A stretch of 64,000 bases of DNA from Candidatus Didemnitutus sp. Lineage in GTDB: Bacteria > Verrucomicrobiota > Verrucomicrobiia > Opitutales > Opitutaceae. The stretch is from positions 62,001-126,000 of the forward strand of contig JAHCAY010000005.1 of NCBI GenBank assembly GCA_019634575.1, read 5' to 3'. The position numbers were made by a program, and so were the translations under genes. Positions 1 through 64,000 of the stretch are shown here, one piece after another (positions within the stretch are counted from its first letter, which is position 1; each line of letters starts with the position of its first letter). The notes beneath the pieces are model-generated. The model worked only from the letters and a program-made list of their open reading frames with translations, was not told where the DNA came from and made no database searches.

Positions 1-213
1 GTGTTCGGGATAGACGTTCATGTCCCCCCGGTGCGCGATGTAGAATGGAGCCGGCAGCGTGTCCAAGGTTAAGCTCCGAGGCGCACCCTCCGCCTGCATC
101 GCGCTCCAACCGATCAGGAGCAAAATGCCGAATGCCCAACACCAGCGCACAGGAATGGACACGCAGCACGTGCCACGCTTTTCGCGGCCAGCTCGGCGGG
201 AGTAAAGAGTCAT
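1..213 (-). CDS. Secreted glycerophosphodiester phosphodiesterase-like protein (N-terminus only)
   Basis: Reading the minus strand from the ATG at 213, an open frame of 71 codons runs off the window edge. It starts with a basic stretch, then a hydrophobic segment (about residues 24-38: WCWAFGILLLIGW) that looks like an export signal, then FYIAHRGDMNVYPEH. The HRG and PEH/PEN pattern is the first active-site motif of the GDPD family, whose members hydrolyse glycerophosphodiesters to an alcohol and glycerol phosphate in a TIM barrel. Only the first strand is present, so function rests on one motif. It is divergent from the EpsI-like gene. A second GDPD-like protein lies at 28592-30043 in the same cluster. 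Confidence 0.7.
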   Translation of the reverse strand, partial: MTLYSRRAGREKRGTCCVSIPVRWCWAFGILLLIGWSAMQAEGAPRSLTLDTLPAPFYIAHRGDMNVYPEH

Positions 214-436
214 GGGAGGGGCTACCAACGCGCGTCGCCGGACCGAGGTCGACGCGCGCCGACAATTGAGCGCCCGCGATAAGTGCCGTCAACCTCCCGT
301 AAGGTGCAACTTGGCTCCCGATGCATCGACCGGCCCAGGAGTGAGGAGGTTACCGGCGACCGGGAGCACCGCCCCAGACCCGTCATTTTCACCGGAGAAT
401 CGGCTGGAAGAATCCGGCGAAACACGCAGACACAGC

Positions 437-1135
437 GTGGTGTTCCGTCCCCTCCCTGCCATCGTTGCAGCCGCCGGCCTGTTGCTGATCAGTGCCATCG
501 GACTTCAATTTTTCAGTGCCGCCCCGCCGGCGGCGACTCTCCACGTTCCGCTGGAAAAATTGGTCCCCCGCGACCTACCTGGCTGGTCCGTTCGCGACGT
601 GCCCCTTGCCGACACCGCCGAGGGACGCAATGCGGTGGAGGGAATCCTGCATTACGATGATTTCATCAGTCGATCCTATCGCCGCGGGGCAACCGAAGTC
701 ACACTCTACATCGCCTACTGGGCCCCTGAACGCGTGCCCCCGCGCTTGGTCGGACGCCACACGCCGGATCGCTGCTGGATAACCAACGGCTGGACGTGTG
801 ACTCGCGTCAACGCTCCGTCATCCTGACCGGCAGCGATGGCGCTCCTCTTCAGCCCGCCGAAGCAGGAACCTACTCCTTCAACAGTCAGACGACCCTTCA
901 TGTTGCCTTCTGGCATCTTGTCGGCGGCAAGGCTTATGCCTACGGCCCAGAGCAGTCCGACATGGTGGCGTTGGCCCCGCTGACCGATCTCAAGACCTTC
1001 GGCCTGAATCAGCGCCAAGAGCAGTTCTTCATTCGCATCGCCAGCAACGAAAAACTGGAGGCCTTCTGGACCGATCCGGCGTTCCGCACCTTGCTTCGCT
1101 CGATCGAGTCGCTGGGCATCGCCCGAGCGAACTGA
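437..1135 (+). CDS. EpsI-family exosortase-associated protein
   Basis: A 232-residue protein with one N-terminal membrane segment (about residues 7-26) and an exported domain. Residues 107-119 contain HTPDRCW followed by NGW, matching the H-x-P-x-x-C plus GW signature of EpsI/exosortase C-terminal-associated proteins. These accompany membrane exosortases that sort proteins or take part in exopolysaccharide production. The start is uncertain: GTG at 437 or 440 places the membrane helix at the N-terminus as usual, but there is no clear ribosome binding site, and the frame stays open upstream. It is the only plus-strand gene at this end of the cluster, and no exosortase is adjacent within the window. 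The EpsI assignment is good; the exact role is inferred. Confidence 0.75.
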   Translation: MVFRPLPAIVAAAGLLLISAIGLQFFSAAPPAATLHVPLEKLVPRDLPGWSVRDVPLADTAEGRNAVEGILHYDDFISRSYRRGATEVTLYIAYWAPERVPPRLVGRHTPDRCWITNGWTCDSRQRSVILTGSDGAPLQPAEAGTYSFNSQTTLHVAFWHLVGGKAYAYGPEQSDMVALAPLTDLKTFGLNQRQEQFFIRIASNEKLEAFWTDPAFRTLLRSIESLGIARAN

Positions 1136-1819
1136 TCAGAGCTCCAGCCAGGCGCGCAAATCGGCCATCGAGGCGACTTCCGCCTCGGCGGCTTCGGCCG
1201 CGCTCCCGACGTAAGCGGCATGCTCCCCTCCCGCGCGCCGGAAGCGCACTGTCCGCCAGCCGAGAGCCCGCGGCGCGATGAAGTCCTTCCGCGGATTGTC
1301 GGCGATGTAGACGTATCCCGCCGGCGAGCCGGGCAGCTGCCGCATCACTTCCCGGAACGGACGCTCAGACGGCTTCCAGGCCTCGCGCCCCCATTGATCC
1401 GAAAATACTTGCACATCGATCCAGCGCGAAACACCGAGCGCCGACGCCTTCCGTTTTTGGACCTCAAGAATACCGTCACTCAAAAGCGCCAGACGATAGC
1501 GCCCACGCGCCGCCGCGAGGATGGCCGCGCTTTCCGCCGGAAGGTCGATCGCGGGTCGATGGCCCCGGTAGACTGCGACCAGACGGCCAACCAATCCGTC
1601 TTCCCGCACTCCGAGTGCCGCGAGCGCTTCATCAAAAATCTGTCCCCGCCCACCAGCTGCGAACAGCGCCTCCGCCTGCGCGATAAACCCCTTCACTCCG
1701 CGTTCTGCGACCAACCACTCGTCGACGGTGCGAAAGCCGCTGAAGACATATTCACGCTCGGGATAAAGCGTGTCATCCAAATCGAAGACGAGCGTGTGCA
1801 GTCGTTCACTCTCCCTCAT
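1136..1819 (-). CDS. HAD-superfamily phosphatase
   Basis: A 227-residue HAD hydrolase. Motif I is FDLDDTLYP with the nucleophile Asp13 and Asp15. Motif II is LLSDG, a Lys in EAWKPS serves motif III, and IADNPRKD supplies the motif IV acid. The cap lies between motifs I and II as in the YjjG/pyrimidine-nucleotidase branch. The ATG at 1819 is preferred over an upstream ATG at 1858 because it overlaps the end of the ATP-grasp gene by only 14 bp and gives a normal family N-terminus. It is the last gene of the CDP-alcohol module, so the likely substrate is a phosphorylated sugar or polyol intermediate; that is inference. Confidence 0.85.
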   Translation of the reverse strand: MRESERLHTLVFDLDDTLYPEREYVFSGFRTVDEWLVAERGVKGFIAQAEALFAAGGRGQIFDEALAALGVREDGLVGRLVAVYRGHRPAIDLPAESAAILAAARGRYRLALLSDGILEVQKRKASALGVSRWIDVQVFSDQWGREAWKPSERPFREVMRQLPGSPAGYVYIADNPRKDFIAPRALGWRTVRFRRAGGEHAAYVGSAAEAAEAEVASMADLRAWLEL

Positions 1820-2786
1820 GCAGAAACACGGCAGCGTCATACCGCAGCATCGTGACACCCGCCCGCCATTCGCGGGAGTAGCTCGGCGCGCGGCCCAGGG
1901 ATTCCTCCAGCAACCACTTGGTGAAGCGCGCCCCGGCTTGATGCGCGAGCGGGAAGCCTCCGCCGAAACGGGCGTTGATCTCGAAGACCGCGAAGCTCCC
2001 GTCGTCGCGGACGATCGCCTGAAAACAAAGCGGGCCCCGCGCGCCGGTCAGCGCGCCCGCCAATTGCTCGGCTGCGTCCATCAGACACCGCAGGGCTACG
2101 GTCCGCCCTTTCGAAACCTCACCCGAGCGGACTTCGAGCCGCTCATGCGGCACGGCGCATTGGAGTTGCCCGGCAGGAGAGAAGAACACGTTCACCGTGT
2201 ATTCGCGCCCCACCGCGCATTCTTGGGCGATGAATGCCGGCAGCACGGCGGGAACCGACGCGAGCTCGCCGGCATGCTGCAGCCGCCGAATGCCGACGGA
2301 GGCGCTACCGGCAATGGGCTTCAGGAGCACCGGCCAACCTAGAGACTCGGGCCGGGCGCGCCACGAGTCGAACGGCATCGTTTCCGGAACAGGCACCCCG
2401 GCCGATTTCAACACGCGCGCGGTAGATTCCTTGTCGTTCGCAAGCGCGACTACGTCCGGACTCGAAACCACCACGCGCGTGCCGACCGCCGCAAAACGCT
2501 CCGTGCTCCGAGCGAGAACCGCCAGTTCGGGATCGATCGTCGGCACGAGCAGGCTGACGCGCTCTTCGGCGCAAATGGCCAACAAGCGATCGATGTAGTC
2601 CGGCGAAATGCAGCGCGGCACCGTGAACGCAGCGTCGGCCTCCTGGCACGCCGGGCTGAGGCGGGGATCCATGTCCGCAGCCAGCACGCGGAGCGCGATG
2701 CCCAACTCCGCCGCATCGCGACGAAAGCAACCGATGAGTTGATTTCGCCGGCCGGCGGAGGTCACGAGAATGGCACGTGTGCTCAT
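1806..2786 (-). CDS. ATP-grasp domain protein (carbamoyl-phosphate synthase/PylC-like ligase)
   Basis: A 326-residue protein. A Rossmann-like pre-ATP-grasp domain (ILVTSAGRRNQLIG near the N-terminus) is followed by an ATP-grasp fold with PVLLKPIAGSASVGI (phosphate-binding loop), IAQECAVGREYTV and FEINARFGGG, the last carrying the metal-binding Glu and Asn. Such enzymes couple a carboxylate to an amine or other nucleophile through an acyl phosphate. The ATG at 2786 overlaps the CDP-alcohol phosphotransferase stop by 4 bp, so a longer upstream reading of this frame is an artefact. The substrate cannot be read from the sequence; by context it modifies a precursor of the cluster's glycan. Confidence 0.85.
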   Translation of the reverse strand: MSTRAILVTSAGRRNQLIGCFRRDAAELGIALRVLAADMDPRLSPACQEADAAFTVPRCISPDYIDRLLAICAEERVSLLVPTIDPELAVLARSTERFAAVGTRVVVSSPDVVALANDKESTARVLKSAGVPVPETMPFDSWRARPESLGWPVLLKPIAGSASVGIRRLQHAGELASVPAVLPAFIAQECAVGREYTVNVFFSPAGQLQCAVPHERLEVRSGEVSKGRTVALRCLMDAAEQLAGALTGARGPLCFQAIVRDDGSFAVFEINARFGGGFPLAHQAGARFTKWLLEESLGRAPSYSREWRAGVTMLRYDAAVFLHEGE

Positions 2787-3430
2787 CGATTGGAAACCGT
2801 CCCACGATAGGTCAAGTGTGCCATCCGATCGATGATCAACCCGATTGAAGCCAGGGCGGCAAAAAGCAGAGGTTGCCCGGTCAAAGGCCCGAGTAGGATC
2901 ATGAAGTTTTGCACGTCGAGGGGCTCGAAAACCTCGCGCACACGATGGCGGTGGATCGCATCGTAAAGTGCCGAACTCTTCGCCACCCGCCAGATCTGTA
3001 ATCCGTAGTGGCCAACGTAAATAAGCCCGAGCCAAAGCTGGTGCGCCTCCGGACTGCTCCACCAAATCGCAGCAAGGCACATCACCTTCTTCGCCTTGTC
3101 GAGGGTCACGTCCAGCTTCGCTCCAAAGGGCGAGGTGATTCCGCGCTTCCGTGCAAGCTTGCCGTCCACCCCGTCCAACACGTAACCGAGTTGCCAGATC
3201 ACGGCGCCGATGACCCAATTCGCAGTTCCGCCCAGCGTATAAAAATAGACTGCGATTGAGTTGATGAGAAAAGAAATACAAGTAATCGAATTTGGTGACA
3301 GCCAGGACAACGGGCTCACCCATTCGGTCACGATGGCCGAGGCGGGCTCTAGCACGAAGATGTCGGTCCACGCCATGTAGCGTTTGACGTAAGGCTTTGC
3401 CAATTGGCGCCGGTAGAAGCTCAGGACCAT
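2783..3430 (-). CDS. CDP-alcohol phosphatidyltransferase family membrane enzyme
   Basis: A 215-residue membrane protein with several hydrophobic helices. It carries the complete family signature DG-x2-AR-x8-G-x3-D-x3-D (DGKLAR, then G-AKL-D-VTL-D), which binds the CDP moiety and two metal ions. The enzyme displaces CMP from a CDP-activated alcohol with an acceptor hydroxyl. It follows the nucleotidyltransferase gene by 2 bp and overlaps the ATP-grasp gene by 4 bp. In this setting it more likely transfers an alcohol phosphate to a lipid-linked glycan or lipid anchor than making a bulk phospholipid; that is inference. Confidence 0.9.
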   Translation of the reverse strand: MVLSFYRRQLAKPYVKRYMAWTDIFVLEPASAIVTEWVSPLSWLSPNSITCISFLINSIAVYFYTLGGTANWVIGAVIWQLGYVLDGVDGKLARKRGITSPFGAKLDVTLDKAKKVMCLAAIWWSSPEAHQLWLGLIYVGHYGLQIWRVAKSSALYDAIHRHRVREVFEPLDVQNFMILLGPLTGQPLLFAALASIGLIIDRMAHLTYRGTVSNR

Positions 3431-3432
3431 GA

Positions 3433-4170
3433 TCAGAGTTTTAATTGATTAAATAGTGCTTCGGCTTCCTTCAGCTCTTCAACCGTGTCGATCTCATACC
3501 ACTCCAGTCCGCTGACGTCGACACACTCCCACGGACGGGCGATCAGTGTGAAATCGATAAAATCCTCAAAAAGCCGACGAGACGTGTTTGGTCGCGCGAG
3601 AAAATTAGCGAGCATTCCGCGCCACGCGCCGTCGTCGGATTCCGTGTTGAAACGGTAGAGATCGAGTGAACACCCGGCCGCCTCCGCCGCCGTGAGTGTC
3701 TTCGCAATCTGCACCGCGAGCCCATCACCGCGCAGCGCGATTTTTTCGGATTCTTCGCTGTAACACGATCGATCCAAGGCAAACGCGAACGGTGCGCTGT
3801 GCGTCACCATCCGACGAATGACTTCGGCGTCGTAAACCACGTCGGAATTCAACACGAGTAGCTGACCACGTGCCTCGGCGAGCGCCAAGGCACACGATGC
3901 CAAGCTGTTCGTGCGCGCAAATTCGCTGTTCGTGATCACATTGAATGGCAGGCCAGCGAACTCGGCGTTTTCCAGATAGCGGCGCAACGCCTCGACCTGA
4001 TAGCCGCCAACGATATGAATCCGGCGCGGACGATGCGGACTCAACTGTTGGAGTAGACGACTCAGGAAGGTTCCCCCTTGGAAGGGAGCCATGCACTTGG
4101 GCCGATCATGGGTGATCGCAGCCATGCGCGATCCCAGGCCGGCAGCGAGAATTAGGATCTCATCAATCAT
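3433..4170 (-). CDS. Sugar/alcohol-phosphate nucleotidyltransferase (LicC-like)
   Basis: A 245-residue GT-A fold nucleotidyltransferase. The N-terminal signature LAAGLGSRM with downstream RPKCMAPF is the NTP-binding loop, and LNSDVVYD holds the metal-binding Asp. The C-terminal WYEIDTVEELKEAE is typical of LicC-type cytidylyltransferases acting on phosphocholine and similar phospho-alcohols. Being next to a CDP-alcohol phosphotransferase argues for CTP as donor. It overlaps the upstream Fe-ADH gene by 8 bp. Alternative: a hexose-1-phosphate nucleotidyltransferase. Confidence 0.85.
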   Translation of the reverse strand: MIDEILILAAGLGSRMAAITHDRPKCMAPFQGGTFLSRLLQQLSPHRPRRIHIVGGYQVEALRRYLENAEFAGLPFNVITNSEFARTNSLASCALALAEARGQLLVLNSDVVYDAEVIRRMVTHSAPFAFALDRSCYSEESEKIALRGDGLAVQIAKTLTAAEAAGCSLDLYRFNTESDDGAWRGMLANFLARPNTSRRLFEDFIDFTLIARPWECVDVSGLEWYEIDTVEELKEAEALFNQLKL

Positions 4171-5242
4171 GGGAAAGAGAACGAAGCAGACGCTCGACCG
4201 AGGAAGGTCCGACGAACGCAGGGTCCGCCGCCAGATCGCCAGTCACCTGCGCACTCAACGAAAATACGTCCTCCTGAGCGATTTCAATGCGTCGACTGGG
4301 CGCAGCCAAGCCGTGCACCGAAGGCAGAGTGACCCGCGCGAACTCCGTCGCGTCGGGACGCATGGTCGGGTTGAGCATTTTGGCCACTTTCCCGGCAGCG
4401 CTCGGCGAGGTTTCGATGAGCAAATCGAACCAGCCAGGGAACAAAGCCCAAATTCCTTCAACGTGTGTCGTATCCGTGGCCGGACCCAAAACGTATTGCA
4501 CGCGATGCGGCAGGCAGGTCGACGAAGTCGCGAGACACCGTCCGGCGTGAAATGCCGCACGCATCGCCGCGCCATAGCTAACCAGCTCCCTGCCTCCGTC
4601 CCGCCACCACGACCAGAATTCTCCCATGCCCTCTCGTGCGTGAGCGAGGGTTTCGACCGCACATCGCTTGCTCGCCGTGGTCTCGGCAAAATGAGCAAAC
4701 ACGTCGAAAGCGAAATGCGCACGTGACGCAGTCGGAAGCGAAGTCCACAGCGTTGGATCGTGGACCACGTCGTCTGGTTCGACCGACGGCCCGCGCAAAC
4801 CCATCTTTTGCGCGCCAACCGTGATGATTGCGCCCCGGCTACTCTCTGAACCGCTGCTCGCGATGCTCGGCGCCATCACCATGCGGGCTCTCGCATCCGC
4901 CGTGACTCGACCACCGGCCGCGAGCAGCGCGCCCAGCTCGGAGGCAGTGTGGAACGCGCGCCCCCAGTGCGCGACGACCTTGGCCGCATCGAGCGCGCGA
5001 CCACCTCCCACTCCCACAACTACCTCGGCCTTCCGCGCTGCGTCCCCCAGCCCGGCGAAGTCTTCCACGTGCGGCTCGCGCACGAGCCGCAGTCGTGAGT
5101 GCGACGGCACGCGCGGAAAAATCCGCTGGACGTGCGCCTCCATGCTCCGCGTGTAAACTAGGAATGTCCGCGAGGGATCAGCGTCCACGATAGCCGCCCA
5201 TGCCGCTTGGTCATGGATGTGGTGCAGTCGGGGACCGCTCAT
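4163..5242 (-). CDS. Iron-containing (group III) alcohol dehydrogenase-like protein
   Basis: A 359-residue dehydrogenase with a nucleotide-binding GVGGGRALDAAK (residues 77-88) and the family's SIASSGSE motif (126-133). Candidate metal ligands are Asp180, His184, His246 and His260, the usual Asp plus three His set. Relatives include phosphonoacetaldehyde reductase and glycerol(-1-phosphate) dehydrogenases, which reduce a small aldehyde or ketone with NAD(P)H. It sits between the FGGY kinase (4-bp overlap) and the nucleotidyltransferase, so it probably makes the alcohol that is then nucleotidylated. No phosphoenolpyruvate mutase or phosphonopyruvate decarboxylase is visible, so a phosphonate route is not supported here. 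Confidence 0.85.
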   Translation of the reverse strand: MSGPRLHHIHDQAAWAAIVDADPSRTFLVYTRSMEAHVQRIFPRVPSHSRLRLVREPHVEDFAGLGDAARKAEVVVGVGGGRALDAAKVVAHWGRAFHTASELGALLAAGGRVTADARARMVMAPSIASSGSESSRGAIITVGAQKMGLRGPSVEPDDVVHDPTLWTSLPTASRAHFAFDVFAHFAETTASKRCAVETLAHAREGMGEFWSWWRDGGRELVSYGAAMRAAFHAGRCLATSSTCLPHRVQYVLGPATDTTHVEGIWALFPGWFDLLIETSPSAAGKVAKMLNPTMRPDATEFARVTLPSVHGLAAPSRRIEIAQEDVFSLSAQVTGDLAADPAFVGPSSVERLLRSLSHD

Positions 5243-6708
5243 AGATTCTCCAACATGCCGTCTTCCGACTTCAGCTCTTCGCGAGGAAGAGTTCGGAGTT
5301 TTGCGAATTGCGGCTTCAATGTTTGGTAGAGCTCTCGAAAAATTTCATACTTTCGCTCGTAGAGCGCAGCAGACCCGGAGTCGGGAAGCACGATTTCGCG
5401 GCTGCGCACGGTTGTGTGAAACAGTTCAGTCAACGGGCGCCGTTTCACCAACTCGCTCTGGAAGCCGAGCAGGAAGGAGCCCATAACCGTGCTTTCAAAT
5501 TCAGCAACCACTTCCAGGGGCTGCCCGTAGACATCGGCTTTTATTTGGCTCGCCGCCCCCAGCCGGCTGAGACCGCCGCTCAAGCGGATGCGTCGAGGAC
5601 GAGTTCCATGCACCGCGACGATTTCTTCAATCAGACTGCGCCCCATGAGAGCTGCGCCTTCGAGCGTGGCCCGCGCAAAATGGCGTCTCCCGTGACTTCG
5701 CTCCAATCCGAAAAATACCCCGCGCGCATCGGAGTCCCAGAGCGGTGCTCGTTCGCCGAGTAAATAGGGCAAAAAAATCAGGGGGCACTGATCCGGCGGC
5801 AGGTCCCGCACATCGGCATCGATGTGTTCGTAGACGTGCTCGTGAGGAGGGTAAAACGTTGTCTTCAGCCATTCGATCAACCCGCCGCCGAGATTGGTGC
5901 TGCCGCCGACGTAGGTCAGACCCGGGACCGGCGCCGACTGCGTGAAGATTGCTCCCGTCGGATGCTGACTCGTCGCAGTGGACACCATTCGAATCGACGT
6001 GACCGTGCCAGACACGTCGCACAAATCTCCGACTTCCACCGCACCGCTTCCGATGACGGAGACGACGGCGTCATAGGAGGACACAAAGACCTTGGTTCCC
6101 CGGCCAACCCGGAACAACGACGCCACATCTTCATGAAGTTCAGCAACGGCCGAACCAACTGCGAGCACCCCCGGCAGTCGACGTAGCTCGTCTGCGCCAC
6201 ATCCAACATACTGACTGCATCGCGGGTCGTAGCCAAATTTCTCGGCGTTGAGCGGATCTGTGGCCGCCACACCTGTCATCCGGTAAATCAAAAAATCGTT
6301 CGGGCTCAGAAACCAAGCAGTTCGCTGGTGAATCTCGGGCTCCGTGTGGGCCAGCCAACGCATCCGCTGAATCATGACTGGTGTGCCGCTCGCCTCAAAG
6401 TGGCGATGGCGGCGGTCATTCACCATGATAATTGGACGGAGCAATTCGCCACGCTCACCCACGCAAACCAAACAGGAAGATGAGGCGGAGACCGTGATCG
6501 CTCTTATTTTCTCTGTCGCCACACCAGCCGCTTCCGCCTCTTGGAACAGACGGATAACAAGACGCCACCATTCCTCGCCATCCTGCTCCACCGCCTCACC
6601 GAAAATCACGGAATGCAGCGGATGGCTCCGCTTGTAGCGAATGTGTGCGTCGGAATCGACGACACACAGGCGGATGCTCTTTAGACCAAGATTGACTACG
6701 GCAAACAT
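5239..6708 (-). CDS. FGGY-family carbohydrate kinase
   Basis: A 489-residue kinase. Both FGGY domains are recognizable: MVNDRRH (substrate-binding Asp), SSYDAVVSVIG (catalytic base Asp), LPYLLGERAPLWD and RLSGGLSRLGAASQ with the C-terminal nucleotide-binding glycines. The usual N-terminal DxGTTS-R phosphate loop reads VVNLGLKSIRL, with Asn6 where Asp is expected and no Thr pair. The enzyme phosphorylates a sugar or polyol; the substrate is not deducible. It starts 3 bp after the aldolase gene and overlaps the Fe-ADH by 4 bp, suggesting a shared short pathway that feeds the CDP-alcohol enzymes. Confidence 0.88.
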   Translation of the reverse strand: MFAVVNLGLKSIRLCVVDSDAHIRYKRSHPLHSVIFGEAVEQDGEEWWRLVIRLFQEAEAAGVATEKIRAITVSASSSCLVCVGERGELLRPIIMVNDRRHRHFEASGTPVMIQRMRWLAHTEPEIHQRTAWFLSPNDFLIYRMTGVAATDPLNAEKFGYDPRCSQYVGCGADELRRLPGVLAVGSAVAELHEDVASLFRVGRGTKVFVSSYDAVVSVIGSGAVEVGDLCDVSGTVTSIRMVSTATSQHPTGAIFTQSAPVPGLTYVGGSTNLGGGLIEWLKTTFYPPHEHVYEHIDADVRDLPPDQCPLIFLPYLLGERAPLWDSDARGVFFGLERSHGRRHFARATLEGAALMGRSLIEEIVAVHGTRPRRIRLSGGLSRLGAASQIKADVYGQPLEVVAEFESTVMGSFLLGFQSELVKRRPLTELFHTTVRSREIVLPDSGSAALYERKYEIFRELYQTLKPQFAKLRTLPREELKSEDGMLENL

Positions 6709-6711
6709 GAT

Positions 6712-7554
6712 TCAGTCGGGAAGAATTGAGCGATATTTCCGGCGAAGCCCGCGGAAGAATGCACCGGAACGAACACGCAGCAGTCCACAAGCTTCCAAAG
6801 GCGACCCGGCCTGCGCCGCCGATTTCAGCACGTCCATCCACGCGACCTTCAGGTCCGTGCTGATATTGAGCTTGCAATGTCCGCCACACACCAACCGTCG
6901 AACGATCTTAAGATCCATTCCGGAGCCGCCATGCAACACGAGAGGCGTGCGGGGCAGCGCATGTGCAACCTGCCGCATAAGCTCTAAATCGAAGTGCTCA
7001 TTACCGCGGTAGTGGCCGTGCATATTACCAAAGCCCACAGCCAGCGTGTCCGGCTGCACTGCGTGGTAATAGCTCACCACGTCCTCTAAAGCTGGAATCA
7101 TTTGCTTGTGGTCGCTTCCCATCCCGTCCTCAACACCCGCGACGTGGCCGATTTCGCATTCGACCAGAACATCCCCGCGCAATCGGTGAGCAATTCGGAC
7201 CGCGCTGCGAGATTCCCTGATATTTTCCTGCAACGGAAGTCCGCTACCGTCAAACATCACCGAGTCAAATCCAGCCCGGACACAGCGCCTAAACAGGGCA
7301 TGGTCCGCGCAATGATCCAGATGAAGCCAGAGCCGATTTCGAGCGACCAAGCGTTTCCACGCGACCACCTCTGTGGGTTCATGCAGCGAGAAAAAACGGG
7401 CCGAGAATTGCGCGATGACCGGCGTGCCCCGGTTGCTGAACTCTCGTGCCAGCGCACTCAGTGATTCAAAATCAAACACATTGACCGCAAGTAAAGCGGC
7501 CCCACGGGCGCGTGAGGATGAAAGAGCAGTGGCTAGAGAACTCGAGTGGCGCAT
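6712..7554 (-). CDS. Class II (ketose-bisphosphate-type) aldolase
   Basis: A 280-residue zinc aldolase of the FbaA/GatY/KbaY family. Visible are LHLDHCAD (catalytic Asp80, Zn ligand His81), GFDSVMFDGS, ECEIGHVAG (Glu134), FGNMHG (Zn ligand His179), LHGGSG (Zn ligand His208) and KLNISTD (Asn230). It cleaves or forms a C-C bond between dihydroxyacetone phosphate and an aldehyde. It is upstream of the FGGY kinase by 3 bp and therefore belongs to the CDP-alcohol module, not to central glycolysis. Substrate unknown. Confidence 0.88.
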   Translation of the reverse strand: MRHSSSLATALSSSRARGAALLAVNVFDFESLSALAREFSNRGTPVIAQFSARFFSLHEPTEVVAWKRLVARNRLWLHLDHCADHALFRRCVRAGFDSVMFDGSGLPLQENIRESRSAVRIAHRLRGDVLVECEIGHVAGVEDGMGSDHKQMIPALEDVVSYYHAVQPDTLAVGFGNMHGHYRGNEHFDLELMRQVAHALPRTPLVLHGGSGMDLKIVRRLVCGGHCKLNISTDLKVAWMDVLKSAAQAGSPLEACGLLRVRSGAFFRGLRRKYRSILPD

Positions 7555-7578
7555 GAGATACTTAGGTGAATCAGGACA

Positions 7579-7869
7579 TCAGTCGAAAGAGCCCAGCCAT
7601 GCTTCGAACATCAGAATGGCCCACAGTCGATGCTGGTGATTGCGTGTGCCGCTAAGGTGCTCACGCCACAGCGCCTGCACCGGCGCCGGATCGAAATATC
7701 CGGTTCGCCCTAATCGAGCCGGACTGGGGAGATTCGCTCCCCACGGCGCAACTGACCGCGGAGACCAACGTGCATGTGAATCGTCACCGGCACCCGATTC
7801 ATGAGCGGCAGCTGCAATAGCGAAACGGCTCCCCAGTCTTTCATTGGTCTTCACGCTCGCCCGGTTGGA
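7579..7869 (-). pseudogene. Decayed C-terminus of an asparagine synthase (asnB remnant)
   Basis: The last 45 codons (7579-7719, ending WAILMFEAWLGSFD) align with the ends of the two intact AsnB proteins at 14173 and 20652: YFDPAPV..LWREHLSGTRNHQHRLW matches FLDPQPV..MWHEHLTGTR..LW. Further upstream the homology jumps frame. One frame carries PLMNRVPV and LRGQLR, resembling the AsnB segment PKMGFGVPI plus LRGPLR; the neighbouring frame carries WGANLPSPARLGRTG. Two compensating single-base indels would explain this. Less than a sixth of a normal AsnB remains, so it cannot be functional. It lies between the aldolase and an SDR gene, possibly marking an old rearrangement junction. Confidence 0.7.
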
Positions 7870-8607
7870 TCAATGCAATGTGCAGCCACCGTCCACAACG
7901 AGTTCGGTTCCGGTGATCCAGCGGGACGCCGGTGAAAGGAGGAACGCTGCCGCCTTCGCGGCGTCCATCGGTAGCCCTTTGCCCAGCGGATAGCGCGCGC
8001 TGTATGCGGCCGCTTGGGCGACGGTCTGCAGACGGTCCGCAGATTCAGCCATCGGCGTCTCCAACATGCCCGGCGAGATCACGTTGACCCGGATGGGAAC
8101 CGCAGCCAGTTCCACGGCCATGCAGCGAACCGCCGCCGACAAAGCAGCCTTGCTGGCGGAATACGCTGTGTATCCAGTGGATCCGCGCAGTCCGGCCACG
8201 GACCCCAACAGAACCACCGAGGCGCCCGGATTGAGGCGACGGCCTCTGACCAACTCACGAAGCAGGGCCAGCGGTCCTTCCGTGTTCACCGTGAATATCC
8301 GACGGAGCAAGGTGGCATCGGTCATTACCAGCGGCCGGACCGCCGTGATGCCTGCAGAAAACACGACGCCATCCAATCGCGGCATCTGCTGCACGACGGC
8401 GGCAAAAGCCGCTGCGTTTTCGAGATCAAAGGCGACGCGAGCCCCCGAGGGCAGATGTTCAGCCTCCTCGACCTTCCGGCTGCACAGGACCAGCCCGGCG
8501 CCGAGTTGGCCGCAGAGCGTCGCGCAGGCTCGGCCGACGGCGCCGGTCGCCCCGACGACCGCGATGGTCTTGCCCTGTAGACCGAAAATTCCCTCGACGA
8601 CGCTCAT
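7870..8607 (-). CDS. Short-chain dehydrogenase/reductase (FabG-like)
   Basis: A 245-residue SDR. The cofactor loop is GATGAVG (19-25), with SAG in the central region, Asn108, catalytic Ser136 and the pair Tyr149/Lys153 in YSASK. The C-terminus WITGTELVVDGG is typical of FabG-like members that reduce 3-oxoacyl groups or sugar ketones. It overlaps the ACP gene by 4 bp and is followed only by the asnB remnant. A likely role is reducing the beta-keto product of the KAS III-like enzyme while it is bound to ACP. Confidence 0.85.
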   Translation of the reverse strand: MSVVEGIFGLQGKTIAVVGATGAVGRACATLCGQLGAGLVLCSRKVEEAEHLPSGARVAFDLENAAAFAAVVQQMPRLDGVVFSAGITAVRPLVMTDATLLRRIFTVNTEGPLALLRELVRGRRLNPGASVVLLGSVAGLRGSTGYTAYSASKAALSAAVRCMAVELAAVPIRVNVISPGMLETPMAESADRLQTVAQAAAYSARYPLGKGLPMDAAKAAAFLLSPASRWITGTELVVDGGCTLH

Positions 8608-8828
8608 TGCGTCCCGAGATTAAAGATGTCCCGCACGGTCTCGCAGCCCCCGAGTTGCTGCCCCGAAATCTGTCGGCCGAAGCAGGCATCGAAGGTCGCG
8701 AGAGTCGTCAACGCGGCCAAGGAGTCCCAGATCGGCAGATGCCGAAAGTTCGTGTCCGGCGAGAGTGTGCCTGGTTCGAGACCGATCAGATTGGCTTCGA
8801 GTTCCTGGATGAATTTGTCAATGGTCAT
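8604..8828 (-). CDS. Acyl carrier protein (first copy)
   Basis: A 74-residue acidic four-helix protein. WDSLAAL provides the DSL motif, with Ser36 as the site for the 4'-phosphopantetheine arm. It overlaps both neighbours by 4 bp (SDR and KAS III-like gene), so it should be made stoichiometrically with them. It differs clearly from the second ACP at 11905 and from a housekeeping AcpP, pointing to a dedicated carrier for the cluster's acyl group. Confidence 0.88.
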   Translation of the reverse strand: MTIDKFIQELEANLIGLEPGTLSPDTNFRHLPIWDSLAALTTLATFDACFGRQISGQQLGGCETVRDIFNLGTQ

Positions 8829-9919
8829 GGCGGAAAGGCATTCGAGGATTGGTCATACTGATGGAGCGAACAGTGAGTTAGTGGGCCGAGGGAGAGCACG
8901 CAGCTAGCCCACGAAAGCCCAACGCCGAAGCCGGAGCAGAGGACCTTCAAGGACCGCCCGCTCACCTGCGAGCCGAGCGCGTCGCAAATCGCCGCCGGCA
9001 CAGACGCCGAGCTCTGGTTGCCAAACCGCTCGGCTGTTCGCCATGGCACTTTCTCTAGCGGGGCCTTGATGCGCTTGGCCAAGTTCGAAAGTATGAAGCG
9101 ATTAGCTTGGTGAAAGACGAACGCGTCAATGCTCTCCACGGCATGTCCGCTGAACTCCAAAAGCTCACGCACAGCCAGAGGTTCCTCCCGCAAGGTGAAA
9201 TTGAATACCTCGATCCCGTTCATGAACAGGTCGTCCGGTGCGCGCACGTTTCCATCCGCATCCGTCGCCTCCACCGCCGTGGCAGCCGAACTCGGCAGAC
9301 GGTGCCCACCAGCCGGAATACAGATCGCCGAGTGCCCCTTGCCGTCGGAATGCAGCGAAAACCACGACGAATCCTCCGAACCGGTGCGCTCGATCAATGT
9401 CGCTGTGCCAGCATCTCCGAACAGAGGCACGACCGCACGATCCCGGGGGTTGATCGTCTGTGTCACCGTGTCGCCGGCCAGCAACAGAACCCTCCGGCAA
9501 CCACCAGCCTGCACCATGCCGTAGGCAAGGTAGAGACCGTAGACCCACCCCGAGCACCCTTGGTTGATATCGAAGGCCGCCGCCGACTTGGTCAGGCCAA
9601 GCCGTCCGTGGAGAAGATTGGCGTTGCACGGTTGCCAGTGGTCCGGCGTCTGGGTCACGCAGACAACAGCGTCCAGCGAGTCGGCAGCAACACCAGCACC
9701 GGCAAGCAAGCACCGCGCGGCGGATTCACAAAGATCGAGAGTGGTGACCCCTGGGGGAGCGACGTGGCGCGAATGGATGCCCACCAAGTTCCGCAGCCGT
9801 TCCAGTTGGATCGGCTCCAACGCCAGGGCTTGAGCGTCCTGTTCCAGAGTCCGTGACAGCGGTCCGGTGCAGGTGGAAATGCCGCTGATGCGCGCTTGGG
9901 TGAATTTCGCCTGAGGCAT
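8825..9919 (-). CDS. 3-oxoacyl-ACP synthase III-like (KAS III) enzyme
   Basis: A 364-residue thiolase-fold condensing enzyme. The KAS III triad is present: Cys122 in INQGCSGWVYG, His270 in VFHQAN and Asn301 in ERFGNQSSAS. The ATG at 9919 is chosen because upstream sequence in the same frame overlaps the SDR gene and lacks homology. KAS III enzymes condense an acyl-CoA with malonyl-ACP. Its place between two ACP genes, two SDRs and an AMP-ligase inside a polysaccharide cluster suggests it builds a short acyl substituent rather than starting bulk fatty acid synthesis (inference). Confidence 0.88.
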   Translation of the reverse strand: MPQAKFTQARISGISTCTGPLSRTLEQDAQALALEPIQLERLRNLVGIHSRHVAPPGVTTLDLCESAARCLLAGAGVAADSLDAVVCVTQTPDHWQPCNANLLHGRLGLTKSAAAFDINQGCSGWVYGLYLAYGMVQAGGCRRVLLLAGDTVTQTINPRDRAVVPLFGDAGTATLIERTGSEDSSWFSLHSDGKGHSAICIPAGGHRLPSSAATAVEATDADGNVRAPDDLFMNGIEVFNFTLREEPLAVRELLEFSGHAVESIDAFVFHQANRFILSNLAKRIKAPLEKVPWRTAERFGNQSSASVPAAICDALGSQVSGRSLKVLCSGFGVGLSWASCVLSLGPLTHCSLHQYDQSSNAFPP

Positions 9920-9926
9920 GACTGGT

Positions 9927-10655
9927 TCAGATGGTGCCGGAGTCCACGAAGATGTTCTGACCGGTGATGGACGTCGCCCCGTCACCAAGCAGGAACGCCA
10001 CCGTGTCCGCAACCGAGTCAAGTTTGGTCGCCTGCTTGAGCGCCGTGCGGTTGTAGATCCGCTGCCGTTGCTCCTCGTTCAGCTTGTCGCTCATGGCTGT
10101 CTCCATGAATCCCGCGACGAGGCAATTGGAGCGAATGCCGCGCTCGCCCCACTCCCGGGCCGTGTTTTTCGAGAAGGCTTCCAGCGCGCCCTTCGTCGAC
10201 GCATACATCGCCAACCCCTTGTAGCCGGTATGCGCGCTGATGGATGAGATGTGGATAACGGATCCCTGCACCCGATGGAGGAGCATGTGGCGAATCGCAT
10301 ACTTGGTGACCATCATGGGCGCGAACACATTCACCTCATACATCGCCCGCAGCCGGTTCGCATCGAGGTTGGTGACAAGGTCGTCGTAAGCCATCGCCGC
10401 GTTGTTCACGTAGCCGTGCAACACCGTGCCGAAGGGCACGAATCGGCCAAAGAGATCCTGCTTGACCCGGTCGACACAGCCCAGGTCGAACTCATGGAAA
10501 TGAACCCGGTCTGGGTATCGCCCCTGAAGGACGGCATATTCAGGAGAATGCCGACGGCTGACCCCGTAGACGCTCCAGCCGGCCTCGGCCAGTGACGAGG
10601 ATATCGCCAGGCCCAACCCCTGCGAGACACCAGTGACGAGGATGTTCTTGCTCAT
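9927..10655 (-). CDS. Short-chain dehydrogenase/reductase (second copy)
   Basis: A 242-residue SDR with cofactor loop GVSQGLG (9-15), NNA (84-86), catalytic Ser near 137 and Tyr151/Lys155 in YASTK. The C-terminus SITGQNIFVDSGTI is FabG-like. The ATG at 10655 overlaps the AMP-ligase stop by 4 bp, and the gene ends 7 bp before the KAS III-like gene. With the SDR at 7870 it gives the module two distinct reductases, which could act on different chain positions or on an acyl versus a sugar substrate. Confidence 0.85.
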   Translation of the reverse strand: MSKNILVTGVSQGLGLAISSSLAEAGWSVYGVSRRHSPEYAVLQGRYPDRVHFHEFDLGCVDRVKQDLFGRFVPFGTVLHGYVNNAAMAYDDLVTNLDANRLRAMYEVNVFAPMMVTKYAIRHMLLHRVQGSVIHISSISAHTGYKGLAMYASTKGALEAFSKNTAREWGERGIRSNCLVAGFMETAMSDKLNEEQRQRIYNRTALKQATKLDSVADTVAFLLGDGATSITGQNIFVDSGTI

Positions 10656-11908
10656 GTGCGCGAAAGTTTGCCGGTGCGGGTCGTTGCGAGTTGGGAGACG
10701 AAGCGAATGATCCGGGGGATTTTGAAGGGTTGCAATCGTTCCGCCGCGTAGGCGCGGATCTCGGTTTCCGTCACTAGGCCGACGAATGCGTCGAGTAGCA
10801 CGATCTCTGCACAAAGGATATGCCCCATGACTGAGTTCTTCCGGCCAAGAACGCGCACCTGCCCAACACCGGGATGTGCAGCGAGGACAGCCTCCACCTC
10901 GTGGGGGTTAACTTTGCTCCCGCCGACATTCACCCAATCCCGTTCGCGTGCGACGATCCGAAAGCGCAAGGGCTGCTCCGAAACGATCTCGACCATGTCT
11001 CCCGTCGCATACCAGTCGCCAGCCAAGGGGCAACCGGCGAATTCGCCAAGCAATGCACGGTGCACGTTCAGCTGACCTTCGCGCACCGCGATGCGGCCCT
11101 CCAATCCCGGAGCGATCGCAAAAACATCTCCATCGGCCACCAGCAGTGTCCCCGCCTCCGTCGAAGCGTAGACATTGTGCACGCGCGCATTGGGGAACAG
11201 GGCGGAAACCTTGGCCACCAGCGGTCCGTCAGCACGCTCTCCTCCGAGCGTCACTGACCGAACGCCCGGCAGCGAGCGATCCACGGGCAAGAGCAAGCGG
11301 TAGAAGCTGGGAGTCGCCGATATGTGTGTGACCCGGTGGCACGACAGCGCGTCGAGCACGCCAGCCCGGTCCAGACCCTGAACGTCAACCACCGTGCAAC
11401 CGTTGGCGAGTGCTTGCAGGTAGACCTGGATCCCGGCTACGTGCGTCGGATTATACGCGAACGCCCAGATTGCCTCGGCGTGCCTCGTCGAGACTTTAAC
11501 GGCCCGAGCCAGATTGGCCACGCTCTGCCAGACGAGCTTGGGCAGTCCCGTGGAACCGGAAGTGAACAGACCCAATCGCGCTCGGGATCCGCCCGCCGCT
11601 AGCTGCGCGAGTGAGGCTATGGTCAGCGTCCCGCCCGCGATCATCGTTGTTGGCTGGTTCAACTGGACCGTCGAATAGCCAAGGGCTTCGATTTCACGTG
11701 CACCGAAATCATGATCGAAAAGTGTGAGGTCAGCATCCCGCGCCACGGCCAGCGTCACCTCCACCAAAGCCTCGTTCGTGGACGCGGGCTGAAAGCAGGG
11801 ACGCAGCGTCGCCGTCCGGGCGTTCAACCGGGCGAGTAGCTCGGCATACTTGGTGCGAAGCCCGCTGCGGGCATCAATTAGCCAATCTCGGTCTGTGGCC
11901 TCGTTCAT
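10652..11908 (-). CDS. AMP-dependent acyl-CoA synthetase/ligase-like protein
   Basis: A 418-residue ANL-superfamily adenylating enzyme. Motifs in order are FTSGSTGLPK (P-loop), YASTEAG, YATGD, RERDWVNVGGSKVNPHEVE (hinge) and a terminal RTGKLSR with the catalytic Lys. It is shorter than typical fatty acyl-CoA ligases (about 500 or more residues), the loss being in the N-terminal half. With ACP genes on both sides (4-bp overlap with the second ACP) it probably activates a carboxylic acid and loads it onto ACP. Confidence 0.85.
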   Translation of the reverse strand: MNEATDRDWLIDARSGLRTKYAELLARLNARTATLRPCFQPASTNEALVEVTLAVARDADLTLFDHDFGAREIEALGYSTVQLNQPTTMIAGGTLTIASLAQLAAGGSRARLGLFTSGSTGLPKLVWQSVANLARAVKVSTRHAEAIWAFAYNPTHVAGIQVYLQALANGCTVVDVQGLDRAGVLDALSCHRVTHISATPSFYRLLLPVDRSLPGVRSVTLGGERADGPLVAKVSALFPNARVHNVYASTEAGTLLVADGDVFAIAPGLEGRIAVREGQLNVHRALLGEFAGCPLAGDWYATGDMVEIVSEQPLRFRIVARERDWVNVGGSKVNPHEVEAVLAAHPGVGQVRVLGRKNSVMGHILCAEIVLLDAFVGLVTETEIRAYAAERLQPFKIPRIIRFVSQLATTRTGKLSRT

Positions 11909-12162
11909 CCCTTGCGACTGCCAGTGAGCCTGTCGTGGATCTCGCCCACCGTGTTCACAAGACCGTCCGCAAACACGTCGACGCCAAACTCCTCTTCGAT
12001 ACGCACCGTCAATTCGGCGAGATCCAGCGACTCGAATCCGAGATCCTCGCGCAACCGGTCCGTCGATTCGAGTGCTGGCAATAGCGGCAGGGCTTTGTTG
12101 GCCCTAACTTGATTCACGATAACGAGGAGCTTGTCGTTCATAGAAATGTCGGAAGCGGCCAT
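11905..12162 (-). CDS. Acyl carrier protein (second copy)
   Basis: A carrier protein of about 85 residues. LREDLGFESLDLAEL holds the phosphopantetheine Ser (S in ESLD), followed by the usual acidic helix II (RIEEEFGVDV). Two starts are reasonable: ATG at 12162, and ATG at 12141 (7 codons shorter). A still longer reading would run into the deacetylase gene. It overlaps the AMP-ligase by 4 bp, the natural partner for loading. It is the more canonical of the two ACPs here. Confidence 0.85.
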   Translation of the reverse strand: MAASDISMNDKLLVIVNQVRANKALPLLPALESTDRLREDLGFESLDLAELTVRIEEEFGVDVFADGLVNTVGEIHDRLTGSRKG

Positions 12163-12170
12163 ACAACGGA

Positions 12171-13115
12171 TCAGGGGCGCGCTGGGGGGACGCAATACTC
12201 CACCTGGGTCGGATTCAGCAAACGTCCCTCGGCAACGAGAATGGCGGCCTCGGAGAGGATCGCATCAAAGACCGGCAGCAGGCCGGGATCCGTAAGAAAA
12301 TTATGAGGATGGCTCCACAGGTGGACCACTCCGCCCCGTGCAGCTGCATCGTGCAACAAGGCCTTCCAGCGGCGCACGGTGCGGGCGCGACTGATCAACC
12401 GCCGGCTGCGGTTGTGCCAGAAGTTCAACAAATACCCCGACGGAATCGGACGGGATTCAGACAACCCGCCGGGAGCCTCCTTTTGCGCTCTCGCCCCCAT
12501 GCCAAGCTCAAGCAGGAGACTGCCCATCCTCCGGGCCATGCCTCGCAGGTCCGGCCGCCAGAGTTCACGATAACCAACCACTCCATGGCCCGCCAAACGG
12601 GCCACATGACCGATTTGGTTGCGCGGAAAGATGATGGTGCGGGGAGACCACCCTTGGCTCGCCGCTAGTTCGCGCACCAAGCTGAGTTCCAAGTCGAAGA
12701 CGTCAGCTGGGACCACCTTCTCCGCTAGCGGCACATGGGTAAATCCGTGGGTGGCAAGTTCGTGCCTTCCGTCGGACTGCACGCGACGCAGCGCGCTCGG
12801 CACGAGCCAGCCATCGAGTTTATCGCTGCGCACGGCCCGGTGGAACGCCTGCAACCATGGTCGTCCGTCAAACTCCACGTTCGGCAACCGGCTCAAAAAT
12901 CGCGGCAGCATTTCAGTCGACAACGTGAACATACCCACAAACGCGAACGTGGCGTGGATATCGTGCCGCGCCAGCGTCGTAACCAGCTTCCTATAAATTT
13001 CATCAAGTGCAGCCGTCGTCAGACGGGCTTCCAGGGCCGGCGTCAGGTGATCGGCCATACCCCACTTACCCTCGCAATCAAACGACACTACGAATTTTCC
13101 CGGGGTATTGCTCAT
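12171..13115 (-). CDS. Polysaccharide deacetylase-family protein
   Basis: A 314-residue NodB-fold protein. VSFDCEGKWG supplies the metal-binding acid motif, ATFAFVGMF the next strand, and ELATHGFTH the His-x3-His zinc site; FPRNQ and WSHPHNFL follow as the later conserved motifs. These enzymes remove N- or O-acetyl groups from glycans. No signal peptide is evident, suggesting a cytoplasmic or lipid-linked substrate. It overlaps the GNAT-like gene by 4 bp; deacetylation followed by re-acylation from ACP is an attractive but unproven sequence. Confidence 0.85.
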   Translation of the reverse strand: MSNTPGKFVVSFDCEGKWGMADHLTPALEARLTTAALDEIYRKLVTTLARHDIHATFAFVGMFTLSTEMLPRFLSRLPNVEFDGRPWLQAFHRAVRSDKLDGWLVPSALRRVQSDGRHELATHGFTHVPLAEKVVPADVFDLELSLVRELAASQGWSPRTIIFPRNQIGHVARLAGHGVVGYRELWRPDLRGMARRMGSLLLELGMGARAQKEAPGGLSESRPIPSGYLLNFWHNRSRRLISRARTVRRWKALLHDAAARGGVVHLWSHPHNFLTDPGLLPVFDAILSEAAILVAEGRLLNPTQVEYCVPPARP

Positions 13116-14176
13116 GAGGGTATGGCTTCGAAGCCGTAATCGCCCGCCGAGGGCATGAAGGAGTGCTTGATCCCGCGGAGTCCACGCTCGCGATGGTGCA
13201 TGAGCGTGATGGGACGCCGCGACCAGACGCTGAGATCACTGCGTTCCAACCACTGGTTGCTGCGAGACTCGCCGCCCATGACCAGGAGCAGGTGGGCACC
13301 CGCGCGGCGCGCCGCAGCCCGGACAAGGCTCAGCAAGACGGCAAGGGCCTGCTCATCTTGGACGCGCCAGTCAACGACTCGGGCGACGGCGAGGCCATGA
13401 CGCCGCCCCAAGGACACCATCGCGAAACCAGCAATCGCTCCCTCTTGCCGGAGCTCAAGCACGCGGTGGGCCGGACCGCAGGGATGGAAGAATCGCCAGA
13501 ACATGACCTCCGGGTTCCACCATTGGGCAAAGGCTGCGTCGTCTGGCCACGCCTGATTGGCGTAGGCAGCGTGATCGGCAACTTCGCCAGCTTCGCGCGG
13601 CTGCCACAGTCGCCACGCAAATCCCTTCGTTTGGCCCCGTTTTGTTTCATCGTCGGAGAACCACCCAACCGAAGTCGAAGAGTTGGGCCTGATCCGCTTC
13701 CATGCAAGTTGCACACCCGCTGCGACGGGCCGCAGCCAAGATGCCCTCCAACAGGTATCAAGGTCGGCGTATCCCAGCCGTCGCATGCCGCCCGCCCAGG
13801 CTTCATGTGTGCCTGGCACCAGGACGTGCTTTTCCCCAAAGATGGCTTGTGCCGAGAGCAGTCCACCAGCTCCGCTCTTGCGGTGCTCCGCCAGCACCAT
13901 CGTGTTTTGCGGCGCAGCCACGGCGATCTCGGTCCCGAGCCAGCGCCAAGGCATGCGCTGCACATGAATGCACCCGACCACCCGCCCGCCAGCATCGACG
14001 GCCAAGTGGAAATCGCGAGTCCGGCCGCGACTCAACGGTGCCTCGTCGTAAAGCCAGCGGAGATAATTCGGTGACGCTTGGTAGGCCTGCGGACCAAAAC
14101 TTGCCCGGGCGAACACGAGGTAATCCAGTTCCCGCTTCGCTTCGCCTGCAACAATCCGGATGTCGTGGCAACTCAT
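13112..14176 (-). CDS. GNAT-type acyltransferase (probably double domain)
   Basis: A 354-residue cytoplasmic protein. The N-terminal half has a GNAT-like core: a long beta stretch (FHLAVDAGGRVVGCIHV) and VLAEHRKSGAGGLL, resembling the acyl-CoA pyrophosphate loop V-x-x-x-x-R-x-x-G-x-G. The C-terminal half repeats the pattern more weakly (VLELRQEGAIAGFAMV). FemAB/Eis-like double GNAT proteins have this size. The ATG at 14176 overlaps the asnB stop by 4 bp. It is a plausible acyltransferase for the group built by the ACP module; the acceptor is unknown. Confidence 0.65.
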   Translation of the reverse strand: MSCHDIRIVAGEAKRELDYLVFARASFGPQAYQASPNYLRWLYDEAPLSRGRTRDFHLAVDAGGRVVGCIHVQRMPWRWLGTEIAVAAPQNTMVLAEHRKSGAGGLLSAQAIFGEKHVLVPGTHEAWAGGMRRLGYADLDTCWRASWLRPVAAGVQLAWKRIRPNSSTSVGWFSDDETKRGQTKGFAWRLWQPREAGEVADHAAYANQAWPDDAAFAQWWNPEVMFWRFFHPCGPAHRVLELRQEGAIAGFAMVSLGRRHGLAVARVVDWRVQDEQALAVLLSLVRAAARRAGAHLLLVMGGESRSNQWLERSDLSVWSRRPITLMHHRERGLRGIKHSFMPSAGDYGFEAIPS

Positions 14177-16119
14177 CGATTTGCGTCCAGCCAAGATTGG
14201 AACATCAGCACTGACCAGAGTTGGTGCTGGTTGGATCGCCTGCCGCTCTGGTGCTCCGTCCATGCTTCTTGAATCGGCCCAGAGGCGAAAAATCCGTCAC
14301 GTTTCAGTCGGTCCGCCGCGAGCAGTTCCGCTGCCCATTCCCGCAGCGGTCCCCGCAGCCAATCCCGGATGGGCACGCCGAATCCGGCCTTCGGCCGTTC
14401 GAAGAGCTCCCTCGGCACATGGCGGGCCAGCACGTTGCGCAAAAGCCGCTTCCCCACCCCACCCTGCATGTGGGTCGCTGCCGGAACCCGCCACGCGAAA
14501 CGCACAAGTTCGTTGGCGAGAAACGGCACCCGCACCTCCAGGCTCGCCGACATCGCCGCCCGATCCACCTTGCAGAGCATGTCATCAGGCAGGCAGGTCG
14601 TCAGATCGTGAAACATCATCCGTTGCACGAACGGCATCTCGCCGGGCAGGAGATGAAATTCTGACGTCGCCGGGGGAAGTCCGGCACCGAGCACAATCAT
14701 CCCCGGATCGGGCCACATCGTGGCTAGCTGGACATAGAGCTCCTCAGGTGAACGGGCCCAGGCGGCCCGAGCGAGCTTGTGCAGCTTGTCCCCGGCCCCG
14801 CGCACCCTCAGTCGGGACGGAAGCACGGGCGCCATGAAGTCGGCGAACTTCGTCCACGTGGCCGGCCGCCCGGCCATGATCGCCTGGGCCAATCCTGCGC
14901 GTAGCACCAGCGGGAGCCTCGCCAACCGCGGCCACACCCGTGCGCTCCACAGGTAGCGGTTGTAGCCGCAGAACAGCTCATCGCCCGCATCGCCGGACAG
15001 GGCCACGGTCACATGGCGGCGCGTGAAGCGCGATACGAGGGTCGTCGGGACCTGCGACGAGTCGGCAAAGGGCTCATCGTAGATCCCGGGCAGTTCCGTC
15101 ACCAGCGCCAGCGTCTCCTCGGCGGTAACCTGATGCTCGTGATGTTCGGTTCCGAGATGCCGGGCAACCTGCTTGGCATACGGGGCCTCATCGAACGGCG
15201 AATCGCCAAAACCGATGGTGAAGGTCTTCACGGGTCTTCCGCTCTGCGCCTGCATCAACGCGACGATGAGTGACGAATCGATCCCTCCCGACAGCAAGGC
15301 GCCCAAGGGCACATCGGCCACCATCCGCTCACCGACCGAGCGCCGCAGCAGATCTTCAAGCTCATCCACGAGCAAGGGGTCATCCGCTGACCGTGTCTCC
15401 ACATCACGGGTCTCCAGCAGGTTCGACGCCGACCAGTAGGGCGTGGGCTCCGACAGCCCTCCGCCGAGACGGTAGACCAGAAACTGACCCGGCTGGAGCT
15501 TGCGGCAACCTTGGTAGATGGCGAGCGGCCCGGGCACGTAGCCGTGCCTCACATAGTGCGCCAACGCCACCCGGTCGATCCGGCGATCGAATTCAGGATG
15601 CTGGCGGAGTGCCTTCAGCTCCGAGCTAAAAAGGATCCCGCGGGCGGTCGCGGCGTAATACAGCGGCTTTTCCCCGATGCGATCACGAGCGAGGGTCAGG
15701 GTGCTTTCTTGCGCATCCCACACCGCGAACGCAAACATCCCGTCGAGCCGCCGCAGCGTTTCGACCTCGCCCCATTCGCCCAGCGCATGGAGGAGCACCT
15801 CGGTGTCAGACTTGCCCACGAACCGCGCGCCCCGCTGTTCGAGCTGCGCCCGGAGGATGCGGAAGTTGTAGATCTCGCCATTGAAGACGATCGTCCGTCG
15901 GCCATCCGGCGAACGCATGGGTTGTGCCCCCGAGGGAGTCAGGTCGAGAATCGAAAGCCGCCGGTGCCCGAGGTGGACGCAGTTGTCCGCACTCTGCCAG
16001 CCCCCGGCTTCGTCGGGTCCACGCAATCGCAGCGCATCGCGCATGCGGTGCAGGATCTCCCGATGCTCAGGCGCTGACCGCTGGGGCTCCTGAACCATGA
16101 ATCCCGCAATGCCGCACAT
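14173..16119 (-). CDS. asnB: Asparagine synthase-type amidotransferase (first copy)
   Basis: A 648-residue glutamine-hydrolysing AsnB. Cys2 is the glutaminase nucleophile (MCGIAGF), RRLSILDL and FNGEIYN shape the glutamine site, SGGIDSS (277-283) is the PP-loop of the synthetase domain, and SGDAGDELFCGY follows. The ATG at 16119 is required to expose Cys2. In exopolysaccharide clusters such proteins usually amidate a uronic acid carboxylate rather than making asparagine. The neighbouring UDP-sugar dehydrogenase makes that reading sensible. It overlaps the GNAT-like gene by 4 bp. Confidence 0.9.
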   Translation of the reverse strand: MCGIAGFMVQEPQRSAPEHREILHRMRDALRLRGPDEAGGWQSADNCVHLGHRRLSILDLTPSGAQPMRSPDGRRTIVFNGEIYNFRILRAQLEQRGARFVGKSDTEVLLHALGEWGEVETLRRLDGMFAFAVWDAQESTLTLARDRIGEKPLYYAATARGILFSSELKALRQHPEFDRRIDRVALAHYVRHGYVPGPLAIYQGCRKLQPGQFLVYRLGGGLSEPTPYWSASNLLETRDVETRSADDPLLVDELEDLLRRSVGERMVADVPLGALLSGGIDSSLIVALMQAQSGRPVKTFTIGFGDSPFDEAPYAKQVARHLGTEHHEHQVTAEETLALVTELPGIYDEPFADSSQVPTTLVSRFTRRHVTVALSGDAGDELFCGYNRYLWSARVWPRLARLPLVLRAGLAQAIMAGRPATWTKFADFMAPVLPSRLRVRGAGDKLHKLARAAWARSPEELYVQLATMWPDPGMIVLGAGLPPATSEFHLLPGEMPFVQRMMFHDLTTCLPDDMLCKVDRAAMSASLEVRVPFLANELVRFAWRVPAATHMQGGVGKRLLRNVLARHVPRELFERPKAGFGVPIRDWLRGPLREWAAELLAADRLKRDGFFASGPIQEAWTEHQSGRRSNQHQLWSVLMFQSWLDANR

Positions 16120-16120
16120 A

Positions 16121-17290
16121 TCAGAGGCCCTCCCTGGATGCACCCACGCCCATGGCACCCAACATGGCGGCATTGACCTTTCGGACGTCGAATTCCTCGA
16201 CCGCAATCGCCCGCGACCGCGCCCCCATCGCACGGACCCGGCTTGGATCACGGGCAAGACGGAGCATCGCCTCGGCCAGAGCCTCCGCGTCCCGCACCGG
16301 CACAAGCAGGCCATTCTCCCCCTCCAGCACACGGTGCGCGTCCGCTTTCATGCCCGCCCGCAACCGCACGGTCTCCCGGCACCCAATGGTGTCCGTGGTG
16401 ATGATCGCCCGACCGACCGCCATGGCCTCGAGCACCGAACGGGGCATGCCTTCATGATAGGAGGGGAGGACATAAACGGTGGCAGCTTCAAGCTCCGGAC
16501 GCACGTCGGAGCAGTGTCCAGCATAGGTGAGGATGCCCTCGGCTTGCCAAGCGTGCACTTCAGCCAAGGAGATCCCGGTGGGATTCGGATCAGCGCCGCC
16601 CACGATCCTGCATTCGGCTTCGGGACAGACCGCGCGCACTTGGCGGGCGGCCGTGGCGAACTCGGCCAAACCCTTGTCGCGCAGGAGGCGCCCCAGATAG
16701 AGAAACCGCATGGGCGCCGCCGGCACCGCTCGTTCGGCGAAATGGACGAGGTCCACCCCGGAACCACGGACCACCGTCAACTTGGCTTTTTCCGCGATCC
16801 GCTCCGCGATGAACAGGGCGGCGATGTCGGGATTCTGCACCACGACACGATGCGCCCGCCGGAGCGAAACGCGGTAGAGCATCAGGGCCACAGTGCGTAG
16901 GGTCCGTCCCTTCAAGCCGGTTGAATGGAACGCCGTGCCCAGCCCGGTGATCAGGGCGACGATCCGCGCCACGCCTTCGCTGCCCGCGGCCAGAGAGCCG
17001 TAGATGACCGGCTTGATCGTGTAGCCCAGAACCACGTCTGGCTTCTCCGTTGCGATCAGGCGGCGCAGCCGTCGGTAGGTCCGGAAATCCGCCCATGGAT
17101 TGAGCCCGGTCCGTGCCAACTCGACGCCCACGAAACGAGCTCCCAAGTCCTCCACTTGCCGCGGCACTTCCTTGCTCTCCGCGGGCGCCGCGGCCACGAC
17201 CTTGCAGCCAGCCGCAACCAGATCGCGGATGAGCGGACCGCGGAAATTCACGAGCGAACGGTCGAAGCTGGCGAGCAGGAGGACCTTCAT
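16121..17290 (-). CDS. Glycosyltransferase family 4 (PglA-like)
   Basis: A 389-residue GT-B glycosyltransferase. The N-terminal acceptor half begins MKVLLLASFDRSLVNFRGP and includes YTIKPVIYGSLAA, characteristic of transferases that add an N-acetylhexosamine to an undecaprenyl-diphosphate sugar (PglA type). The donor half has LYLGRLLRDKG and the E-x7-E motif in EGMPRSVLE. It overlaps the next glycosyltransferase by 4 bp. A role early in repeat-unit assembly on the inner leaflet is likely; sugar specificity is not readable. Confidence 0.88.
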   Translation of the reverse strand: MKVLLLASFDRSLVNFRGPLIRDLVAAGCKVVAAAPAESKEVPRQVEDLGARFVGVELARTGLNPWADFRTYRRLRRLIATEKPDVVLGYTIKPVIYGSLAAGSEGVARIVALITGLGTAFHSTGLKGRTLRTVALMLYRVSLRRAHRVVVQNPDIAALFIAERIAEKAKLTVVRGSGVDLVHFAERAVPAAPMRFLYLGRLLRDKGLAEFATAARQVRAVCPEAECRIVGGADPNPTGISLAEVHAWQAEGILTYAGHCSDVRPELEAATVYVLPSYHEGMPRSVLEAMAVGRAIITTDTIGCRETVRLRAGMKADAHRVLEGENGLLVPVRDAEALAEAMLRLARDPSRVRAMGARSRAIAVEEFDVRKVNAAMLGAMGVGASREGL

Positions 17291-18405
17291 CGTCTGGTCT
17301 TCCTTTCGAAATTCTCAAGCATGCTCAACGTTTCCGCGGTCATCCGTTCCATCGTGAACAATTCGCGGCAGCGGTCCCGTCCGCGTTTTCCCATCGCCAC
17401 GGCTTCCGGCCAGTCCGCCCAGATCTCCTCAAGTGCGGCCAGCGTGCCCGTCACATCCGCCACGTTCACTAGCCGCAGGTGCTCCCGGTCGCGCGCGAAG
17501 TGCGGCACGTCGCCGACCCGGGTGCAGACGGCCGGCAAGCCGAGGCTCATCGCCTCAAGTAACGCGTTGGGCATCCCTTCGACCCGGCTGAGCATCAGAT
17601 ACACGTGTCCGGCACATAGGAAATCCAATGGTTGCTCGATCAGGCCTTCGAGCTGCACGACATCGGCGACTCCAGCTTCGTCAATCATTGCCTGCAAGGT
17701 CGCTCCCTCGAAAGGAGCGCCACCGACGTGAAGCATCCACGGCCAGCCCCGTGCCTGGATAGAGCGGGCCAACGGGATCAACACATCGTAGCCTTTGATC
17801 TGAATGAGCACATTGCCGAGCAGATGGATACGCAGTGATTGCGGGCGAGCGGCCGGAAGCTCGATTGTCGGTCGCGCGAGGGTCTGCTGGTCCAGCGCGT
17901 TGTAGATGACCGCACCGCGCGCCCAGGCGCCGGGCGCGACTGCTTCCAGCTGGTCGAGATTCAACCGGCTGTTGCTGACAAAAAGATCGGTGCAGGCACG
18001 CAGCAGCCGCCAATACCATCGATAGCGCGCCAGGCGCGGACCGTCGGCGCTGCGCAACGCCACGAGCGTGCGCGGCCGGCAACCCACTGTCCCGAGCAGG
18101 AGGCGCACGACGTCGGCGCGGTAACCCCATGTCCAAAGAAGCGCGTCCGGCTGCGCGCGCAGCAACCGTCGGAGTCGCCAGACCTCCGACCACAAGAACC
18201 GTTTCCGCTGCGCAGGTTCGCACCACTCCACGCCGGCTGTCCGCGCCTCGGCGATGAGGGGGGCCATCCGCGGATGAGGCTCGATGCCCCGCAACGTCAC
18301 GATCGTGCAGCCGTGCCCGGCCCGCGCGAGCATCGTAGCGGTCAGCAGGAGTTGTTTCTCGGCCCCGCCACCGCCGAGCGAATTGATGACGAAGATCGCC
18401 TTCAC
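17287..18405 (-). CDS. Glycosyltransferase family 4
   Basis: A 372-residue GT-B enzyme. The N-terminus FVINSLGGGGAEKQLLL is the glycine-rich loop of GT4, and EGMPNALLE is the donor-binding E-x7-E. The start is taken as GTG at 18405, immediately before the loop and 4 bp after the upstream gene; the longer open frame lies inside that gene. It adds one sugar of the repeat unit; specificity unknown. Confidence 0.87.
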   Translation of the reverse strand: MKAIFVINSLGGGGAEKQLLLTATMLARAGHGCTIVTLRGIEPHPRMAPLIAEARTAGVEWCEPAQRKRFLWSEVWRLRRLLRAQPDALLWTWGYRADVVRLLLGTVGCRPRTLVALRSADGPRLARYRWYWRLLRACTDLFVSNSRLNLDQLEAVAPGAWARGAVIYNALDQQTLARPTIELPAARPQSLRIHLLGNVLIQIKGYDVLIPLARSIQARGWPWMLHVGGAPFEGATLQAMIDEAGVADVVQLEGLIEQPLDFLCAGHVYLMLSRVEGMPNALLEAMSLGLPAVCTRVGDVPHFARDREHLRLVNVADVTGTLAALEEIWADWPEAVAMGKRGRDRCRELFTMERMTAETLSMLENFERKTRR

Positions 18406-18409
18406 GAAT

Positions 18410-19543
18410 TCAAGGGACGCACGCCTCCATGACCCGTCGATATTCGCCCGCGACCTTCTCGATCGCCGTGCGCCGAGCGAGCTCCGCCCGCGCATCCCGC
18501 CACGTTGCCGCGGGCAGCTGCCCGGCGCGATCCAGCGCCGATTCCAAGGCGACGACAAAGTCGGCTTCGCCCTCGGAAATCCAACACGCACCGAGCCCAA
18601 GGACGCCGAGCAATTCACCGACGCCCGCACCACCGGCCGCAACGACGCGGGCGCCCCGCTGCAAAGCTTCGAGCAATGCATTCGGCTGACCCTCGTAATG
18701 CGAACCGAGCACGAAGTAGTCGGCCTCCGCGAGCAACTTCGTTGGTTGCGCGATGAAACCGACAAGATTTACCGAACTCCTCAACCCGAGCGCATCGATC
18801 CGCGCCTCGAGCGAGGCACGCTGCGATCCTTCGCCGGCGATCGTCAGCGTCACCGAGCGACCTTGCGAGCGCAACCGGGCGACCGCATCAATCAGCCGTG
18901 CATAACCTTTCTCCGGCGACAGCCGCCCGATCGCGACCAGACGCAGCGCGGCCGCGGGACCGCCGCTCGAGCCAGAGACGACGTTCATCGCTGGCTTCGC
19001 GGCCGGATTCCAGATCACCTGGTGCACGGGCGGCCAAGCTCCGAGCAACCGCAGATTCCCCAAGGCCTGCTCACTTTGGGCGATCATGCCATCCACCGCC
19101 CCGACGAAGGCGGCATACTTCCAGTGAGAGACTGCCGGAATGTTCCGCACTGGACAGCTGCCTTCCCGGTAAACGAGCGGCGCCCGGACCAGCCCGAGCC
19201 GCCGCAGTGCGCCAAGCGAAGTGCCGAGTTCAAAACCAAAGAGCAGGGTCGGCACGCGCGGCGAGCGATTGAGCTGTCGCAGCAGCCAGAACAGCGCGTG
19301 GCGCACCCGGCGAACGCCGGCTTCTGCCACTTGCACACGTGGATCAAGTTCCGTCAGAAACACTCCGTCGCGTCGCACCAACAGCAGTTCCACGCGACGT
19401 CCCTCGCGCGCCCACTGGTTCGCCAACTCAAAGCAGACCCGTTCAGACCCGCCACCGGCCAGCGTGGTAATCACCAGTCGGAGCTCCGGCGTATCTATCC
19501 AAAGGGAAGACCGGGAGGGCACGGAATCTGAGCTCGAACTCAT
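18410..19543 (-). CDS. Glycosyltransferase family 4
   Basis: A 377-residue GT-B enzyme with the N-terminal loop TTLAGGGSERVCFEL, donor-half strand LVAIGRLSPEKGY and E-x7-E in EGQPNALLE. The ATG at 19543 overlaps the acyltransferase stop by 4 bp, which decides it over an upstream ATG at 19591. It belongs to the same coupled run as its neighbours. Confidence 0.88.
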   Translation of the reverse strand: MSSSSDSVPSRSSLWIDTPELRLVITTLAGGGSERVCFELANQWAREGRRVELLLVRRDGVFLTELDPRVQVAEAGVRRVRHALFWLLRQLNRSPRVPTLLFGFELGTSLGALRRLGLVRAPLVYREGSCPVRNIPAVSHWKYAAFVGAVDGMIAQSEQALGNLRLLGAWPPVHQVIWNPAAKPAMNVVSGSSGGPAAALRLVAIGRLSPEKGYARLIDAVARLRSQGRSVTLTIAGEGSQRASLEARIDALGLRSSVNLVGFIAQPTKLLAEADYFVLGSHYEGQPNALLEALQRGARVVAAGGAGVGELLGVLGLGACWISEGEADFVVALESALDRAGQLPAATWRDARAELARRTAIEKVAGEYRRVMEACVP

Positions 19544-20655
19544 CCCGAGCCGGACGGCGCTCCCCGCGTCGGAAACCGACGCACGATCCACGCATTGGTC
19601 CGGGTGAGCATCGGTTTCTCAACCCAACGATAATACCACAGCCCCCCTGCCAGCGAAATCAACACGACCAACCACAAGGCCGGCTGGACGTGCGTGGGCA
19701 CGCCGATGAACCGGACCGCGAGGGCCATCAGCATAAACTGAATCGAATTGTGCACGAGGTAAATGGAGTAGGACGCATCCCCAAGGTGCATCAAACTCCG
19801 CGGCACCTTGAGCGGCACCTGGCGACCGACGATGAGCGTTCCCCATGTAACGAGGAAGAAACCTACACCCCAATAGTAACAGCGAAAGGCCTCGCCGCCG
19901 GCGCGCAGAGCATCGTAAGCGGACCACCCAAATCCCAGCAACCCCGCGCCCGCCCCCAAAGCCAGCCAGCCCGTGATCGGACGGACAGTCATCCGGAATC
20001 CAAGCGCAGCAACGCACCCCAACAGGAACTGGGCGTTGTAGGGACTGAAAACGAAGCGCGGCAGCGGATCAGTGACCAGGGTTGCCTTCGCATTCAGCGC
20101 CAGAATGAGCGCTATCCAAGTTCCCCCGAGCAACATCGCGAGCGTCCGCCCGCTCAGCAACGCGATCAGGAAGACCAGATAGAAAAGCATCTCGTGTGAC
20201 AGGCTCCATGCCACGTCCAAGATGCGCACGTCCGTCGGCAGCAGCAGATAGGAATTGAGAATCACATCCGCATTCAACTTACCGCCGTTTCGCACGCCAA
20301 ATCCGACGAACAGGTGAGCCGTCTTGATCAGCATTGCGACGAAGAGCGGAGGATAGATGCGGCACCACCGTTTGAACAGATAGCGGGACGCACAGCTGGG
20401 ATGCCCGATCTCGTCGAGATGAACGTGACAGATGATAAATCCGCTCAGCACGAAGAAGAAGTCGACACCCAGCCGCCCGACCCGCGCGGCTCCGCCCATG
20501 AAGTCGGCGTGCCAGAACCAGGCGGCGCCAACCCCGGCGTGGAAAAGCAGGACCGCGAGCGCGGCAAGTCCACGGTAAGCCTGCAGCACATCCAGCCTCT
20601 CGCGGTGCTGCGGCCCCCGGGCCGTGACGGGCCGTGATTCTTCCGTCGCGATCAT
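19540..20655 (-). CDS. Acyltransferase 3 (OafA-type membrane O-acyltransferase)
   Basis: A 371-residue integral membrane protein with about ten hydrophobic helices. The N-terminal RLDVLQAYRGLAALAVLLFHAG and GVDFFFVLSGFI motifs are diagnostic for the acyltransferase 3 family, including the conserved R and H near the first helix. These proteins transfer acetyl or other small acyl groups to sugar hydroxyls. The ATG at 20655 overlaps the second asnB by 4 bp. It gives the cluster a second, membrane-located route for glycan acylation. Confidence 0.9.
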   Translation of the reverse strand: MIATEESRPVTARGPQHRERLDVLQAYRGLAALAVLLFHAGVGAAWFWHADFMGGAARVGRLGVDFFFVLSGFIICHVHLDEIGHPSCASRYLFKRWCRIYPPLFVAMLIKTAHLFVGFGVRNGGKLNADVILNSYLLLPTDVRILDVAWSLSHEMLFYLVFLIALLSGRTLAMLLGGTWIALILALNAKATLVTDPLPRFVFSPYNAQFLLGCVAALGFRMTVRPITGWLALGAGAGLLGFGWSAYDALRAGGEAFRCYYWGVGFFLVTWGTLIVGRQVPLKVPRSLMHLGDASYSIYLVHNSIQFMLMALAVRFIGVPTHVQPALWLVVLISLAGGLWYYRWVEKPMLTRTNAWIVRRFPTRGAPSGSG

Positions 20656-22631
20656 TGGGGCGGCATCGCGTGCCTCGAGTGTTCCAGCCACGCCTGGAAC
20701 ATGAGCACGTCCCACAGCGCGTAGTGCCAGCGGCGCGTGCCCGTGAGGTGCTCGTGCCACATCTGGCGGACCGGCTGAGGATCCAGAAATCCCTCATCGC
20801 GCAGGCGCCGCTCGTCGAGCAGCGCCTCGCCCCAGTCCCGGAGCGGGCCGCGCAGCCAGGATTCGATCGGCACGCCAAAGCCCATCTTGGGCCGCTCCAG
20901 CAAGGCCGGCGGCACGTGGCGGTAGAGCAACTGGCGCAGCAGCCACTTGCCCCGCCCTTGCCGCACCTTGAAGCGGTCTGGAAGGCCGAGCGCGAATTCG
21001 ACGACGCGGTGGTCGAGCAGCGGGACGCGGGTCTCGAGACTGACCGCCATCGCCGCCCGATCGACCTTGGTCAGGATACAGTCCGGCAGATACGACGCGA
21101 GATCGAGCTGGGTCATTCGGGCGATCAACGACGGATCATCCCCGATCGCGACGGCCGCACGCTGGATCGGAAGCAGATCGGCTTCAGACCCGTCCCTCAC
21201 CAACGCCGCCATGCCGGCATCTCGCAGCACGAAACGCAGGTAGAGATCCGCCGCGCTCGGAAACGCGAGAAGGTCGGCGACCTTGTGCAGGCGGTCTCCG
21301 GTTCGCCCCTTCCAGCCGGCGCCCGCCACCGCCGGCATCACGCCGCCCAGCAAGGCTTCCCAAGTCGCCGGACGAACCGCCCGCAATCCGCCGCCGGCCG
21401 CCCGGCCAAGCCAGCGTGGCATCCAGCGCGTCTTGCGCCAAAGCGCCATGGTATCGAAATATCGCCGGTAGCCGGCAAACAACTCGTCTCCGGCATCGCC
21501 CGAGAGGCTCACCGTCACATGCTGGCGCGCCAGCGCCGAGACCAAAAATGTCGGAATCTGCGAGGAGTCCGCAAACGGCTCGTCGTAGATGGAGGGCAAG
21601 CGCGGGATGACATCCAGGGCATCCTGCGGGCGGACGTAGAGCTCCGTATGATCGGTGCCCAGATGTTGAGCCACCGCCTTGGCGTGCTCCGCCTCGTTGT
21701 ATTCGGATTCGGCAAAACCGATGGTGAAGGTGCGCACGCGTCCTGCATTCGCCCGCTGCATCAAGGCGACGATTGTCGACGAGTCGATTCCACCGGAGAG
21801 GAAGGCCCCCAGCGGCACGTCCGCGACCATCTGCTCGCGAATCGCGCGGCCGAGCACGCGATCAAGTTCAGCCAGCGCCTCGGCATCATCGCCCGCAAAC
21901 GGCCGCTGCCGCGCCGCGGCGGCTCGCGCCGCCATATCCCAATAAAGTTCCGGCGCGGGCATCACGCCGGCTTGTGCGTCGGCGAGCGACAATTCCAGCA
22001 GTCCGCCGGGCGGCAGCTTGGCAATGCCGCGATAAATCGTGAGTGGAGCGGGCACGAAGCTGTGCCGGAAAAAAGCACGAAGCGCGCCGCGATCCACTTC
22101 GCCGCACCACGCCGGATGCGCCCGCAGCGCCTTCAACTCTGAACCGAACAGGAACGTCCGTCCCATCCACCCGTAGTAGAGCGGTTTTTCGCCCAACCGA
22201 TCGCGCACCAGGTAGAGCTTGCGCTCCTCGCGATCGAACAGCGCCACCGCGAACATGCCGACGCAGCGTGCAATCGCCTGCCGCACGCCCCAGCGCGCCG
22301 CCGCCTCGAGCAGCACCTCCGTGTCCGATCCTCCGCGAAAGTGCACCCCACCCGTTTCAAGATCCTGTCGGATCTCGGGAAAGTTGTAGATCTCGCCGTT
22401 GAAGCTGATGACGAACCGTTCCGACGCCGACACCATCGGCTGCGTGCCCGTCGGCGTCAGATCGATGATCGCCAGGCGGCGATGCCCGAGTGCGACTTCA
22501 CACGACGCGTCCGACCATTGGCCGGCACCGTCCGGCCCACGATGATGCAGAGTCAGCAACATCCGGCCGAGGATTTCGTCCGCGCCTCCCGCGCTATCGT
22601 CAAAACCAAGGAATCCAGCGATGCCACACAT
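20652..22631 (-). CDS. asnB: Asparagine synthase-type amidotransferase (second copy)
   Basis: A 659-residue AsnB paralogue of the protein at 14173. It has Cys2, FNGEIYN (78-83), PP-loop SGGIDSS (279-285) and SGDAGDELFAGY. It lies between the O-antigen ligase/polymerase (1 bp gap) and the acyltransferase (4-bp overlap). Two intact copies plus a third decayed one suggest different carboxyl substrates or lineage-specific duplication. Confidence 0.9.
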   Translation of the reverse strand: MCGIAGFLGFDDSAGGADEILGRMLLTLHHRGPDGAGQWSDASCEVALGHRRLAIIDLTPTGTQPMVSASERFVISFNGEIYNFPEIRQDLETGGVHFRGGSDTEVLLEAAARWGVRQAIARCVGMFAVALFDREERKLYLVRDRLGEKPLYYGWMGRTFLFGSELKALRAHPAWCGEVDRGALRAFFRHSFVPAPLTIYRGIAKLPPGGLLELSLADAQAGVMPAPELYWDMAARAAAARQRPFAGDDAEALAELDRVLGRAIREQMVADVPLGAFLSGGIDSSTIVALMQRANAGRVRTFTIGFAESEYNEAEHAKAVAQHLGTDHTELYVRPQDALDVIPRLPSIYDEPFADSSQIPTFLVSALARQHVTVSLSGDAGDELFAGYRRYFDTMALWRKTRWMPRWLGRAAGGGLRAVRPATWEALLGGVMPAVAGAGWKGRTGDRLHKVADLLAFPSAADLYLRFVLRDAGMAALVRDGSEADLLPIQRAAVAIGDDPSLIARMTQLDLASYLPDCILTKVDRAAMAVSLETRVPLLDHRVVEFALGLPDRFKVRQGRGKWLLRQLLYRHVPPALLERPKMGFGVPIESWLRGPLRDWGEALLDERRLRDEGFLDPQPVRQMWHEHLTGTRRWHYALWDVLMFQAWLEHSRHAMPPQ

Positions 22632-22632
22632 G

Positions 22633-23859
22633 TTAATGCCTCCTGGCGGCGAAATACGCGGGCTCCCCCGCCACGCAGATCAACGCGAGAGCGAAAAGGA
22701 ACACGCTCGATTCGGGCAGATTGTGACTGAAGAACGCGGTCACGAAGAGCACCAAGTAAAGAGGGAAAAAGGCGCGACACCACCGAAAGCAATACACGCC
22801 CAGCGCGCCCATGATCACCATGCCGAACAGGGCACCGGGCACCCCCTCATCCACCAATAGACCAACATACAAATTGTGCGGCCCTTGGCCGGACAGCGTC
22901 CGTGGGGCATTCGAGTAGGTCGCCCCATAGCCTATCCAAGGACTCTCCATGCCCATAGCGAAGCCCTCCATTAGGAGGCGGCCACGTCCCGAGTCGTCGA
23001 TGGCCCCTGCATCTCGTCCCAGCAAAAGGCGCGCGCGAGTGTTCAGCTCTTCGTTACCGGATTGGAGTTGGTCCACCACGCTCGAAAGTGAGGCAAAAGT
23101 GATCACCAGAGCGACTCCCGCGAAGAGCAGTGCCCGCAAGCGCAGGCCGCCACGCATAAAGGCCAACACACCGACCAGCAGCGCGAGAAAGCCGCCGCGG
23201 CTCAAGGTTATGAAGCTCCCGAAAATCGTGACGCAGATGAATAGAACGCGCAGCGTGTTGCTGTGGACGAGCGGCACCGCCGCGAACAACAGAACGCCCA
23301 ACGCGAACGAGGCGCCATTGCTGTTGATGAAATAACCGGCCGCACGTCCGGAGGTCACCGGAAAAAAGCCCGGCACGAAATAGTCGACGGTGATCGATCC
23401 GATCGCAACCGCGCTACAGGCCACCAGGGCCAGGGCAAGCCGGCGGCGCGCGCGTAACGCAACCCGCAGGCCGACATAGGAAACCCCAAAAAACACGAGG
23501 GCAAAAGCCGTGTTGCGGCTCGCAGCATCCTCGAAATCCACATAACGCTTGAGCATCGCCGCATCGAGGAACCGGCCACCCAGCCCACACGCGATCCCCA
23601 ACGCCATCGGGGGAAGATCGATGGAGAACGGCACCGCCCCGGCAACCACGATACTACCGAGAGCGAGGATGATCACCATCGGACGGACCGTGATCAACTG
23701 CTCTTCCAGAAAGTAGAACGAAATCAGGTTCGTCATCACCGTCACCATCAGCACGATGAACGCCAGCAGAGCGAACGCCTCGCGAAAGTTGAGCGGCCGG
23801 TGCGGAAAGGCAACGGGCGGTTGGGGCGGCGGAGCGGAAGCAGGATTATTTCGAGCCAT
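22633..23859 (-). CDS. O-antigen ligase/polymerase (Wzy/WaaL-like)
   Basis: A 408-residue polytopic membrane protein with about eleven helices and a large periplasmic loop. The loop contains WIGYGATYSNAP and GPHNLYVGLLVDEGVPG, matching the Wzy_C/O-antigen ligase motif with its key His. Such enzymes polymerise repeat units or attach finished glycan to an acceptor in the periplasm. Which of the two cannot be told from sequence. It starts after a 99-bp gap that contains nothing recognisable. Confidence 0.85.
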   Translation of the reverse strand: MARNNPASAPPPQPPVAFPHRPLNFREAFALLAFIVLMVTVMTNLISFYFLEEQLITVRPMVIILALGSIVVAGAVPFSIDLPPMALGIACGLGGRFLDAAMLKRYVDFEDAASRNTAFALVFFGVSYVGLRVALRARRRLALALVACSAVAIGSITVDYFVPGFFPVTSGRAAGYFINSNGASFALGVLLFAAVPLVHSNTLRVLFICVTIFGSFITLSRGGFLALLVGVLAFMRGGLRLRALLFAGVALVITFASLSSVVDQLQSGNEELNTRARLLLGRDAGAIDDSGRGRLLMEGFAMGMESPWIGYGATYSNAPRTLSGQGPHNLYVGLLVDEGVPGALFGMVIMGALGVYCFRWCRAFFPLYLVLFVTAFFSHNLPESSVFLFALALICVAGEPAYFAARRH

Positions 23860-23958
23860 GTCAATTGAGTAAGTCTGCGCGGAAGTCAGGCGGCCATAGG
23901 CGGAGACGCCGGGAAAGGACAGATAATTGGCACGAAACGCGACAAAGGATGTGGTCGC

Positions 23959-25095
23959 TCAGATCGGGAGCTTTGGTGCTGCCCTCTCTGACTTTAATGC
24001 GGCCGCGACGGCCTGCTCCCACTGCGCCATCACTCGTGCCACCGAGTAGGTCTCCGCCACGCGGCTCGCCTGCCCCCCCAGTCGTTCGCGCAGGTCCGCA
24101 CTGCCCATCAACCGCTCCAGCGCCTCGGCGAGCACGGGGACGTTGCCCGGGGGGAAGAGCAGGCCGTTTTGCCCATCGCGAATGATCTCCGCGATGCCAC
24201 CGCGGCATTGAGCCGCAACGACCGGCAGACCTGCGGCCATTGCCTCCACGAGCGCGTTCGGGAAGCCTTCATAGCGCGACGGCAACACGAAGATCTTTGC
24301 TCCGGCGTATTCGACCCCGATCTCAGGACGCAAACCTGGCAGGTCGACTCGATCACGGAGCCCCAGTTCAGCCGCTTGTTTCTCAAGTCGCGCACGCTCG
24401 CCACCTTCGCCGATGATGCGCAACCGCCAATCGGGGAATCGTTCAGCCACGCACGCCAACGCGGGCAGCAGGTAATCAAATCCCTTTTGCCGCGCCAGAC
24501 GGCCCACCGCGAGAATCGTCTGCGACGGCGTCCGCGCTGGGGTCGAAGCAGGCGGCACCGGATTGGGAATCACACGGAGGCGAAGCGTTCCCCACGGCAT
24601 GAAATAGGCCCGCATCTCCTCGCTCTGCACCACCACGCTCGCCGCACACCGGTAAACAAGCCATCGGGCAAATTGCCACGGCCACGCGGGCCGATGCATC
24701 AGCGGATCCACTCGTTCGGAAACGATCAACGGCCAGCCGCTTCCGCGGACCGCCAGCGAACACAGCACGTTCATCTCAGTGCAAAAGCTAATCACCAAAT
24801 CGGGCTGGAACGCACGCAACGCCGCGCGCAAACGGAAGACCCGTTGCCCATGAGCGCGGAGCCGGCGAGCCAGCCCGTGCGGCGTGCCTTCCATGCCGAG
24901 CGACAGGTGCCGCACTCGCTCCGGCAGCGAATAAAAGGACTTAGTTCCCGCTGGCTCCAACGTGAAAATAGCGACCACATGCCCGCCCGCATCAAAATGC
25001 CGGGCGATCAAACTCATCACCCGTTCAGCCCCACCGGCCTGCATCGTTGGGATCACCAACGCCAGGCGCAGCCTTCTGTTCTCGAAGGTCTCCAT
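23959..25095 (-). CDS. Glycosyltransferase family 4
   Basis: A 378-residue GT-B enzyme with LALVIPTMQAGGAERVM (GT4 loop), LAVGRLARQKGFDYLL and E-x7-E in EGFPNALVE. The ATG at 25095 places the loop near the N-terminus; the frame is open upstream to 25293, but that part shows no homology. A 201-bp gap with no visible gene separates it from the flippase. Confidence 0.87.
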   Translation of the reverse strand: METFENRRLRLALVIPTMQAGGAERVMSLIARHFDAGGHVVAIFTLEPAGTKSFYSLPERVRHLSLGMEGTPHGLARRLRAHGQRVFRLRAALRAFQPDLVISFCTEMNVLCSLAVRGSGWPLIVSERVDPLMHRPAWPWQFARWLVYRCAASVVVQSEEMRAYFMPWGTLRLRVIPNPVPPASTPARTPSQTILAVGRLARQKGFDYLLPALACVAERFPDWRLRIIGEGGERARLEKQAAELGLRDRVDLPGLRPEIGVEYAGAKIFVLPSRYEGFPNALVEAMAAGLPVVAAQCRGGIAEIIRDGQNGLLFPPGNVPVLAEALERLMGSADLRERLGGQASRVAETYSVARVMAQWEQAVAAALKSERAAPKLPI

Positions 25096-25296
25096 CACCT
25101 TGAGGCTTCCTGCGGCTGCGTCTCTACTATCGGAACCGGGGCGCCGTTTCCTCTTCTGCTCCGCAACCAGCGGAGATTCCGAATCAAGTCCCTCGTCATC
25201 GCGACACCGATAAGATCGCACGGCAGTGGGAGGCCAGGCGGCTGCGCACATGCTCAGTGACTCCATCCCAGATATGGGAGAGGATCGAGGCAACCG

Positions 25297-26625
25297 TCAC
25301 GACGCGGTCCGTCTCCGGAGCAAGCCGCTAACCACCAAGGAAAGGTAAAAAAACGACAGCACATACATGAGTGAATTCGCGAGGGGAATTCCCTGTAGGC
25401 CGAGCCAGCTTCTGAACAACAGGTTGAGCGCAATGTTCACCACCAGGCTGATCAACGAGCCCCACATCAGGAAGCGGTTGCCTTGGAGTGCATGAATCAA
25501 TCGCACAAGGAATATGCCGCCGGCATAGAATGGCAGTTGGATCGCATAGAATCGCTGTAGCGAAGCGACCATCGCCACCGCCTCCGGCGTAAATTGCCCT
25601 CGATGGAAAAGCAGGCCCGCCAACCAGTCGGAACCCAACACTAGGAGCAGCGTCGCTCCTCCGCCCGCGCCGAAAATCAACCAGCGATAGGTGCGCAAGG
25701 TCCGGAGGACGGCGACCCAGTCGGACTTCGCCACCATCCCCGAGAAATACGGCAGCACGGCTGTGCCTAACGCAGTCGCGCAGATGCTGTTTACCACCCC
25801 AATCAACCGGTTGGCATAGCCCAGCGAAGCGATGCTGCCGTTGGGCAGGGCCGCGGCCATGAAACTTTCCACCACGGTTGTGCCACTGATCATAAAGGCC
25901 CCGGCAATCATGGGCAGATACTGGAGTAGCACCTCACGGAGTTCGGGCGACCACCCGGCCCATTCTGGCCGAATCACATAGCCAGCGCGCTTCAACCGCC
26001 AAGCCAGCACGGCTGCCTGCAGCGCGAAACCCGCTGTGTAACCGACCGCAAGACTGTAGATGCCAAATGTTCCAGCCCCCAGCAGCAAAAACACCAGTGC
26101 CACCACTGTGGCGATTGCCGGCAAGAACGCCGCCAGCGCAAATTTCTCTCCGGCGTTCAGCACCGCGCTCCAGACACTAATGACACTCTGCAAGACGATG
26201 ATGGGGCTGAGCCAGTAGAACAACCGCAACGTCAGGGCCAGCTTGGCCGGACCGAAGGCGGGCGCCAGCAATGGCAGCAGTGTCGGCGCAAGTCCGGTAA
26301 ACGCCAGTCCCGTGATGAACAACAAGCCGATCGTCGAAAACAAAGTGCCGGCGAGCAGGCGATTGGCGGCGGGCAGTCCCTGCCGCTCTCTCACCGCCAC
26401 GAATGTCGGAATGAAGGCGGCATTGATGGTTCCAGCTAGCACATTTACGATGAAATTGGGCAGGACAAAGGCCATCAGGTAGGCGTCGACCTCGTCGCTG
26501 GTGCCAAAGCGGGCGGCAATCACCATCTCGCGTAGCAGACCGACGCCCCTGACAAGTAGAGTCAGTCCTGCAATCAGCAGCGAAGCTCGAAAAATTCGCC
26601 GATTCGTTGATAAGCCCTTAAGCAT
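25297..26625 (-). CDS. MurJ/MviN-type lipid flippase
   Basis: A 442-residue protein with 12-14 hydrophobic helices. The N-terminus LLVRGVGLLREMVIAARFGTSDEVDAY is the MviN/MurJ signature. Because it lies in the exopolysaccharide cluster and is slightly short for MurJ (about 510 residues), it more likely flips the cluster's undecaprenyl-linked repeat unit, taking the place of a Wzx. Downstream comes a 201-bp gap, upstream a 606-bp gap. Confidence 0.87.
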   Translation of the reverse strand: MLKGLSTNRRIFRASLLIAGLTLLVRGVGLLREMVIAARFGTSDEVDAYLMAFVLPNFIVNVLAGTINAAFIPTFVAVRERQGLPAANRLLAGTLFSTIGLLFITGLAFTGLAPTLLPLLAPAFGPAKLALTLRLFYWLSPIIVLQSVISVWSAVLNAGEKFALAAFLPAIATVVALVFLLLGAGTFGIYSLAVGYTAGFALQAAVLAWRLKRAGYVIRPEWAGWSPELREVLLQYLPMIAGAFMISGTTVVESFMAAALPNGSIASLGYANRLIGVVNSICATALGTAVLPYFSGMVAKSDWVAVLRTLRTYRWLIFGAGGGATLLLVLGSDWLAGLLFHRGQFTPEAVAMVASLQRFYAIQLPFYAGGIFLVRLIHALQGNRFLMWGSLISLVVNIALNLLFRSWLGLQGIPLANSLMYVLSFFYLSLVVSGLLRRRTAS

Positions 26626-27231
26626 CGTCTGTCCGAAAAAGGAAGTCAGTCCGTTGGGGCAACGAATTCATCACAGTCAAGGCCGCGCAACAGGTTTTCA
26701 ATTTTCGCAGCTCGAATCCGGCGCAGTGCTGAAATCGAATCCCTCCCCGCTTGGTGATCCTGAAGGTATAACGCCCGCTGGTAGATGGTGATGAGAGCGT
26801 CGAAATTCATCCCTGTGTCGGCCAGCGGCGTGGACCACGACGAACCCACCCAACGGCAGCATCATAAGCCACAGTCCAGCGAACGTCGGCTGCTCCTGCC
26901 GCGTGCACAGCTTGCGCAGTCCAATCCCGGCATGAAGCCAAAACGTGCATAGCGCACGACGACGTGTTTCAGAAACTCAACGGCGGGACGCGTCCCCAGT
27001 GCCAACTAAGGTCGATTGCCTCGAGAGGCGATTCCACAGCACCTCGCAAGTCCTTAAATGATCGCACCCCGCATCAGCGACCCGGTATCTGGTTTGCATC
27101 GGTAGATGGCGGCACCCGTGCGCCAGATATCGCGCCTGATGCCGCTGATCCACGGTGAACCAGACCACGCTTTCGCGCATTTTGGGAAAGCTGTTCGCCA
27201 TCTGAAAATCGCCGAGACGCTTCATTCGTAA
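26626..27231. other. Gap with small or decayed coding fragments, no convincing gene
   Basis: 606 bases between the dehydrogenase and the flippase. On the minus strand, about 26810-26945 reads as a membrane-protein-like peptide (ALCTFWLHAGIGLRKL, then LMMLPLGGFVVVHAA), and a shifted frame (26646-26849) continues with MNFDALITIYQRALYL. This looks like the tail of a membrane protein broken by a frameshift. A second minus-strand frame (26977-27225, 82 codons) begins 6 bp after the dehydrogenase stop, but it resembles nothing I know. The gap may be a decayed gene of the cluster. Confidence 0.4.
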
Positions 27232-28563
27232 TCAAAGTTGCCAGCCGTGTGCCGCAGCCTCGGGACCGCTGAGAAAACCCTTCACATCCACCAACACAGG
27301 CGGCCGCGCGGGATTCAGTTCGAGCAGCGCCGGCACCGAGAACCGCTGCTGGAGCGCCCGGTGCTTCACAGCCAGGATCACCGCCTCGTAGCCGGTCCCG
27401 ACCTCGGGGGAGAGATCAATACCATACTCGTGCTTCACTTCGGCCGGATCGGCCTCCGGGTCGTAGCAGGATACCGCAACGCCGTAGGCCCGCAGTTCCT
27501 GATAGATGTCAATCACCCGGGTGTTGCGGATATCGGGCACATCCTCCTTGAAGGTCCAGCCGAGGATAAGCACCTTCGCGCCCTTCACAGGCCGGTCCGC
27601 GGCGATAAGCAGCTTGACGGTTTTCTCGGCCACGAACTTGCCCATGCCGTCGTTGATGCGGCGACCGGCCAGGATGACCTGCGGATGATAGCCCAGACTC
27701 TCGGCCTTGTGCGTCAGGTAGTAGGGATCGACGCCGATGCAGTGCCCGCCCACGAGACCGGGCCGGAACGGCAGAAAATTCCACTTCGTCCCCGCCGCTT
27801 CTAGGACGTCGAGCGTGCGAATTCCCATCTTCTCAAAGATCAGCGCGAGCTCGTTCATCAGGGCGATATTAAGGTCGCGTTGCGTGTTCTCGATCACCTT
27901 GGCGGCCTCCGCGGTCTTGATATTCGCCGCGACGAAGATGCCGGCGGTGATGACCGCGCCGTAGACCTGGCGCAGCAGCTCCGCCGTGGGCGCGTCGTCG
28001 CCCGAGACTACTTTTTTGATCCGCTCGACCGTGTGATCCTTGTCACCGGGGTTGATGCGTTCCGGCGAGTAACCGACGTGGAAGTCGCGCCGCCATTTCA
28101 GCCCGCTCTCCCGCTCGATGATCGGCACACAATCGTCTTCCGTGCAGCCGGGGTAAACGGTCGACTCATACACGACCGTGGTGCCGGGAGTCAGGTTGCG
28201 CCCGATCGTTGTGGAGGATTTCACCAACGGGGTGAGATCGGGGCGCTTGTGCTCGTCGATCGGCGTCGGCACGGTGACGATGATCAGCCCGCAGGACTTC
28301 AGCACGGCGGGATCAGAAGTGATGCCGAGTTTCGCCGTGCCGGCGGCGGCTTGCGCGGCGAGCAACTTGTCGCTCGCGACCTCACGCGTGGCATCGTGGC
28401 CTGCCCGCAGTTCAGCGACACGTCGTTCGTTGATGTCGAAACCAACCACGCGAAACTTTTTCGCGAAGGCGACTGCCAGGGGCAGGCCCACATAGCCGAG
28501 CCCGATCATGGCGATCGCGCTGCGACCGGATTCAAAATCAGCAAAGGATGGACGATGGCTCAT
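27232..28563 (-). CDS. UDP-N-acetylhexosamine/UDP-sugar 6-dehydrogenase (TviB/WbpA type)
   Basis: A 443-residue nucleotide-sugar dehydrogenase with the N-terminal Rossmann loop [15 protein letters not shown], the central [11 protein letters not shown] with catalytic Cys, and the C-terminal UDP-binding domain ([16 protein letters not shown]). Its sequence style follows the TviB/WbpA branch ([22 protein letters not shown]) that oxidises UDP-GlcNAc or UDP-GalNAc to the uronic acid, rather than UDP-glucose dehydrogenase. It supplies uronic acids that the AsnB proteins could amidate. Confidence 0.9.
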
Positions 28564-28591
28564 AAGAAAAGCGGATCAATGCGTCCGAACC

Positions 28592-30043
28592 TCAGAAGGA
28601 CGTAACCGACATGCGGCTGACTTCCGCCGTCAGACTTTTGGCGGCGATCGTAAGATAGTAGCCGGGCGAAGTGTCGAGCGCCGCGCTCACCACCACGCGC
28701 TGGGTGAAGTTCCAGAACTCGACCTTTCCACCCTGATAACTGACGCCGAATTCGTTCGGCGTATCCGGCGACAAGGGCGTCCCCTTCGCGGCGGCAAGTA
28801 GACGGGACTTGCCCGCCACGAAGTTCTCAATCCGCATGCGCCCGTCGGCCGTCACCACGAGGCGCAGGCCATTGAGCGGCACCCTCGGACTTTCCTCGTT
28901 CTCGAAGGGCTCATCGGTGTCGCAAAGAATCAGACTCCACCAATGATTCGAGTCGCTGACATCCTTGAGTGCGAGGGTCCATCGAATCATCATTTCACGG
29001 TAGGGGTGGCCATCGTTCAGCGGGGAAGCCCATCCGTGCAACACGGCGGCATAATAGCCTTTCTTGACCGTAATCGCCCATTTGTCGGGCGGGACGAACG
29101 CTCCTCGTGACTGGCCGGACATCGGCAGCATGCCATGCGGCATCGTCTGCGCGATAAAAGGATCATGCGTCAAGCGTCCGGCCCCGCCAGCGAGATAGCG
29201 GGGTTCGTCGGTATATACTCCGATGGCGCCGCGCTGCAGCGCCTGAGTGAGCTCAAAGCGGCGGTCCACGGTATAGAAGATGAACTTAGCTCCCGCCAGC
29301 CGCGCGCGCACCACATAGTCGTCCGAAATTCCCTTGAAGAAGGCGCAGAAGGCGTAGCCCTTCTGTCCGAGCGAGAACGGGTCCGGAGCGGATTTCTCGC
29401 CGTAAACCGACAGGCTCGCCGGGAAGCCCGCTTGGAGCGCCGGTTCTAGTTCCTCCGGATCGAATGAATTCACGAGGACATAGTCCGGTTTGATGCCCTG
29501 CGATTTCAGGGTCGCCACGATCGCCGCTCCCGCGCCGCGATTCTTGGCTTCGACAAGCACGATCGCCTTGTTGCCAAATTCGCGCAGCACGTCAGTCAGG
29601 AGCGGCGGCCCCAGTTCCTGCGGGTCATGTGCAACGTCCGCCGGAATCTTGAAGCGGAGCGAGCGCCAGCTCTGTTCGGTCTGATCCGCGGTGCGACCGG
29701 ACGATTGGGTCGTCCGCTCAAGCGTGTCGTCGTGCATCACGCCGAGCGCTCCGTCCTTCAACAGAAAGCAATCGACTTCCACGAAGGGGCTGCCACCCTC
29801 GACTGTCCGCCGGTAGCCGTAGAGGGAATGCTCGACGAACATTCCGGACGAGCCGCGATGCGAAAGCAGATAGGGAGTCTTGAGGCTCGACCATCCGAGG
29901 CCGATCGCTCCGATTTGGTCTGCCCGAGCCATGGCAGCCAAACCGAGCGCGAGCGCGAAAACCCCGGCCCCGCGCGTGCCGAAGACGATTCGCGAACGGA
30001 AGCGGTAACTCCACTGGATATTCTTCATTGCATAAAAATTCAT
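28592..30043 (-). CDS. Secreted GDPD-domain protein with C-terminal beta-rich region
   Basis: A 483-residue protein with a hydrophobic export segment (about 19-41). The GDPD TIM barrel follows: HRGSSGMFVEHS (His62, Arg63, Glu71), EVDCFLLKDG (Glu89, Asp91) and MHDDTLERTT (His104). The His/Glu/Asp set for phosphodiester hydrolysis is present, although the usual PEN tripeptide reads VEH. Residues about 320-483 form a separate Trp/Tyr-rich beta region of unknown type, perhaps carbohydrate-binding. The ATG at 30043 is preceded by GGGAGG at good spacing, deciding it over 30103. It may trim a glycerophosphate-like substituent. Confidence 0.82.
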   Translation of the reverse strand: MNFYAMKNIQWSYRFRSRIVFGTRGAGVFALALGLAAMARADQIGAIGLGWSSLKTPYLLSHRGSSGMFVEHSLYGYRRTVEGGSPFVEVDCFLLKDGALGVMHDDTLERTTQSSGRTADQTEQSWRSLRFKIPADVAHDPQELGPPLLTDVLREFGNKAIVLVEAKNRGAGAAIVATLKSQGIKPDYVLVNSFDPEELEPALQAGFPASLSVYGEKSAPDPFSLGQKGYAFCAFFKGISDDYVVRARLAGAKFIFYTVDRRFELTQALQRGAIGVYTDEPRYLAGGAGRLTHDPFIAQTMPHGMLPMSGQSRGAFVPPDKWAITVKKGYYAAVLHGWASPLNDGHPYREMMIRWTLALKDVSDSNHWWSLILCDTDEPFENEESPRVPLNGLRLVVTADGRMRIENFVAGKSRLLAAAKGTPLSPDTPNEFGVSYQGGKVEFWNFTQRVVVSAALDTSPGYYLTIAAKSLTAEVSRMSVTSF

Positions 30044-30057
30044 GGCCCCCTCCCGGC

Positions 30058-31092
30058 TCAGAGCCTTACCTCGCGCAACCAAATCCGATTGTCGAGATAC
30101 CAATCCACCGTGCGTTGGAAACCCTCCTCGGGCAAAATACGCGGGCTCCAGCCAAGGAGGCGCCCGGCCTTGGTGATATCAGCCCACGTCTCTTTGATAT
30201 CGGCGACGTGAAACGGTTTGCCGGCAATGACGGCTTTCTTGCCCAGCGCTTTTTCCATGAAGGCAATTACCGTCTGTAGGCTGATCGGATTGCGGCCGCC
30301 ACCGAGATTGACGATCTCATAGCCGAGAGGCTTCGCCGCGAGGATCGTGCCCCGCGCGATATCGTCGACGTAAGTGAAGTCGCGCGACTGGGTGCCGTCA
30401 CCGAACAATTCAAGCGGCTGCTCTTCGTCGATCCACTTGATGAAGCGGAAAACGCTCATGTCCGGGCGCCCCGCCGGGCCGAAAACCGTGAAGTAGCGCA
30501 CCACGGTCGTGTCGAGGCCGTAGAGCTTATGGTAGCTGTAAGCCAGCAACTCGGCACCCTTCTTCGTCGCCGCGTAGGGCGAGAGCGGCGTGTTCACCGG
30601 CAATTCCTCGGTGAACGGCATCGCGCAACCGGCGTAGAGCGACGAGGTCGAAGCCAGCACCTGCTTCTTCACGCCGTATTTCCGTTGACACTCCAGGACG
30701 TTCAATGTCCCCAGCGTGTTCGTGCTGAGATATACGTAGGGATTCTCCATCGAATACCGCACGCCCGCGCGCGCGGCCAGGTTGAACACCGCGTCAAACT
30801 TGAACTCCGAAAACAGTGCGTCCAGTGCCGGCAGGTCTTCGATATCGACCGGACGAAAATGAAAGCACCCCGCCGACCGCGCGGAACCTTGAAACTGCGA
30901 TTTCGCCGCGTCCGCCCGCGACCACCAGTCCGGCTGCGCGAGCAGACTGGCCAGCCGGTAGTCCTTTAGGCGCACGTCGTAGTAGTCGTTGAGATTGTCG
31001 ACGCCGACGACAGTATGCCCCTCAGCGAGGAGAAATTCGCATACTTTCGAGGCGATAAAGCCGGCGGCACCGGTGACGAGGTAAGTGGACAT
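30058..31092 (-). CDS. NAD-dependent epimerase (UDP-glucuronate 4-epimerase-like)
   Basis: A 344-residue extended SDR. VTGAAGFIASKV is the NAD loop, GVDNLNDYYDVRLKDYRL is the segment typical of UDP-glucuronate 4-epimerases, YAATK provides the Tyr/Lys pair, and VRYFTVFGPAGRPDMS is the usual substrate region. It interconverts UDP-GlcA and UDP-GalA or the N-acetylated equivalents. It is 14 bp from the GDPD gene and, with the 27232 dehydrogenase, supplies activated uronic acids. Confidence 0.88.
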   Translation of the reverse strand: MSTYLVTGAAGFIASKVCEFLLAEGHTVVGVDNLNDYYDVRLKDYRLASLLAQPDWWSRADAAKSQFQGSARSAGCFHFRPVDIEDLPALDALFSEFKFDAVFNLAARAGVRYSMENPYVYLSTNTLGTLNVLECQRKYGVKKQVLASTSSLYAGCAMPFTEELPVNTPLSPYAATKKGAELLAYSYHKLYGLDTTVVRYFTVFGPAGRPDMSVFRFIKWIDEEQPLELFGDGTQSRDFTYVDDIARGTILAAKPLGYEIVNLGGGRNPISLQTVIAFMEKALGKKAVIAGKPFHVADIKETWADITKAGRLLGWSPRILPEEGFQRTVDWYLDNRIWLREVRL

Positions 31093-31186
31093 GAAATCAG
31101 AGCTTCGCCCCGTCGCTTCCGATGGAAAGAAAGCGCGAGGGATAGGTGAATGATGTGAGCGCGGCCATGAGGGCCGATGGCTCCAG

Positions 31187-31744
31187 CTAGGAGCCCAGTT
31201 TCAAAAACGTGCGAGCGACAGGGAGCAAGGCACGCGCCTTGGAATTCCAATCGGAAAGGGATTTGAGGCGCTTTCTCAATTCTACAGCCTCGCCATTCGC
31301 TTCAGGCACAAGCTTAGAGAGCGCCGCGAGCTTGGAGCTGCCGGCCGAGAGCTGCTTTCCCAAACGATTCTCGAGAAAGCGCGCGACCAGCTTTCGCAGT
31401 TCCAAGTCGGGCGTGAACAACTCGGCGCGATTCACCGGCGTAGAGACTTCCTTCAGCGCCCCCACTTCGCGCAACACCCGCAACCCCTGGCTGATCGAGC
31501 CCTTGCTGATGTCCAAACGCGCCTCAATTTCGGCAAAGCTCAGGGGCTGCGGCGAGGCGAAGACGATGCCGTAGATCGCCGCGACGGATTTGGGCACCCC
31601 AAGCACGTCGGCGGCACTCACGAAGAAGTCCACCACCTGCGCGTCGAACGCGACGATTTCCTCGGGACGGCCAGCCGTCAGCACCAGTCCAGTTCCGGAC
31701 GCGGTGGCGTATCCTGCGGGTGCGTCAGACGCGGGGCGAGCCAT
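31187..31744 (-). CDS. MarR/GbsR-like transcriptional regulator at the head of the cluster
   Basis: A 185-residue DNA-binding protein. SFAEIEARLDISKGSISQGLRVLREVGALKEV is a winged helix-turn-helix of the GbsR/MarR kind, followed by a helical C-terminal half. The ATG at 31744 is chosen because it has a GAGG upstream and gives normal family length; the frame is open further upstream, but that part crosses an AT-rich palindrome (31782-31796). Its position at the promoter-proximal end of a 30-kb same-strand cluster suggests it controls the cluster and itself. Confidence 0.8.
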   Translation of the reverse strand: MARPASDAPAGYATASGTGLVLTAGRPEEIVAFDAQVVDFFVSAADVLGVPKSVAAIYGIVFASPQPLSFAEIEARLDISKGSISQGLRVLREVGALKEVSTPVNRAELFTPDLELRKLVARFLENRLGKQLSAGSSKLAALSKLVPEANGEAVELRKRLKSLSDWNSKARALLPVARTFLKLGS

Positions 31745-32561
31745 GTGTCCAAGGACCTCATCAGGGATTTCTCCGATGTTCAATTCAAAATGAATTAAAC
31801 TCCATCCCTCCCCTTTAGCTGATCGCGCGTTGGCAAACGCAGGCCATTCCCCGCGCTCCCGAGGCAGATGTGCGACAACTGGAACATGAGCCGTTGCGTA
31901 TCGCTCAGCTCGGTGGGCGAGTCCCATCCTAAGCGTTGCCCTCGTCGGCAAAACAGCACGCCACCCAGCCCATCCCGATCAGGTTGAGTGGAGTCAAGCG
32001 GCCTTCGGGAAGAAGGTCATCCCGCAGGCCCCGCTATCCCTCCGTCCCGTTGGATTCATCGGCCGGTAGAGATGACCCATTGTGAAACTTGAGCCGTCGC
32101 CTGGGTTTCGCCGTCGCTCACGACTCGCCTGCACACCCCGCGACGCCGGACCGGGGCGCGATCACCCTCCGGGCGACGACCACTCCGGCAGAGGCGCCTA
32201 AGGGCACGAGCCGGGTCCCCCCCTCACGACCCTGTAAACGCGATTTCTGCGATTTTTTCACCGAATCGCACGAACTCCCATAATCCCGGTTAGATGCGCA
32301 TCGTTTCTCACACCAACCCATCCCACGACCACGCCCCGTTTGTCCATCCCGCGTCAGCACACAAGCGCGGGACGATCTCGCCCTCCCCCGAGGAAGATCG
32401 AGGCGGGTTCATTCAGAACCCTTCGATCTCCTGCCGACCACGAACTCCCGATGATCCCGAAAATGCCCACGTAGCTCGCACGCAAAAACGACCGCCAACG
32501 CTCGCGAGATCGTCCTGAACCGCCACCGGACAATCGCCTTACCGATCCATACTAGCGCTCC
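31745..32561. other. Divergent intergenic region, no gene seen
   Basis: 817 bases between the polysaccharide-cluster regulator (minus) and the 701-residue protein gene (plus). Apart from the palindrome at 31779-31799 it holds only short open frames with no recognisable composition or motifs. It must contain promoters for both directions. It may also be the left boundary of the accessory region. Confidence 0.5.
31779..31799. promoter_or_regulatory. AT-rich inverted repeat upstream of the cluster regulator
   Basis: AATTCA-AAA-TGAATT is a perfect 6-3-6 palindrome (31782-31796), extending to 9-3-9 with one mismatch (31779-31799). It lies about 35-55 bp upstream of the regulator start, in an AT-rich patch unlike the surroundings. 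This fits an autoregulatory operator for a MarR/GbsR dimer. Binding is inferred from position and symmetry only. Confidence 0.5.
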
Positions 32562-34667
32562 GTGGCCCGTCACGAAAGTTCATCCGAGCCCAGCCATCCG
32601 CCGCGACCAACGCCGCGCACGGTGCGTGAGGCACATGATCTCCTGACTCCACATCTCAGCGACCACGATCGCAATCTGTTGGCCTTGTTTGTTGATCGCG
32701 ATCTATCTGCCCCCTTCGATTATCGGTTCTTTGAGGCACTAGTTCAGCGACTGTCAGAAATCCGCACTGCATGCTTCGCCGAAGACCCCGACCACGGTTC
32801 TCTCCAAATGGCCTTCAATCGGCTGCAGCTGCTTCTGGTTCGTCTGGGTCGCGACGCGATCCGGGCCGAATGCCGCGCCAGCCACCCACGTCTGCTCGGG
32901 CGGATTGCATTCCTCTGCCGGGTCCTGCCGCAGTTGTCACATATCAACCCCGTCTATGCTACTGGACGGATCCATTCCAGTTGCCTCGACCCTGCGACTG
33001 CGAAGCGTTATATTCCTCTATCGACGATTGAGCATTTGATCGGGAAGGACATCCTTGAGGAGTTATTCCCCAAGGAGTCCGAAGCGGACTACTCGCTGGA
33101 GATCGATCCGGATAACGCCGAAATCGCCTTTGGCAAAGAGTTACAGTGCATTATTTCCGCATCGGGATTGACTCACCAGCAATTCGTTGAGCGATTTGCT
33201 GTGCTCGGCGTCAGCAAGTCATGGATTACGCAAGCATGCAGTGGACTGCGTTTGCCCAGTGGGCGATATCTTCCCGTCGTTGCAACAATCGCGTCCGAAC
33301 ACCAATGTCCGCAATTGTTACGATATTTCGTTCTCGCCCGCAAAATGCGCCGAAAAAAGAAACCTCTGACGGCAAGCCGAGACTGCACGCCGAAGATCGA
33401 ATACCTCGAACTCGTCGAACCGGAATGGGACCGGCTCGAGAAGACGACCGATGCGGAGTATCTTCGGGCAAACGGCTACGCGTTGGCTCCGGGGACGAAA
33501 AAAATCCACCGCAATCAGGTTGCGTCGCTGATACTTGCGGCAGTTGCCCCACGCGATGGCCCGCCGGGCGAAAAGGGTCTTGGCCTCGATACCTTGTCCC
33601 TTTCGATTACCGTGCTCGCGCGCCCCGACGTCCTAGACATGGCGCTTGCGAATGCCGCGGCCCGACGGAATGCAAGCAGCGGTGTGCTCGCAAATGCGGA
33701 CAAGCTGCTGGCGGGCACCGTTGCCATGTTGACCCGTCCGCACGAGGGCGCCTTGTGGCTGTGCGCGGCAGAAGTGGCGAAACTGAACCCCGACGCGGCC
33801 TCGGGCTTGATCACGCAGTGGCCGAAAAACAGCGGACCCGACGGCCAAAAATGCAGCACCCCAACCGAGAGAATCCGCGCGCAGTGTTTTGAAGTATTCG
33901 CTCACGCATCTGCAATCGCCAGCAGGGCGGGTAAAGCGCCCGTTAGCGGATCGCATCTGGAAACTCTCTCATCCCTCTACACCAAGTTCAACTCGGGGAT
34001 GTCGGTGATTTTTGCGATTGCGAACCACGCCTGTCCTCACCGTCCCCCGGCGACCCCTGAAAAGATCGTGGACGCCATGGTCTGCAATTTTCTCGCGGGG
34101 GCGATGCAGTCTCCGGCGCGCCTTGGAGATGCTCTCTCCCTGCAGTTCCACCATGTGGGACGCCGACCGGATGGAACTTTCGCCGAATATCAGCAGCCAA
34201 CCCAGAAAACCGGACGCTTCGGAACCGGCAAAGCGGGAATGCTCCTGCTCTACCTCGGGCTCTCGCGCTTTCTCTTTCCGTATCATGATTGGCGAACCCG
34301 CCAGAAACCGGAAGGCCCCTATTTTATTCGACCGGACGGCCGCCCCTATGACCAAACATCCTTCCGGTATGCACTTGATAAGTTTTTCGCGCGAAAAGCG
34401 AATAACGTATTTCCGGTGGGGTTCCATCCCCATGATCCCCGCTATATCGTGATGTCCGATGCCTGCCAGGCTTACGGGCGACGCACAGGCGAGATCATCG
34501 GCGGTGAGGCGCTGCGCAATTGCGGGCCTTACACCAGCGGCTCTTATTGCGTGTTAAAGGTGGAGGACTGCCAACTGGAATTCCAGGGAACACCCAGTAT
34601 TCAAAGCCTGATCAAGCAAGCGCTCACCGACTCGAAGCAAATCCTGCTTTCGCAATTGCGCCGCTAG
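32562..34667 (+). CDS. Unknown 701-residue protein with internal HTH and divergent tyrosine-recombinase-like C-terminus
   Basis: No named family is recognised with certainty. Residues 190-245 resemble an XRE-type helix-turn-helix (SGLTHQQFVERFAVLGVSKSWITQACSG). Residues about 500-665 follow the order of a tyrosine-recombinase catalytic domain: Arg520 in SPARLGDALSLQF, Lys549 in QPTQKTGR, His624-x-x-Arg627 in FHPHDPRYIVMSD, GRRTGEIIGGEALRN in place of the LGH box, and Tyr657 or Tyr662 near the end. The third His/Trp position appears lost. The N-terminal 180 residues are helical and unfamiliar. It stands alone and is convergent with the toxin-antitoxin pair. It could be a relic integrase, a resolvase or a DNA-binding regulator. 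Confidence 0.55.
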   Translation: MARHESSSEPSHPPRPTPRTVREAHDLLTPHLSDHDRNLLALFVDRDLSAPFDYRFFEALVQRLSEIRTACFAEDPDHGSLQMAFNRLQLLLVRLGRDAIRAECRASHPRLLGRIAFLCRVLPQLSHINPVYATGRIHSSCLDPATAKRYIPLSTIEHLIGKDILEELFPKESEADYSLEIDPDNAEIAFGKELQCIISASGLTHQQFVERFAVLGVSKSWITQACSGLRLPSGRYLPVVATIASEHQCPQLLRYFVLARKMRRKKKPLTASRDCTPKIEYLELVEPEWDRLEKTTDAEYLRANGYALAPGTKKIHRNQVASLILAAVAPRDGPPGEKGLGLDTLSLSITVLARPDVLDMALANAAARRNASSGVLANADKLLAGTVAMLTRPHEGALWLCAAEVAKLNPDAASGLITQWPKNSGPDGQKCSTPTERIRAQCFEVFAHASAIASRAGKAPVSGSHLETLSSLYTKFNSGMSVIFAIANHACPHRPPATPEKIVDAMVCNFLAGAMQSPARLGDALSLQFHHVGRRPDGTFAEYQQPTQKTGRFGTGKAGMLLLYLGLSRFLFPYHDWRTRQKPEGPYFIRPDGRPYDQTSFRYALDKFFARKANNVFPVGFHPHDPRYIVMSDACQAYGRRTGEIIGGEALRNCGPYTSGSYCVLKVEDCQLEFQGTPSIQSLIKQALTDSKQILLSQLRR

Positions 34668-34827
34668 TCCCCACCGGGCGGCGGCGCAGTCGGCCAAGCG
34701 AGAAGAGCAAGCTGACCAGCGTGGAGCCAAACCGCAACTACCGGTCCATAGTTCCGAGGCGCACACTTTCCGCTGTCGACGCGCAGCCATGCGGCCGAGG
34801 AAGCGCTGCAATGCTATCCGGTTGGTC

Positions 34828-35385
34828 TCACCTCAACGCGCGTGCGAGCCAGTCCGGGGTCGGCTTCGGACGCTCGACTACTTTGCCGTTTTCGGCGCGC
34901 AGGACCAATCGATAAGGGTGCTCCTGCGACGAGTTGTCGAAGACGCGCACGCTTGGAACGAACGCGAGAGCCGCCAACAGATTCTTGAGCGACTGATCGT
35001 AGCGCCTGGCCAGTCGCTCGGTCGGCACATCGTGGCCACCCTGCATCACGCGGACTGCCACGCGCACCTCCGAGAGATCGGCACCCGATATCCCGATGAA
35101 GTGAAGTTCCACCCGGTAACCGACCGCGATCGCTTTTCGTAGGAAATCGAGCTTCGCTCCAACCGGATCTGAAAACACGGTCTCGGTGATGAACGACTCG
35201 CCCGCGGCGAGCATCTCTGCGCGCACCTTGTCGGCATAGGTCGCCGCTTCTTCGACAGCAACGTGCAGGCGCGCCACCAATTCGTCAGCGTTGATGAACG
35301 GAAGCCCTGAGCTGCTCAGGAACGTCCGGTAGTAGGTCGACTTGCCGGCACCGTTCGGTCCGGCCAACATGACGAGGCGGCGCAC
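34828..35385 (-). CDS. Zeta-toxin-like P-loop kinase
   Basis: A 185-residue kinase. VMLAGPNGAGKSTYY is the Walker A at the N-terminus, NADELV and FITETVFS follow as in zeta toxins (substrate-binding acid residues), and RRYDQSLKNL is the lid arginine region. Zeta-type enzymes phosphorylate UDP-N-acetylhexosamines or other small molecules. The start is uncertain: GTG at 35385 gives the usual short N-terminus; ATG at 35370 and a TTG at 35433 (44-bp overlap with the antitoxin) are alternatives. It is directly downstream of the ParD-like gene. Confidence 0.8.
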   Translation of the reverse strand: MRRLVMLAGPNGAGKSTYYRTFLSSSGLPFINADELVARLHVAVEEAATYADKVRAEMLAAGESFITETVFSDPVGAKLDFLRKAIAVGYRVELHFIGISGADLSEVRVAVRVMQGGHDVPTERLARRYDQSLKNLLAALAFVPSVRVFDNSSQEHPYRLVLRAENGKVVERPKPTPDWLARALR

Positions 35386-35389
35386 TGGA

Positions 35390-35791
35390 TCAGGAGGTGG
35401 CTGCAGTAACAGCCTTCGCTCGCTGTGCGACAAACCGCCGGTTCACAAATTTGCCGGCGCGAATGGTGCCGTCCGGCTGACGTTCAACAATGAGTCCGGG
35501 ATACTTCGGGTCCGTGCCGTAGGTTGGCGTGCCGTGGCGCTGGATCTCGGCCAACGCCAACTTCCGGCCGTCCTTCGTGTCGATACGGGCAATGAGTGAG
35601 TCAAGATCCTGCACCTGCCCCATCTGTTTGATCGTCCGGATTCGGTCGTGCGAGAAGACGGACTCGGCTACTCGCCCCAACTTCGCCCAGAACTCGACTT
35701 GGGCGGTAGGAGAACGTTCCATGAGTGTCGCTGACGAGCGTGCATCGTGGACCAACTGGGCATCAAGGCGAAGAGGAGTGGTAGCGGGCAT
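35390..35791 (-). CDS. ParD-like antitoxin
   Basis: A 133-residue protein. The N-terminal LVHDARSSATLMERSPTAQVEFWAKLGRVAE matches the ParD-like antitoxin family usually paired with zeta-like toxins, forming a ribbon-helix-helix-like DNA-binding part. The C-terminal half is basic (GKFVNRRFVAQRAKAV) and would contact the toxin. The ATG at 35791 has no evident Shine-Dalgarno and is close enough to the predicted -10 for a leaderless message. Antitoxin-first order with a promoter palindrome fits conditional cooperativity. Confidence 0.8.
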   Translation of the reverse strand: MPATTPLRLDAQLVHDARSSATLMERSPTAQVEFWAKLGRVAESVFSHDRIRTIKQMGQVQDLDSLIARIDTKDGRKLALAEIQRHGTPTYGTDPKYPGLIVERQPDGTIRAGKFVNRRFVAQRAKAVTAATS

Positions 35792-35797
35792 ACGGGA

Positions 35798-35826
35798 GAT
35801 ATCGTAGCAAATTGCTACAATTTCAA
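35798..35826 (-). promoter_or_regulatory. Putative TA promoter with palindromic operator
   Basis: GTAGCAA-A-TTGCTAC (35804-35818) is a perfect 7-1-7 inverted repeat. On the minus strand, TTGAAA (35821-35826) could be a -35, and GATATC (35798-35803) a weak -10 with 17-bp spacing, so the palindrome fills the spacer. The predicted start falls close to the antitoxin ATG (35791). This is a typical layout for autorepression by the antitoxin. The promoter boxes are inferred; the palindrome is seen. Confidence 0.55.
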
Positions 35827-36106
35827 GCCATGCGTTGGCTATTCACGGCAAGTCGCTGGTGGTTAGCACGGGAAGTGACTTCTGCTGGACCATCGGGATG
35901 GATGGACGGTCAGGGCGTGGTCACGCCGAGCGCGCGATAGAGAGCCACGATAAAGGGCCTCTCGGAAGATGCGTGGAGAAAATCGATAGGCTGTCTAGAG
36001 TCGGCCTGAACTCGAAATCCAGATCGGAGGTGTGGTGGAGCCGGGGGTGGAGTTCCACGGGAGAGCGCGGCGGCTCGCGGCTGCACATCACGTGAACGGC
36101 GCCCCA

Positions 36107-36149
36107 CGGACGGCAGCGCGCCTTCGGCGCGTTCCGTCCGGTTGTTTTT
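36107..36149 (+). terminator. Rho-independent terminator-like hairpin with T-run
   Basis: Nested stems CGGACGG/CCGTCCG (36107-36113 with 36134-36140) and CGCGCC/GGCGCG around a TTC loop are followed by GTTGTTTTT (36141-36149). This is a textbook intrinsic terminator for plus-strand transcription. No recognised plus-strand gene ends just before it, so it may serve an unannotated small transcript starting near the TA promoter. Confidence 0.65.
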
Positions 36150-36236
36150 CGGCGAAGCGGGCCGGAGCCATGTCGGCGTCCGGTTGATCGCTTCCCTGCC
36201 CTCTGGCGCAGGAAACTCCCGAAAGTAACCGTCCGT

Positions 36237-36374
36237 ATGTCCCTCGAAGACGAGGCCGAACCCGGCTCGTCCCGCGACATTCGCATCCGTGCTGTCCGCG
36301 AAGCGCTCAAACTACTCGGAGACATCATCCGCGTTGTTGACGTCTTGGCGGCGCTCCTGGTGCGTCTGTTGTGA
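36237..36374 (+). CDS. Possible small protein, 45 residues
   Basis: ATG at 36237 to TGA at 36374. The N-terminus is acidic (MSLEDEAEPG); the rest reads as one amphipathic-to-hydrophobic helix (AVREALKLLGDII, then VVDVLAALLVRLL). No clear ribosome binding site. The composition is more protein-like than other short frames nearby, but conservation is needed to believe it. Confidence 0.3.
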   Translation: MSLEDEAEPGSSRDIRIRAVREALKLLGDIIRVVDVLAALLVRLL

Positions 36375-36509
36375 GGATCCGAGTCGAGGTTGGGCATCGT
36401 GCCGCGTTTGCGCGTAAGAAGCGCGAACGCGGCACATTCGCGGAACACGGCGGCTGACCAGCGGGGATTTCCGGCAAACGGCACGCGTCATCTCCGATTC
36501 CACAACTCA

Positions 36510-37151
36510 ATGTCCTTCACGTTTGTGATGGTCTCACGGGCGACGCTCTGGCGTCAGCTCCTCCGCGACAAGATCGAGTCCGATCTGTCCGCCCGCTGCC
36601 TCGCCGATTGCGGGCATTTCGACGAACTCAGAGTCGATCTCGAATCAGTCGACCTCGCCATTTTCGACGCCGATGACGGCATCGGTCCGGCGATCGCTCT
36701 TGGCCACGCCCTTACTCCCGCCCGCTCCATCCGCCATTGCTGTTTTCTGACGTCCACGCGCGGGTCGTTTCTCGCCTACCATCTTTTCCAAGATGAAAAA
36801 TTGCGCGGAATCGTGCATACCGCCGACACGGTCGCGGAAGTCCTGCGTGCGATCGGTGATATAGCAAACGGCGCCCACCGTCTATCCTCTCGCATCGATC
36901 AGAGGGAGCGGCGGTATTTCGGAGCGCTGCTCTCGCCGCGCGAAACGGAACTCGCGGAGGCTTTTGCATATGGAGCGTCGAATGAAGTTCTCGCGGCCCG
37001 CTTCGGCTTGTCACCGGAAACCGTGCGCACCCATCGGCGGAACCTGTTCCGAAAATTGGACGCCCACAACCAGACCGATCTCATCCGCTTCGCTTTGGGT
37101 TCCGGACTGGTCGCGACCCGTGAATTCGTGGACGGGGGACGGCACCCATGA
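36510..37151 (+). CDS. LuxR-type response regulator-like protein (first of a pair)
   Basis: A 213-residue protein. An N-terminal receiver-like domain is followed by a LuxR/NarL helix-turn-helix (LSPRETELAEAFAYGASNEVLAARFGLSPETVRTHR). The receiver is atypical: the usual first acidic pair reads MVSRATLW, the phosphoacceptor strand reads LAIFDADDG, and the switch Lys position reads HTADT. The ATG at 36510 is chosen so that the first strand begins the protein, matching the paralogue at 37698. It may act without phosphorylation. No histidine kinase is nearby. Confidence 0.75.
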   Translation: MSFTFVMVSRATLWRQLLRDKIESDLSARCLADCGHFDELRVDLESVDLAIFDADDGIGPAIALGHALTPARSIRHCCFLTSTRGSFLAYHLFQDEKLRGIVHTADTVAEVLRAIGDIANGAHRLSSRIDQRERRYFGALLSPRETELAEAFAYGASNEVLAARFGLSPETVRTHRRNLFRKLDAHNQTDLIRFALGSGLVATREFVDGGRHP

Positions 37152-37697
37152 GCGATCCGCAGCGTTCGCTCGAGATACGACGGGCGGCCCAAGCGCGGAC
37201 GTTTGTGCCGCGACTCGCATTTCCCACGAAAGGCTGAAACCGGCGGAGCCTTTCGGCTCCGCCGGCTCAGGAACCTTCGCGCGGACCCTACACAGGCAAC
37301 GCACGTTACCGCTTTGCCAAGGCACCGCGCGAAATATTGAGCCGCGCAACCAGGCAGTTGCGCGAGCGATGCGGAAACTGGGAGAGAAGATTCAAACCGA
37401 CTACCATCTGCCGCGGTTCTTGTGGGCAGGTGCTCTGACCAAAAGCGGAGAATTTACGTCAAACAGCGTAGTCACCTTACCGCGACGATGCGCGACCCGC
37501 CGCCAACGACATCCGCCGACGCTCACTTCCACTTTGGCGGCTGCGGTCACGTCTTGAACTCCTCGACTCGACAACGAGGACGGACACGAAAGCGGTCAGA
37601 GACGCTCGCGCAAATGTTCGACGCCGCCCGGCCGTCGATCCCCGCGGAACGGACGATCGCCCCCCTCCTGCCCGCCGCATGTCTTGCTATGAAGGCT
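37152..37697. other. Intergenic region between convergent LuxR-like genes
   Basis: 546 bases with no convincing gene. It contains the hairpin at 37240-37265 and a second inverted repeat, CGCGCAAC-CAGGCA-GTTGCGCG (37344-37365). Long frames here look like noise from GC-rich DNA. Confidence 0.5.
37240..37265. terminator. Strong hairpin between convergent LuxR-like genes
   Basis: CCGGCGGAGCC-TTTC-GGCTCCGCCGG is a perfect 11-bp stem with a 4-base loop, 89 bp after the first LuxR-like stop. There is no T-run on the plus side; on the minus side TTTCAGCCTTTC follows. It may stop either convergent transcript. Confidence 0.5.
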
Positions 37698-38402
37698 CTA
37701 GCCGGACCCCATCCGCCGCAGGCCGGTAGTCGCGCTTTCACCGTTCCGGTGCTGCCGCCGATCGATTCGATCGATCGACATGATCTCGGCGCGGCGCATC
37801 AAATTGCCCACCTCATCGAGCGAAACCAACCCGACTCGTGCGGCAAACGCGATGAGTTCGGTCTGCGACTTGATTTCGAGTTTGGCGAACACGTTACGCC
37901 GATGCGTTCGCAGCGTCGCCGCACTCATCGCGAGAGACTTCGCGGCGTTCTTGATCCCGGGTTGCAGCACCATCACACGCATCACCTCCACTTCGCGTTC
38001 GGACAACACGCGGGCGAAATAGAAACGTTCCCGTGCGTCCACCTGCGCGCTGACGTAGAAATTGCCCCGCAGGACGGCCGCCAAACCCGCACGGAACTCC
38101 TCCACCGTATCGCGTTTGTGCAGGAGGCCGTGAAATCCGTAACGCAACAGAACGTGCAAGTGATACCCGCCCGAGACGTCGGTAATGAAGATCACGCGAC
38201 GCATGCAATGCGAGCGGATCAGCTTCTCCGCCTCTCGCGCGGAGAGCGGGCAGGTGTCGCAATCTACGATCAGCAGATCACTCGCATGACCGGCCGCGAC
38301 GACGTCCGAGACCGAGACGAACTCGCCAAGGCATCTCGCCGCACCGAACTCTCCCAGAGCGGTTCTCAGCAACGCACGCGCGAGCGTTTGCCGCGATAGC
38401 AA
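37698..38402 (-). CDS. LuxR-type response regulator-like protein (second of a pair)
   Basis: A protein of about 234 residues, paralogous to the one at 36510. LLSRQTLARALLR aligns with VSRATLWRQLLR, and the HTH is LSEREVEVMRVMVLQPGIKNAAKSLAMSAATLRTHR. The receiver has LLIVDCDTC at the phospho-strand and LLHKRDT with a possible switch Lys, but again lacks the first acidic pair. The start is awkward: TTG at 38402 is the only usual start codon, yet alignment with the paralogue suggests several residues more upstream, where only ATC/ATA codons occur. About 45 residues beyond the HTH are unexplained. Confidence 0.7.
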   Translation of the reverse strand: MLSRQTLARALLRTALGEFGAARCLGEFVSVSDVVAAGHASDLLIVDCDTCPLSAREAEKLIRSHCMRRVIFITDVSGGYHLHVLLRYGFHGLLHKRDTVEEFRAGLAAVLRGNFYVSAQVDARERFYFARVLSEREVEVMRVMVLQPGIKNAAKSLAMSAATLRTHRRNVFAKLEIKSQTELIAFAARVGLVSLDEVGNLMRRAEIMSIDRIDRRQHRNGESATTGLRRMGSG

Positions 38403-38672
38403 TATGAAGGAGTATGGGGTCTGATCGCCGATACCGGGAAGAGATCGCTCTCAACGACTGCGCGACAAGTGCCGCTTCTCGCCAAAGTCAGGTAGCGCCG
38501 ATACCTCAATCGCAGGGCTTGCAGAACCGGGGCCGAGCGGCGCGAGGAAAACCTTGCAGCCGGTCTGCTCGCCGCGGCGACAACGCATGGCCTCCGATCA
38601 CACCGGCTTCCACGATGCGTGTTCGCTGCCGCCTGCCGATCGTCGATCGGTATCTGGCTGGCCGACCAACGC

Positions 38673-39983
38673 CTACTCGTCAGGCGAGCGGGCAAATTCC
38701 AGCGGCTCCAGCCGTGGGACCACCCAGTGAAAAATCAGCCACGCGACGACGTAGGTCGAACCGGCGACGAAAAAGAGCATCGTGAAGGTGCCCCACGTCG
38801 CGAGCGCCCAACCCGTCACGAGGGTCATCAGCGCCGCGCCGATCTGGCCGGCGGTGCCGCCCAGTCCGACGACCGTGCCCACCGCATTGCGCGGAAACAA
38901 ATCCGACACGGTCGTAAAGAGATTCGCCGTGAGACCTTGATGCGCGGCATGCGCCACTCCGACGAGCAAGATGACCAGCCACAGGTTATCCGAGACGCCG
39001 ACCAGCATGACTGGAATCGTCGCCGCACAGCAGACGAACATCGCGAGCTTGCGCGCGAAAGTGACCGACCGCCCCCGCTTGATCAGGTGCGAGGACATCC
39101 ACCCACCGCCCACGCTCCCGATATCCGCGATGACGTAGATGACAATGAGCGGCAGTCCAAATTGCTTCAGCTTCAGCCCGAAGTGCTGCGCGAGATACAG
39201 GGGAAACATCGCGCCATACCAATGCCACATCGCATCGGTCATGAATTTGAAATTCATGTAGGCCCACGTCTCGCGCCGGCCCAGGAGGCGGCGCCAGGAC
39301 ATCTTCGGCGGCGGCGGCGGAATCGGGTCGCTTTCAATGTGCGCCAGTTCCGTCGCGGAGACACGCGCGCTTTCGCGCGGGTGCGCGTAATATTTCCACC
39401 AGAAAACGAGCCAAACGAAACCGGTCGACGCCGTGAGCAGAAACGTCGCGCGCCAGCCGAACTCGTGGAAGAGCCATGGCACGAGCAGCGGCACGGTGAT
39501 CGCTCCGACGTTGGACCCTGCCTTGTAGATGCCGGTCGCCAGTGCCCGCTCGGAGCGGGGGAACCACTCCGCCACGACCTTGATCGCCGCCGGCATGTGG
39601 CTCGGCTCGCTAAGGCCGAGCAGGAAGCGCGCGAATTTGAATCCGCCGAGCGAGCCCATCGCGCCATGCAACGCTGCCGCCACGCTCCAAATGCACACGG
39701 AAACCGCGAGGCCGAGGCGCGTGCCGACGAGATCGAGCACCCGCCCCGCCAGCAAAAACCCGATGCCGTAAGCCACCTGAAACCAGAACACCACGTCGGT
39801 GTATTGCTGCGGCGTCCACCCGAAGATCTTGATCAGCTCCGGCCCGACGACGCCGAAAACCTGCCGATCCATGTAGTTGTTCGCCGTGACGAAGAACAGC
39901 AGCGCGCAGACCACCCAGCGGAAACGCGAGCGCGGATCCGTTGCCGCCGCCGCGTGCAGCGCCTGACGGGTCGCGTCACTCAC
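38673..39983 (-). CDS. MFS transporter, hexuronate/anion-cation symporter type
   Basis: A 436-residue membrane protein with 12 helices. NYMDRQVFGVVGPELIKIFG and GFKFARFLLGLSEPSHMPAAIKVVAEWFP are typical of ExuT-like anion:cation symporters, which take up hexuronates. GTG at 39983 is chosen as the start because GGAGGG lies 8 bases upstream and it overlaps the phosphatase stop in the usual way; an ATG at 40031 would lengthen the overlap. Last gene of the glycan operon, it would import glucuronic or related acids released by the GH67 enzyme. Confidence 0.87.
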   Translation of the reverse strand: MSDATRQALHAAAATDPRSRFRWVVCALLFFVTANNYMDRQVFGVVGPELIKIFGWTPQQYTDVVFWFQVAYGIGFLLAGRVLDLVGTRLGLAVSVCIWSVAAALHGAMGSLGGFKFARFLLGLSEPSHMPAAIKVVAEWFPRSERALATGIYKAGSNVGAITVPLLVPWLFHEFGWRATFLLTASTGFVWLVFWWKYYAHPRESARVSATELAHIESDPIPPPPPKMSWRRLLGRRETWAYMNFKFMTDAMWHWYGAMFPLYLAQHFGLKLKQFGLPLIVIYVIADIGSVGGGWMSSHLIKRGRSVTFARKLAMFVCCAATIPVMLVGVSDNLWLVILLVGVAHAAHQGLTANLFTTVSDLFPRNAVGTVVGLGGTAGQIGAALMTLVTGWALATWGTFTMLFFVAGSTYVVAWLIFHWVVPRLEPLEFARSPDE

Positions 39984-41427
39984 GCGGAGCGCCCTCCAAC
40001 GGCCAGCGATACTCGTAGACGACCGCGCCATGCGTGTCGTGATGCTGCAACGTCAACGACGGCGTTCCATCCGCCGCCAATGCGATTTCGCCGCTGAAAA
40101 ATCCGCCGTCGATGCGGAGGAAACGGTGCATCGGCGAACGCCGCACCTTGTTCACGAATCCCTCCGCCATTCCGAAACAGAACGGTCCGCAACCGAACTC
40201 GTTCAGTCCGCTCTTGGGATCGACCGAGTGATACTGCCAGTGGCGGTCGCCCGCGACGACGAACACGTTCTTCTGCGCCGCAAGGAAGCTCCGGATTTCC
40301 GCGCCCTCGGCCTCGAATGCCTCGTCGGACAGCGAGTCGCCCTTGTCGCCTTTCTTGTAGTCGACGTTCGGGCCGACGATCGCGTCGCCGCTGATCACCA
40401 CCTTGAAGGTCGCATCCGACTGCGTGAGCGTCGTCATCAGCCAGCGCTTCTGTTCCGGACCGAGCAATGTGCGTTGTCCTCCCTTCTTGTGGCGAAACTC
40501 GCGCCCCTCGATCAGCCAGACCTCGAGGTGACGCCCCCACCGCACGCGCCGATAAGGCGGGTCGCGCGGCATCGGCAGCTGCTCGTATTCGATGTCGAGT
40601 CCGGTCTTGAAGTTCAGATCGCCGTAGGTTTCGCCGGGCGCAGTGTCGTTCTTCAGGATGTCGTGATCGTCCTTGATGAAGTAGGACGAGGTGCCGCGAT
40701 AGAACTCGCGCACGAAGGGCCAGGCGCTCGTGCGGTTCCACTTGAAGCGAGCCAGGGCCGCGTTCACCGCGAACGGGTAATACTTGTCCAAGTAAACGTA
40801 GTCCCCCGTGTGGACGAAGAAATCCGGCCGCCACGCCGTGATCGCCGCATAGGCATCGAAACCGTTCTGCTCGTTGTCGCGCCGCCAGTCGTCGTGGCAG
40901 GTGGTGATCACGAAGCGAATCGGGCGCGCGTCGCTTGGCTCGGGCGGGGTCATGAACTTCCCCTCCACGCTCGCGCCGCCCTGCCCGCTCGCATCGCGGC
41001 TTTCGACCGCAAGCTCGTAGTGCGTCCCCGCGTGCAGATTCTTCAGGGGAACTTGCGCGGTGAAATCGGCGGCGGCGGCGACCGGGGTCCAATCCGTGCT
41101 CTGCGCGAGAGCGCGTTTCCCCTCGGGCCACCATTGCACGCGCACGCTGCCGGCTGCGCCGGGCACCGCGTATTGCATCTCGGCCAGTGTTTTGCCGGGC
41201 GGGATTTGTCCGCCCGCCACGGCGTCATGGATGCCCTTGTGCTTGGCCACCTCGACGAACGGCGTGCCGTCGCGCCGCGCGTCGGCTGCCTCTGTCAACC
41301 GGGTCCAGACCACCGCCTGCGACTGCGTGACTTCGCCGATCTTGATGCCGTTCGCCTGATAAACGGCGGCCGCGTGCAGCGTGCCGACGACCGCCGCCCC
41401 CACAAAGAAAAGAATTCCACGGTGCAT
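39976..41427 (-). CDS. PhoD-like secreted metallophosphatase
   Basis: A 483-residue protein with a signal peptide (about 1-20). A fibronectin-like N-terminal domain is followed by the PhoD-type metallophosphatase: TTCHDDW (Cys177), HTGDYVYLDKYY (Asp209), KDDHDILKND and VVAGDRHWQYHS. Such enzymes use Fe/Ca or similar metals to hydrolyse phosphodi- or monoesters. It lies 2 bp after the sulfatase gene in a glycan-degradation operon, where a phosphatase is unusual. Confidence 0.87.
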   Translation of the reverse strand: MHRGILFFVGAAVVGTLHAAAVYQANGIKIGEVTQSQAVVWTRLTEAADARRDGTPFVEVAKHKGIHDAVAGGQIPPGKTLAEMQYAVPGAAGSVRVQWWPEGKRALAQSTDWTPVAAAADFTAQVPLKNLHAGTHYELAVESRDASGQGGASVEGKFMTPPEPSDARPIRFVITTCHDDWRRDNEQNGFDAYAAITAWRPDFFVHTGDYVYLDKYYPFAVNAALARFKWNRTSAWPFVREFYRGTSSYFIKDDHDILKNDTAPGETYGDLNFKTGLDIEYEQLPMPRDPPYRRVRWGRHLEVWLIEGREFRHKKGGQRTLLGPEQKRWLMTTLTQSDATFKVVISGDAIVGPNVDYKKGDKGDSLSDEAFEAEGAEIRSFLAAQKNVFVVAGDRHWQYHSVDPKSGLNEFGCGPFCFGMAEGFVNKVRRSPMHRFLRIDGGFFSGEIALAADGTPSLTLQHHDTHGAVVYEYRWPLEGAPRE

Positions 41428-41429
41428 GA

Positions 41430-43076
41430 TCAGTCCTCCATTGCTTTTTTAGCCGGTAATTTGTCCACGCCGATCCGGCGCGCCCAGGCTTCCCATCGGG
41501 CTGCCAGATCGCGCACCAACTCCGGCCGCTGAGTCGCGAGGTCGTGTGTCTCGGCGCGATCACGCGCGAGATCGTAAAGTTCCCACGGGCCGTCCTTGCC
41601 GAAGGCCACGAGCTTCCAATCGCCGCGGCGCACGGCGCGGTCCTCGTTGTATTCCCAGAACAGCGCTTCGTGTCCCGCGCGGTGCCCGCCGACGAGCAGC
41701 GGCGCGAGCGACTTGCCTTCCATGGGTGGAATGGGCGAGCCGTTGAATTCGGCGGGATACTTCGCGCCGGCGAGTTCCAGCGCGGTCGGCATCAGATCCA
41801 TGATGTGCGCGACCTCCGCCGTGATGGCGCCGGGCTTCGTTTTCAGGCCGGCTGGCCAGCTTACGATGAACGGCGTGGCGTTGCCGCCTTCGTATGTGGT
41901 GTCCTTGTAGCCGTAGAACGGCGTGTTGCTCGCGTCGGCCCACGGCGTGTCGTAGGTGTGAAACGAATCCATCGGGCCGGGACCGGAAGTCGGTTTGTCC
42001 TTCGGCGTCGCGCCGTAGTGATGCGTGCCGGAACAGGCGCCGTTGTCCGAAAGGAAAACGATCAAGGTGTTCTCCGCCTTGCCGAGCTCGCGGAGTTTGG
42101 CGCGCAACCGGCCGACGTTTTGGTCGAGCCGGTCGACCATCGCGGCGTAGACGGACATCTTGAGGTCCCATTTGTCGTGATCGCCCACCTGCTCCCACGG
42201 CAGGATTTGTCCGTTGCCGTCCCAGAACCGATTCATCCACTCGCCCGTTTCCCGCACGACGGCGCTCCGCGTGTTACCGCGCGGAGCGAGGTTCATGCCC
42301 GGCGTCAGCAACCCCATCTCCTTCTGTCGCTGGTAACGATTGGCCCGCACCTGATCCCAGCCGATGAGATATTTGCCGCGATATTTCGCGATGTCCTCCG
42401 GCCACGCTTGGATCGGATAATGCGGCGCCGTGAACGCCACGTAGAGGAAGAACGGCTGGTCGTCGCGCTGGTTGCCCAGGTATTCGAGCGCGCGGTCCAT
42501 GAAGGCATCGGACGAGTAGTATTTCGGATCCTCGGGCGTCCAGGGCTTGAACACTTTGTCGTCGATCGCCCACGTGCGCTCGCCCTTGTCCTTGGCGGGA
42601 ACGGGCTCGCCTGGGCGCTGGTGGCCGGGGTTGAAGTGATTGACCTGTCCGTCGACGAGACCGAAGAAGTGCTCGAAGCCGCGCGTCACCGGGATGTCTT
42701 TGCCGTGCCACTTCCCCACCATCCACGTGTGGTAGCCGGCCGTGCGGAGCACTTCCGCGATCGTGGTGCAGTCGCGCAATTTACCCGGCCGCCGCCCGAG
42801 CCCGGTCTGGTGCGGATACAGCCCGGTCAGCAACGAGGCGCGCGACGGGAAGCACTTCGGCGTCGTGTAGAACTGCGAAAAGCGCAGCCCGTCCGCCGCT
42901 AGCGCATCGAGATTCGGAGTCGCGATCTCGGAGCCGTAGCAACCGAGATCCGAGTAGCCCATGTCGTCCGCCACGATGAAGACGATGTTGGGACGCTCGG
43001 TCGCCATTGCCGCGAGCACCGTGGCGGAAAAAAGGGCGACGCCGAGACGCCCTCGCGGAGAAATCGGAATGTTCAT
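41430..43076 (-). CDS. Secreted type I sulfatase
   Basis: A 548-residue alkaline-phosphatase-superfamily sulfatase with a signal peptide (about 1-25). VADDMGYSD gives the metal-binding Asp37/Asp38, and CFPSRASLLTG is the Cys-type formylglycine signature (C-x-P-x-R, Cys75 and Arg79). It needs a formylglycine-generating enzyme encoded elsewhere. The ATG at 43076 overlaps the GH67 stop by 4 bp. It removes sulfate esters from a glycan, probably the same polymer as the GH67 target. Confidence 0.92.
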   Translation of the reverse strand: MNIPISPRGRLGVALFSATVLAAMATERPNIVFIVADDMGYSDLGCYGSEIATPNLDALAADGLRFSQFYTTPKCFPSRASLLTGLYPHQTGLGRRPGKLRDCTTIAEVLRTAGYHTWMVGKWHGKDIPVTRGFEHFFGLVDGQVNHFNPGHQRPGEPVPAKDKGERTWAIDDKVFKPWTPEDPKYYSSDAFMDRALEYLGNQRDDQPFFLYVAFTAPHYPIQAWPEDIAKYRGKYLIGWDQVRANRYQRQKEMGLLTPGMNLAPRGNTRSAVVRETGEWMNRFWDGNGQILPWEQVGDHDKWDLKMSVYAAMVDRLDQNVGRLRAKLRELGKAENTLIVFLSDNGACSGTHHYGATPKDKPTSGPGPMDSFHTYDTPWADASNTPFYGYKDTTYEGGNATPFIVSWPAGLKTKPGAITAEVAHIMDLMPTALELAGAKYPAEFNGSPIPPMEGKSLAPLLVGGHRAGHEALFWEYNEDRAVRRGDWKLVAFGKDGPWELYDLARDRAETHDLATQRPELVRDLAARWEAWARRIGVDKLPAKKAMED

Positions 43077-45196
43077 GGCTGTTCGGTGGAAATTGCAGGC
43101 AAAGCGCGCGCCTGCGCGTCGGGAATGCCAGACAGTTCGGCAAAGTAGCCGTTGATCGACCGCACCCACGCTTCCGCGTAACGCACCTGCGCGACGAGCC
43201 GTGCCCGCACCTCCGCGTAGCGCGCGTCGTCGATGCGTCCGCGCAGACTATCCCAGGCCCGCACGAAGCCGCGTGCACGTTCCAAGCCGGCGAAATGACG
43301 ATCGTAGATTTCCTGAATCAGCGTCTGACCGTTCCGCAGGCGATGCGTGTAGGGCACGTGATGGAAAAACAGCAGCAAGTCCTCGGGCGTCTCCGCCACG
43401 GATTCATAGCGCGATCGCCACGGCTCGAAATACTGCCCCGCGTAGCCGGTGCCGGTCGCGACGGTCCGGTCGGTGCCGACGCCTTGCCGATCGCCAACGT
43501 GGTAATCCACGCGATTCTTCGGGTCGGGATGGAAATGATCGCCGCGCCGGGTGAGATGGCCAAGGCCGAGCGGCGCCGTGTAGTCCTCGAATGCGCGCCA
43601 CGACGCCAGCAGCATCTCCGCCACGACCCGTTGCACCTGCTCGTCGCGTCCGAAAGTGAGTGCACTCCACTCCGCGGCGATGCGCTCCGGCGGCGGCGCG
43701 GGATTCCACGCCAAACGTCCGAAAGCGAACGTGTTCGCCTGCGCCAGCGGATGTCCCGTCCAGTTGCGGCTGTCGCCCGTATTCATCACGCCGACGACTC
43801 CGTTTTCCGTGCCGGGATTCAGGCGATCTGCAATCAAGCGCGCGACACTCGAACCGGCGCCCCGCGCGTGCGTGTCGAAATCGAGCACTTCGCTCCACAT
43901 CGGCGCTAGGAAGCACAGGTGTTTGTCCTGCCCTGTGTATTCCTGCGTGATCTGGAGCTCGAGCAGCTGATTCGTGTGCGGCATCGCACCGAGCAGCGAC
44001 GACACCGGCTCCCGCACTTGAAAGTCGAGCGGTCCGTTCTTGATCTGCACGAAGGCGTTCTTCGCGAATTGGCCGTCGAGCGGCGCGAAGGTCGCGTAGG
44101 CCTGCGTGACGCGATCGCCGGTTGAGCGGTCGTAGACGAAGGCGCGCCAGTGCAACTCGCCGCCGTGCGGCGCCAGCGCCGCGGCAATCATGTTCGCGCC
44201 GTCGGCGTGGGTGCGTCCGTATTTCATCGGGCCCGGTTCGCCTTCGGAATCGGCCTTCACGAGGAAGCCGCCGAAATCCGGAATCCGCGCGTAAATCTCG
44301 TCTGCCTTCTTTCGCCACCACGCTCGGACGGCCGGATCCATCGGGTCCGCGGTCGGCAGGCGGTCAATGAGCACCGGACTGAAGAAGTTCACCGACACGA
44401 ACAGCCGCACGCCGAACGGCCGCAGCACGCCGGCCATGGCGGCAAGTTTGGGCAGATACTCCGGCGTGAGCAGGCGCCAGCCCTCCAGTCCGCGTTTCGC
44501 CGTGTTCACGTTATTGATCATCACGCCGTTAATCCCCATCGCCGCGAGGAGGCGCGCCCAGTCGTGCAAGCGGGGATCGATGCGCTCCGGCAATTCGTCC
44601 CACTTGAAGAAACTCTCGCCCGCGTAACCGCGCTCGATCGACTCATCACGAAATCCGGCCGTGCGCACCGGATTGTCCCAGTGATTGGCGTAGCGACGCG
44701 CGATCTTCGGTGCATCCGCCAAATCGAGCGAGCTGAGCGCGTGGCCGAGTTGCAACTCCCGCGCCAGCGCGAAGGCTCCGTAAAGGACGCCGCGGTCGCC
44801 GCCGCCCGCAACCACCAACACGGGCGCGCCGTTCCACTCACCCGCTCTGAGCACGAAACCTTCGGGGCCCAGTTCTCCCAGTCGCTGCGCGTCGACCAGC
44901 GCAGCAATCGCCGGATGATCGCCGTGCAGACCGATCACCACGCGACCGCGCCCCGGCGTCCGGTCGCCGACGACGCCCTGCCAAGCGCGAGCGAGTTCCG
45001 CCCGCGCGGATTGGCAAATCGCGCGTTCCGGGGCGACAATGGCTCCGGCATACTGCGCGTATTCGGTGCGACGCGCCGCGTCGGCTTCGGGGCGATAGCG
45101 CAGCCACAGTTCATAGCCGTCCTCGTCTGCCGGCGCCGCCGCGAGTCGGCCGAGCCCGGCTGTCGCGCAGAGAAGGAGAAGCAGGAAGCGATGCAT
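43073..45196 (-). CDS. GH67 alpha-glucuronidase
   Basis: A 707-residue enzyme with an export signal (about 1-21). GH67 landmarks are clear: NHWDNP, MINNVNT, KADSEGEPGP with the acid Glu318, QIKNGPLDFQVREP with Asp391, and QITQEYTGQ with Glu419. The spacing 318-391-419 (73 and 28 residues) equals that of the catalytic Glu and Asp/Glu pair in characterised GH67 enzymes. It removes 4-O-methylglucuronic acid from the non-reducing end of xylo-oligosaccharides. The exported form is of interest because many GH67 enzymes are cytoplasmic. Confidence 0.93.
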   Translation of the reverse strand: MHRFLLLLLCATAGLGRLAAAPADEDGYELWLRYRPEADAARRTEYAQYAGAIVAPERAICQSARAELARAWQGVVGDRTPGRGRVVIGLHGDHPAIAALVDAQRLGELGPEGFVLRAGEWNGAPVLVVAGGGDRGVLYGAFALARELQLGHALSSLDLADAPKIARRYANHWDNPVRTAGFRDESIERGYAGESFFKWDELPERIDPRLHDWARLLAAMGINGVMINNVNTAKRGLEGWRLLTPEYLPKLAAMAGVLRPFGVRLFVSVNFFSPVLIDRLPTADPMDPAVRAWWRKKADEIYARIPDFGGFLVKADSEGEPGPMKYGRTHADGANMIAAALAPHGGELHWRAFVYDRSTGDRVTQAYATFAPLDGQFAKNAFVQIKNGPLDFQVREPVSSLLGAMPHTNQLLELQITQEYTGQDKHLCFLAPMWSEVLDFDTHARGAGSSVARLIADRLNPGTENGVVGVMNTGDSRNWTGHPLAQANTFAFGRLAWNPAPPPERIAAEWSALTFGRDEQVQRVVAEMLLASWRAFEDYTAPLGLGHLTRRGDHFHPDPKNRVDYHVGDRQGVGTDRTVATGTGYAGQYFEPWRSRYESVAETPEDLLLFFHHVPYTHRLRNGQTLIQEIYDRHFAGLERARGFVRAWDSLRGRIDDARYAEVRARLVAQVRYAEAWVRSINGYFAELSGIPDAQARALPAISTEQP

Positions 45197-45197
45197 G

Positions 45198-46553
45198 TCA
45201 GATGAGCTCGCTCAAGCAGGTGGCGTCCAAGCGGAGCGGGACGAGTGAATCGATCGAAACCGGCATGCGCGAGGCCAGCGATTCGTTGGCCGCGATGCCA
45301 ACCAGAATGGAGGCGGCGCCCTGCTCGTGGCCGGCGACGCGACCCCATTCGTCCTTCGCCGCACTGTCGCCGAACAGATGCTGCGTCAGCAAGGGATCTC
45401 CGCCCCAGTGGCCGCCGGTGGAAGGCCGCGTCGGCACGTCGTAGGGTTTGCCGTCGTGCGGATACACGCGAATCGAGCTGCCCTCGGCCGACGGCTTGTC
45501 GGCACGATCCTCGCGGTTTTCCAGATGGCCCTCGTCGTTCTCCGGCGTCGCGCCGTTGGATTTCTCGAACTGATGATACTCCAGGCGGCCGCGTGTGCCG
45601 TTGAAGACGACGCGCATCCCTTCGCGCGGGCTGAAGGCATTCAGCGAATAGGTCAGCACGAGGCCGTTGCGATAATCGACCAAAACGCTCACGTCGTCCT
45701 CGATATCGATGCCGGGTCGGAACACATTGCGGTCGCGGACGTAGCCCGTCTCGCGCTCAGCGTCGAGATAGAGCGCCTTGAAATGCGGATTCGCCGCGAG
45801 ATCGATGGCAAAGGGATCGGTCTGCGCGCGCGACTCGCCCGTATAGCGCGGATAACCGGTCAACGCCGTCTGCCCGCGCGCCTTGGCGTTCGCCTCGCCG
45901 TAGAATTTCAGGCCGCCGGTCGCGTAGACGCGACGCGGGATGGAATCGGTCCACCAGTTCACCAGGTCGAAATGGTGCGTCGCCTTGTGCACGAGCAGGC
46001 CGCCCGAGCACTGCTTTTCGCTGTGCCAGCGACGGAAGTAATCCGCGCCGTGCCGCAGATCGAGCTGCCACTCCAGGTTCACGCTCTTGACGTCACCGAT
46101 GAGGTGGCTCGCGAGGAGTTCCTTGATCTTCGTGTTGGTGGGCGCCCAACGGTAGTTGAAGGCGACCGTCACGCGCCGCTCCGGGTGGACGCGCGCGGCC
46201 GCGAGAATCGCGCGGCATTTGCTCGCGTCGGTCGTCATCGGTTTCTCGGTGATGACGTCGCAATTCATGGCCAGGCTGCGCCCGATGTAGGAGTGGTGCT
46301 CGGAATCGACGGTCGCCACCACGACGGTGTCGGCCGCGGTGGCGCGAATCATTTCCTCGAACTGTGCGGCGGAGAACTCCGGCACCGCCGCGTGTCCGTG
46401 CTTCTCGCGCAGCCAGCGATTCTGCGCCGCCATGCGCACGGCACTGACATCGCAGAAGCCGACGATTCGGGCCGAACGGCCCGGCTGCGCCAGTTCCTCG
46501 ATGAAACGTGTGGCACGGTGGCCGACTCCGACGAATGCGACGCGAGCGCTCAT
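45198..46553 (-). CDS. Gfo/Idh/MocA-family oxidoreductase
   Basis: A 451-residue NAD(P)-dependent oxidoreductase. VAFVGVGHRATRFIEEL is the Rossmann loop, and TEKPMT is the conserved EKP motif with catalytic Lys. ADYFRRWHSEKQCSGGLLVHKATHHFDL carries the substrate-site His residues and closely resembles family members acting on sugars in glycan operons. The ATG at 46553 is preferred over 46580, which would overlap the TonB receptor gene. No signal peptide. It would process an imported uronate or sugar. Confidence 0.88.
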   Translation of the reverse strand: MSARVAFVGVGHRATRFIEELAQPGRSARIVGFCDVSAVRMAAQNRWLREKHGHAAVPEFSAAQFEEMIRATAADTVVVATVDSEHHSYIGRSLAMNCDVITEKPMTTDASKCRAILAAARVHPERRVTVAFNYRWAPTNTKIKELLASHLIGDVKSVNLEWQLDLRHGADYFRRWHSEKQCSGGLLVHKATHHFDLVNWWTDSIPRRVYATGGLKFYGEANAKARGQTALTGYPRYTGESRAQTDPFAIDLAANPHFKALYLDAERETGYVRDRNVFRPGIDIEDDVSVLVDYRNGLVLTYSLNAFSPREGMRVVFNGTRGRLEYHQFEKSNGATPENDEGHLENREDRADKPSAEGSSIRVYPHDGKPYDVPTRPSTGGHWGGDPLLTQHLFGDSAAKDEWGRVAGHEQGAASILVGIAANESLASRMPVSIDSLVPLRLDATCLSELI

Positions 46554-46560
46554 GCCGGAA

Positions 46561-49482
46561 TCAGAGTTCCCAGGTGACACCGAGTGAGTAGAAACGGCCC
46601 GTCAGGCCGTAGAACTCCTGACGCGACGACGTGCCGTGATACTGCCGCTCCGGCGTGTTCTCGAGATTGTTGGCCTGGAATTGGACCGTCCAGTGATTCA
46701 GGAATTTGTATCCGACCTGCAGATCCAGCCGGTGATCGCTGTCCCAATAGGTGTCGGTGCCCGGCCCGACGAGCGTGGTGAGGTAGCCGGAGCGCAAGGT
46801 GTAGGCGAGCCGCGCCGTGAGACCGTATTTCTGGTAGAATAGCGCCGCGTTGCCGAGCCACTTGGACTGGTTGAACAGCGGGAAGCTTTCGCCGGGGCGG
46901 GACGGAATATCGACGCTCGAGTCGGTGATCGTGTAGTTCGTGTAGATGCCCAGCCCGTCGAACGGACTCGGCAGGAAACGCAGCTGCTGCGTGTAGCTGA
47001 CCTCGATGCCGCGCAGCGTGGCTTTGCCGGCATTGAGCGAAGTCGAGTAGATGAAACGCTGCGGTCCCGCGCCGGCATCGAACTGCAGCGCGGAAACGCT
47101 CGGGTAGATCGGACCGTCGATCGATTTTGAAAACGCCCCGACCGACGCCACGCCGATCGACGAGAAGTAATACTCCGCGGACACGTCGAAATTCGTCGAC
47201 TCGACGGGATGCAGCGTAGGATTGCCGCCGCTGATCGTGAGATTGACGGGGTCGACCGTGAAGTTCGGCAGCTGCGCGGCCGCGCTGGGACGCGCGATCG
47301 TGTTCGTCCAGGCCGCTCGCAGGATGAATTTTTTGTTCAGCTCATAGCGCAGATGCACGCCCGGCAGCCAATTGTCGTAGCTGCTCGCGTGGTAATACGG
47401 CTGGTAGCGCGCGGGATTGGTGTTCGCCACCGTGGTGTTCTGCTGGCGCGCGCGCACGTCGAAGTCGGTGCGCTCCAAACGCGCGCCGGCGATGACGCCG
47501 AGTTTTCCCCAGTTCCAATCCGCCCGCAGGTAACCGGCGTGGATGTCCTCGTGCGACTTGTAGTCGTTGGCGAGCGTCGCGTTGAGCGAGCTGCTGATGT
47601 TCGGCACGAACAAGCCGGCGGTGGAATCGACGTAGACGCCGGTGTCGCGGTTGAGCTGCGCGCGATTCGCGTTGAAGAACTCGACCCAGTTCTGCAGCGG
47701 AACGAATGGCCCGAAATCGTAGCGCCCTCCGAGGAAGTCGGGAGAAATCGCAACCGCGCCGCCGAGACGCGCATCGCTCAGATCGAGCGTGCCGCTGCGC
47801 ATCGCGCCGTAGTTCGCCACGTCGTTGCTGTCGTATTTCGTGTTCCAGCGGCTCTTCCAGCCGGCTTGGAATTTCACCGGCGTGTGCCCGAGCTCGAAAG
47901 TGCGGTTCGCATCCAGCCGGCCGGCGTATTCCTCGTTCTTTGAAAACTCGTTGCGGTGCCGGGAGGAGTTGATGCCCAAACCCGCGGGATCGAAGAACGA
48001 CGTGCCGCTGAACTGTGTCCAGCGCCAGAAATTGCGATCGGTGTAGTCGAAGGCGACGTTGTTCGCGTTCGATTTGCTCACCCACTGTCCCAGATCGGTC
48101 TCGAAATCCTCCGTCGAGCGGCTGAACGATGCGGAGCTTTCCACGCCCCAATCGGCCGCCTGCCATGTGCCGCCGCCGGTGACGCCGCTGGAATGATTCA
48201 GAAAATTCTGCGGCTGCTCCTGCCGGCGCGAGGTGGCGCGCGTGGAGGCGAACTGCGTGAACGTGCCGTCCTCCGAGAGCGTCACCGGGCGCGTGACGTC
48301 CAAGTTGCCACCCGTGGCGGTCAGACCCGGCATGTAGCGCGAACCGTAGCGCTCATCGTCTTCGGAGAATTTATTCCAAAAGCCGCGCACAAACACGCGC
48401 CCGACGCGGCCGATCTTCTTTTCCAACGCCGCACTGACCGCTTCGCGTTCGCGCACGTCGTAAATGTAGGTCTGGAGCAGCGTCGTCGGGACGTATCCGG
48501 TCATCGTCGCGCCGTTCACCGTCGCCGTCATCTTAAACCAGTCGTTCGTCTCGTTGCTTTGCTCGAGCTCCGTCTTGCGCTCCTTGCTGTAACTCACGCT
48601 CACGCCCCAATCCTGGTTGGCGCCGAGCACGTCGGAATAGCTGAAGGTGCCGCGATAGCCGGACTTGTCCGCGAGATCGTTGTGCGTGCCCGCGAGGCTC
48701 GCGGTCGCCACCCGTCGCCCGTAGTCGAACGCGCTCCGTCCCTTGAGCAGCACCGCGCCGCCGATGCTGTCGCCGTCGAGATCGGGCGTGATGGCCTTGA
48801 CGACCTCCATGCTGCCGACCTGCGAGGAGGACAAAACGTCCAGTTGCACCGAGCGCATGTCGCCGCCGAGCGCATCGCTGTGCGCGCCGTTGGCCGAGAG
48901 CACGGACATGCCGTCCAAGCTGACGGAATTCCACTGCGGGCTCGCGCCGCGAATGGTCACGTAGAGCGGCTCGCCACGCAGGCTGACCGTCGAGACGCCC
49001 GAGATGCGCTGTAGCGACTCGGCGACATTCTTGTCCGGAAAGTTGCCGATCGCGTCCGCCGCGACGATGTTCTTGATGTTGCCCGCGGTCTTTTGCTGGT
49101 TGAGGGCGCGTGCCTGGCCCTCGCGCACGCCGCCGACTTTGAATTCAGCCAACTGCACGATCTCGGAACCGAGCCGGGCGTTCAAAATCGCCTCCTGCCC
49201 CGCAACCACCGCGACCGTGCCCGTCTGCGCATCGTAGCCGAGATAGGCGAAGGTCAGGGAGCAGGACCCCGCCGGCAGACCGCTGATCCGATAAGTGCCG
49301 TCCGGCAACGTGCTCGTCGTCGCGCTCGTGCCGGCGACGGAAATTTCCACGCCCGGCAGGGCACTGGCGTTATTCGCATCGGTCACGCGACCGACGATGG
49401 AACCGGAAGACTGGGCGAAGGCGGCAACGGCGCCAGCCAGAGCCAGCACGGCCGTGGCGACAAACAAGCGGGGTAGTTTCAT
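46561..49482 (-). CDS. TonB-dependent receptor (Caulobacter-type, carbohydrate)
   Basis: A 973-residue outer-membrane receptor. It has a signal peptide (about 1-23) and a CarboxypepD_reg-like beta domain (GRVTDANNASALPGVEISV). The plug domain contains NVAESLQRISGVSTVSLRGEP and GDSIGGAV, and a 22-strand barrel ends in SLGVTWEL. The NFPDKNVAESLQRI style is typical of Caulobacter-type receptors for oligosaccharides. It is the first gene of the glycan operon, transcribed away from the XylR-like regulator across a 53-bp gap. Confidence 0.92.
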   Translation of the reverse strand: MKLPRLFVATAVLALAGAVAAFAQSSGSIVGRVTDANNASALPGVEISVAGTSATTSTLPDGTYRISGLPAGSCSLTFAYLGYDAQTGTVAVVAGQEAILNARLGSEIVQLAEFKVGGVREGQARALNQQKTAGNIKNIVAADAIGNFPDKNVAESLQRISGVSTVSLRGEPLYVTIRGASPQWNSVSLDGMSVLSANGAHSDALGGDMRSVQLDVLSSSQVGSMEVVKAITPDLDGDSIGGAVLLKGRSAFDYGRRVATASLAGTHNDLADKSGYRGTFSYSDVLGANQDWGVSVSYSKERKTELEQSNETNDWFKMTATVNGATMTGYVPTTLLQTYIYDVREREAVSAALEKKIGRVGRVFVRGFWNKFSEDDERYGSRYMPGLTATGGNLDVTRPVTLSEDGTFTQFASTRATSRRQEQPQNFLNHSSGVTGGGTWQAADWGVESSASFSRSTEDFETDLGQWVSKSNANNVAFDYTDRNFWRWTQFSGTSFFDPAGLGINSSRHRNEFSKNEEYAGRLDANRTFELGHTPVKFQAGWKSRWNTKYDSNDVANYGAMRSGTLDLSDARLGGAVAISPDFLGGRYDFGPFVPLQNWVEFFNANRAQLNRDTGVYVDSTAGLFVPNISSSLNATLANDYKSHEDIHAGYLRADWNWGKLGVIAGARLERTDFDVRARQQNTTVANTNPARYQPYYHASSYDNWLPGVHLRYELNKKFILRAAWTNTIARPSAAAQLPNFTVDPVNLTISGGNPTLHPVESTNFDVSAEYYFSSIGVASVGAFSKSIDGPIYPSVSALQFDAGAGPQRFIYSTSLNAGKATLRGIEVSYTQQLRFLPSPFDGLGIYTNYTITDSSVDIPSRPGESFPLFNQSKWLGNAALFYQKYGLTARLAYTLRSGYLTTLVGPGTDTYWDSDHRLDLQVGYKFLNHWTVQFQANNLENTPERQYHGTSSRQEFYGLTGRFYSLGVTWEL

Positions 49483-49532
49483 AGCGGGGACGGGGTGGAG
49501 AGGATGAACCGTCCGGACTTTAGAGAAATCCT

Positions 49533-49554
49533 GAAATGATAACTACGTCATTTC
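49533..49554. promoter_or_regulatory. Inverted repeat between TonB receptor and XylR-like regulator
   Basis: GAAATGA-N8-TCATTTC (49533-49539 with 49548-49554) is a perfect 7-bp inverted repeat one helical turn and a half across. It sits about 50-70 bp upstream of the receptor ATG and overlaps the first possible ATG of the regulator (49536). A dimeric AraC/XylR-type operator is the natural reading. If so, the regulator may really begin downstream (GTG at 49602). Confidence 0.5.
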
Positions 49555-50765
49555 GCGCCATTCTATTGCCATTTTGCGACTTTCGCTCCTGCTTCGCCGG
49601 AGTGACCAGTCCGCGTCTCCGCCGTCTCGGCGCGTTTCTCCGCCTCGAAGCCTATCACACCCACGGGATTCTCCGGGGGCTGGCTCAGTTCGCCCGCGAG
49701 CACGCCGGCATCGAGGTGCTGAAGCTGCCGCAGCCCGCCTCCTATTCCCCGACCGCGATCCGCGCCTTGCGTCTCGATGCCATCGTCGCGCGCGTGACGT
49801 CCGCGCGCGACGAAGCCGCGCTCGCCCGCTGCGGCGTGCCGGTGGTGAATGTGTCGGGACAGTTCGCCACCCGCACGATCGCCTGGGTGAACACCGATGA
49901 TGCCCGCATCGGCGAAATGGCCGCCGCGCATCTCGGGAGCCGCGGCTTGCGGAACTTCGCCTACTGCGGCAATCGCACGCATCTCGCCTCGCAGCGGCGG
50001 CGCGCGAGCTTCCGCACCGCGACTCAACAGTGGGCAGGCACGTTCCATGACCGCACCCTGGCCCGCAGCCATGAGGCGCTCCCCTTCCCCGGCACCGTGC
50101 GCCGCGAGCTCGCGCACTGGATTCGCACCCTGCCCAAGCCGGTCGGAATTCTCGGCTTCAACGACCGCGTCGTGCTGGAGTTGGCGCAAGCCTGCCAACT
50201 CGCCGGCGTGACCATACCACACGACGTCGCGCTGATCGGAGTCGGCAACGATCTCACGCGCCTGGAATTTGCCCCGACGGAGATTACCAGCATCGAGGTT
50301 CCCACACTACAGCTCGGCTATCGCGCCGCGCAGACGGCCATGGCACTGCTCGCCGGACGCCGCCCGCCCGCGGAAATCCTGCTGCCGCCGCCGAAAATCG
50401 TCACCCGGAGGTCGACGGACCACTTCGCCGTCGATGACGAACAGGTCTCCGTCGCGCTCGACTACATCCGCGAGCAGCGCAGCAACACCATTTACGTAAC
50501 GGACGTGGCCCGCGCGGCCGGACTCTCGCGTCGCGTGCTGGAGCGGCGGTTCCGCGCCGCGCTCGGCTTGTCGGTTTATGAGCATGTGCAGCGCATGCAC
50601 CTCGAACGCGCCCAGGAACTCATGGCGGATGCAGCGCTGTCGCTCGCCGAGATCGCCTACGCCAGCGGCTACGAAAGCCAGCGTCACCTGAACCTCGCGT
50701 TCCGCCGGTTGTTGGACACGACGCCGGGGGCGTTTCGGAAAACCGTTCTGCAACGACCGGCGTAA
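49536..50765 (+). CDS. XylR/AraC-family sugar-responsive regulator
   Basis: A regulator of up to 409 residues: a LacI-like periplasmic-binding-fold sensor (LGAFLRLEAYHTHGILRGLAQFARE, LGFNDRVVLEL, VALIGVGNDLTRLE) joined to a C-terminal AraC double HTH (YVTDVARAAGLSRRVLERRF and SLAEIAYASGYESQRHLN). This is the XylR design that activates pentose or xylan genes on binding a sugar. The ATG at 49536 lies inside an inverted repeat; GTG at 49602 would give a more typical N-terminus. It is divergent from the operon it most likely controls. Confidence 0.9.
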   Translation: MITTSFRAILLPFCDFRSCFAGVTSPRLRRLGAFLRLEAYHTHGILRGLAQFAREHAGIEVLKLPQPASYSPTAIRALRLDAIVARVTSARDEAALARCGVPVVNVSGQFATRTIAWVNTDDARIGEMAAAHLGSRGLRNFAYCGNRTHLASQRRRASFRTATQQWAGTFHDRTLARSHEALPFPGTVRRELAHWIRTLPKPVGILGFNDRVVLELAQACQLAGVTIPHDVALIGVGNDLTRLEFAPTEITSIEVPTLQLGYRAAQTAMALLAGRRPPAEILLPPPKIVTRRSTDHFAVDDEQVSVALDYIREQRSNTIYVTDVARAAGLSRRVLERRFRAALGLSVYEHVQRMHLERAQELMADAALSLAEIAYASGYESQRHLNLAFRRLLDTTPGAFRKTVLQRPA

Positions 50766-50820
50766 GCCGGCCCGCCGCGTCAGTTCGCCCCGCACCGCCA
50801 TGCGGCGGGAGACCCTCCCT

Positions 50821-50849
50821 CGGCGTGTCATCATTTCCCCGACACGCCG
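50821..50849. promoter_or_regulatory. Hairpin upstream of the type II secretion operon
   Basis: CGGCGTGTC (50821-50829) pairs perfectly with GACACGCCG (50841-50849) around an 11-base loop. It lies 56 bp after the regulator stop and 83 bp before the first secretion-operon gene. With no T-run, it could be a terminator remnant or leader structure. Confidence 0.4.
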
Positions 50850-50931
50850 GCCCGCCGCCGTGCCTGGGCGCGCGGTTATTTCTACCCAACCTGTCACCGC
50901 CGGGCGCCCGCCGGCGTCTCTTGCTGCTGTC

Positions 50932-51525
50932 ATGCCCTTAAGCGCCCCTCTCGCCCTCTCCGCCCGCACGATCGGCCGTCTCGCGTTCGCCGCCTTCCTG
51001 GGTTTTCTCGCCCGTCCCGCGGCTGGCCAGAATACCCCCGACACGCCGCCTGTCGCACCCGCCGCCGCAAATGAAGAAGCCCCTCCGCCCCGTCGCGACC
51101 GGAGCGAGCGCGGCGAGGCTCGCCGAGCCAATTTCAATCCCGCCGAAATGCAGGCGCGTCTCCTCACCGGCCTCCGCACCCAGATGGAAGTCGCCGATGA
51201 CGCCGAGTGGCAGATCATCTCCGAGCGCGTCACGCGCATCCTCGACCTGCGCCGCGCCGAAGCCGCCCTCAATCTCGCCGGCTTGGGCCGCCTGGGCGGT
51301 GCCATGGCCAACCGCCTCGGCATCCAATCTTCCGCGGAAATGGACGCCCTGCGCAGCGCCGTGACCGACAAGGCCACCGACGCCGAGCTCAAGTCCCGCC
51401 TCGAAAAGCTCCGCGAGGTCCGCAAGCAGAACGAGACGAACCTCAACCAGGCCCGCGAGGAACTCCGCGCCGTCCTGACCGTCCGCCAGGAAGCCATCGC
51501 GGTTCTCGCCGGCCTCCTGACATGA
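50932..51525 (+). CDS. Small exported protein at the head of the T2SS operon
   Basis: A 197-residue protein of unknown family. A signal peptide ends near GQNTP (about residue 33). A Pro-rich acidic/basic linker follows, then a helical region (NFNPAEMQARLLTGLRTQM to the C-terminus) rich in Ala, Arg and Glu and likely coiled-coil. The ATG at 50932 is followed by a stop overlapping the GspE ATG by 4 bp. It is co-transcribed with the secretion genes and may be a periplasmic accessory; no function can be named. Confidence 0.7.
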   Translation: MPLSAPLALSARTIGRLAFAAFLGFLARPAAGQNTPDTPPVAPAAANEEAPPPRRDRSERGEARRANFNPAEMQARLLTGLRTQMEVADDAEWQIISERVTRILDLRRAEAALNLAGLGRLGGAMANRLGIQSSAEMDALRSAVTDKATDAELKSRLEKLREVRKQNETNLNQAREELRAVLTVRQEAIAVLAGLLT

Positions 51526-53234
51526 CGCCCCCTTCCTCCACTCCGGCAGCTCGGACGCATCCCGAGCTGCTCACGCGCATGCTCGCGGCCAATCAGCTCG
51601 CCGCAAGCGACGCCGACGCCTTCGTCGCCGTGTCGACCGCCGAGCCCGACGCCGTCACCGAGGAGCGCGTGCTGCGCTGGCTGGCCCAGGAATACGGCCT
51701 CTCGTTCGCCACCCTCGAGGCCATCGAGCCCGATCAGGAGCTCCTCGCGCTCTTCCCCGCGCGCCTCCTGCTGCGCGACGAACTGCTGCCGCTCCGCCGC
51801 GCCGACGGTCGCATCGAGGTCGCCACCGCCCGGCTCTTCGCCAGCAGCGGCCTCGATGGCCTGCGCGCCCTCGCCGACCAGCGCCTCCAACCCGTGCTCG
51901 CCACCACCGAGGCGATCCAGCGCGAACTCAAGAAACACCTCGGCGTCGGCGCCGACACGATCGACACCCTCGACGAAGCCGGAGGCCTGCAAGTGCTCGA
52001 CGAGGACACGCGCGGCCAGACCACCGACCTCGACGAGGCCGCCGAGGACGCCTCGATCATCCGTTTCGTCAACCAAGTCCTCAAGGACGCCATCGATCTC
52101 CGCGCCTCCGACATCCACCTCGAGCCATTCGAGGACGAGCTGCGCATCCGCTACCGCATCGACGGCGTGCTCCAGGAAATCCCCGTGCCCGCGCAGGTGA
52201 AGCGCTTCCAGTCCGCCATCGGCGCGCGCGTGAAGATTCTCAGCCACCTCAACATCGCCGAGAAGCGCCTCCCGCAGGACGGCCGCATCAAGGTCCGCAT
52301 CGAGGGCGCCGAGGTCGACATCCGCGTCTCCGTCATCCCGATGCTGCACGGCGAGGCCGTCGTCATGCGTCTGTTGCGTCAGGACAAATCCCTCCTCGGC
52401 GCGAGCGAACTCGGCATGGCCCCGCGCGAACTCGCCTGCCTCCACCGCGTGCTGCACCTCCCGCATGGCATCGTCCTCGTCACCGGCCCGACCGGCTCCG
52501 GCAAGACCTCCACACTCTACACCGCGCTGCACGAGATCAACGACACCGAGCGCAAGATCATCACCATCGAGGACCCGATCGAATACCAGCTCAAGGGCGT
52601 GAACCAGATCCAGGTCTCCGAAAAAGCCGGCCTCACCTTCGCCCGCGGCCTGCGCTCCATCCTGCGCCACGACCCCGACGTCATCCTCATCGGCGAAATC
52701 CGCGACCAGGAAACCGCGCAGATCGCCGTGCAGGCCTCGCTGACCGGCCACCTCGTCTTCTCGACGCTGCACACCAACGACGCCGCCGGCGCTGTCACGC
52801 GCCTCGTCGACATGGGCATCGAACCTTACCTCGTTTCCTCCTCGCTCGAAGCCGTGCTCGCGCAACGTCTCGTCCGCCTGCTCTGCCCGCATTGCAAGGC
52901 CGTCGACACCAGTCCGGAAACCCAACGCGGCAAAGCCGTGCTTGGCGTCCCCGCCGATGCCACCGTCTACCGCGCCGTCGGTTGCCGCGAATGCCGCTCG
53001 ACCGGTTACCACGGCCGCCGCGCCATCTTCGAATGGATGGACGTCGATGCCGACATCCGCCGCCTCGTGCTCGAACATGCCTCGACCGACACCATCCGCA
53101 CCGCCGCCGCGCGCGGCGGCATGACCACGCTGGCCCAGGATGGCGGCCGCCTCGTCGCCGCCGGCGTCACCACGATCGAGGAAGTCCTCAGCGTCACAAC
53201 GGCACAAGAGCTCGCACCGGCGCGCCCCGCCTGA
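51522..53234 (+). CDS. gspE: Type II secretion ATPase GspE
   Basis: A 570-residue secretion ATPase with an N-terminal GspE-N domain, Walker A GPTGSGKTS (322-330), the Asp box (IITIEDPIEYQLKG), Walker B (VILIGEIRDQET) and a His box (TGHLVFSTLHTND). The C-terminal CPHCK and CRECRSTGYHGR form the tetra-Cys zinc site found in GspE/PilB. It powers pseudopilus assembly from the cytoplasm. It overlaps the upstream gene by 4 bp; a longer frame from 51207 lies inside that gene. Confidence 0.95.
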   Translation: MTPPSSTPAARTHPELLTRMLAANQLAASDADAFVAVSTAEPDAVTEERVLRWLAQEYGLSFATLEAIEPDQELLALFPARLLLRDELLPLRRADGRIEVATARLFASSGLDGLRALADQRLQPVLATTEAIQRELKKHLGVGADTIDTLDEAGGLQVLDEDTRGQTTDLDEAAEDASIIRFVNQVLKDAIDLRASDIHLEPFEDELRIRYRIDGVLQEIPVPAQVKRFQSAIGARVKILSHLNIAEKRLPQDGRIKVRIEGAEVDIRVSVIPMLHGEAVVMRLLRQDKSLLGASELGMAPRELACLHRVLHLPHGIVLVTGPTGSGKTSTLYTALHEINDTERKIITIEDPIEYQLKGVNQIQVSEKAGLTFARGLRSILRHDPDVILIGEIRDQETAQIAVQASLTGHLVFSTLHTNDAAGAVTRLVDMGIEPYLVSSSLEAVLAQRLVRLLCPHCKAVDTSPETQRGKAVLGVPADATVYRAVGCRECRSTGYHGRRAIFEWMDVDADIRRLVLEHASTDTIRTAAARGGMTTLAQDGGRLVAAGVTTIEEVLSVTTAQELAPARPA

Positions 53235-53242
53235 TCCGCGCC

Positions 53243-54481
53243 ATGCCGCAATTCGCCTACAAAGCCCTGCAACCCGACGGCTCGCTCACTGAAGGCGCGC
53301 TCGAGGCGACCAACCGCCAGGAAGCGCTCCGCCAGGTCGAGCGCCGCGGCCTCAAGCCCGTGCGCCTCACCGAAGTCGCCGCGCCCACCCGCGCCGCGAA
53401 CGCAACGCCCGCCGCCAGTGGATTCTCTTTTGGCCACTCCTCCAAGATCTCCGCGCGCACGCTCGAGAACTTCACGCGCCTGCTCTCCAGCCTGCTCGCC
53501 TCCGGCGTGCCGTTCAGCCGCGCCCTCGAGATTCTGCACCGCGAGGCGAGCGAGCCCGCGGCGAAAGCGAAGTGGAAGGAAATCCACGACCTCGTCATCG
53601 ACGGCATGTCGCTCTCCGCCGCGATGGCGCGCTCGCCTGAAACCTTTCCCAAGGTCTACGTCGCGATGGTCGAAGCGGGCGAGACCGGCGGATTCCTCGA
53701 CGTCGTGCTCGCGCAGATCGCCGACTTCCAGGCGCGCGAAAAGGAGATGAAAGGCAAGCTCACCGCCGCGCTGATGTATCCCGCCATCCTGCTCGTGCTC
53801 GCGCTGGGCGTGCTCGTGTTCCTGCTCGTTTTCTTCATTCCGCGTTTCCAGCAAATTTTCCACGGTTTCAACGCCGAGCTCCCGCTGCTCACCCAGCTCA
53901 TCATCGGCGCGAGCGAGGCGGTGCGCAGCTACGGTCTCTTCCTCGCTGTCGCGGCCGCGCTTGTCGCCTATTCGCTGCGCAGCTGGATTCGCTCCGCCCG
54001 CGGACGGCGCACTTGGGAAGGTTTCGTGCTGCGCCTGCCGCAAGTCGGCCCGGTGCTCGCCGAGTTCGCGATGGCACGCTTCTGCCGCATGCTCGGCACC
54101 CTGCTGGCCGCCGGCGTGCCGCTGATCAACGCCCTCAACGTCGCCCGCCGCTCCATCGGCAACCAGATCCTCGTCGACGCCGTATCCGAATCCACCGACC
54201 GCGTGAAGGAGGGCAAGCCGCTCGGCGCCAGCCTCGCGCGTAACCGCATGCTCTTCCCCGGTGCCATCGTGGAAATGATCTCCGTCGCTGAGGAAAGCGG
54301 CCGCCTCGACAATGAATTGCTGCGCATCGCGCAGGTGACCGAGAACGACCTCGACCGTCAGCTCAAGGCGGTCGTCGCGCTCGTCGAGCCGCTGATGCTG
54401 TTCCTCATCGCGGCGTTCATCGGCACCATCTTCATCGGCATGGTTTACCCCATTTTCTCCCTGCAGGATCACATCAAATGA
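53243..54481 (+). CDS. gspF: Type II secretion inner-membrane protein GspF
   Basis: A 412-residue platform protein with two T2SSF repeats, each a helical cytoplasmic domain (TRLLSSLLASGVPFSRALEIL and CRMLGTLLAAGVPLINALNV) followed by membrane helices (AALMYPAILLVLALGVLVFLL and LMLFLIAAFIGTIFIGMVYP). The N-terminus MPQFAYKALQPDG is typical. It interacts with GspE and organises pseudopilin addition. It begins 8 bp after gspE and overlaps gspG by 4 bp. Confidence 0.95.
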   Translation: MPQFAYKALQPDGSLTEGALEATNRQEALRQVERRGLKPVRLTEVAAPTRAANATPAASGFSFGHSSKISARTLENFTRLLSSLLASGVPFSRALEILHREASEPAAKAKWKEIHDLVIDGMSLSAAMARSPETFPKVYVAMVEAGETGGFLDVVLAQIADFQAREKEMKGKLTAALMYPAILLVLALGVLVFLLVFFIPRFQQIFHGFNAELPLLTQLIIGASEAVRSYGLFLAVAAALVAYSLRSWIRSARGRRTWEGFVLRLPQVGPVLAEFAMARFCRMLGTLLAAGVPLINALNVARRSIGNQILVDAVSESTDRVKEGKPLGASLARNRMLFPGAIVEMISVAEESGRLDNELLRIAQVTENDLDRQLKAVVALVEPLMLFLIAAFIGTIFIGMVYPIFSLQDHIK

Positions 54482-54933
54482 CCTCTTCCATGAAAACCCA
54501 CCGCTCGCTCCGCTCCGCCTCGACGCGCGGCTTCACGCTCGTGGAGCTGCTCACCGTCCTCGTCATCCTCGGCATCCTCGCCGCGCTCGTGCTGCCGAAG
54601 TTCACCGGCCGCACCGAGGAGGCGCGCGTCACCGCCGCACAGACGCAGATCGCCGCCTTCGGCACCGCGCTCGACGCCTTCGAGGTCGACACCGGCGCCT
54701 ACCCGCGCGGCTCCGACGGCCTGCAGCAGCTCATCGTGCAGCCGTCCAACGTCGTCAACTGGCGCGGCCCCTACCTCAAGGGCGACATCCCGCTCGATCC
54801 CTGGGGCCACGCCTACACCTACGAATATCCCGGCTCGGTGAATCCCAGCGGTTACGACCTGCGCTCCGCCGGCCCCGACGGCCAGCCCGGCACGGCCGAC
54901 GACATCGCGAATGCCGCTGTCACTTCCAGGTAA
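54478..54933 (+). CDS. gspG: Major pseudopilin GspG
   Basis: A 151-residue pseudopilin with the prepilin leader RGFTLVELLTVLVILGILAAL (cleavage after G18, Glu at +5). The C-terminal part holds the GspG landmarks YPRGSDGLQQLI, GPYLKGDIPLDPWGH and DLRSAGPDGQPGTADDI (calcium site). ATG at 54478 overlaps gspF by 4 bp; ATG at 54490 is also possible. A prepilin peptidase is required and is not in the window. Confidence 0.95.
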   Translation: MTSSMKTHRSLRSASTRGFTLVELLTVLVILGILAALVLPKFTGRTEEARVTAAQTQIAAFGTALDAFEVDTGAYPRGSDGLQQLIVQPSNVVNWRGPYLKGDIPLDPWGHAYTYEYPGSVNPSGYDLRSAGPDGQPGTADDIANAAVTSR

Positions 54934-55492
54934 GTTGGCCCTCCGGAACGTCCGCGCCCCACTCCGCCGTCGCTGCCGCGCCGGCGGTTTCACCCTAATC
55001 GAGTTGATGCTGGTCATGGCGCTGTTGGTCATCGCCGCCGCGCTCACCGCGCCGCGCCTGATCACGTTCTTCCGCGGTCGCGCGCTGAGCCAGGAAGCCC
55101 AGCGCATCATCGCGCTCACGCACTACGCGCAAAGTCGCGCGATCGCCGAGGGCGTGCCGGTGATCCTCTGGTTCGATCCCGCCACCGCGCGCTACGGACA
55201 AAACATCCAGGACGGTTTCACCGACACCGACGCTCGCGCCTCGACCTTCGCGCTCGAATCCTCCCTGACACTCGAAGTGCCCGCCGGCGAAGCGCCGCCC
55301 GTGTCCGAGCTCGGCGACGAGACGCTCGGCCTGCCGACGAATCAATCGGTCATCCGCTTCACGCCGGACGGTTTCTTCGATCCGAGCAGCGTGGCGAAAC
55401 TCATCCTGCGCCAAGGCACCGACAGCGCCCTGCAAATTCTCCCCGCCGCCAACGGCCTCGACTATGAAATCCAGCCGCTCGCCTCTCGCTGA
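54911..55492 (+). CDS. gspH: Minor pseudopilin GspH
   Basis: A 193-residue pseudopilin. The leader GGFTLIELMLVMALLVIAAAL has Glu at +5, followed by a GspH/FimT-type beta domain (AQSRAIAEGVPVILWFD, then VIRFTPDGFFD). It overlaps gspG by 23 bp. GspH-like subunits sit near the pseudopilus tip. Confidence 0.88.
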   Translation: MPLSLPGKLALRNVRAPLRRRCRAGGFTLIELMLVMALLVIAAALTAPRLITFFRGRALSQEAQRIIALTHYAQSRAIAEGVPVILWFDPATARYGQNIQDGFTDTDARASTFALESSLTLEVPAGEAPPVSELGDETLGLPTNQSVIRFTPDGFFDPSSVAKLILRQGTDSALQILPAANGLDYEIQPLASR

Positions 55493-55889
55493 GATTTCCC
55501 GTCGCGGCTTCACGCTCGCCGAGGTCCTCGCCGCCCTGCTCGTCATGGCGATCGTCATTCCCGTCGCGATGCAGGGCCTGAGCGTCGCCAGCCGCTCGGG
55601 TCTCGTCGGCACCCGCAAGGCCGCAGCGATGCGCATCGCCGAACGCGTGCTCAACGAGCAGTTCGTCACCGGCCAGCTCAACCAGAGCCAGACCTCCGGC
55701 ACCGTCACCGAAGGCGGCACCGATTATCCGTGGACGCTCGAGTCGTCCACTTGGCCGTCGGACGCGGTGACGCAAGTCACCGTTCACGTCACCTTCACCG
55801 TGCAGGGCAACGCCTACGAAGTGAGCGCGAGCACGCTCCTCGATCCCGCCGCCAACGCGACCACGACCACCACGCTCGCCGCCCGATGA
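55464..55889 (+). CDS. gspI: Minor pseudopilin GspI
   Basis: A 141-residue pseudopilin. RRGFTLAEVLAALLVMAIVIP is the leader plus helix with Glu at +5, followed by KAAAMRIAERVLNEQ and a short beta region, consistent with the small GspI tip subunit. It overlaps gspH by 29 bp and gspJ by 4 bp. Confidence 0.87.
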   Translation: MKSSRSPLAEISRRGFTLAEVLAALLVMAIVIPVAMQGLSVASRSGLVGTRKAAAMRIAERVLNEQFVTGQLNQSQTSGTVTEGGTDYPWTLESSTWPSDAVTQVTVHVTFTVQGNAYEVSASTLLDPAANATTTTTLAAR

Positions 55890-56605
55890 CGCCGCGCCCC
55901 TCCAGTTCCGCTTCCCCGCGCGACGGCTTCACGCTGCTCGAAGTGATCATTGCGACCGCCGTCGCCGCGATCGTCCTCCTCGTCATCAACACCACGTTCT
56001 TCACCGCGCTGCGCCTCCACAACACCACGCAGGACCGCATCACCGAGGACCGCGCCTTGCAACGCACGCTCGGCACCGTGCGCCGCGATCTCGCCGGCAT
56101 CATGCTGCCGAGCTCGAGCGGCGTGTTCGCGGGCGCGCTCCAGACCACGCTCGCCAGCTCGCTCACGCAGGGCACCTACGGCGACAAGATCGGCCCCGAT
56201 CTCTACACCAACACCGGCGCGATCAACGGCTGGAATCCGTTCTCCGAGGTCCAGCTGGTCGACTACTACCTCGCGCCCGCCGAGGACGGCAGCAACACCA
56301 AGAACCTCGTCCGCGCCGTCACCCGCAACCTGCTCCCCGCGCAGGTCACCACGCCCGAACTCCAGACACTGCTCACGCGCGTGGCGGATGCCTCAATCGA
56401 TTTCTACGACGGCACCGCGTGGACCGACGCATGGGACTCGGCCGCGAGCAACACCATGCCGACCGCGATCCGCTTCCAGCTCACGCTCGCCGGTCCGGAC
56501 GGCAAGGCTCCCGCGAACTCCGTCCCCGTGACGCTCGTCGTGCCTGTGCTCGTCGCCACCACCGAAAACCTCGACGCCACGGCGAGCACCGGAGGTGCAC
56601 CGTGA
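55886..56605 (+). CDS. gspJ: Minor pseudopilin GspJ
   Basis: A 239-residue pseudopilin. DGFTLLEVIIATAVAAIVLLV is the leader/helix with Glu at +5. The following TEDRALQRTLGTVRRDLAGIM and later SIDFYDGTAWTDAWDS match the GspJ tip-complex subunit. ATG at 55886 overlaps gspI by 4 bp; the gene ends in a GTGA overlap with gspK. Confidence 0.88.
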   Translation: MTPRPSSSASPRDGFTLLEVIIATAVAAIVLLVINTTFFTALRLHNTTQDRITEDRALQRTLGTVRRDLAGIMLPSSSGVFAGALQTTLASSLTQGTYGDKIGPDLYTNTGAINGWNPFSEVQLVDYYLAPAEDGSNTKNLVRAVTRNLLPAQVTTPELQTLLTRVADASIDFYDGTAWTDAWDSAASNTMPTAIRFQLTLAGPDGKAPANSVPVTLVVPVLVATTENLDATASTGGAP

Positions 56606-57960
56606 CCTCGCGCGTCCGCCTCCCTCACTCCGCGCATCGCCGCGGCGCCGTGCTCATCATCGTGCTGTGGGTCTGCCTCGGCGTCGTGGCGCTCACGCTC
56701 TATTTCGCCAACGAGATGAGCAGCGAACTCCGCGCCGCCGACAACGCTGCCGCCGAGATCGCCGCGCGCCAGGCGCTCGCCGGCGGCGTCCGCTACGCCA
56801 GCCACATCCTCGCCACCTACGCCGCCAACGGCACCGTGCCCGAACTCAACGCCGCCAATTCCGACTGCCCCTACAGCGCCGAGAACCTCGCCGTCGGCGA
56901 CGCCAGTTTCTGGTTCATCGGCCGCGACCCGAACCTTCCCGTCGGCACCGAGCCGGTCTTCGGCCTCATCGACGAGTGCTCCAAACTCAACCTCAACACC
57001 GCCACGCGCGCCATGCTCGAGGCCCTGCCCAACATGACGCCCGACCTCGTCACCGCGATCCTCGCCTGGCGCAGCCGCTCCGGCACCGGTGGCGCCGACG
57101 CCAGTAACGCCTACGCCGCGCTCAATCCGCCGCGCCTCAACAAGGGCGGCCCGTTCGAGTCCGTCGACGAGCTCCGCCTCGTCAATGGCCTCACGCTCGA
57201 CCTCCTGCTCGGCGAAGACACCAACCGCAACGGCGCCCTCGACCGCAACGAGGACGACGGAGACCAGTCGCCGCCGCGCGACAATCAGGACGGCCAGCTG
57301 CAACCGGGACTGCTCGAATACGTCACGATCTACAGCGCGCAACCGAACACCAATCCCGACGGCACGCGCCGCGTGAACATCTCCACCGCCCAGACCCGCA
57401 CCGGCCTCGCCGCCCTGCTCCGCCGCCGCCTCGACGCCGGCCGCGCGCAGGCTGTGCTCCAGCGCATCGGCGAACGCCCCTTCGGCAGCGTCGCCGAGTT
57501 CTATCTCGAGAGCGGCCTCACCGCCTCCGAGTTCGCCCAACTCCACAATTACCTCACCGCCTCGACCGGCTCCGCGTCCAACGGCCTCGTCAACGTCAAC
57601 ACCGCCAGCGCCACCGTCCTCGCCTGCCTGCCCGGCCTCGACGCCACGCTCGCCGCCCAAGTCGTCGCCTATCGCACCACCGCGCCGGCCGCGCTCACTT
57701 CCTTCGCCTGGCTGCCCGACGTGATCGGCCGCGCCGCCTTCCTCCGCGCCGGTCCCTACATCACCGATCAATCGTATCAGTTCTCCGCCGACATCGCCGC
57801 CGTCGGCCGCAACGGCCGCGGCTTCTGCCGCGAACGCGTCGTCTTCGATCTGCGCCGCGGCACCCCGCGCATCGTCAATCGCCAGGATCTTTCCGCCTTC
57901 GGCTGGGCGCTCGGCCACGAGGCGCGCGAAACCCTCCAGAATTCCTCCACCTCTTCATGA
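56602..57960 (+). CDS. gspK: Minor pseudopilin GspK
   Basis: A 452-residue large pseudopilin. GAVLIIVLWVCLGVVALTL is its hydrophobic helix without the usual Glu at +5, as in other GspK proteins. Two helix-hairpin-helix-like segments follow (LNLNTATRAMLEALPNM and LVNVNTASATVLACLPGL). GTG at 56602 is strongly supported by GGAGGTG 5 bases upstream. It probably caps the pseudopilus. Confidence 0.92.
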   Translation: MTSRVRLPHSAHRRGAVLIIVLWVCLGVVALTLYFANEMSSELRAADNAAAEIAARQALAGGVRYASHILATYAANGTVPELNAANSDCPYSAENLAVGDASFWFIGRDPNLPVGTEPVFGLIDECSKLNLNTATRAMLEALPNMTPDLVTAILAWRSRSGTGGADASNAYAALNPPRLNKGGPFESVDELRLVNGLTLDLLLGEDTNRNGALDRNEDDGDQSPPRDNQDGQLQPGLLEYVTIYSAQPNTNPDGTRRVNISTAQTRTGLAALLRRRLDAGRAQAVLQRIGERPFGSVAEFYLESGLTASEFAQLHNYLTASTGSASNGLVNVNTASATVLACLPGLDATLAAQVVAYRTTAPAALTSFAWLPDVIGRAAFLRAGPYITDQSYQFSADIAAVGRNGRGFCRERVVFDLRRGTPRIVNRQDLSAFGWALGHEARETLQNSSTSS

Positions 57961-59306
57961 ATTGGCCCCTCAAACAACGCCCGCGCTCCGTGCTCGGCCT
58001 CCGCTTCGGTGGCGACCAGCTGAGCCTGTGCCTGCTGGCCCGATCCAACGGCAGCGCCGAGGTCGTCACGGCCGCGACGCTCCCGCTGCCGCCGGACTTC
58101 CTGCGCCTCGACGCGGCCACCGGTGGACGCCAGCTGCGCGACCTGCTCACCCAGGCCGGCGTGCGCGAGCGCGCCTGCGCCGTCGCGTTGCCCGATCACT
58201 GGTTGCTCGCCCGCACTTGTGCGGTGCCCGCCCTCGCTCCCGAGGACCTCGCGGCGTTCCTGCAGCTCGAGGCGGAAAAAGGTTTCCCGGTCGACCCCGC
58301 GCACCTGCAAATCGCCATCTCCACCTGCCGCGTCGGCGACGCGACCTTCGTCACACAACTCGCGGCGCGGCGCGAACAGCTCGACGCCCTCGCCGCACTG
58401 CTCGTCGCCGCCGGCTTGAAGCCCGTCAGTTTCACGGCCGCCCTCCCCACGCTGTCCGGCGCGGTTCCGACCGCCACCGGCCGCGTCACCATCGCGCTCG
58501 CCGAGGAGCGAGCCACTTTCCTCGCCGGCGCAGGCGGCGGCGTCGCCGCCCTGCGCAGCGCCGACAGCGGCGACTCGCTCGCGCGCGAACTGCGCATCAC
58601 GCTCGAGCAGATCCCCGCCGAGTTGCGCGGCACGCTGAGCGAGCTCGACCTCCGCGGCGACGCCAGCGCCGTGACCGCCGCGGAAAACACGCTCGGCCGG
58701 AGCACCGGCCTGACGCTGGCCCCGCGTGCCGCCGGCCGTCCTTTCGGCGAACAGCTCGCCGAGTCCGCCGGACGCCAATGGCTTTTCCGCACCGACGCCG
58801 CGCTCGAATTTCTCCCGCCACGCCCGAGCCGCTTCGCCGCGTGGTGGCCCAAACACGGCTCGCGCCGCCTGCGCCTCGCCGGCGGCATCGTCGCCACGGT
58901 GCTCGTTGCGACCCTTGGCGCCTTCGGCTGGCTCGAATACCGCCGCTGGTCGCTCGGTTCCGAATGGAGCGCGATGAAAGCGCAAGTCGACGACCTCAGC
59001 GCGATCCAGTCCCTCATCCGCGACTATCGTCCGTGGTATGATACCTCGTTTCACAGCCTGAGCATCCTGCGCGGCGTGACGACGGCGTTTCCCGAAACTG
59101 GCAGCGTCACCGCCAAGTCCTTCGAAATCCGCGGCCCGTCCGCCGTCGCCCTCAGCGGCACCGCGCGCGACAACGCCGCCCTGTTGCTCGTGCTCGATCA
59201 GCTGCGCAAAACGCGCGAAGTGCAGGACCTCAAGGTCGAGCAGATCCGCGGCAAGACGCCGCTGCAGTTCACGGTTTCCCTGCGCTGGAAGGAGGCCGCC
59301 CCATGA
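57957..59306 (+). CDS. GspL-like assembly protein
   Basis: A 449-residue protein with a cytoplasmic actin-like (PilM/GspL) half, beginning VLGLRFGGDQLSLCLL and containing VALPDHWLLARTC. A single membrane helix (LAGGIVATVLVATLGAFGWL, about 305-324) and a periplasmic ferredoxin-like/PilN-type domain with a coiled coil follow. GspL links GspE to the periplasmic parts. It overlaps gspK by 4 bp. Sequence is far from enterobacterial GspL, hence no symbol. Confidence 0.8.
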   Translation: MNWPLKQRPRSVLGLRFGGDQLSLCLLARSNGSAEVVTAATLPLPPDFLRLDAATGGRQLRDLLTQAGVRERACAVALPDHWLLARTCAVPALAPEDLAAFLQLEAEKGFPVDPAHLQIAISTCRVGDATFVTQLAARREQLDALAALLVAAGLKPVSFTAALPTLSGAVPTATGRVTIALAEERATFLAGAGGGVAALRSADSGDSLARELRITLEQIPAELRGTLSELDLRGDASAVTAAENTLGRSTGLTLAPRAAGRPFGEQLAESAGRQWLFRTDAALEFLPPRPSRFAAWWPKHGSRRLRLAGGIVATVLVATLGAFGWLEYRRWSLGSEWSAMKAQVDDLSAIQSLIRDYRPWYDTSFHSLSILRGVTTAFPETGSVTAKSFEIRGPSAVALSGTARDNAALLLVLDQLRKTREVQDLKVEQIRGKTPLQFTVSLRWKEAAP

Positions 59307-59851
59307 GCGCCGCCATGGCCAAACGTCAGCGCTGGCTCCTGATCGTCGCCGCCGCCGGCCTCGTGCTCCTCGGGCTCGACCGCCTCGTGTTCACGCCGCT
59401 CGGCCGCACCTGGCAGGCGCATCGGACCGAGATCGCCACGTTGCAGCAATCGATCGCCAACGGGCGCACGATGATCGCGCACGCCGCCGACATTCGTCGC
59501 GCCTGGGCCGACATGCAGTCAGGCGCATTGCCCAAAGACGCCGCCCAGGGTGAACAGGATCTCATCACCGCGATCGACCGCTGGGGCCGCGCCAGCGGCA
59601 TCGAACTCGGCTCCATCAAACCCCAGTGGAAACGCGGCGCCACTCCGCGCTACTCGCTCCTCGAATGCCGTGTCGACGCCACCGGCACGCTGCCGGCGCT
59701 GAGCCGCTTCATCTACGAACTCGAACGCTCGCCGCTCGCGCTGCGCGTCGATGCCCTCGAACTCACGTCGCGCGACGACTACGGCCGCAAGATCGGCCTC
59801 AGTCTCACCGTCACCGGCCTGCGCCTCAGCCCGCTGGAGGGCCGTCCATGA
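59303..59851 (+). CDS. GspM/PilO-like protein
   Basis: A 182-residue protein with one N-terminal membrane helix (WLLIVAAAGLVLLGL), a coiled coil (about 35-75) and a small periplasmic beta domain (LECRVDATGTLPALSRFIYELE). This is the GspM/PilO layout that partners GspL. It overlaps both neighbours by 4 bp. Confidence 0.8.
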   Translation: MSAAMAKRQRWLLIVAAAGLVLLGLDRLVFTPLGRTWQAHRTEIATLQQSIANGRTMIAHAADIRRAWADMQSGALPKDAAQGEQDLITAIDRWGRASGIELGSIKPQWKRGATPRYSLLECRVDATGTLPALSRFIYELERSPLALRVDALELTSRDDYGRKIGLSLTVTGLRLSPLEGRP

Positions 59852-60414
59852 GAATTCCCGTCTGCCTCCTCTCGCTCGCGGCCGCCGCTGCCAGCAGCAC
59901 ACTCGCCGCCGCGCCCGCGCGCCCGACCGCGCCGGTGGGATTCGAGACCTTCCAGCTCATCAGCGAGCGCAACATCTTCGATCCCGGCCGCGCGCCACGC
60001 AGCAGCCGCACGATCGACGACGCGCCGCGCGGCGACACCCTCGCGCTCGTCGGCACCATGCGCTACGAGAAGGGCCTGTTCGCCTTCTTCGACGGCTCGC
60101 TGCCCGCCTTCCGCAAGGCACTGCACGAGGGCGACACGGTCGCCGACTACACCGTCACGCGCATCGACCAGCGCGGCGTCGAGCTGACCCGCAACGGCCA
60201 GAAAACCCCGCTCGCGATCGGCCAGCAACTCCAGCGCCCGCCCGGCGGCGATTGGTCGGCCGTCGCGATCGACACGCCGCCCGCCCCGACGCCTTCGTCC
60301 GGCACCGGCAGCGCCGCCGTTCCCGCTTCCTCCGACTCCCTTACGCCTCCGCCCGGCGCCTCCGACGTCCTCAAGCGCCTGATGGAACAACGCCAGAAAC
60401 AACTTAAGCCATGA
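59848..60414 (+). CDS. GspC/PilP-like periplasmic linker protein
   Basis: A 188-residue protein. A signal-like N-terminus (MRIPVCLLSLAAAAASS) precedes LISERNIFDPGRAPRSSR and a homology-region domain (LVGTMRYEKGLFAFFDG, then YTVTRIDQRGVELTRNGQ), like GspC-HR or PilP. The C-terminus is a Pro/Ser linker and a short helix. It would connect the inner-membrane platform to the secretin N domains. It overlaps both neighbours by 4 bp. Confidence 0.75.
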   Translation: MRIPVCLLSLAAAAASSTLAAAPARPTAPVGFETFQLISERNIFDPGRAPRSSRTIDDAPRGDTLALVGTMRYEKGLFAFFDGSLPAFRKALHEGDTVADYTVTRIDQRGVELTRNGQKTPLAIGQQLQRPPGGDWSAVAIDTPPAPTPSSGTGSAAVPASSDSLTPPPGASDVLKRLMEQRQKQLKP

Positions 60415-61568
60415 AGACCCACCCGCTGCTCCCGCTTCTCTGCCTCGGCCTGACGGTCCTGCCCGCCGCCGCGCCCGCGCAAGATCCCTCGCCTCCGGCC
60501 CTCGCGCCGGTCGCCGCAGAGACCGGGCTCCGTTTCAATTTTCGCGGCGCACCGCTCGAGACCGTGCTCAATTACCTGAGCGACGCCGCCGGCTACGTCA
60601 TCGTCCTCGAGACGCCGGTCCGCGGCACCGTCGACATGTGGAGCTCACAACCCGTCTCGAAGGAGGAAGCGGTCCAGCTCCTCAATCTCGCCCTCAACAA
60701 GAACGGCTACACCGCACGCGTGCAGGGCCGCAACCTGATCGTCTCGTCGAAGGAGGACGCGAAGAAAACCAACCTGCCCATCCGCACTGGCAACGATCCG
60801 GCCGAGATTCCCGAGACCGCCGACATGGTGATGCAGATCATTCCGCTCCGGCACATCGACGCCACGCAGGCCGCGCGCGATCTCGGCACGCTCCTGCCCG
60901 CCACCGCCACGCTGACAGCCAATCAGGACAGCAACTCGCTCGTCGTCACCGACACGCAGATCAACGTGAAGCACGTCGTCGAAATCGTAGCCGCGCTCGA
61001 CGGCTCGATCGACTCCGCCGCCACCGTGCGCGTCTTCCCGCTGAAGAACGCCGACCCCTACGAAATGGCGCAGCTGCTCACGAATCTCTTCGGCACCACC
61101 GCCACGCCTACGGCCAACGCCGCCGCGACGCCCGGCGGTCCGGGCGGCTTCTTCGCCCGCATGGCCGCCGCCGGCGGTTTCGGCGGCGGTGGCAACAGCG
61201 GCAGCCGGCGCAACGGCTCGACCGGCACTGGCCGCACCACGCCGGTCGTCGCCGTCGCCGACCCGCGCACGTTCTCCGTGGTCGTCACCGCATCGAAAGC
61301 CCAGATGGGCGATGTCGCCGCGATGATCGCGCAACTCGACACTTCGTCCGGCCGTAAACAGCGCGTCTTCGTCTACACGCTCCAAAACGCCGACGTGAAA
61401 CAGGTCGAGACGATCCTGAAAAACCTCTTCCAGAGCAACACGACGCGCACCACCGCGAACTCGAACCAGGCCGACCCGCTCGGCACTCGCGCCAACAACA
61501 ACAGCCAGACCACCTCCGCCAACCCGAGCCTCACGCTCGGCAACAGCACCGGCAACCGCGGCCGCTAA
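60411..61568 (+). CDS. Secretin N-domain protein (first half of split GspD)
   Basis: A 385-residue protein with signal peptide (about 1-23). It contains N0 (LRFNFRGAPLETVLNYLSDAAGY), N1 (MQIIPLRHIDATQAARDLGTLL plus SLVVTDTQINVKHVVEIV), N2 (VRVFPLKNADPYEMAQLLTNL plus FSVVVTASKAQMGDVAAMI) and only the first part of a further N module (VFVYTLQNADVKQVETILKNL). It then runs into an Asn/Thr/Ser-rich tail. Gly-rich loops interrupt N2. No beta-barrel secretin domain is present; that is in the next gene, 23 bp downstream. Confidence 0.88.
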   Translation: MKTHPLLPLLCLGLTVLPAAAPAQDPSPPALAPVAAETGLRFNFRGAPLETVLNYLSDAAGYVIVLETPVRGTVDMWSSQPVSKEEAVQLLNLALNKNGYTARVQGRNLIVSSKEDAKKTNLPIRTGNDPAEIPETADMVMQIIPLRHIDATQAARDLGTLLPATATLTANQDSNSLVVTDTQINVKHVVEIVAALDGSIDSAATVRVFPLKNADPYEMAQLLTNLFGTTATPTANAAATPGGPGGFFARMAAAGGFGGGGNSGSRRNGSTGTGRTTPVVAVADPRTFSVVVTASKAQMGDVAAMIAQLDTSSGRKQRVFVYTLQNADVKQVETILKNLFQSNTTRTTANSNQADPLGTRANNNSQTTSANPSLTLGNSTGNRGR

Positions 61569-61591
61569 CCCGTCGCCTTCCGCAGCCCGCC

Positions 61592-62743
61592 ATGAAAATC
61601 TCCGCTTCCTTCATCACGCGCCTCCTGCCCTTCGCTGGCGCATTTCTCCTCGCTCTGACCGCCGCCAGCGCGCAGGTCCGCACCCAGCAGCAGCCCCAGC
61701 GCAACTTCGGCGTCGTCTCCGGCGGCGGCGTCGGCAGCGCCGGCGCGTCCAACGGCGCCGGCTCACGCCAATACAACAACGCCACCACGGTCGGCGATGC
61801 CATGATCTCGAGCGACATGGACACCCGCCGCATCATCGTCGTCACCGACGACATCACCAACGAGAACATCAAGGCCGTCATCGCCAGCCTCGACGCGCCC
61901 AAACCGCAGGTGCTGATCAACGTCGTGTTCCTCCAGGTCGAGCACGACAAGGATCTCAACCTCGGCGCCGAGGCCTCCTACACCGGCCCGATCTCGCTCA
62001 ATTCCTCGCCGGCCACCAACACCGCCAGCACCAACTTCGGCATCGCCGCCAACGCCGCGCAAACCGCCGCCACCGGCGGCGCCGTCGGCGGCCTCTACAC
62101 CATCGCGAACAGCAAGGTGAACGCGACGATCAACCTCCTCGCCAGCACCAACAAGACCCATGTGCTCTCGCGCCCGTCGATCCTCACCCGCAGCGGCCAG
62201 CAGGCCTCCGTCATGGTCGGCCAGTCGATTCCGATCGTCACCAACTCGCAGATCAGCTCCGTCACCAACGCCATCACGAACACCGTCACCTACCAGGACA
62301 TCGGCATCATCCTCAGCGTCACGCCGTTCATCACCCAGGACGGCAACGTCGAGATGATCGTCTCGCCGCAGACTTCCTCCATCAGCGCGACCACCGTTCA
62401 GACCGCCACCGGCGTCAGCTCGCCCGTCATCGACAAGACCTCCGCCGACACCGTCGTCGTCACCCCGAGCGACCAGACGATCATCATCGGCGGCCTCATG
62501 TCCGACCAAAACACCGACAAGGAAAACAAGGTGCCGCTCCTCGGTGACATCCCGCTCGTCGGAAATTTCTTCAAGCACAAGGTCACCGGCAAAAAGAAGT
62601 CCGAGCTCCTGATCTTCCTCACGCCGCACGTCGTGAACCGTCCCAGCGAGCTCGCCAGCCTCGTCGAGCGCGAGCAAGGCAAGTTCGAACTCCTCAAGAA
62701 CGACACGCCCACCATCGCGCCGCCCCCCGCCGCCAAACCCTGA
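61592..62743 (+). CDS. Secretin beta-barrel protein (second half of split GspD)
   Basis: A 383-residue protein with its own signal peptide (MKISASFITRLLPFAGAFLL to ASA). A Gly/Asn-rich linker leads into the second part of an N module (TRRIIVVTDDITNENIKAVIASL). Then comes the full secretin core: PQVLINVVFLQVEHDKD, VLSRPSILTRSGQQASVMVGQSIPI, the gate region, and the signature VPLLGDIPLVGNFF followed by ELLIFLTPHVV. This forms the outer-membrane channel. It depends on the preceding gene for N0-N2. Confidence 0.9.
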   Translation: MKISASFITRLLPFAGAFLLALTAASAQVRTQQQPQRNFGVVSGGGVGSAGASNGAGSRQYNNATTVGDAMISSDMDTRRIIVVTDDITNENIKAVIASLDAPKPQVLINVVFLQVEHDKDLNLGAEASYTGPISLNSSPATNTASTNFGIAANAAQTAATGGAVGGLYTIANSKVNATINLLASTNKTHVLSRPSILTRSGQQASVMVGQSIPIVTNSQISSVTNAITNTVTYQDIGIILSVTPFITQDGNVEMIVSPQTSSISATTVQTATGVSSPVIDKTSADTVVVTPSDQTIIIGGLMSDQNTDKENKVPLLGDIPLVGNFFKHKVTGKKKSELLIFLTPHVVNRPSELASLVEREQGKFELLKNDTPTIAPPPAAKP

Positions 62744-63006
62744 CCCCGGCCAAGGACAAGCGCCCCATCGCCGCCACCCATCGATCCGCAACCGCGTGGC
62801 GCCTTCGGCAACGTCGACGCACCTTCTCCACTTCACCTCCGAGCGAACCAGCGGCCGGCCGCGCCATAGCTTGCGATCGAATTCGGGCCGGGAGAACAGG
62901 TTCCGGTTTCCGAATTTAGCCGGCGGGTCCATGAGGAGCTGCGCACCTCAGCGCCGCCCTGGCATCGAACGCCACGACTGATCGATCACTTCCGCTTCAC
63001 CCTGCA
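62744..63006. other. Intergenic region after the T2SS operon
   Basis: 263 bases between convergent genes. I see no strong hairpin with a T-run and no credible frame on either strand. Confidence 0.4.
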
Positions 63007-64000
63007 TCAGCGGGCTGTCGCGGTGTGATTCTGCAGCGAATGCAAGAACGCCGCGAGTGGTGGCAGATCCGCTTCGGCAAGACGCATGGCCGCGAACTCG
63101 GCGGGGGCGTTGCGCATCGCGCCTTGCCGGGCGAGGTCGCTCATTCGCCGGTAAATCCGGAGAACGTCCTCCACCGTCTTGGCGCTGCCGTCGTGAAGCA
63201 AGGGAGCTTCTCGACCGAGGTTGCGAACACTGGGGGTCTTGAAGCGCGCCAACGTCGCCGACAGGACGGCTTCGCGCGCGAGCGTGCCAGCACGATTGAG
63301 CTGACGTTCGATGACCACCTGCGGAGCCGGCATGGCGGAGTTTGCGTAGACATTCCACAGGCCGAGATCGGCGTGCGCCGGCTGCGCACGGTCAGGAACG
63401 CTCCGCCACGGATCCGCGGCACGCGGGTGCGTGGCGGCAGGCGGAAGCCAGCGTTCAGGGTCGGCGTTCCGCTCCGCCAATGACGGAACCTCCAGATTGG
63501 CGAATGCACCTGCGCCGTGCACGGCATCGTAGCGATCCTGCGTGGCGCCGGTGTTGTGGAAGGCGAAATCGGTGAACTGCGGAGGCACATGGCACTCCGC
63601 GCAATTGCCCGCGCTGGCCGAGCGCACGTAACCCATCGCACCACGGAAGAAGATGCGCATGCCGCGCAGTTCCTCTTCGCCAAACCGAAACGACTGACTG
63701 CCTGCAGTGAGCCGTCGTGCCGGGTCGTCGACGAAGATCGGCTGGCGCAACGCCGCTACCGTGGCGTGCAAACGACGCGCGTATTCGTGCGGAGTCTCGC
63801 CCGGATTCGGCGCGCGTGGCAGGCGATTGGCGGAAAGGAAGGCGTCGTAGGGCGAACCGCTGTGGCGTCCCTCGGCATCGCGCGGCAGGCGGATCGTGCG
63901 CAGGTAGGCAGCCACCGCCCGCGCGCAGACGTCGAGGATCAGCCCGTCGCCCGTCGTCGCGAGAACCATCGCCGGCTCCGTTTCGCGCAGCTCAATCGCG
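63007..64000 (-). CDS. MauG/cytochrome c peroxidase-family protein (C-terminal part)
   Basis: The frame is open to the window edge, so the N-terminus is missing; 330 residues are visible. GNCAECHVPPQFTDFAFHNTG contains a CxxCH haem site, and FKTPSVRNLGREAPLLHDGS is the C-terminal motif of di-haem peroxidases (MauG/CcpA family) with the downstream gating residues. A second CxxCH should lie beyond the edge. Periplasmic; the electron donor or substrate is unknown. Confidence 0.85.
   Translation of the reverse strand, partial: AIELRETEPAMVLATTGDGLILDVCARAVAAYLRTIRLPRDAEGRHSGSPYDAFLSANRLPRAPNPGETPHEYARRLHATVAALRQPIFVDDPARRLTAGSQSFRFGEEELRGMRIFFRGAMGYVRSASAGNCAECHVPPQFTDFAFHNTGATQDRYDAVHGAGAFANLEVPSLAERNADPERWLPPAATHPRAADPWRSVPDRAQPAHADLGLWNVYANSAMPAPQVVIERQLNRAGTLAREAVLSATLARFKTPSVRNLGREAPLLHDGSAKTVEDVLRIYRRMSDLARQGAMRNAPAEFAAMRLAEADLPPLAAFLHSLQNHTATAR

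Follow-up and report, generated by a model that had tools for sequence, protein, structure and literature searches.

A candidate five-gene CDP-alcohol cassette within an exosortase-type exopolysaccharide locus of Candidatus Didemnitutus sp.

A run of seven genes at 1136-7554 and the limits of the putative cassette

In Candidatus Didemnitutus sp., genes for an aldolase, a carbohydrate kinase, an alcohol dehydrogenase, a nucleotidyltransferase and a CDP-alcohol phosphotransferase lie next to each other and are followed by genes for an ATP-grasp ligase and a HAD hydrolase. Do these genes serve a single pathway, and what kind of alcohol would it activate and transfer? The original prediction placed all seven in one route leading to a CTP-activated alcohol. 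We analysed a stretch of 64,000 nucleotides (contig JAHCAY010000005.1, positions 62,001 to 126,000), hereafter the window. The seven open reading frames announced at 1136-7554 are indeed present, contiguous and all on the minus strand, and their families agree with those proposed, by Pfam and NCBIfam:

6712..7554, minus: class II (FBA/TBP-type) aldolase, first cassette gene (Pfam F_bP_aldolase, 2.3e-59; PDB KbaY/AgaY, 4e-29)
5239..6708, minus: divergent FGGY carbohydrate kinase (FGGY_N/FGGY_C; PDB gluconate and xylulose kinases; alignment)
4163..5242, minus: divergent iron-containing alcohol dehydrogenase, Fe-ADH (Pfam Fe-ADH, 6.7e-16; alignments)
3433..4170, minus: LicC/PntC-type nucleotidyltransferase, NT, a predicted CTP:alcohol-phosphate cytidylyltransferase (profile and residue alignments)
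2783..3430, minus: CDP-alcohol phosphotransferase, CDP-OH, with a complete motif (Pfam CDP-OH_P_transf, 8.1e-16; profile; motif)
1806..2741, minus: ATP-grasp ligase, carbamoyl-phosphate-synthase-like, assigned to the EPS block (50-60% identical orthologues beside HAD/EpsI in loci devoid of the cassette)
1136..1855, minus: HAD hydrolase, assigned to the same block as the ATP-grasp ligase (Pfam; 44-59% identical orthologues beside ATP-grasp)
2783-7554, minus: predicted CDP-alcohol cassette, formed by the first five genes above (spacing)

The five cassette genes are tightly packed, with distances of +3 bp (aldolase/FGGY kinase), -4 bp (FGGY kinase/Fe-ADH), -8 bp (Fe-ADH/NT) and +2 bp (NT/CDP-OH). 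Past the cassette, the distance is +41 bp between the CDP-OH and ATP-grasp genes and about -50 bp between the ATP-grasp and HAD genes. On the upstream side there is a gap of 315 bp, in which we found the remnant of an amidotransferase gene; this remnant appears to be the seam between the CDP-alcohol cassette and an acyl/ACP cassette:

7580..7866, minus: remnant of the C-terminus of an AsnB-type amidotransferase (58 aa aligned at 45% identity with each of the two intact AsnB proteins encoded in the window)
7870..12130, minus: separate acyl module, namely SDR, ACP, KAS III, SDR, AMP ligase and ACP (domain typing, spacing)

The G+C content of the cassette is 0.588, and the mean of its five genes is 0.584 (58.4%) versus 0.633 (63.3%) in 17 neighbours (Mann-Whitney p = 0.009). 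The cassette was probably acquired horizontally. A scan for promoters and terminators gave results at chance level.

The ATP-grasp ligase and the HAD hydrolase are probably part of an older block

The gene adjacent to that of the HAD hydrolase encodes a marker of exosortase/EPS loci:

437..1135, plus: EpsI-type protein, DUF3485 (Pfam PF11984, 1.9e-12; relatives)

The ATP-grasp frame is classified as PylC-like/ATP-grasp_3 by Pfam and NCBIfam. Eight genomes, all from this genus or family, contain orthologues with 50-60% identity, and in six fetched family loci the ATP-grasp gene is accompanied by a HAD gene (44-59% identity). The contiguous ATP-grasp-HAD-EpsI trio is seen in five loci (L076, L077, L079, L081 and L082); in L078 the ATP-grasp and HAD genes are together with EpsI 5.7 kb away, and in L080 EpsI adjoins ATP-grasp and no HAD gene was detected. 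When the aldolase, FGGY kinase, Fe-ADH, NT and CDP-OH proteins were searched by tblastn in the ATP-grasp loci of these relatives (each up to 19.5 kb), no match was obtained. In another genome of the same genus (G179), EpsI, SDR and KAS III are grouped, and no ATP-grasp/HAD genes and no cassette accompany them.

These arrangements suggest that the ATP-grasp ligase and the HAD hydrolase are components of an older exopolysaccharide block, outside the CDP-alcohol cassette, and they would act elsewhere in the polysaccharide pathway. Since genes of this block occur without the cassette in relatives, the locus appears to be modular and the cassette to be limited to 2783-7554. The single seven-gene pathway was thus reduced: the five-gene part was retained, but the ATP-grasp and HAD genes, linked to EpsI in relatives without the cassette, were removed from it. 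The ATP-grasp ligase had also been proposed to add a possible amide; we abandoned this idea because the ATP-grasp-HAD-EpsI block is conserved where the cassette is absent.

The locus also encodes XrtA-type amidotransferases, GT4 glycosyltransferases, a MurJ-like flippase and Wzy-like ligases in addition to EpsI, and further TviB/TviC-like sugar enzymes, an acyltransferase and the AMP-ligase/ACP/KAS III/SDR module. This gene content is that of exopolysaccharide loci of the exosortase type, which have been described previously (PMC1569441). Two related secreted proteins with a GDPD domain are encoded in the locus, one at 28592-30103 of the window and the other just left of the window. This form of GDPD protein was found in one of 13 genomes of the genus, that of the window itself, and in none of the 12 congeners; the two proteins could act on phosphodiesters, a link seen in a single genome.

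Distribution of the cassette genes

We searched for the cassette proteins in other genomes, "phylum" meaning Verrucomicrobiota throughout, in agreement with the protein content, which suggests a host of this group. For the Fe-ADH, searches of 388 genomes of the phylum, 373 of the order and 213 of another class, and of plasmids, gave no orthologue; the few matches obtained are generic Fe-ADHs with about 30% identity. The generic matches of the phylum were considered as possible relatives of the cassette and rejected, their gene contexts being unrelated. Among 252 family genomes, the CDP-OH enzyme is absent except for one relative with 29% identity. For the FGGY kinase, no orthologue was obtained, the best matches showing 30% identity in 204 phylum genomes and about 30% on plasmids. 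Scans of viral contigs were empty, and so were two exact-peptide scans of 85,000 species genomes, one for relatives of the Fe-ADH and the other with peptides chosen from an alignment that had been steered by adding artificial decoy rows; with no more than 6 and 2 search peptides, these last two negatives are weak. Orthologues of the cassette genes may well exist outside Verrucomicrobiota. As no second genome with the cassette was found, the functional linkage of the five genes is proposed from their packing in one genome.

The NT and the CDP-OH enzyme probably activate and transfer an alcohol phosphate

The NT belongs to the Pfam family NTP_transf_3 and was originally described as LicC-like. 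This description is well supported by a profile search against solved structures, in which LicC (1JYK, 98.5 bits) and PntC (6PD1, 94.4 bits) come first and the score then drops to 69 bits and below, for sugar nucleotidyltransferases; the profile was built with the window enzyme and four LicC-like relatives, so this test leans toward LicC/PntC. With the single sequence as query, PntC was the first match (1.2e-5), over the N-terminal half only. The N-terminal loop, Asp110 and the C-terminal WYEID are recognisable, and the residues of the metal site are present, i.e. Asp110 (the Asp of the xD motif) and Glu226 and Asp228 (the C-terminal ExD).

In LicC, Glu216 is a metal ligand, and the residues that face the amine of the substrate are D105/D192 in LicC and E104/E196 in PntC (PMC6697681). 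The NT possesses Asn108 at the position of LicC Asp105/PntC Glu104, and keeps an acidic residue, Glu202, at the position of LicC Asp192/PntC Glu196. The same Asn is also found in the NT of locus L041, which adjoins an aminotransferase gene. The Asn108 pattern fits a hydroxylated rather than a cationic alcohol as substrate and does not prove it; given that Glu202 is retained, an amine-bearing substrate is possible.

The motif of the CDP-OH enzyme, predicted to be complete, is so: DGVDGKLARKRGITSPFGAKLDVTLD matches D..DG..AR-x8-G-x3-D-x3-D. Its profile is closest to AF2299, to the choline/ethanolamine phosphotransferases CHPT1/CEPT1 and to IPCT-DIPPS. Enzymes of this kind (AF2299, choline/ethanolamine phosphotransferases, DIPPS) use CDP-alcohols. 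Elsewhere, NT+CDP-OH pairs are encoded with aepX and aminotransferases in Mesorhizobium, with an aminotransferase in Sulfitobacter and in a genome of the same family (G520), and with neither in Pseudomonas. PntC and LicC activate AEP and phosphocholine, respectively, with CTP for the tailoring of surfaces (PMC6697681). Because such pairs recur, and in view of the roles of PntC/LicC and of the neighbours of the CDP-OH profile, CMP activation followed by transfer is the best-supported part of the predicted function.

Would the product be a phosphonate or choline? The usual phosphonate genes had been reported as absent from the locus, and for PEP mutase this holds for the whole genome (99.87% complete): no recognisable gene was found, no TIGR02320 match exceeds the cutoff, and the PF13714 matches lack EDKxxxxxNS and comprise only PrpB-like and isocitrate-lyase-like members. 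A conventional phosphonate product therefore seems unlikely. Neither a LicA choline kinase nor LicD was found among the domain-typed neighbours of the NT.

The aldolase, the FGGY kinase and the Fe-ADH as a possible supply route

The aldolase has kept the metal ligands His81/His179/His208 and the catalytic Asp80. In the Fe-ADH, the metal ligands Asp180/His184/His246/His260 are present and the nucleotide motif is GGGR, not GGGS; its nearest NCBIfam models, both weak, are 4-hydroxybutyrate dehydrogenase and PsrA (TIGR03405, 51 bits versus a cutoff of 423.7). The best models for the FGGY kinase are XylB and GntK. This kinase has retained the catalytic base Asp212, and its phosphate-1 motif (DxGT) departs from the canonical form, with an Asn in NLGLKS where 11 aligned homologues have Asp or Glu. 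In the FGGY kinase superfamily the nearly invariant phosphate-1 Asp matters for catalysis, so its replacement by Asn makes the activity of this kinase uncertain. Structures predicted from single sequences were of poor quality (pLDDT 40 and 47) and were therefore discarded as queries for fold searching.

We propose, with about even confidence, that the cassette supplies a small alcohol phosphate, neither choline nor a phosphonate, which would be activated with CTP and end up linked as a phosphodiester to a carrier of the exopolysaccharide, either a lipid or a glycan. The aldolase would make or split a ketose-1-phosphate (DHAP + a short aldehyde), the carbonyl product would be reduced to an alcohol by the Fe-ADH, and its primary hydroxyl would be phosphorylated by the FGGY kinase. 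The LicC/PntC-type enzyme would then form the CDP-alcohol, from which the membrane CDP-alcohol phosphotransferase would move the alcohol phosphate to the acceptor. The last two steps are predicted from homology and intact motifs; we infer the first three and their order, aldol reaction, reduction and phosphorylation being chemically the simplest. A more specific version is tentative, somewhat less probable than the general proposal: a route to a CDP-polyol or another hydroxylated CDP-alcohol by aldol chemistry, Fe-ADH and an atypical FGGY kinase, giving a new phosphodiester-linked alcohol on an exosortase-type exopolysaccharide or lipid carrier. Literature searches on CDP-polyols and on such a gene combination gave no direct match.

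Alternative explanations

The strongest rival, which we hold to be rather unlikely, is that two units are adjacent by chance, an NT+CDP-OH tailoring pair and an unrelated trio resembling fucose catabolism (FucK/FucA/FucO). Ketose catabolism employs an FGGY kinase, a class II aldolase and an Fe-ADH, the same three classes as in the trio; moreover, the pair is found elsewhere without the trio, and our searches gave no other example of the two together. Against this, the Fe-ADH gene overlaps that of the NT by 8 bp and that of the FGGY kinase by 4 bp, the trio sits within an EPS locus, and the cassette includes no sugar transporter or regulator. Unlike the Fuc system, it has an aldolase of the FBA/TBP family, a kinase scoring 58.6 bits with the L-fuculokinase model (cutoff 470.9) and no sugar uptake genes. 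In an improbable CDP-glycerol-like route, glycerol or glycerol phosphate would arise by reduction of a triose by the Fe-ADH, and the locus would build glycerophosphate diesters, to be trimmed by the pair of secreted GDPD proteins, whose type is restricted to one of the 13 genus genomes. Glycerol kinase does belong to the FGGY kinases, but the cassette enzyme does not resemble it, XylB and GntK being its best models, and the association with GDPD proteins is a coincidence observed in one genome.

Tailoring with phosphonates, where the PntC-type NT and the CDP-OH enzyme would act on 2-hydroxyethylphosphonate or AEP and the Fe-ADH would be a phosphonoacetaldehyde reductase, is very improbable. 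It agrees with the nearest solved relatives of the NT, PntC and LicC, with the presence of NT relatives in aepX loci and with the weak PsrA match of the Fe-ADH; it conflicts with the lack of PEP mutase in a nearly complete genome, and known routes leave the aldolase and the FGGY kinase without a role. We give equally little credit to a degrading import, i.e. a recombination relic with an inactive kinase: the AsnB remnant at the seam and the Asp-to-Asn change would suit it, but none of the five frames is interrupted or truncated, and the catalytic motifs are intact in the four proteins other than the kinase.

Comparison of the cassette with known CMP-activation systems

The proposed alcohol phosphate route resembles the Pnt/Lic pathways, in which a small alcohol phosphate or phosphonate is activated with CMP by an NT of the same class for surface tailoring (PMC6697681). 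It differs from them by the lack of PEP mutase and of LicA or LicD beside the NT, by a transferase of the CDP-OH family and by its supply genes (aldolase, FGGY kinase and Fe-ADH). On plasmids of Mesorhizobium AR02 and Sulfitobacter SK012, a LicC-like NT also adjoins a CDP-alcohol transferase; in contrast to the cassette, aepX and/or an aminotransferase accompany these pairs, and their proteins are only 21-28% identical to those of the cassette over the aligned part. It is plausible that the novelty lies in the supply route, the module of CMP activation and transfer being already known. If the proposal is true, the logic by which phosphocholine and phosphonates are activated and transferred extends to an alcohol made by an aldolase and a dehydrogenase, the resulting surface phosphodiester would be missed by phosphonate genome mining based on PEP mutase, and the five genes constitute a defined set for in vitro reconstitution.

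IPCT-DIPPS, an inositol-1-phosphate cytidylyltransferase/di-inositol-phosphate synthase, differs from the cassette in that its two domains are fused in the reference protein, and the cassette proteins score far under the equivalog cutoff and are not accompanied by an inositol-phosphate synthase; the logic of a cytidylyltransferase combined with a CDP-OH transferase is nevertheless the same, and both domains are weakly similar.

Gene neighbourhood of the CDP-alcohol cassette

A same-family genome carries, in one locus (L041, G520:C401), an aminotransferase together with the same module as the cassette, a LicC-like nucleotidyltransferase with CDP-alcohol transferases, here two in tandem; the supply thus differs from that of the cassette. 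The exopolysaccharide (EPS) locus around the cassette, with its left flank (L024), contains (window positions unless marked L024):

437-1135, EpsI
1136-2741, ATP-grasp and HAD
7580-7866, AsnB/XrtA-type amidotransferase remnant
7870-12130 (-), acyl module: SDR, ACP, KAS III, SDR, AMP ligase, ACP
14173-16332 (-), full-length AsnB/XrtA-type amidotransferase
20652-22631 (-), full-length AsnB/XrtA-type amidotransferase
28592-30103 (-), secreted glycerophosphodiester-phosphodiesterase-domain protein
L024:3970-5994, third AsnB/XrtA-type amidotransferase
L024:15370-18228 (-), G000:C5, just left of the window, second secreted glycerophosphodiester-phosphodiesterase-domain protein

ATP-grasp, HAD and EpsI form a conserved block in exosortase EPS loci of the host family, and a DegT-like aminotransferase usually comes next. 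The source genome differs in that EpsI has the opposite orientation to ATP-grasp and HAD.

The acyl module possibly provides a hydroxyacyl decoration. In G179, a same-genus genome without the cassette, relatives of the module's KAS III and SDR adjoin EpsI.

The two secreted phosphodiesterase-domain proteins, both within the EPS locus, are related to each other, and no counterpart of this type was detected in 12 congeners. In the left-flank protein, Ig and NHL domains are present as well, and the C-terminus forms a sorting-like Gly-rich tail.
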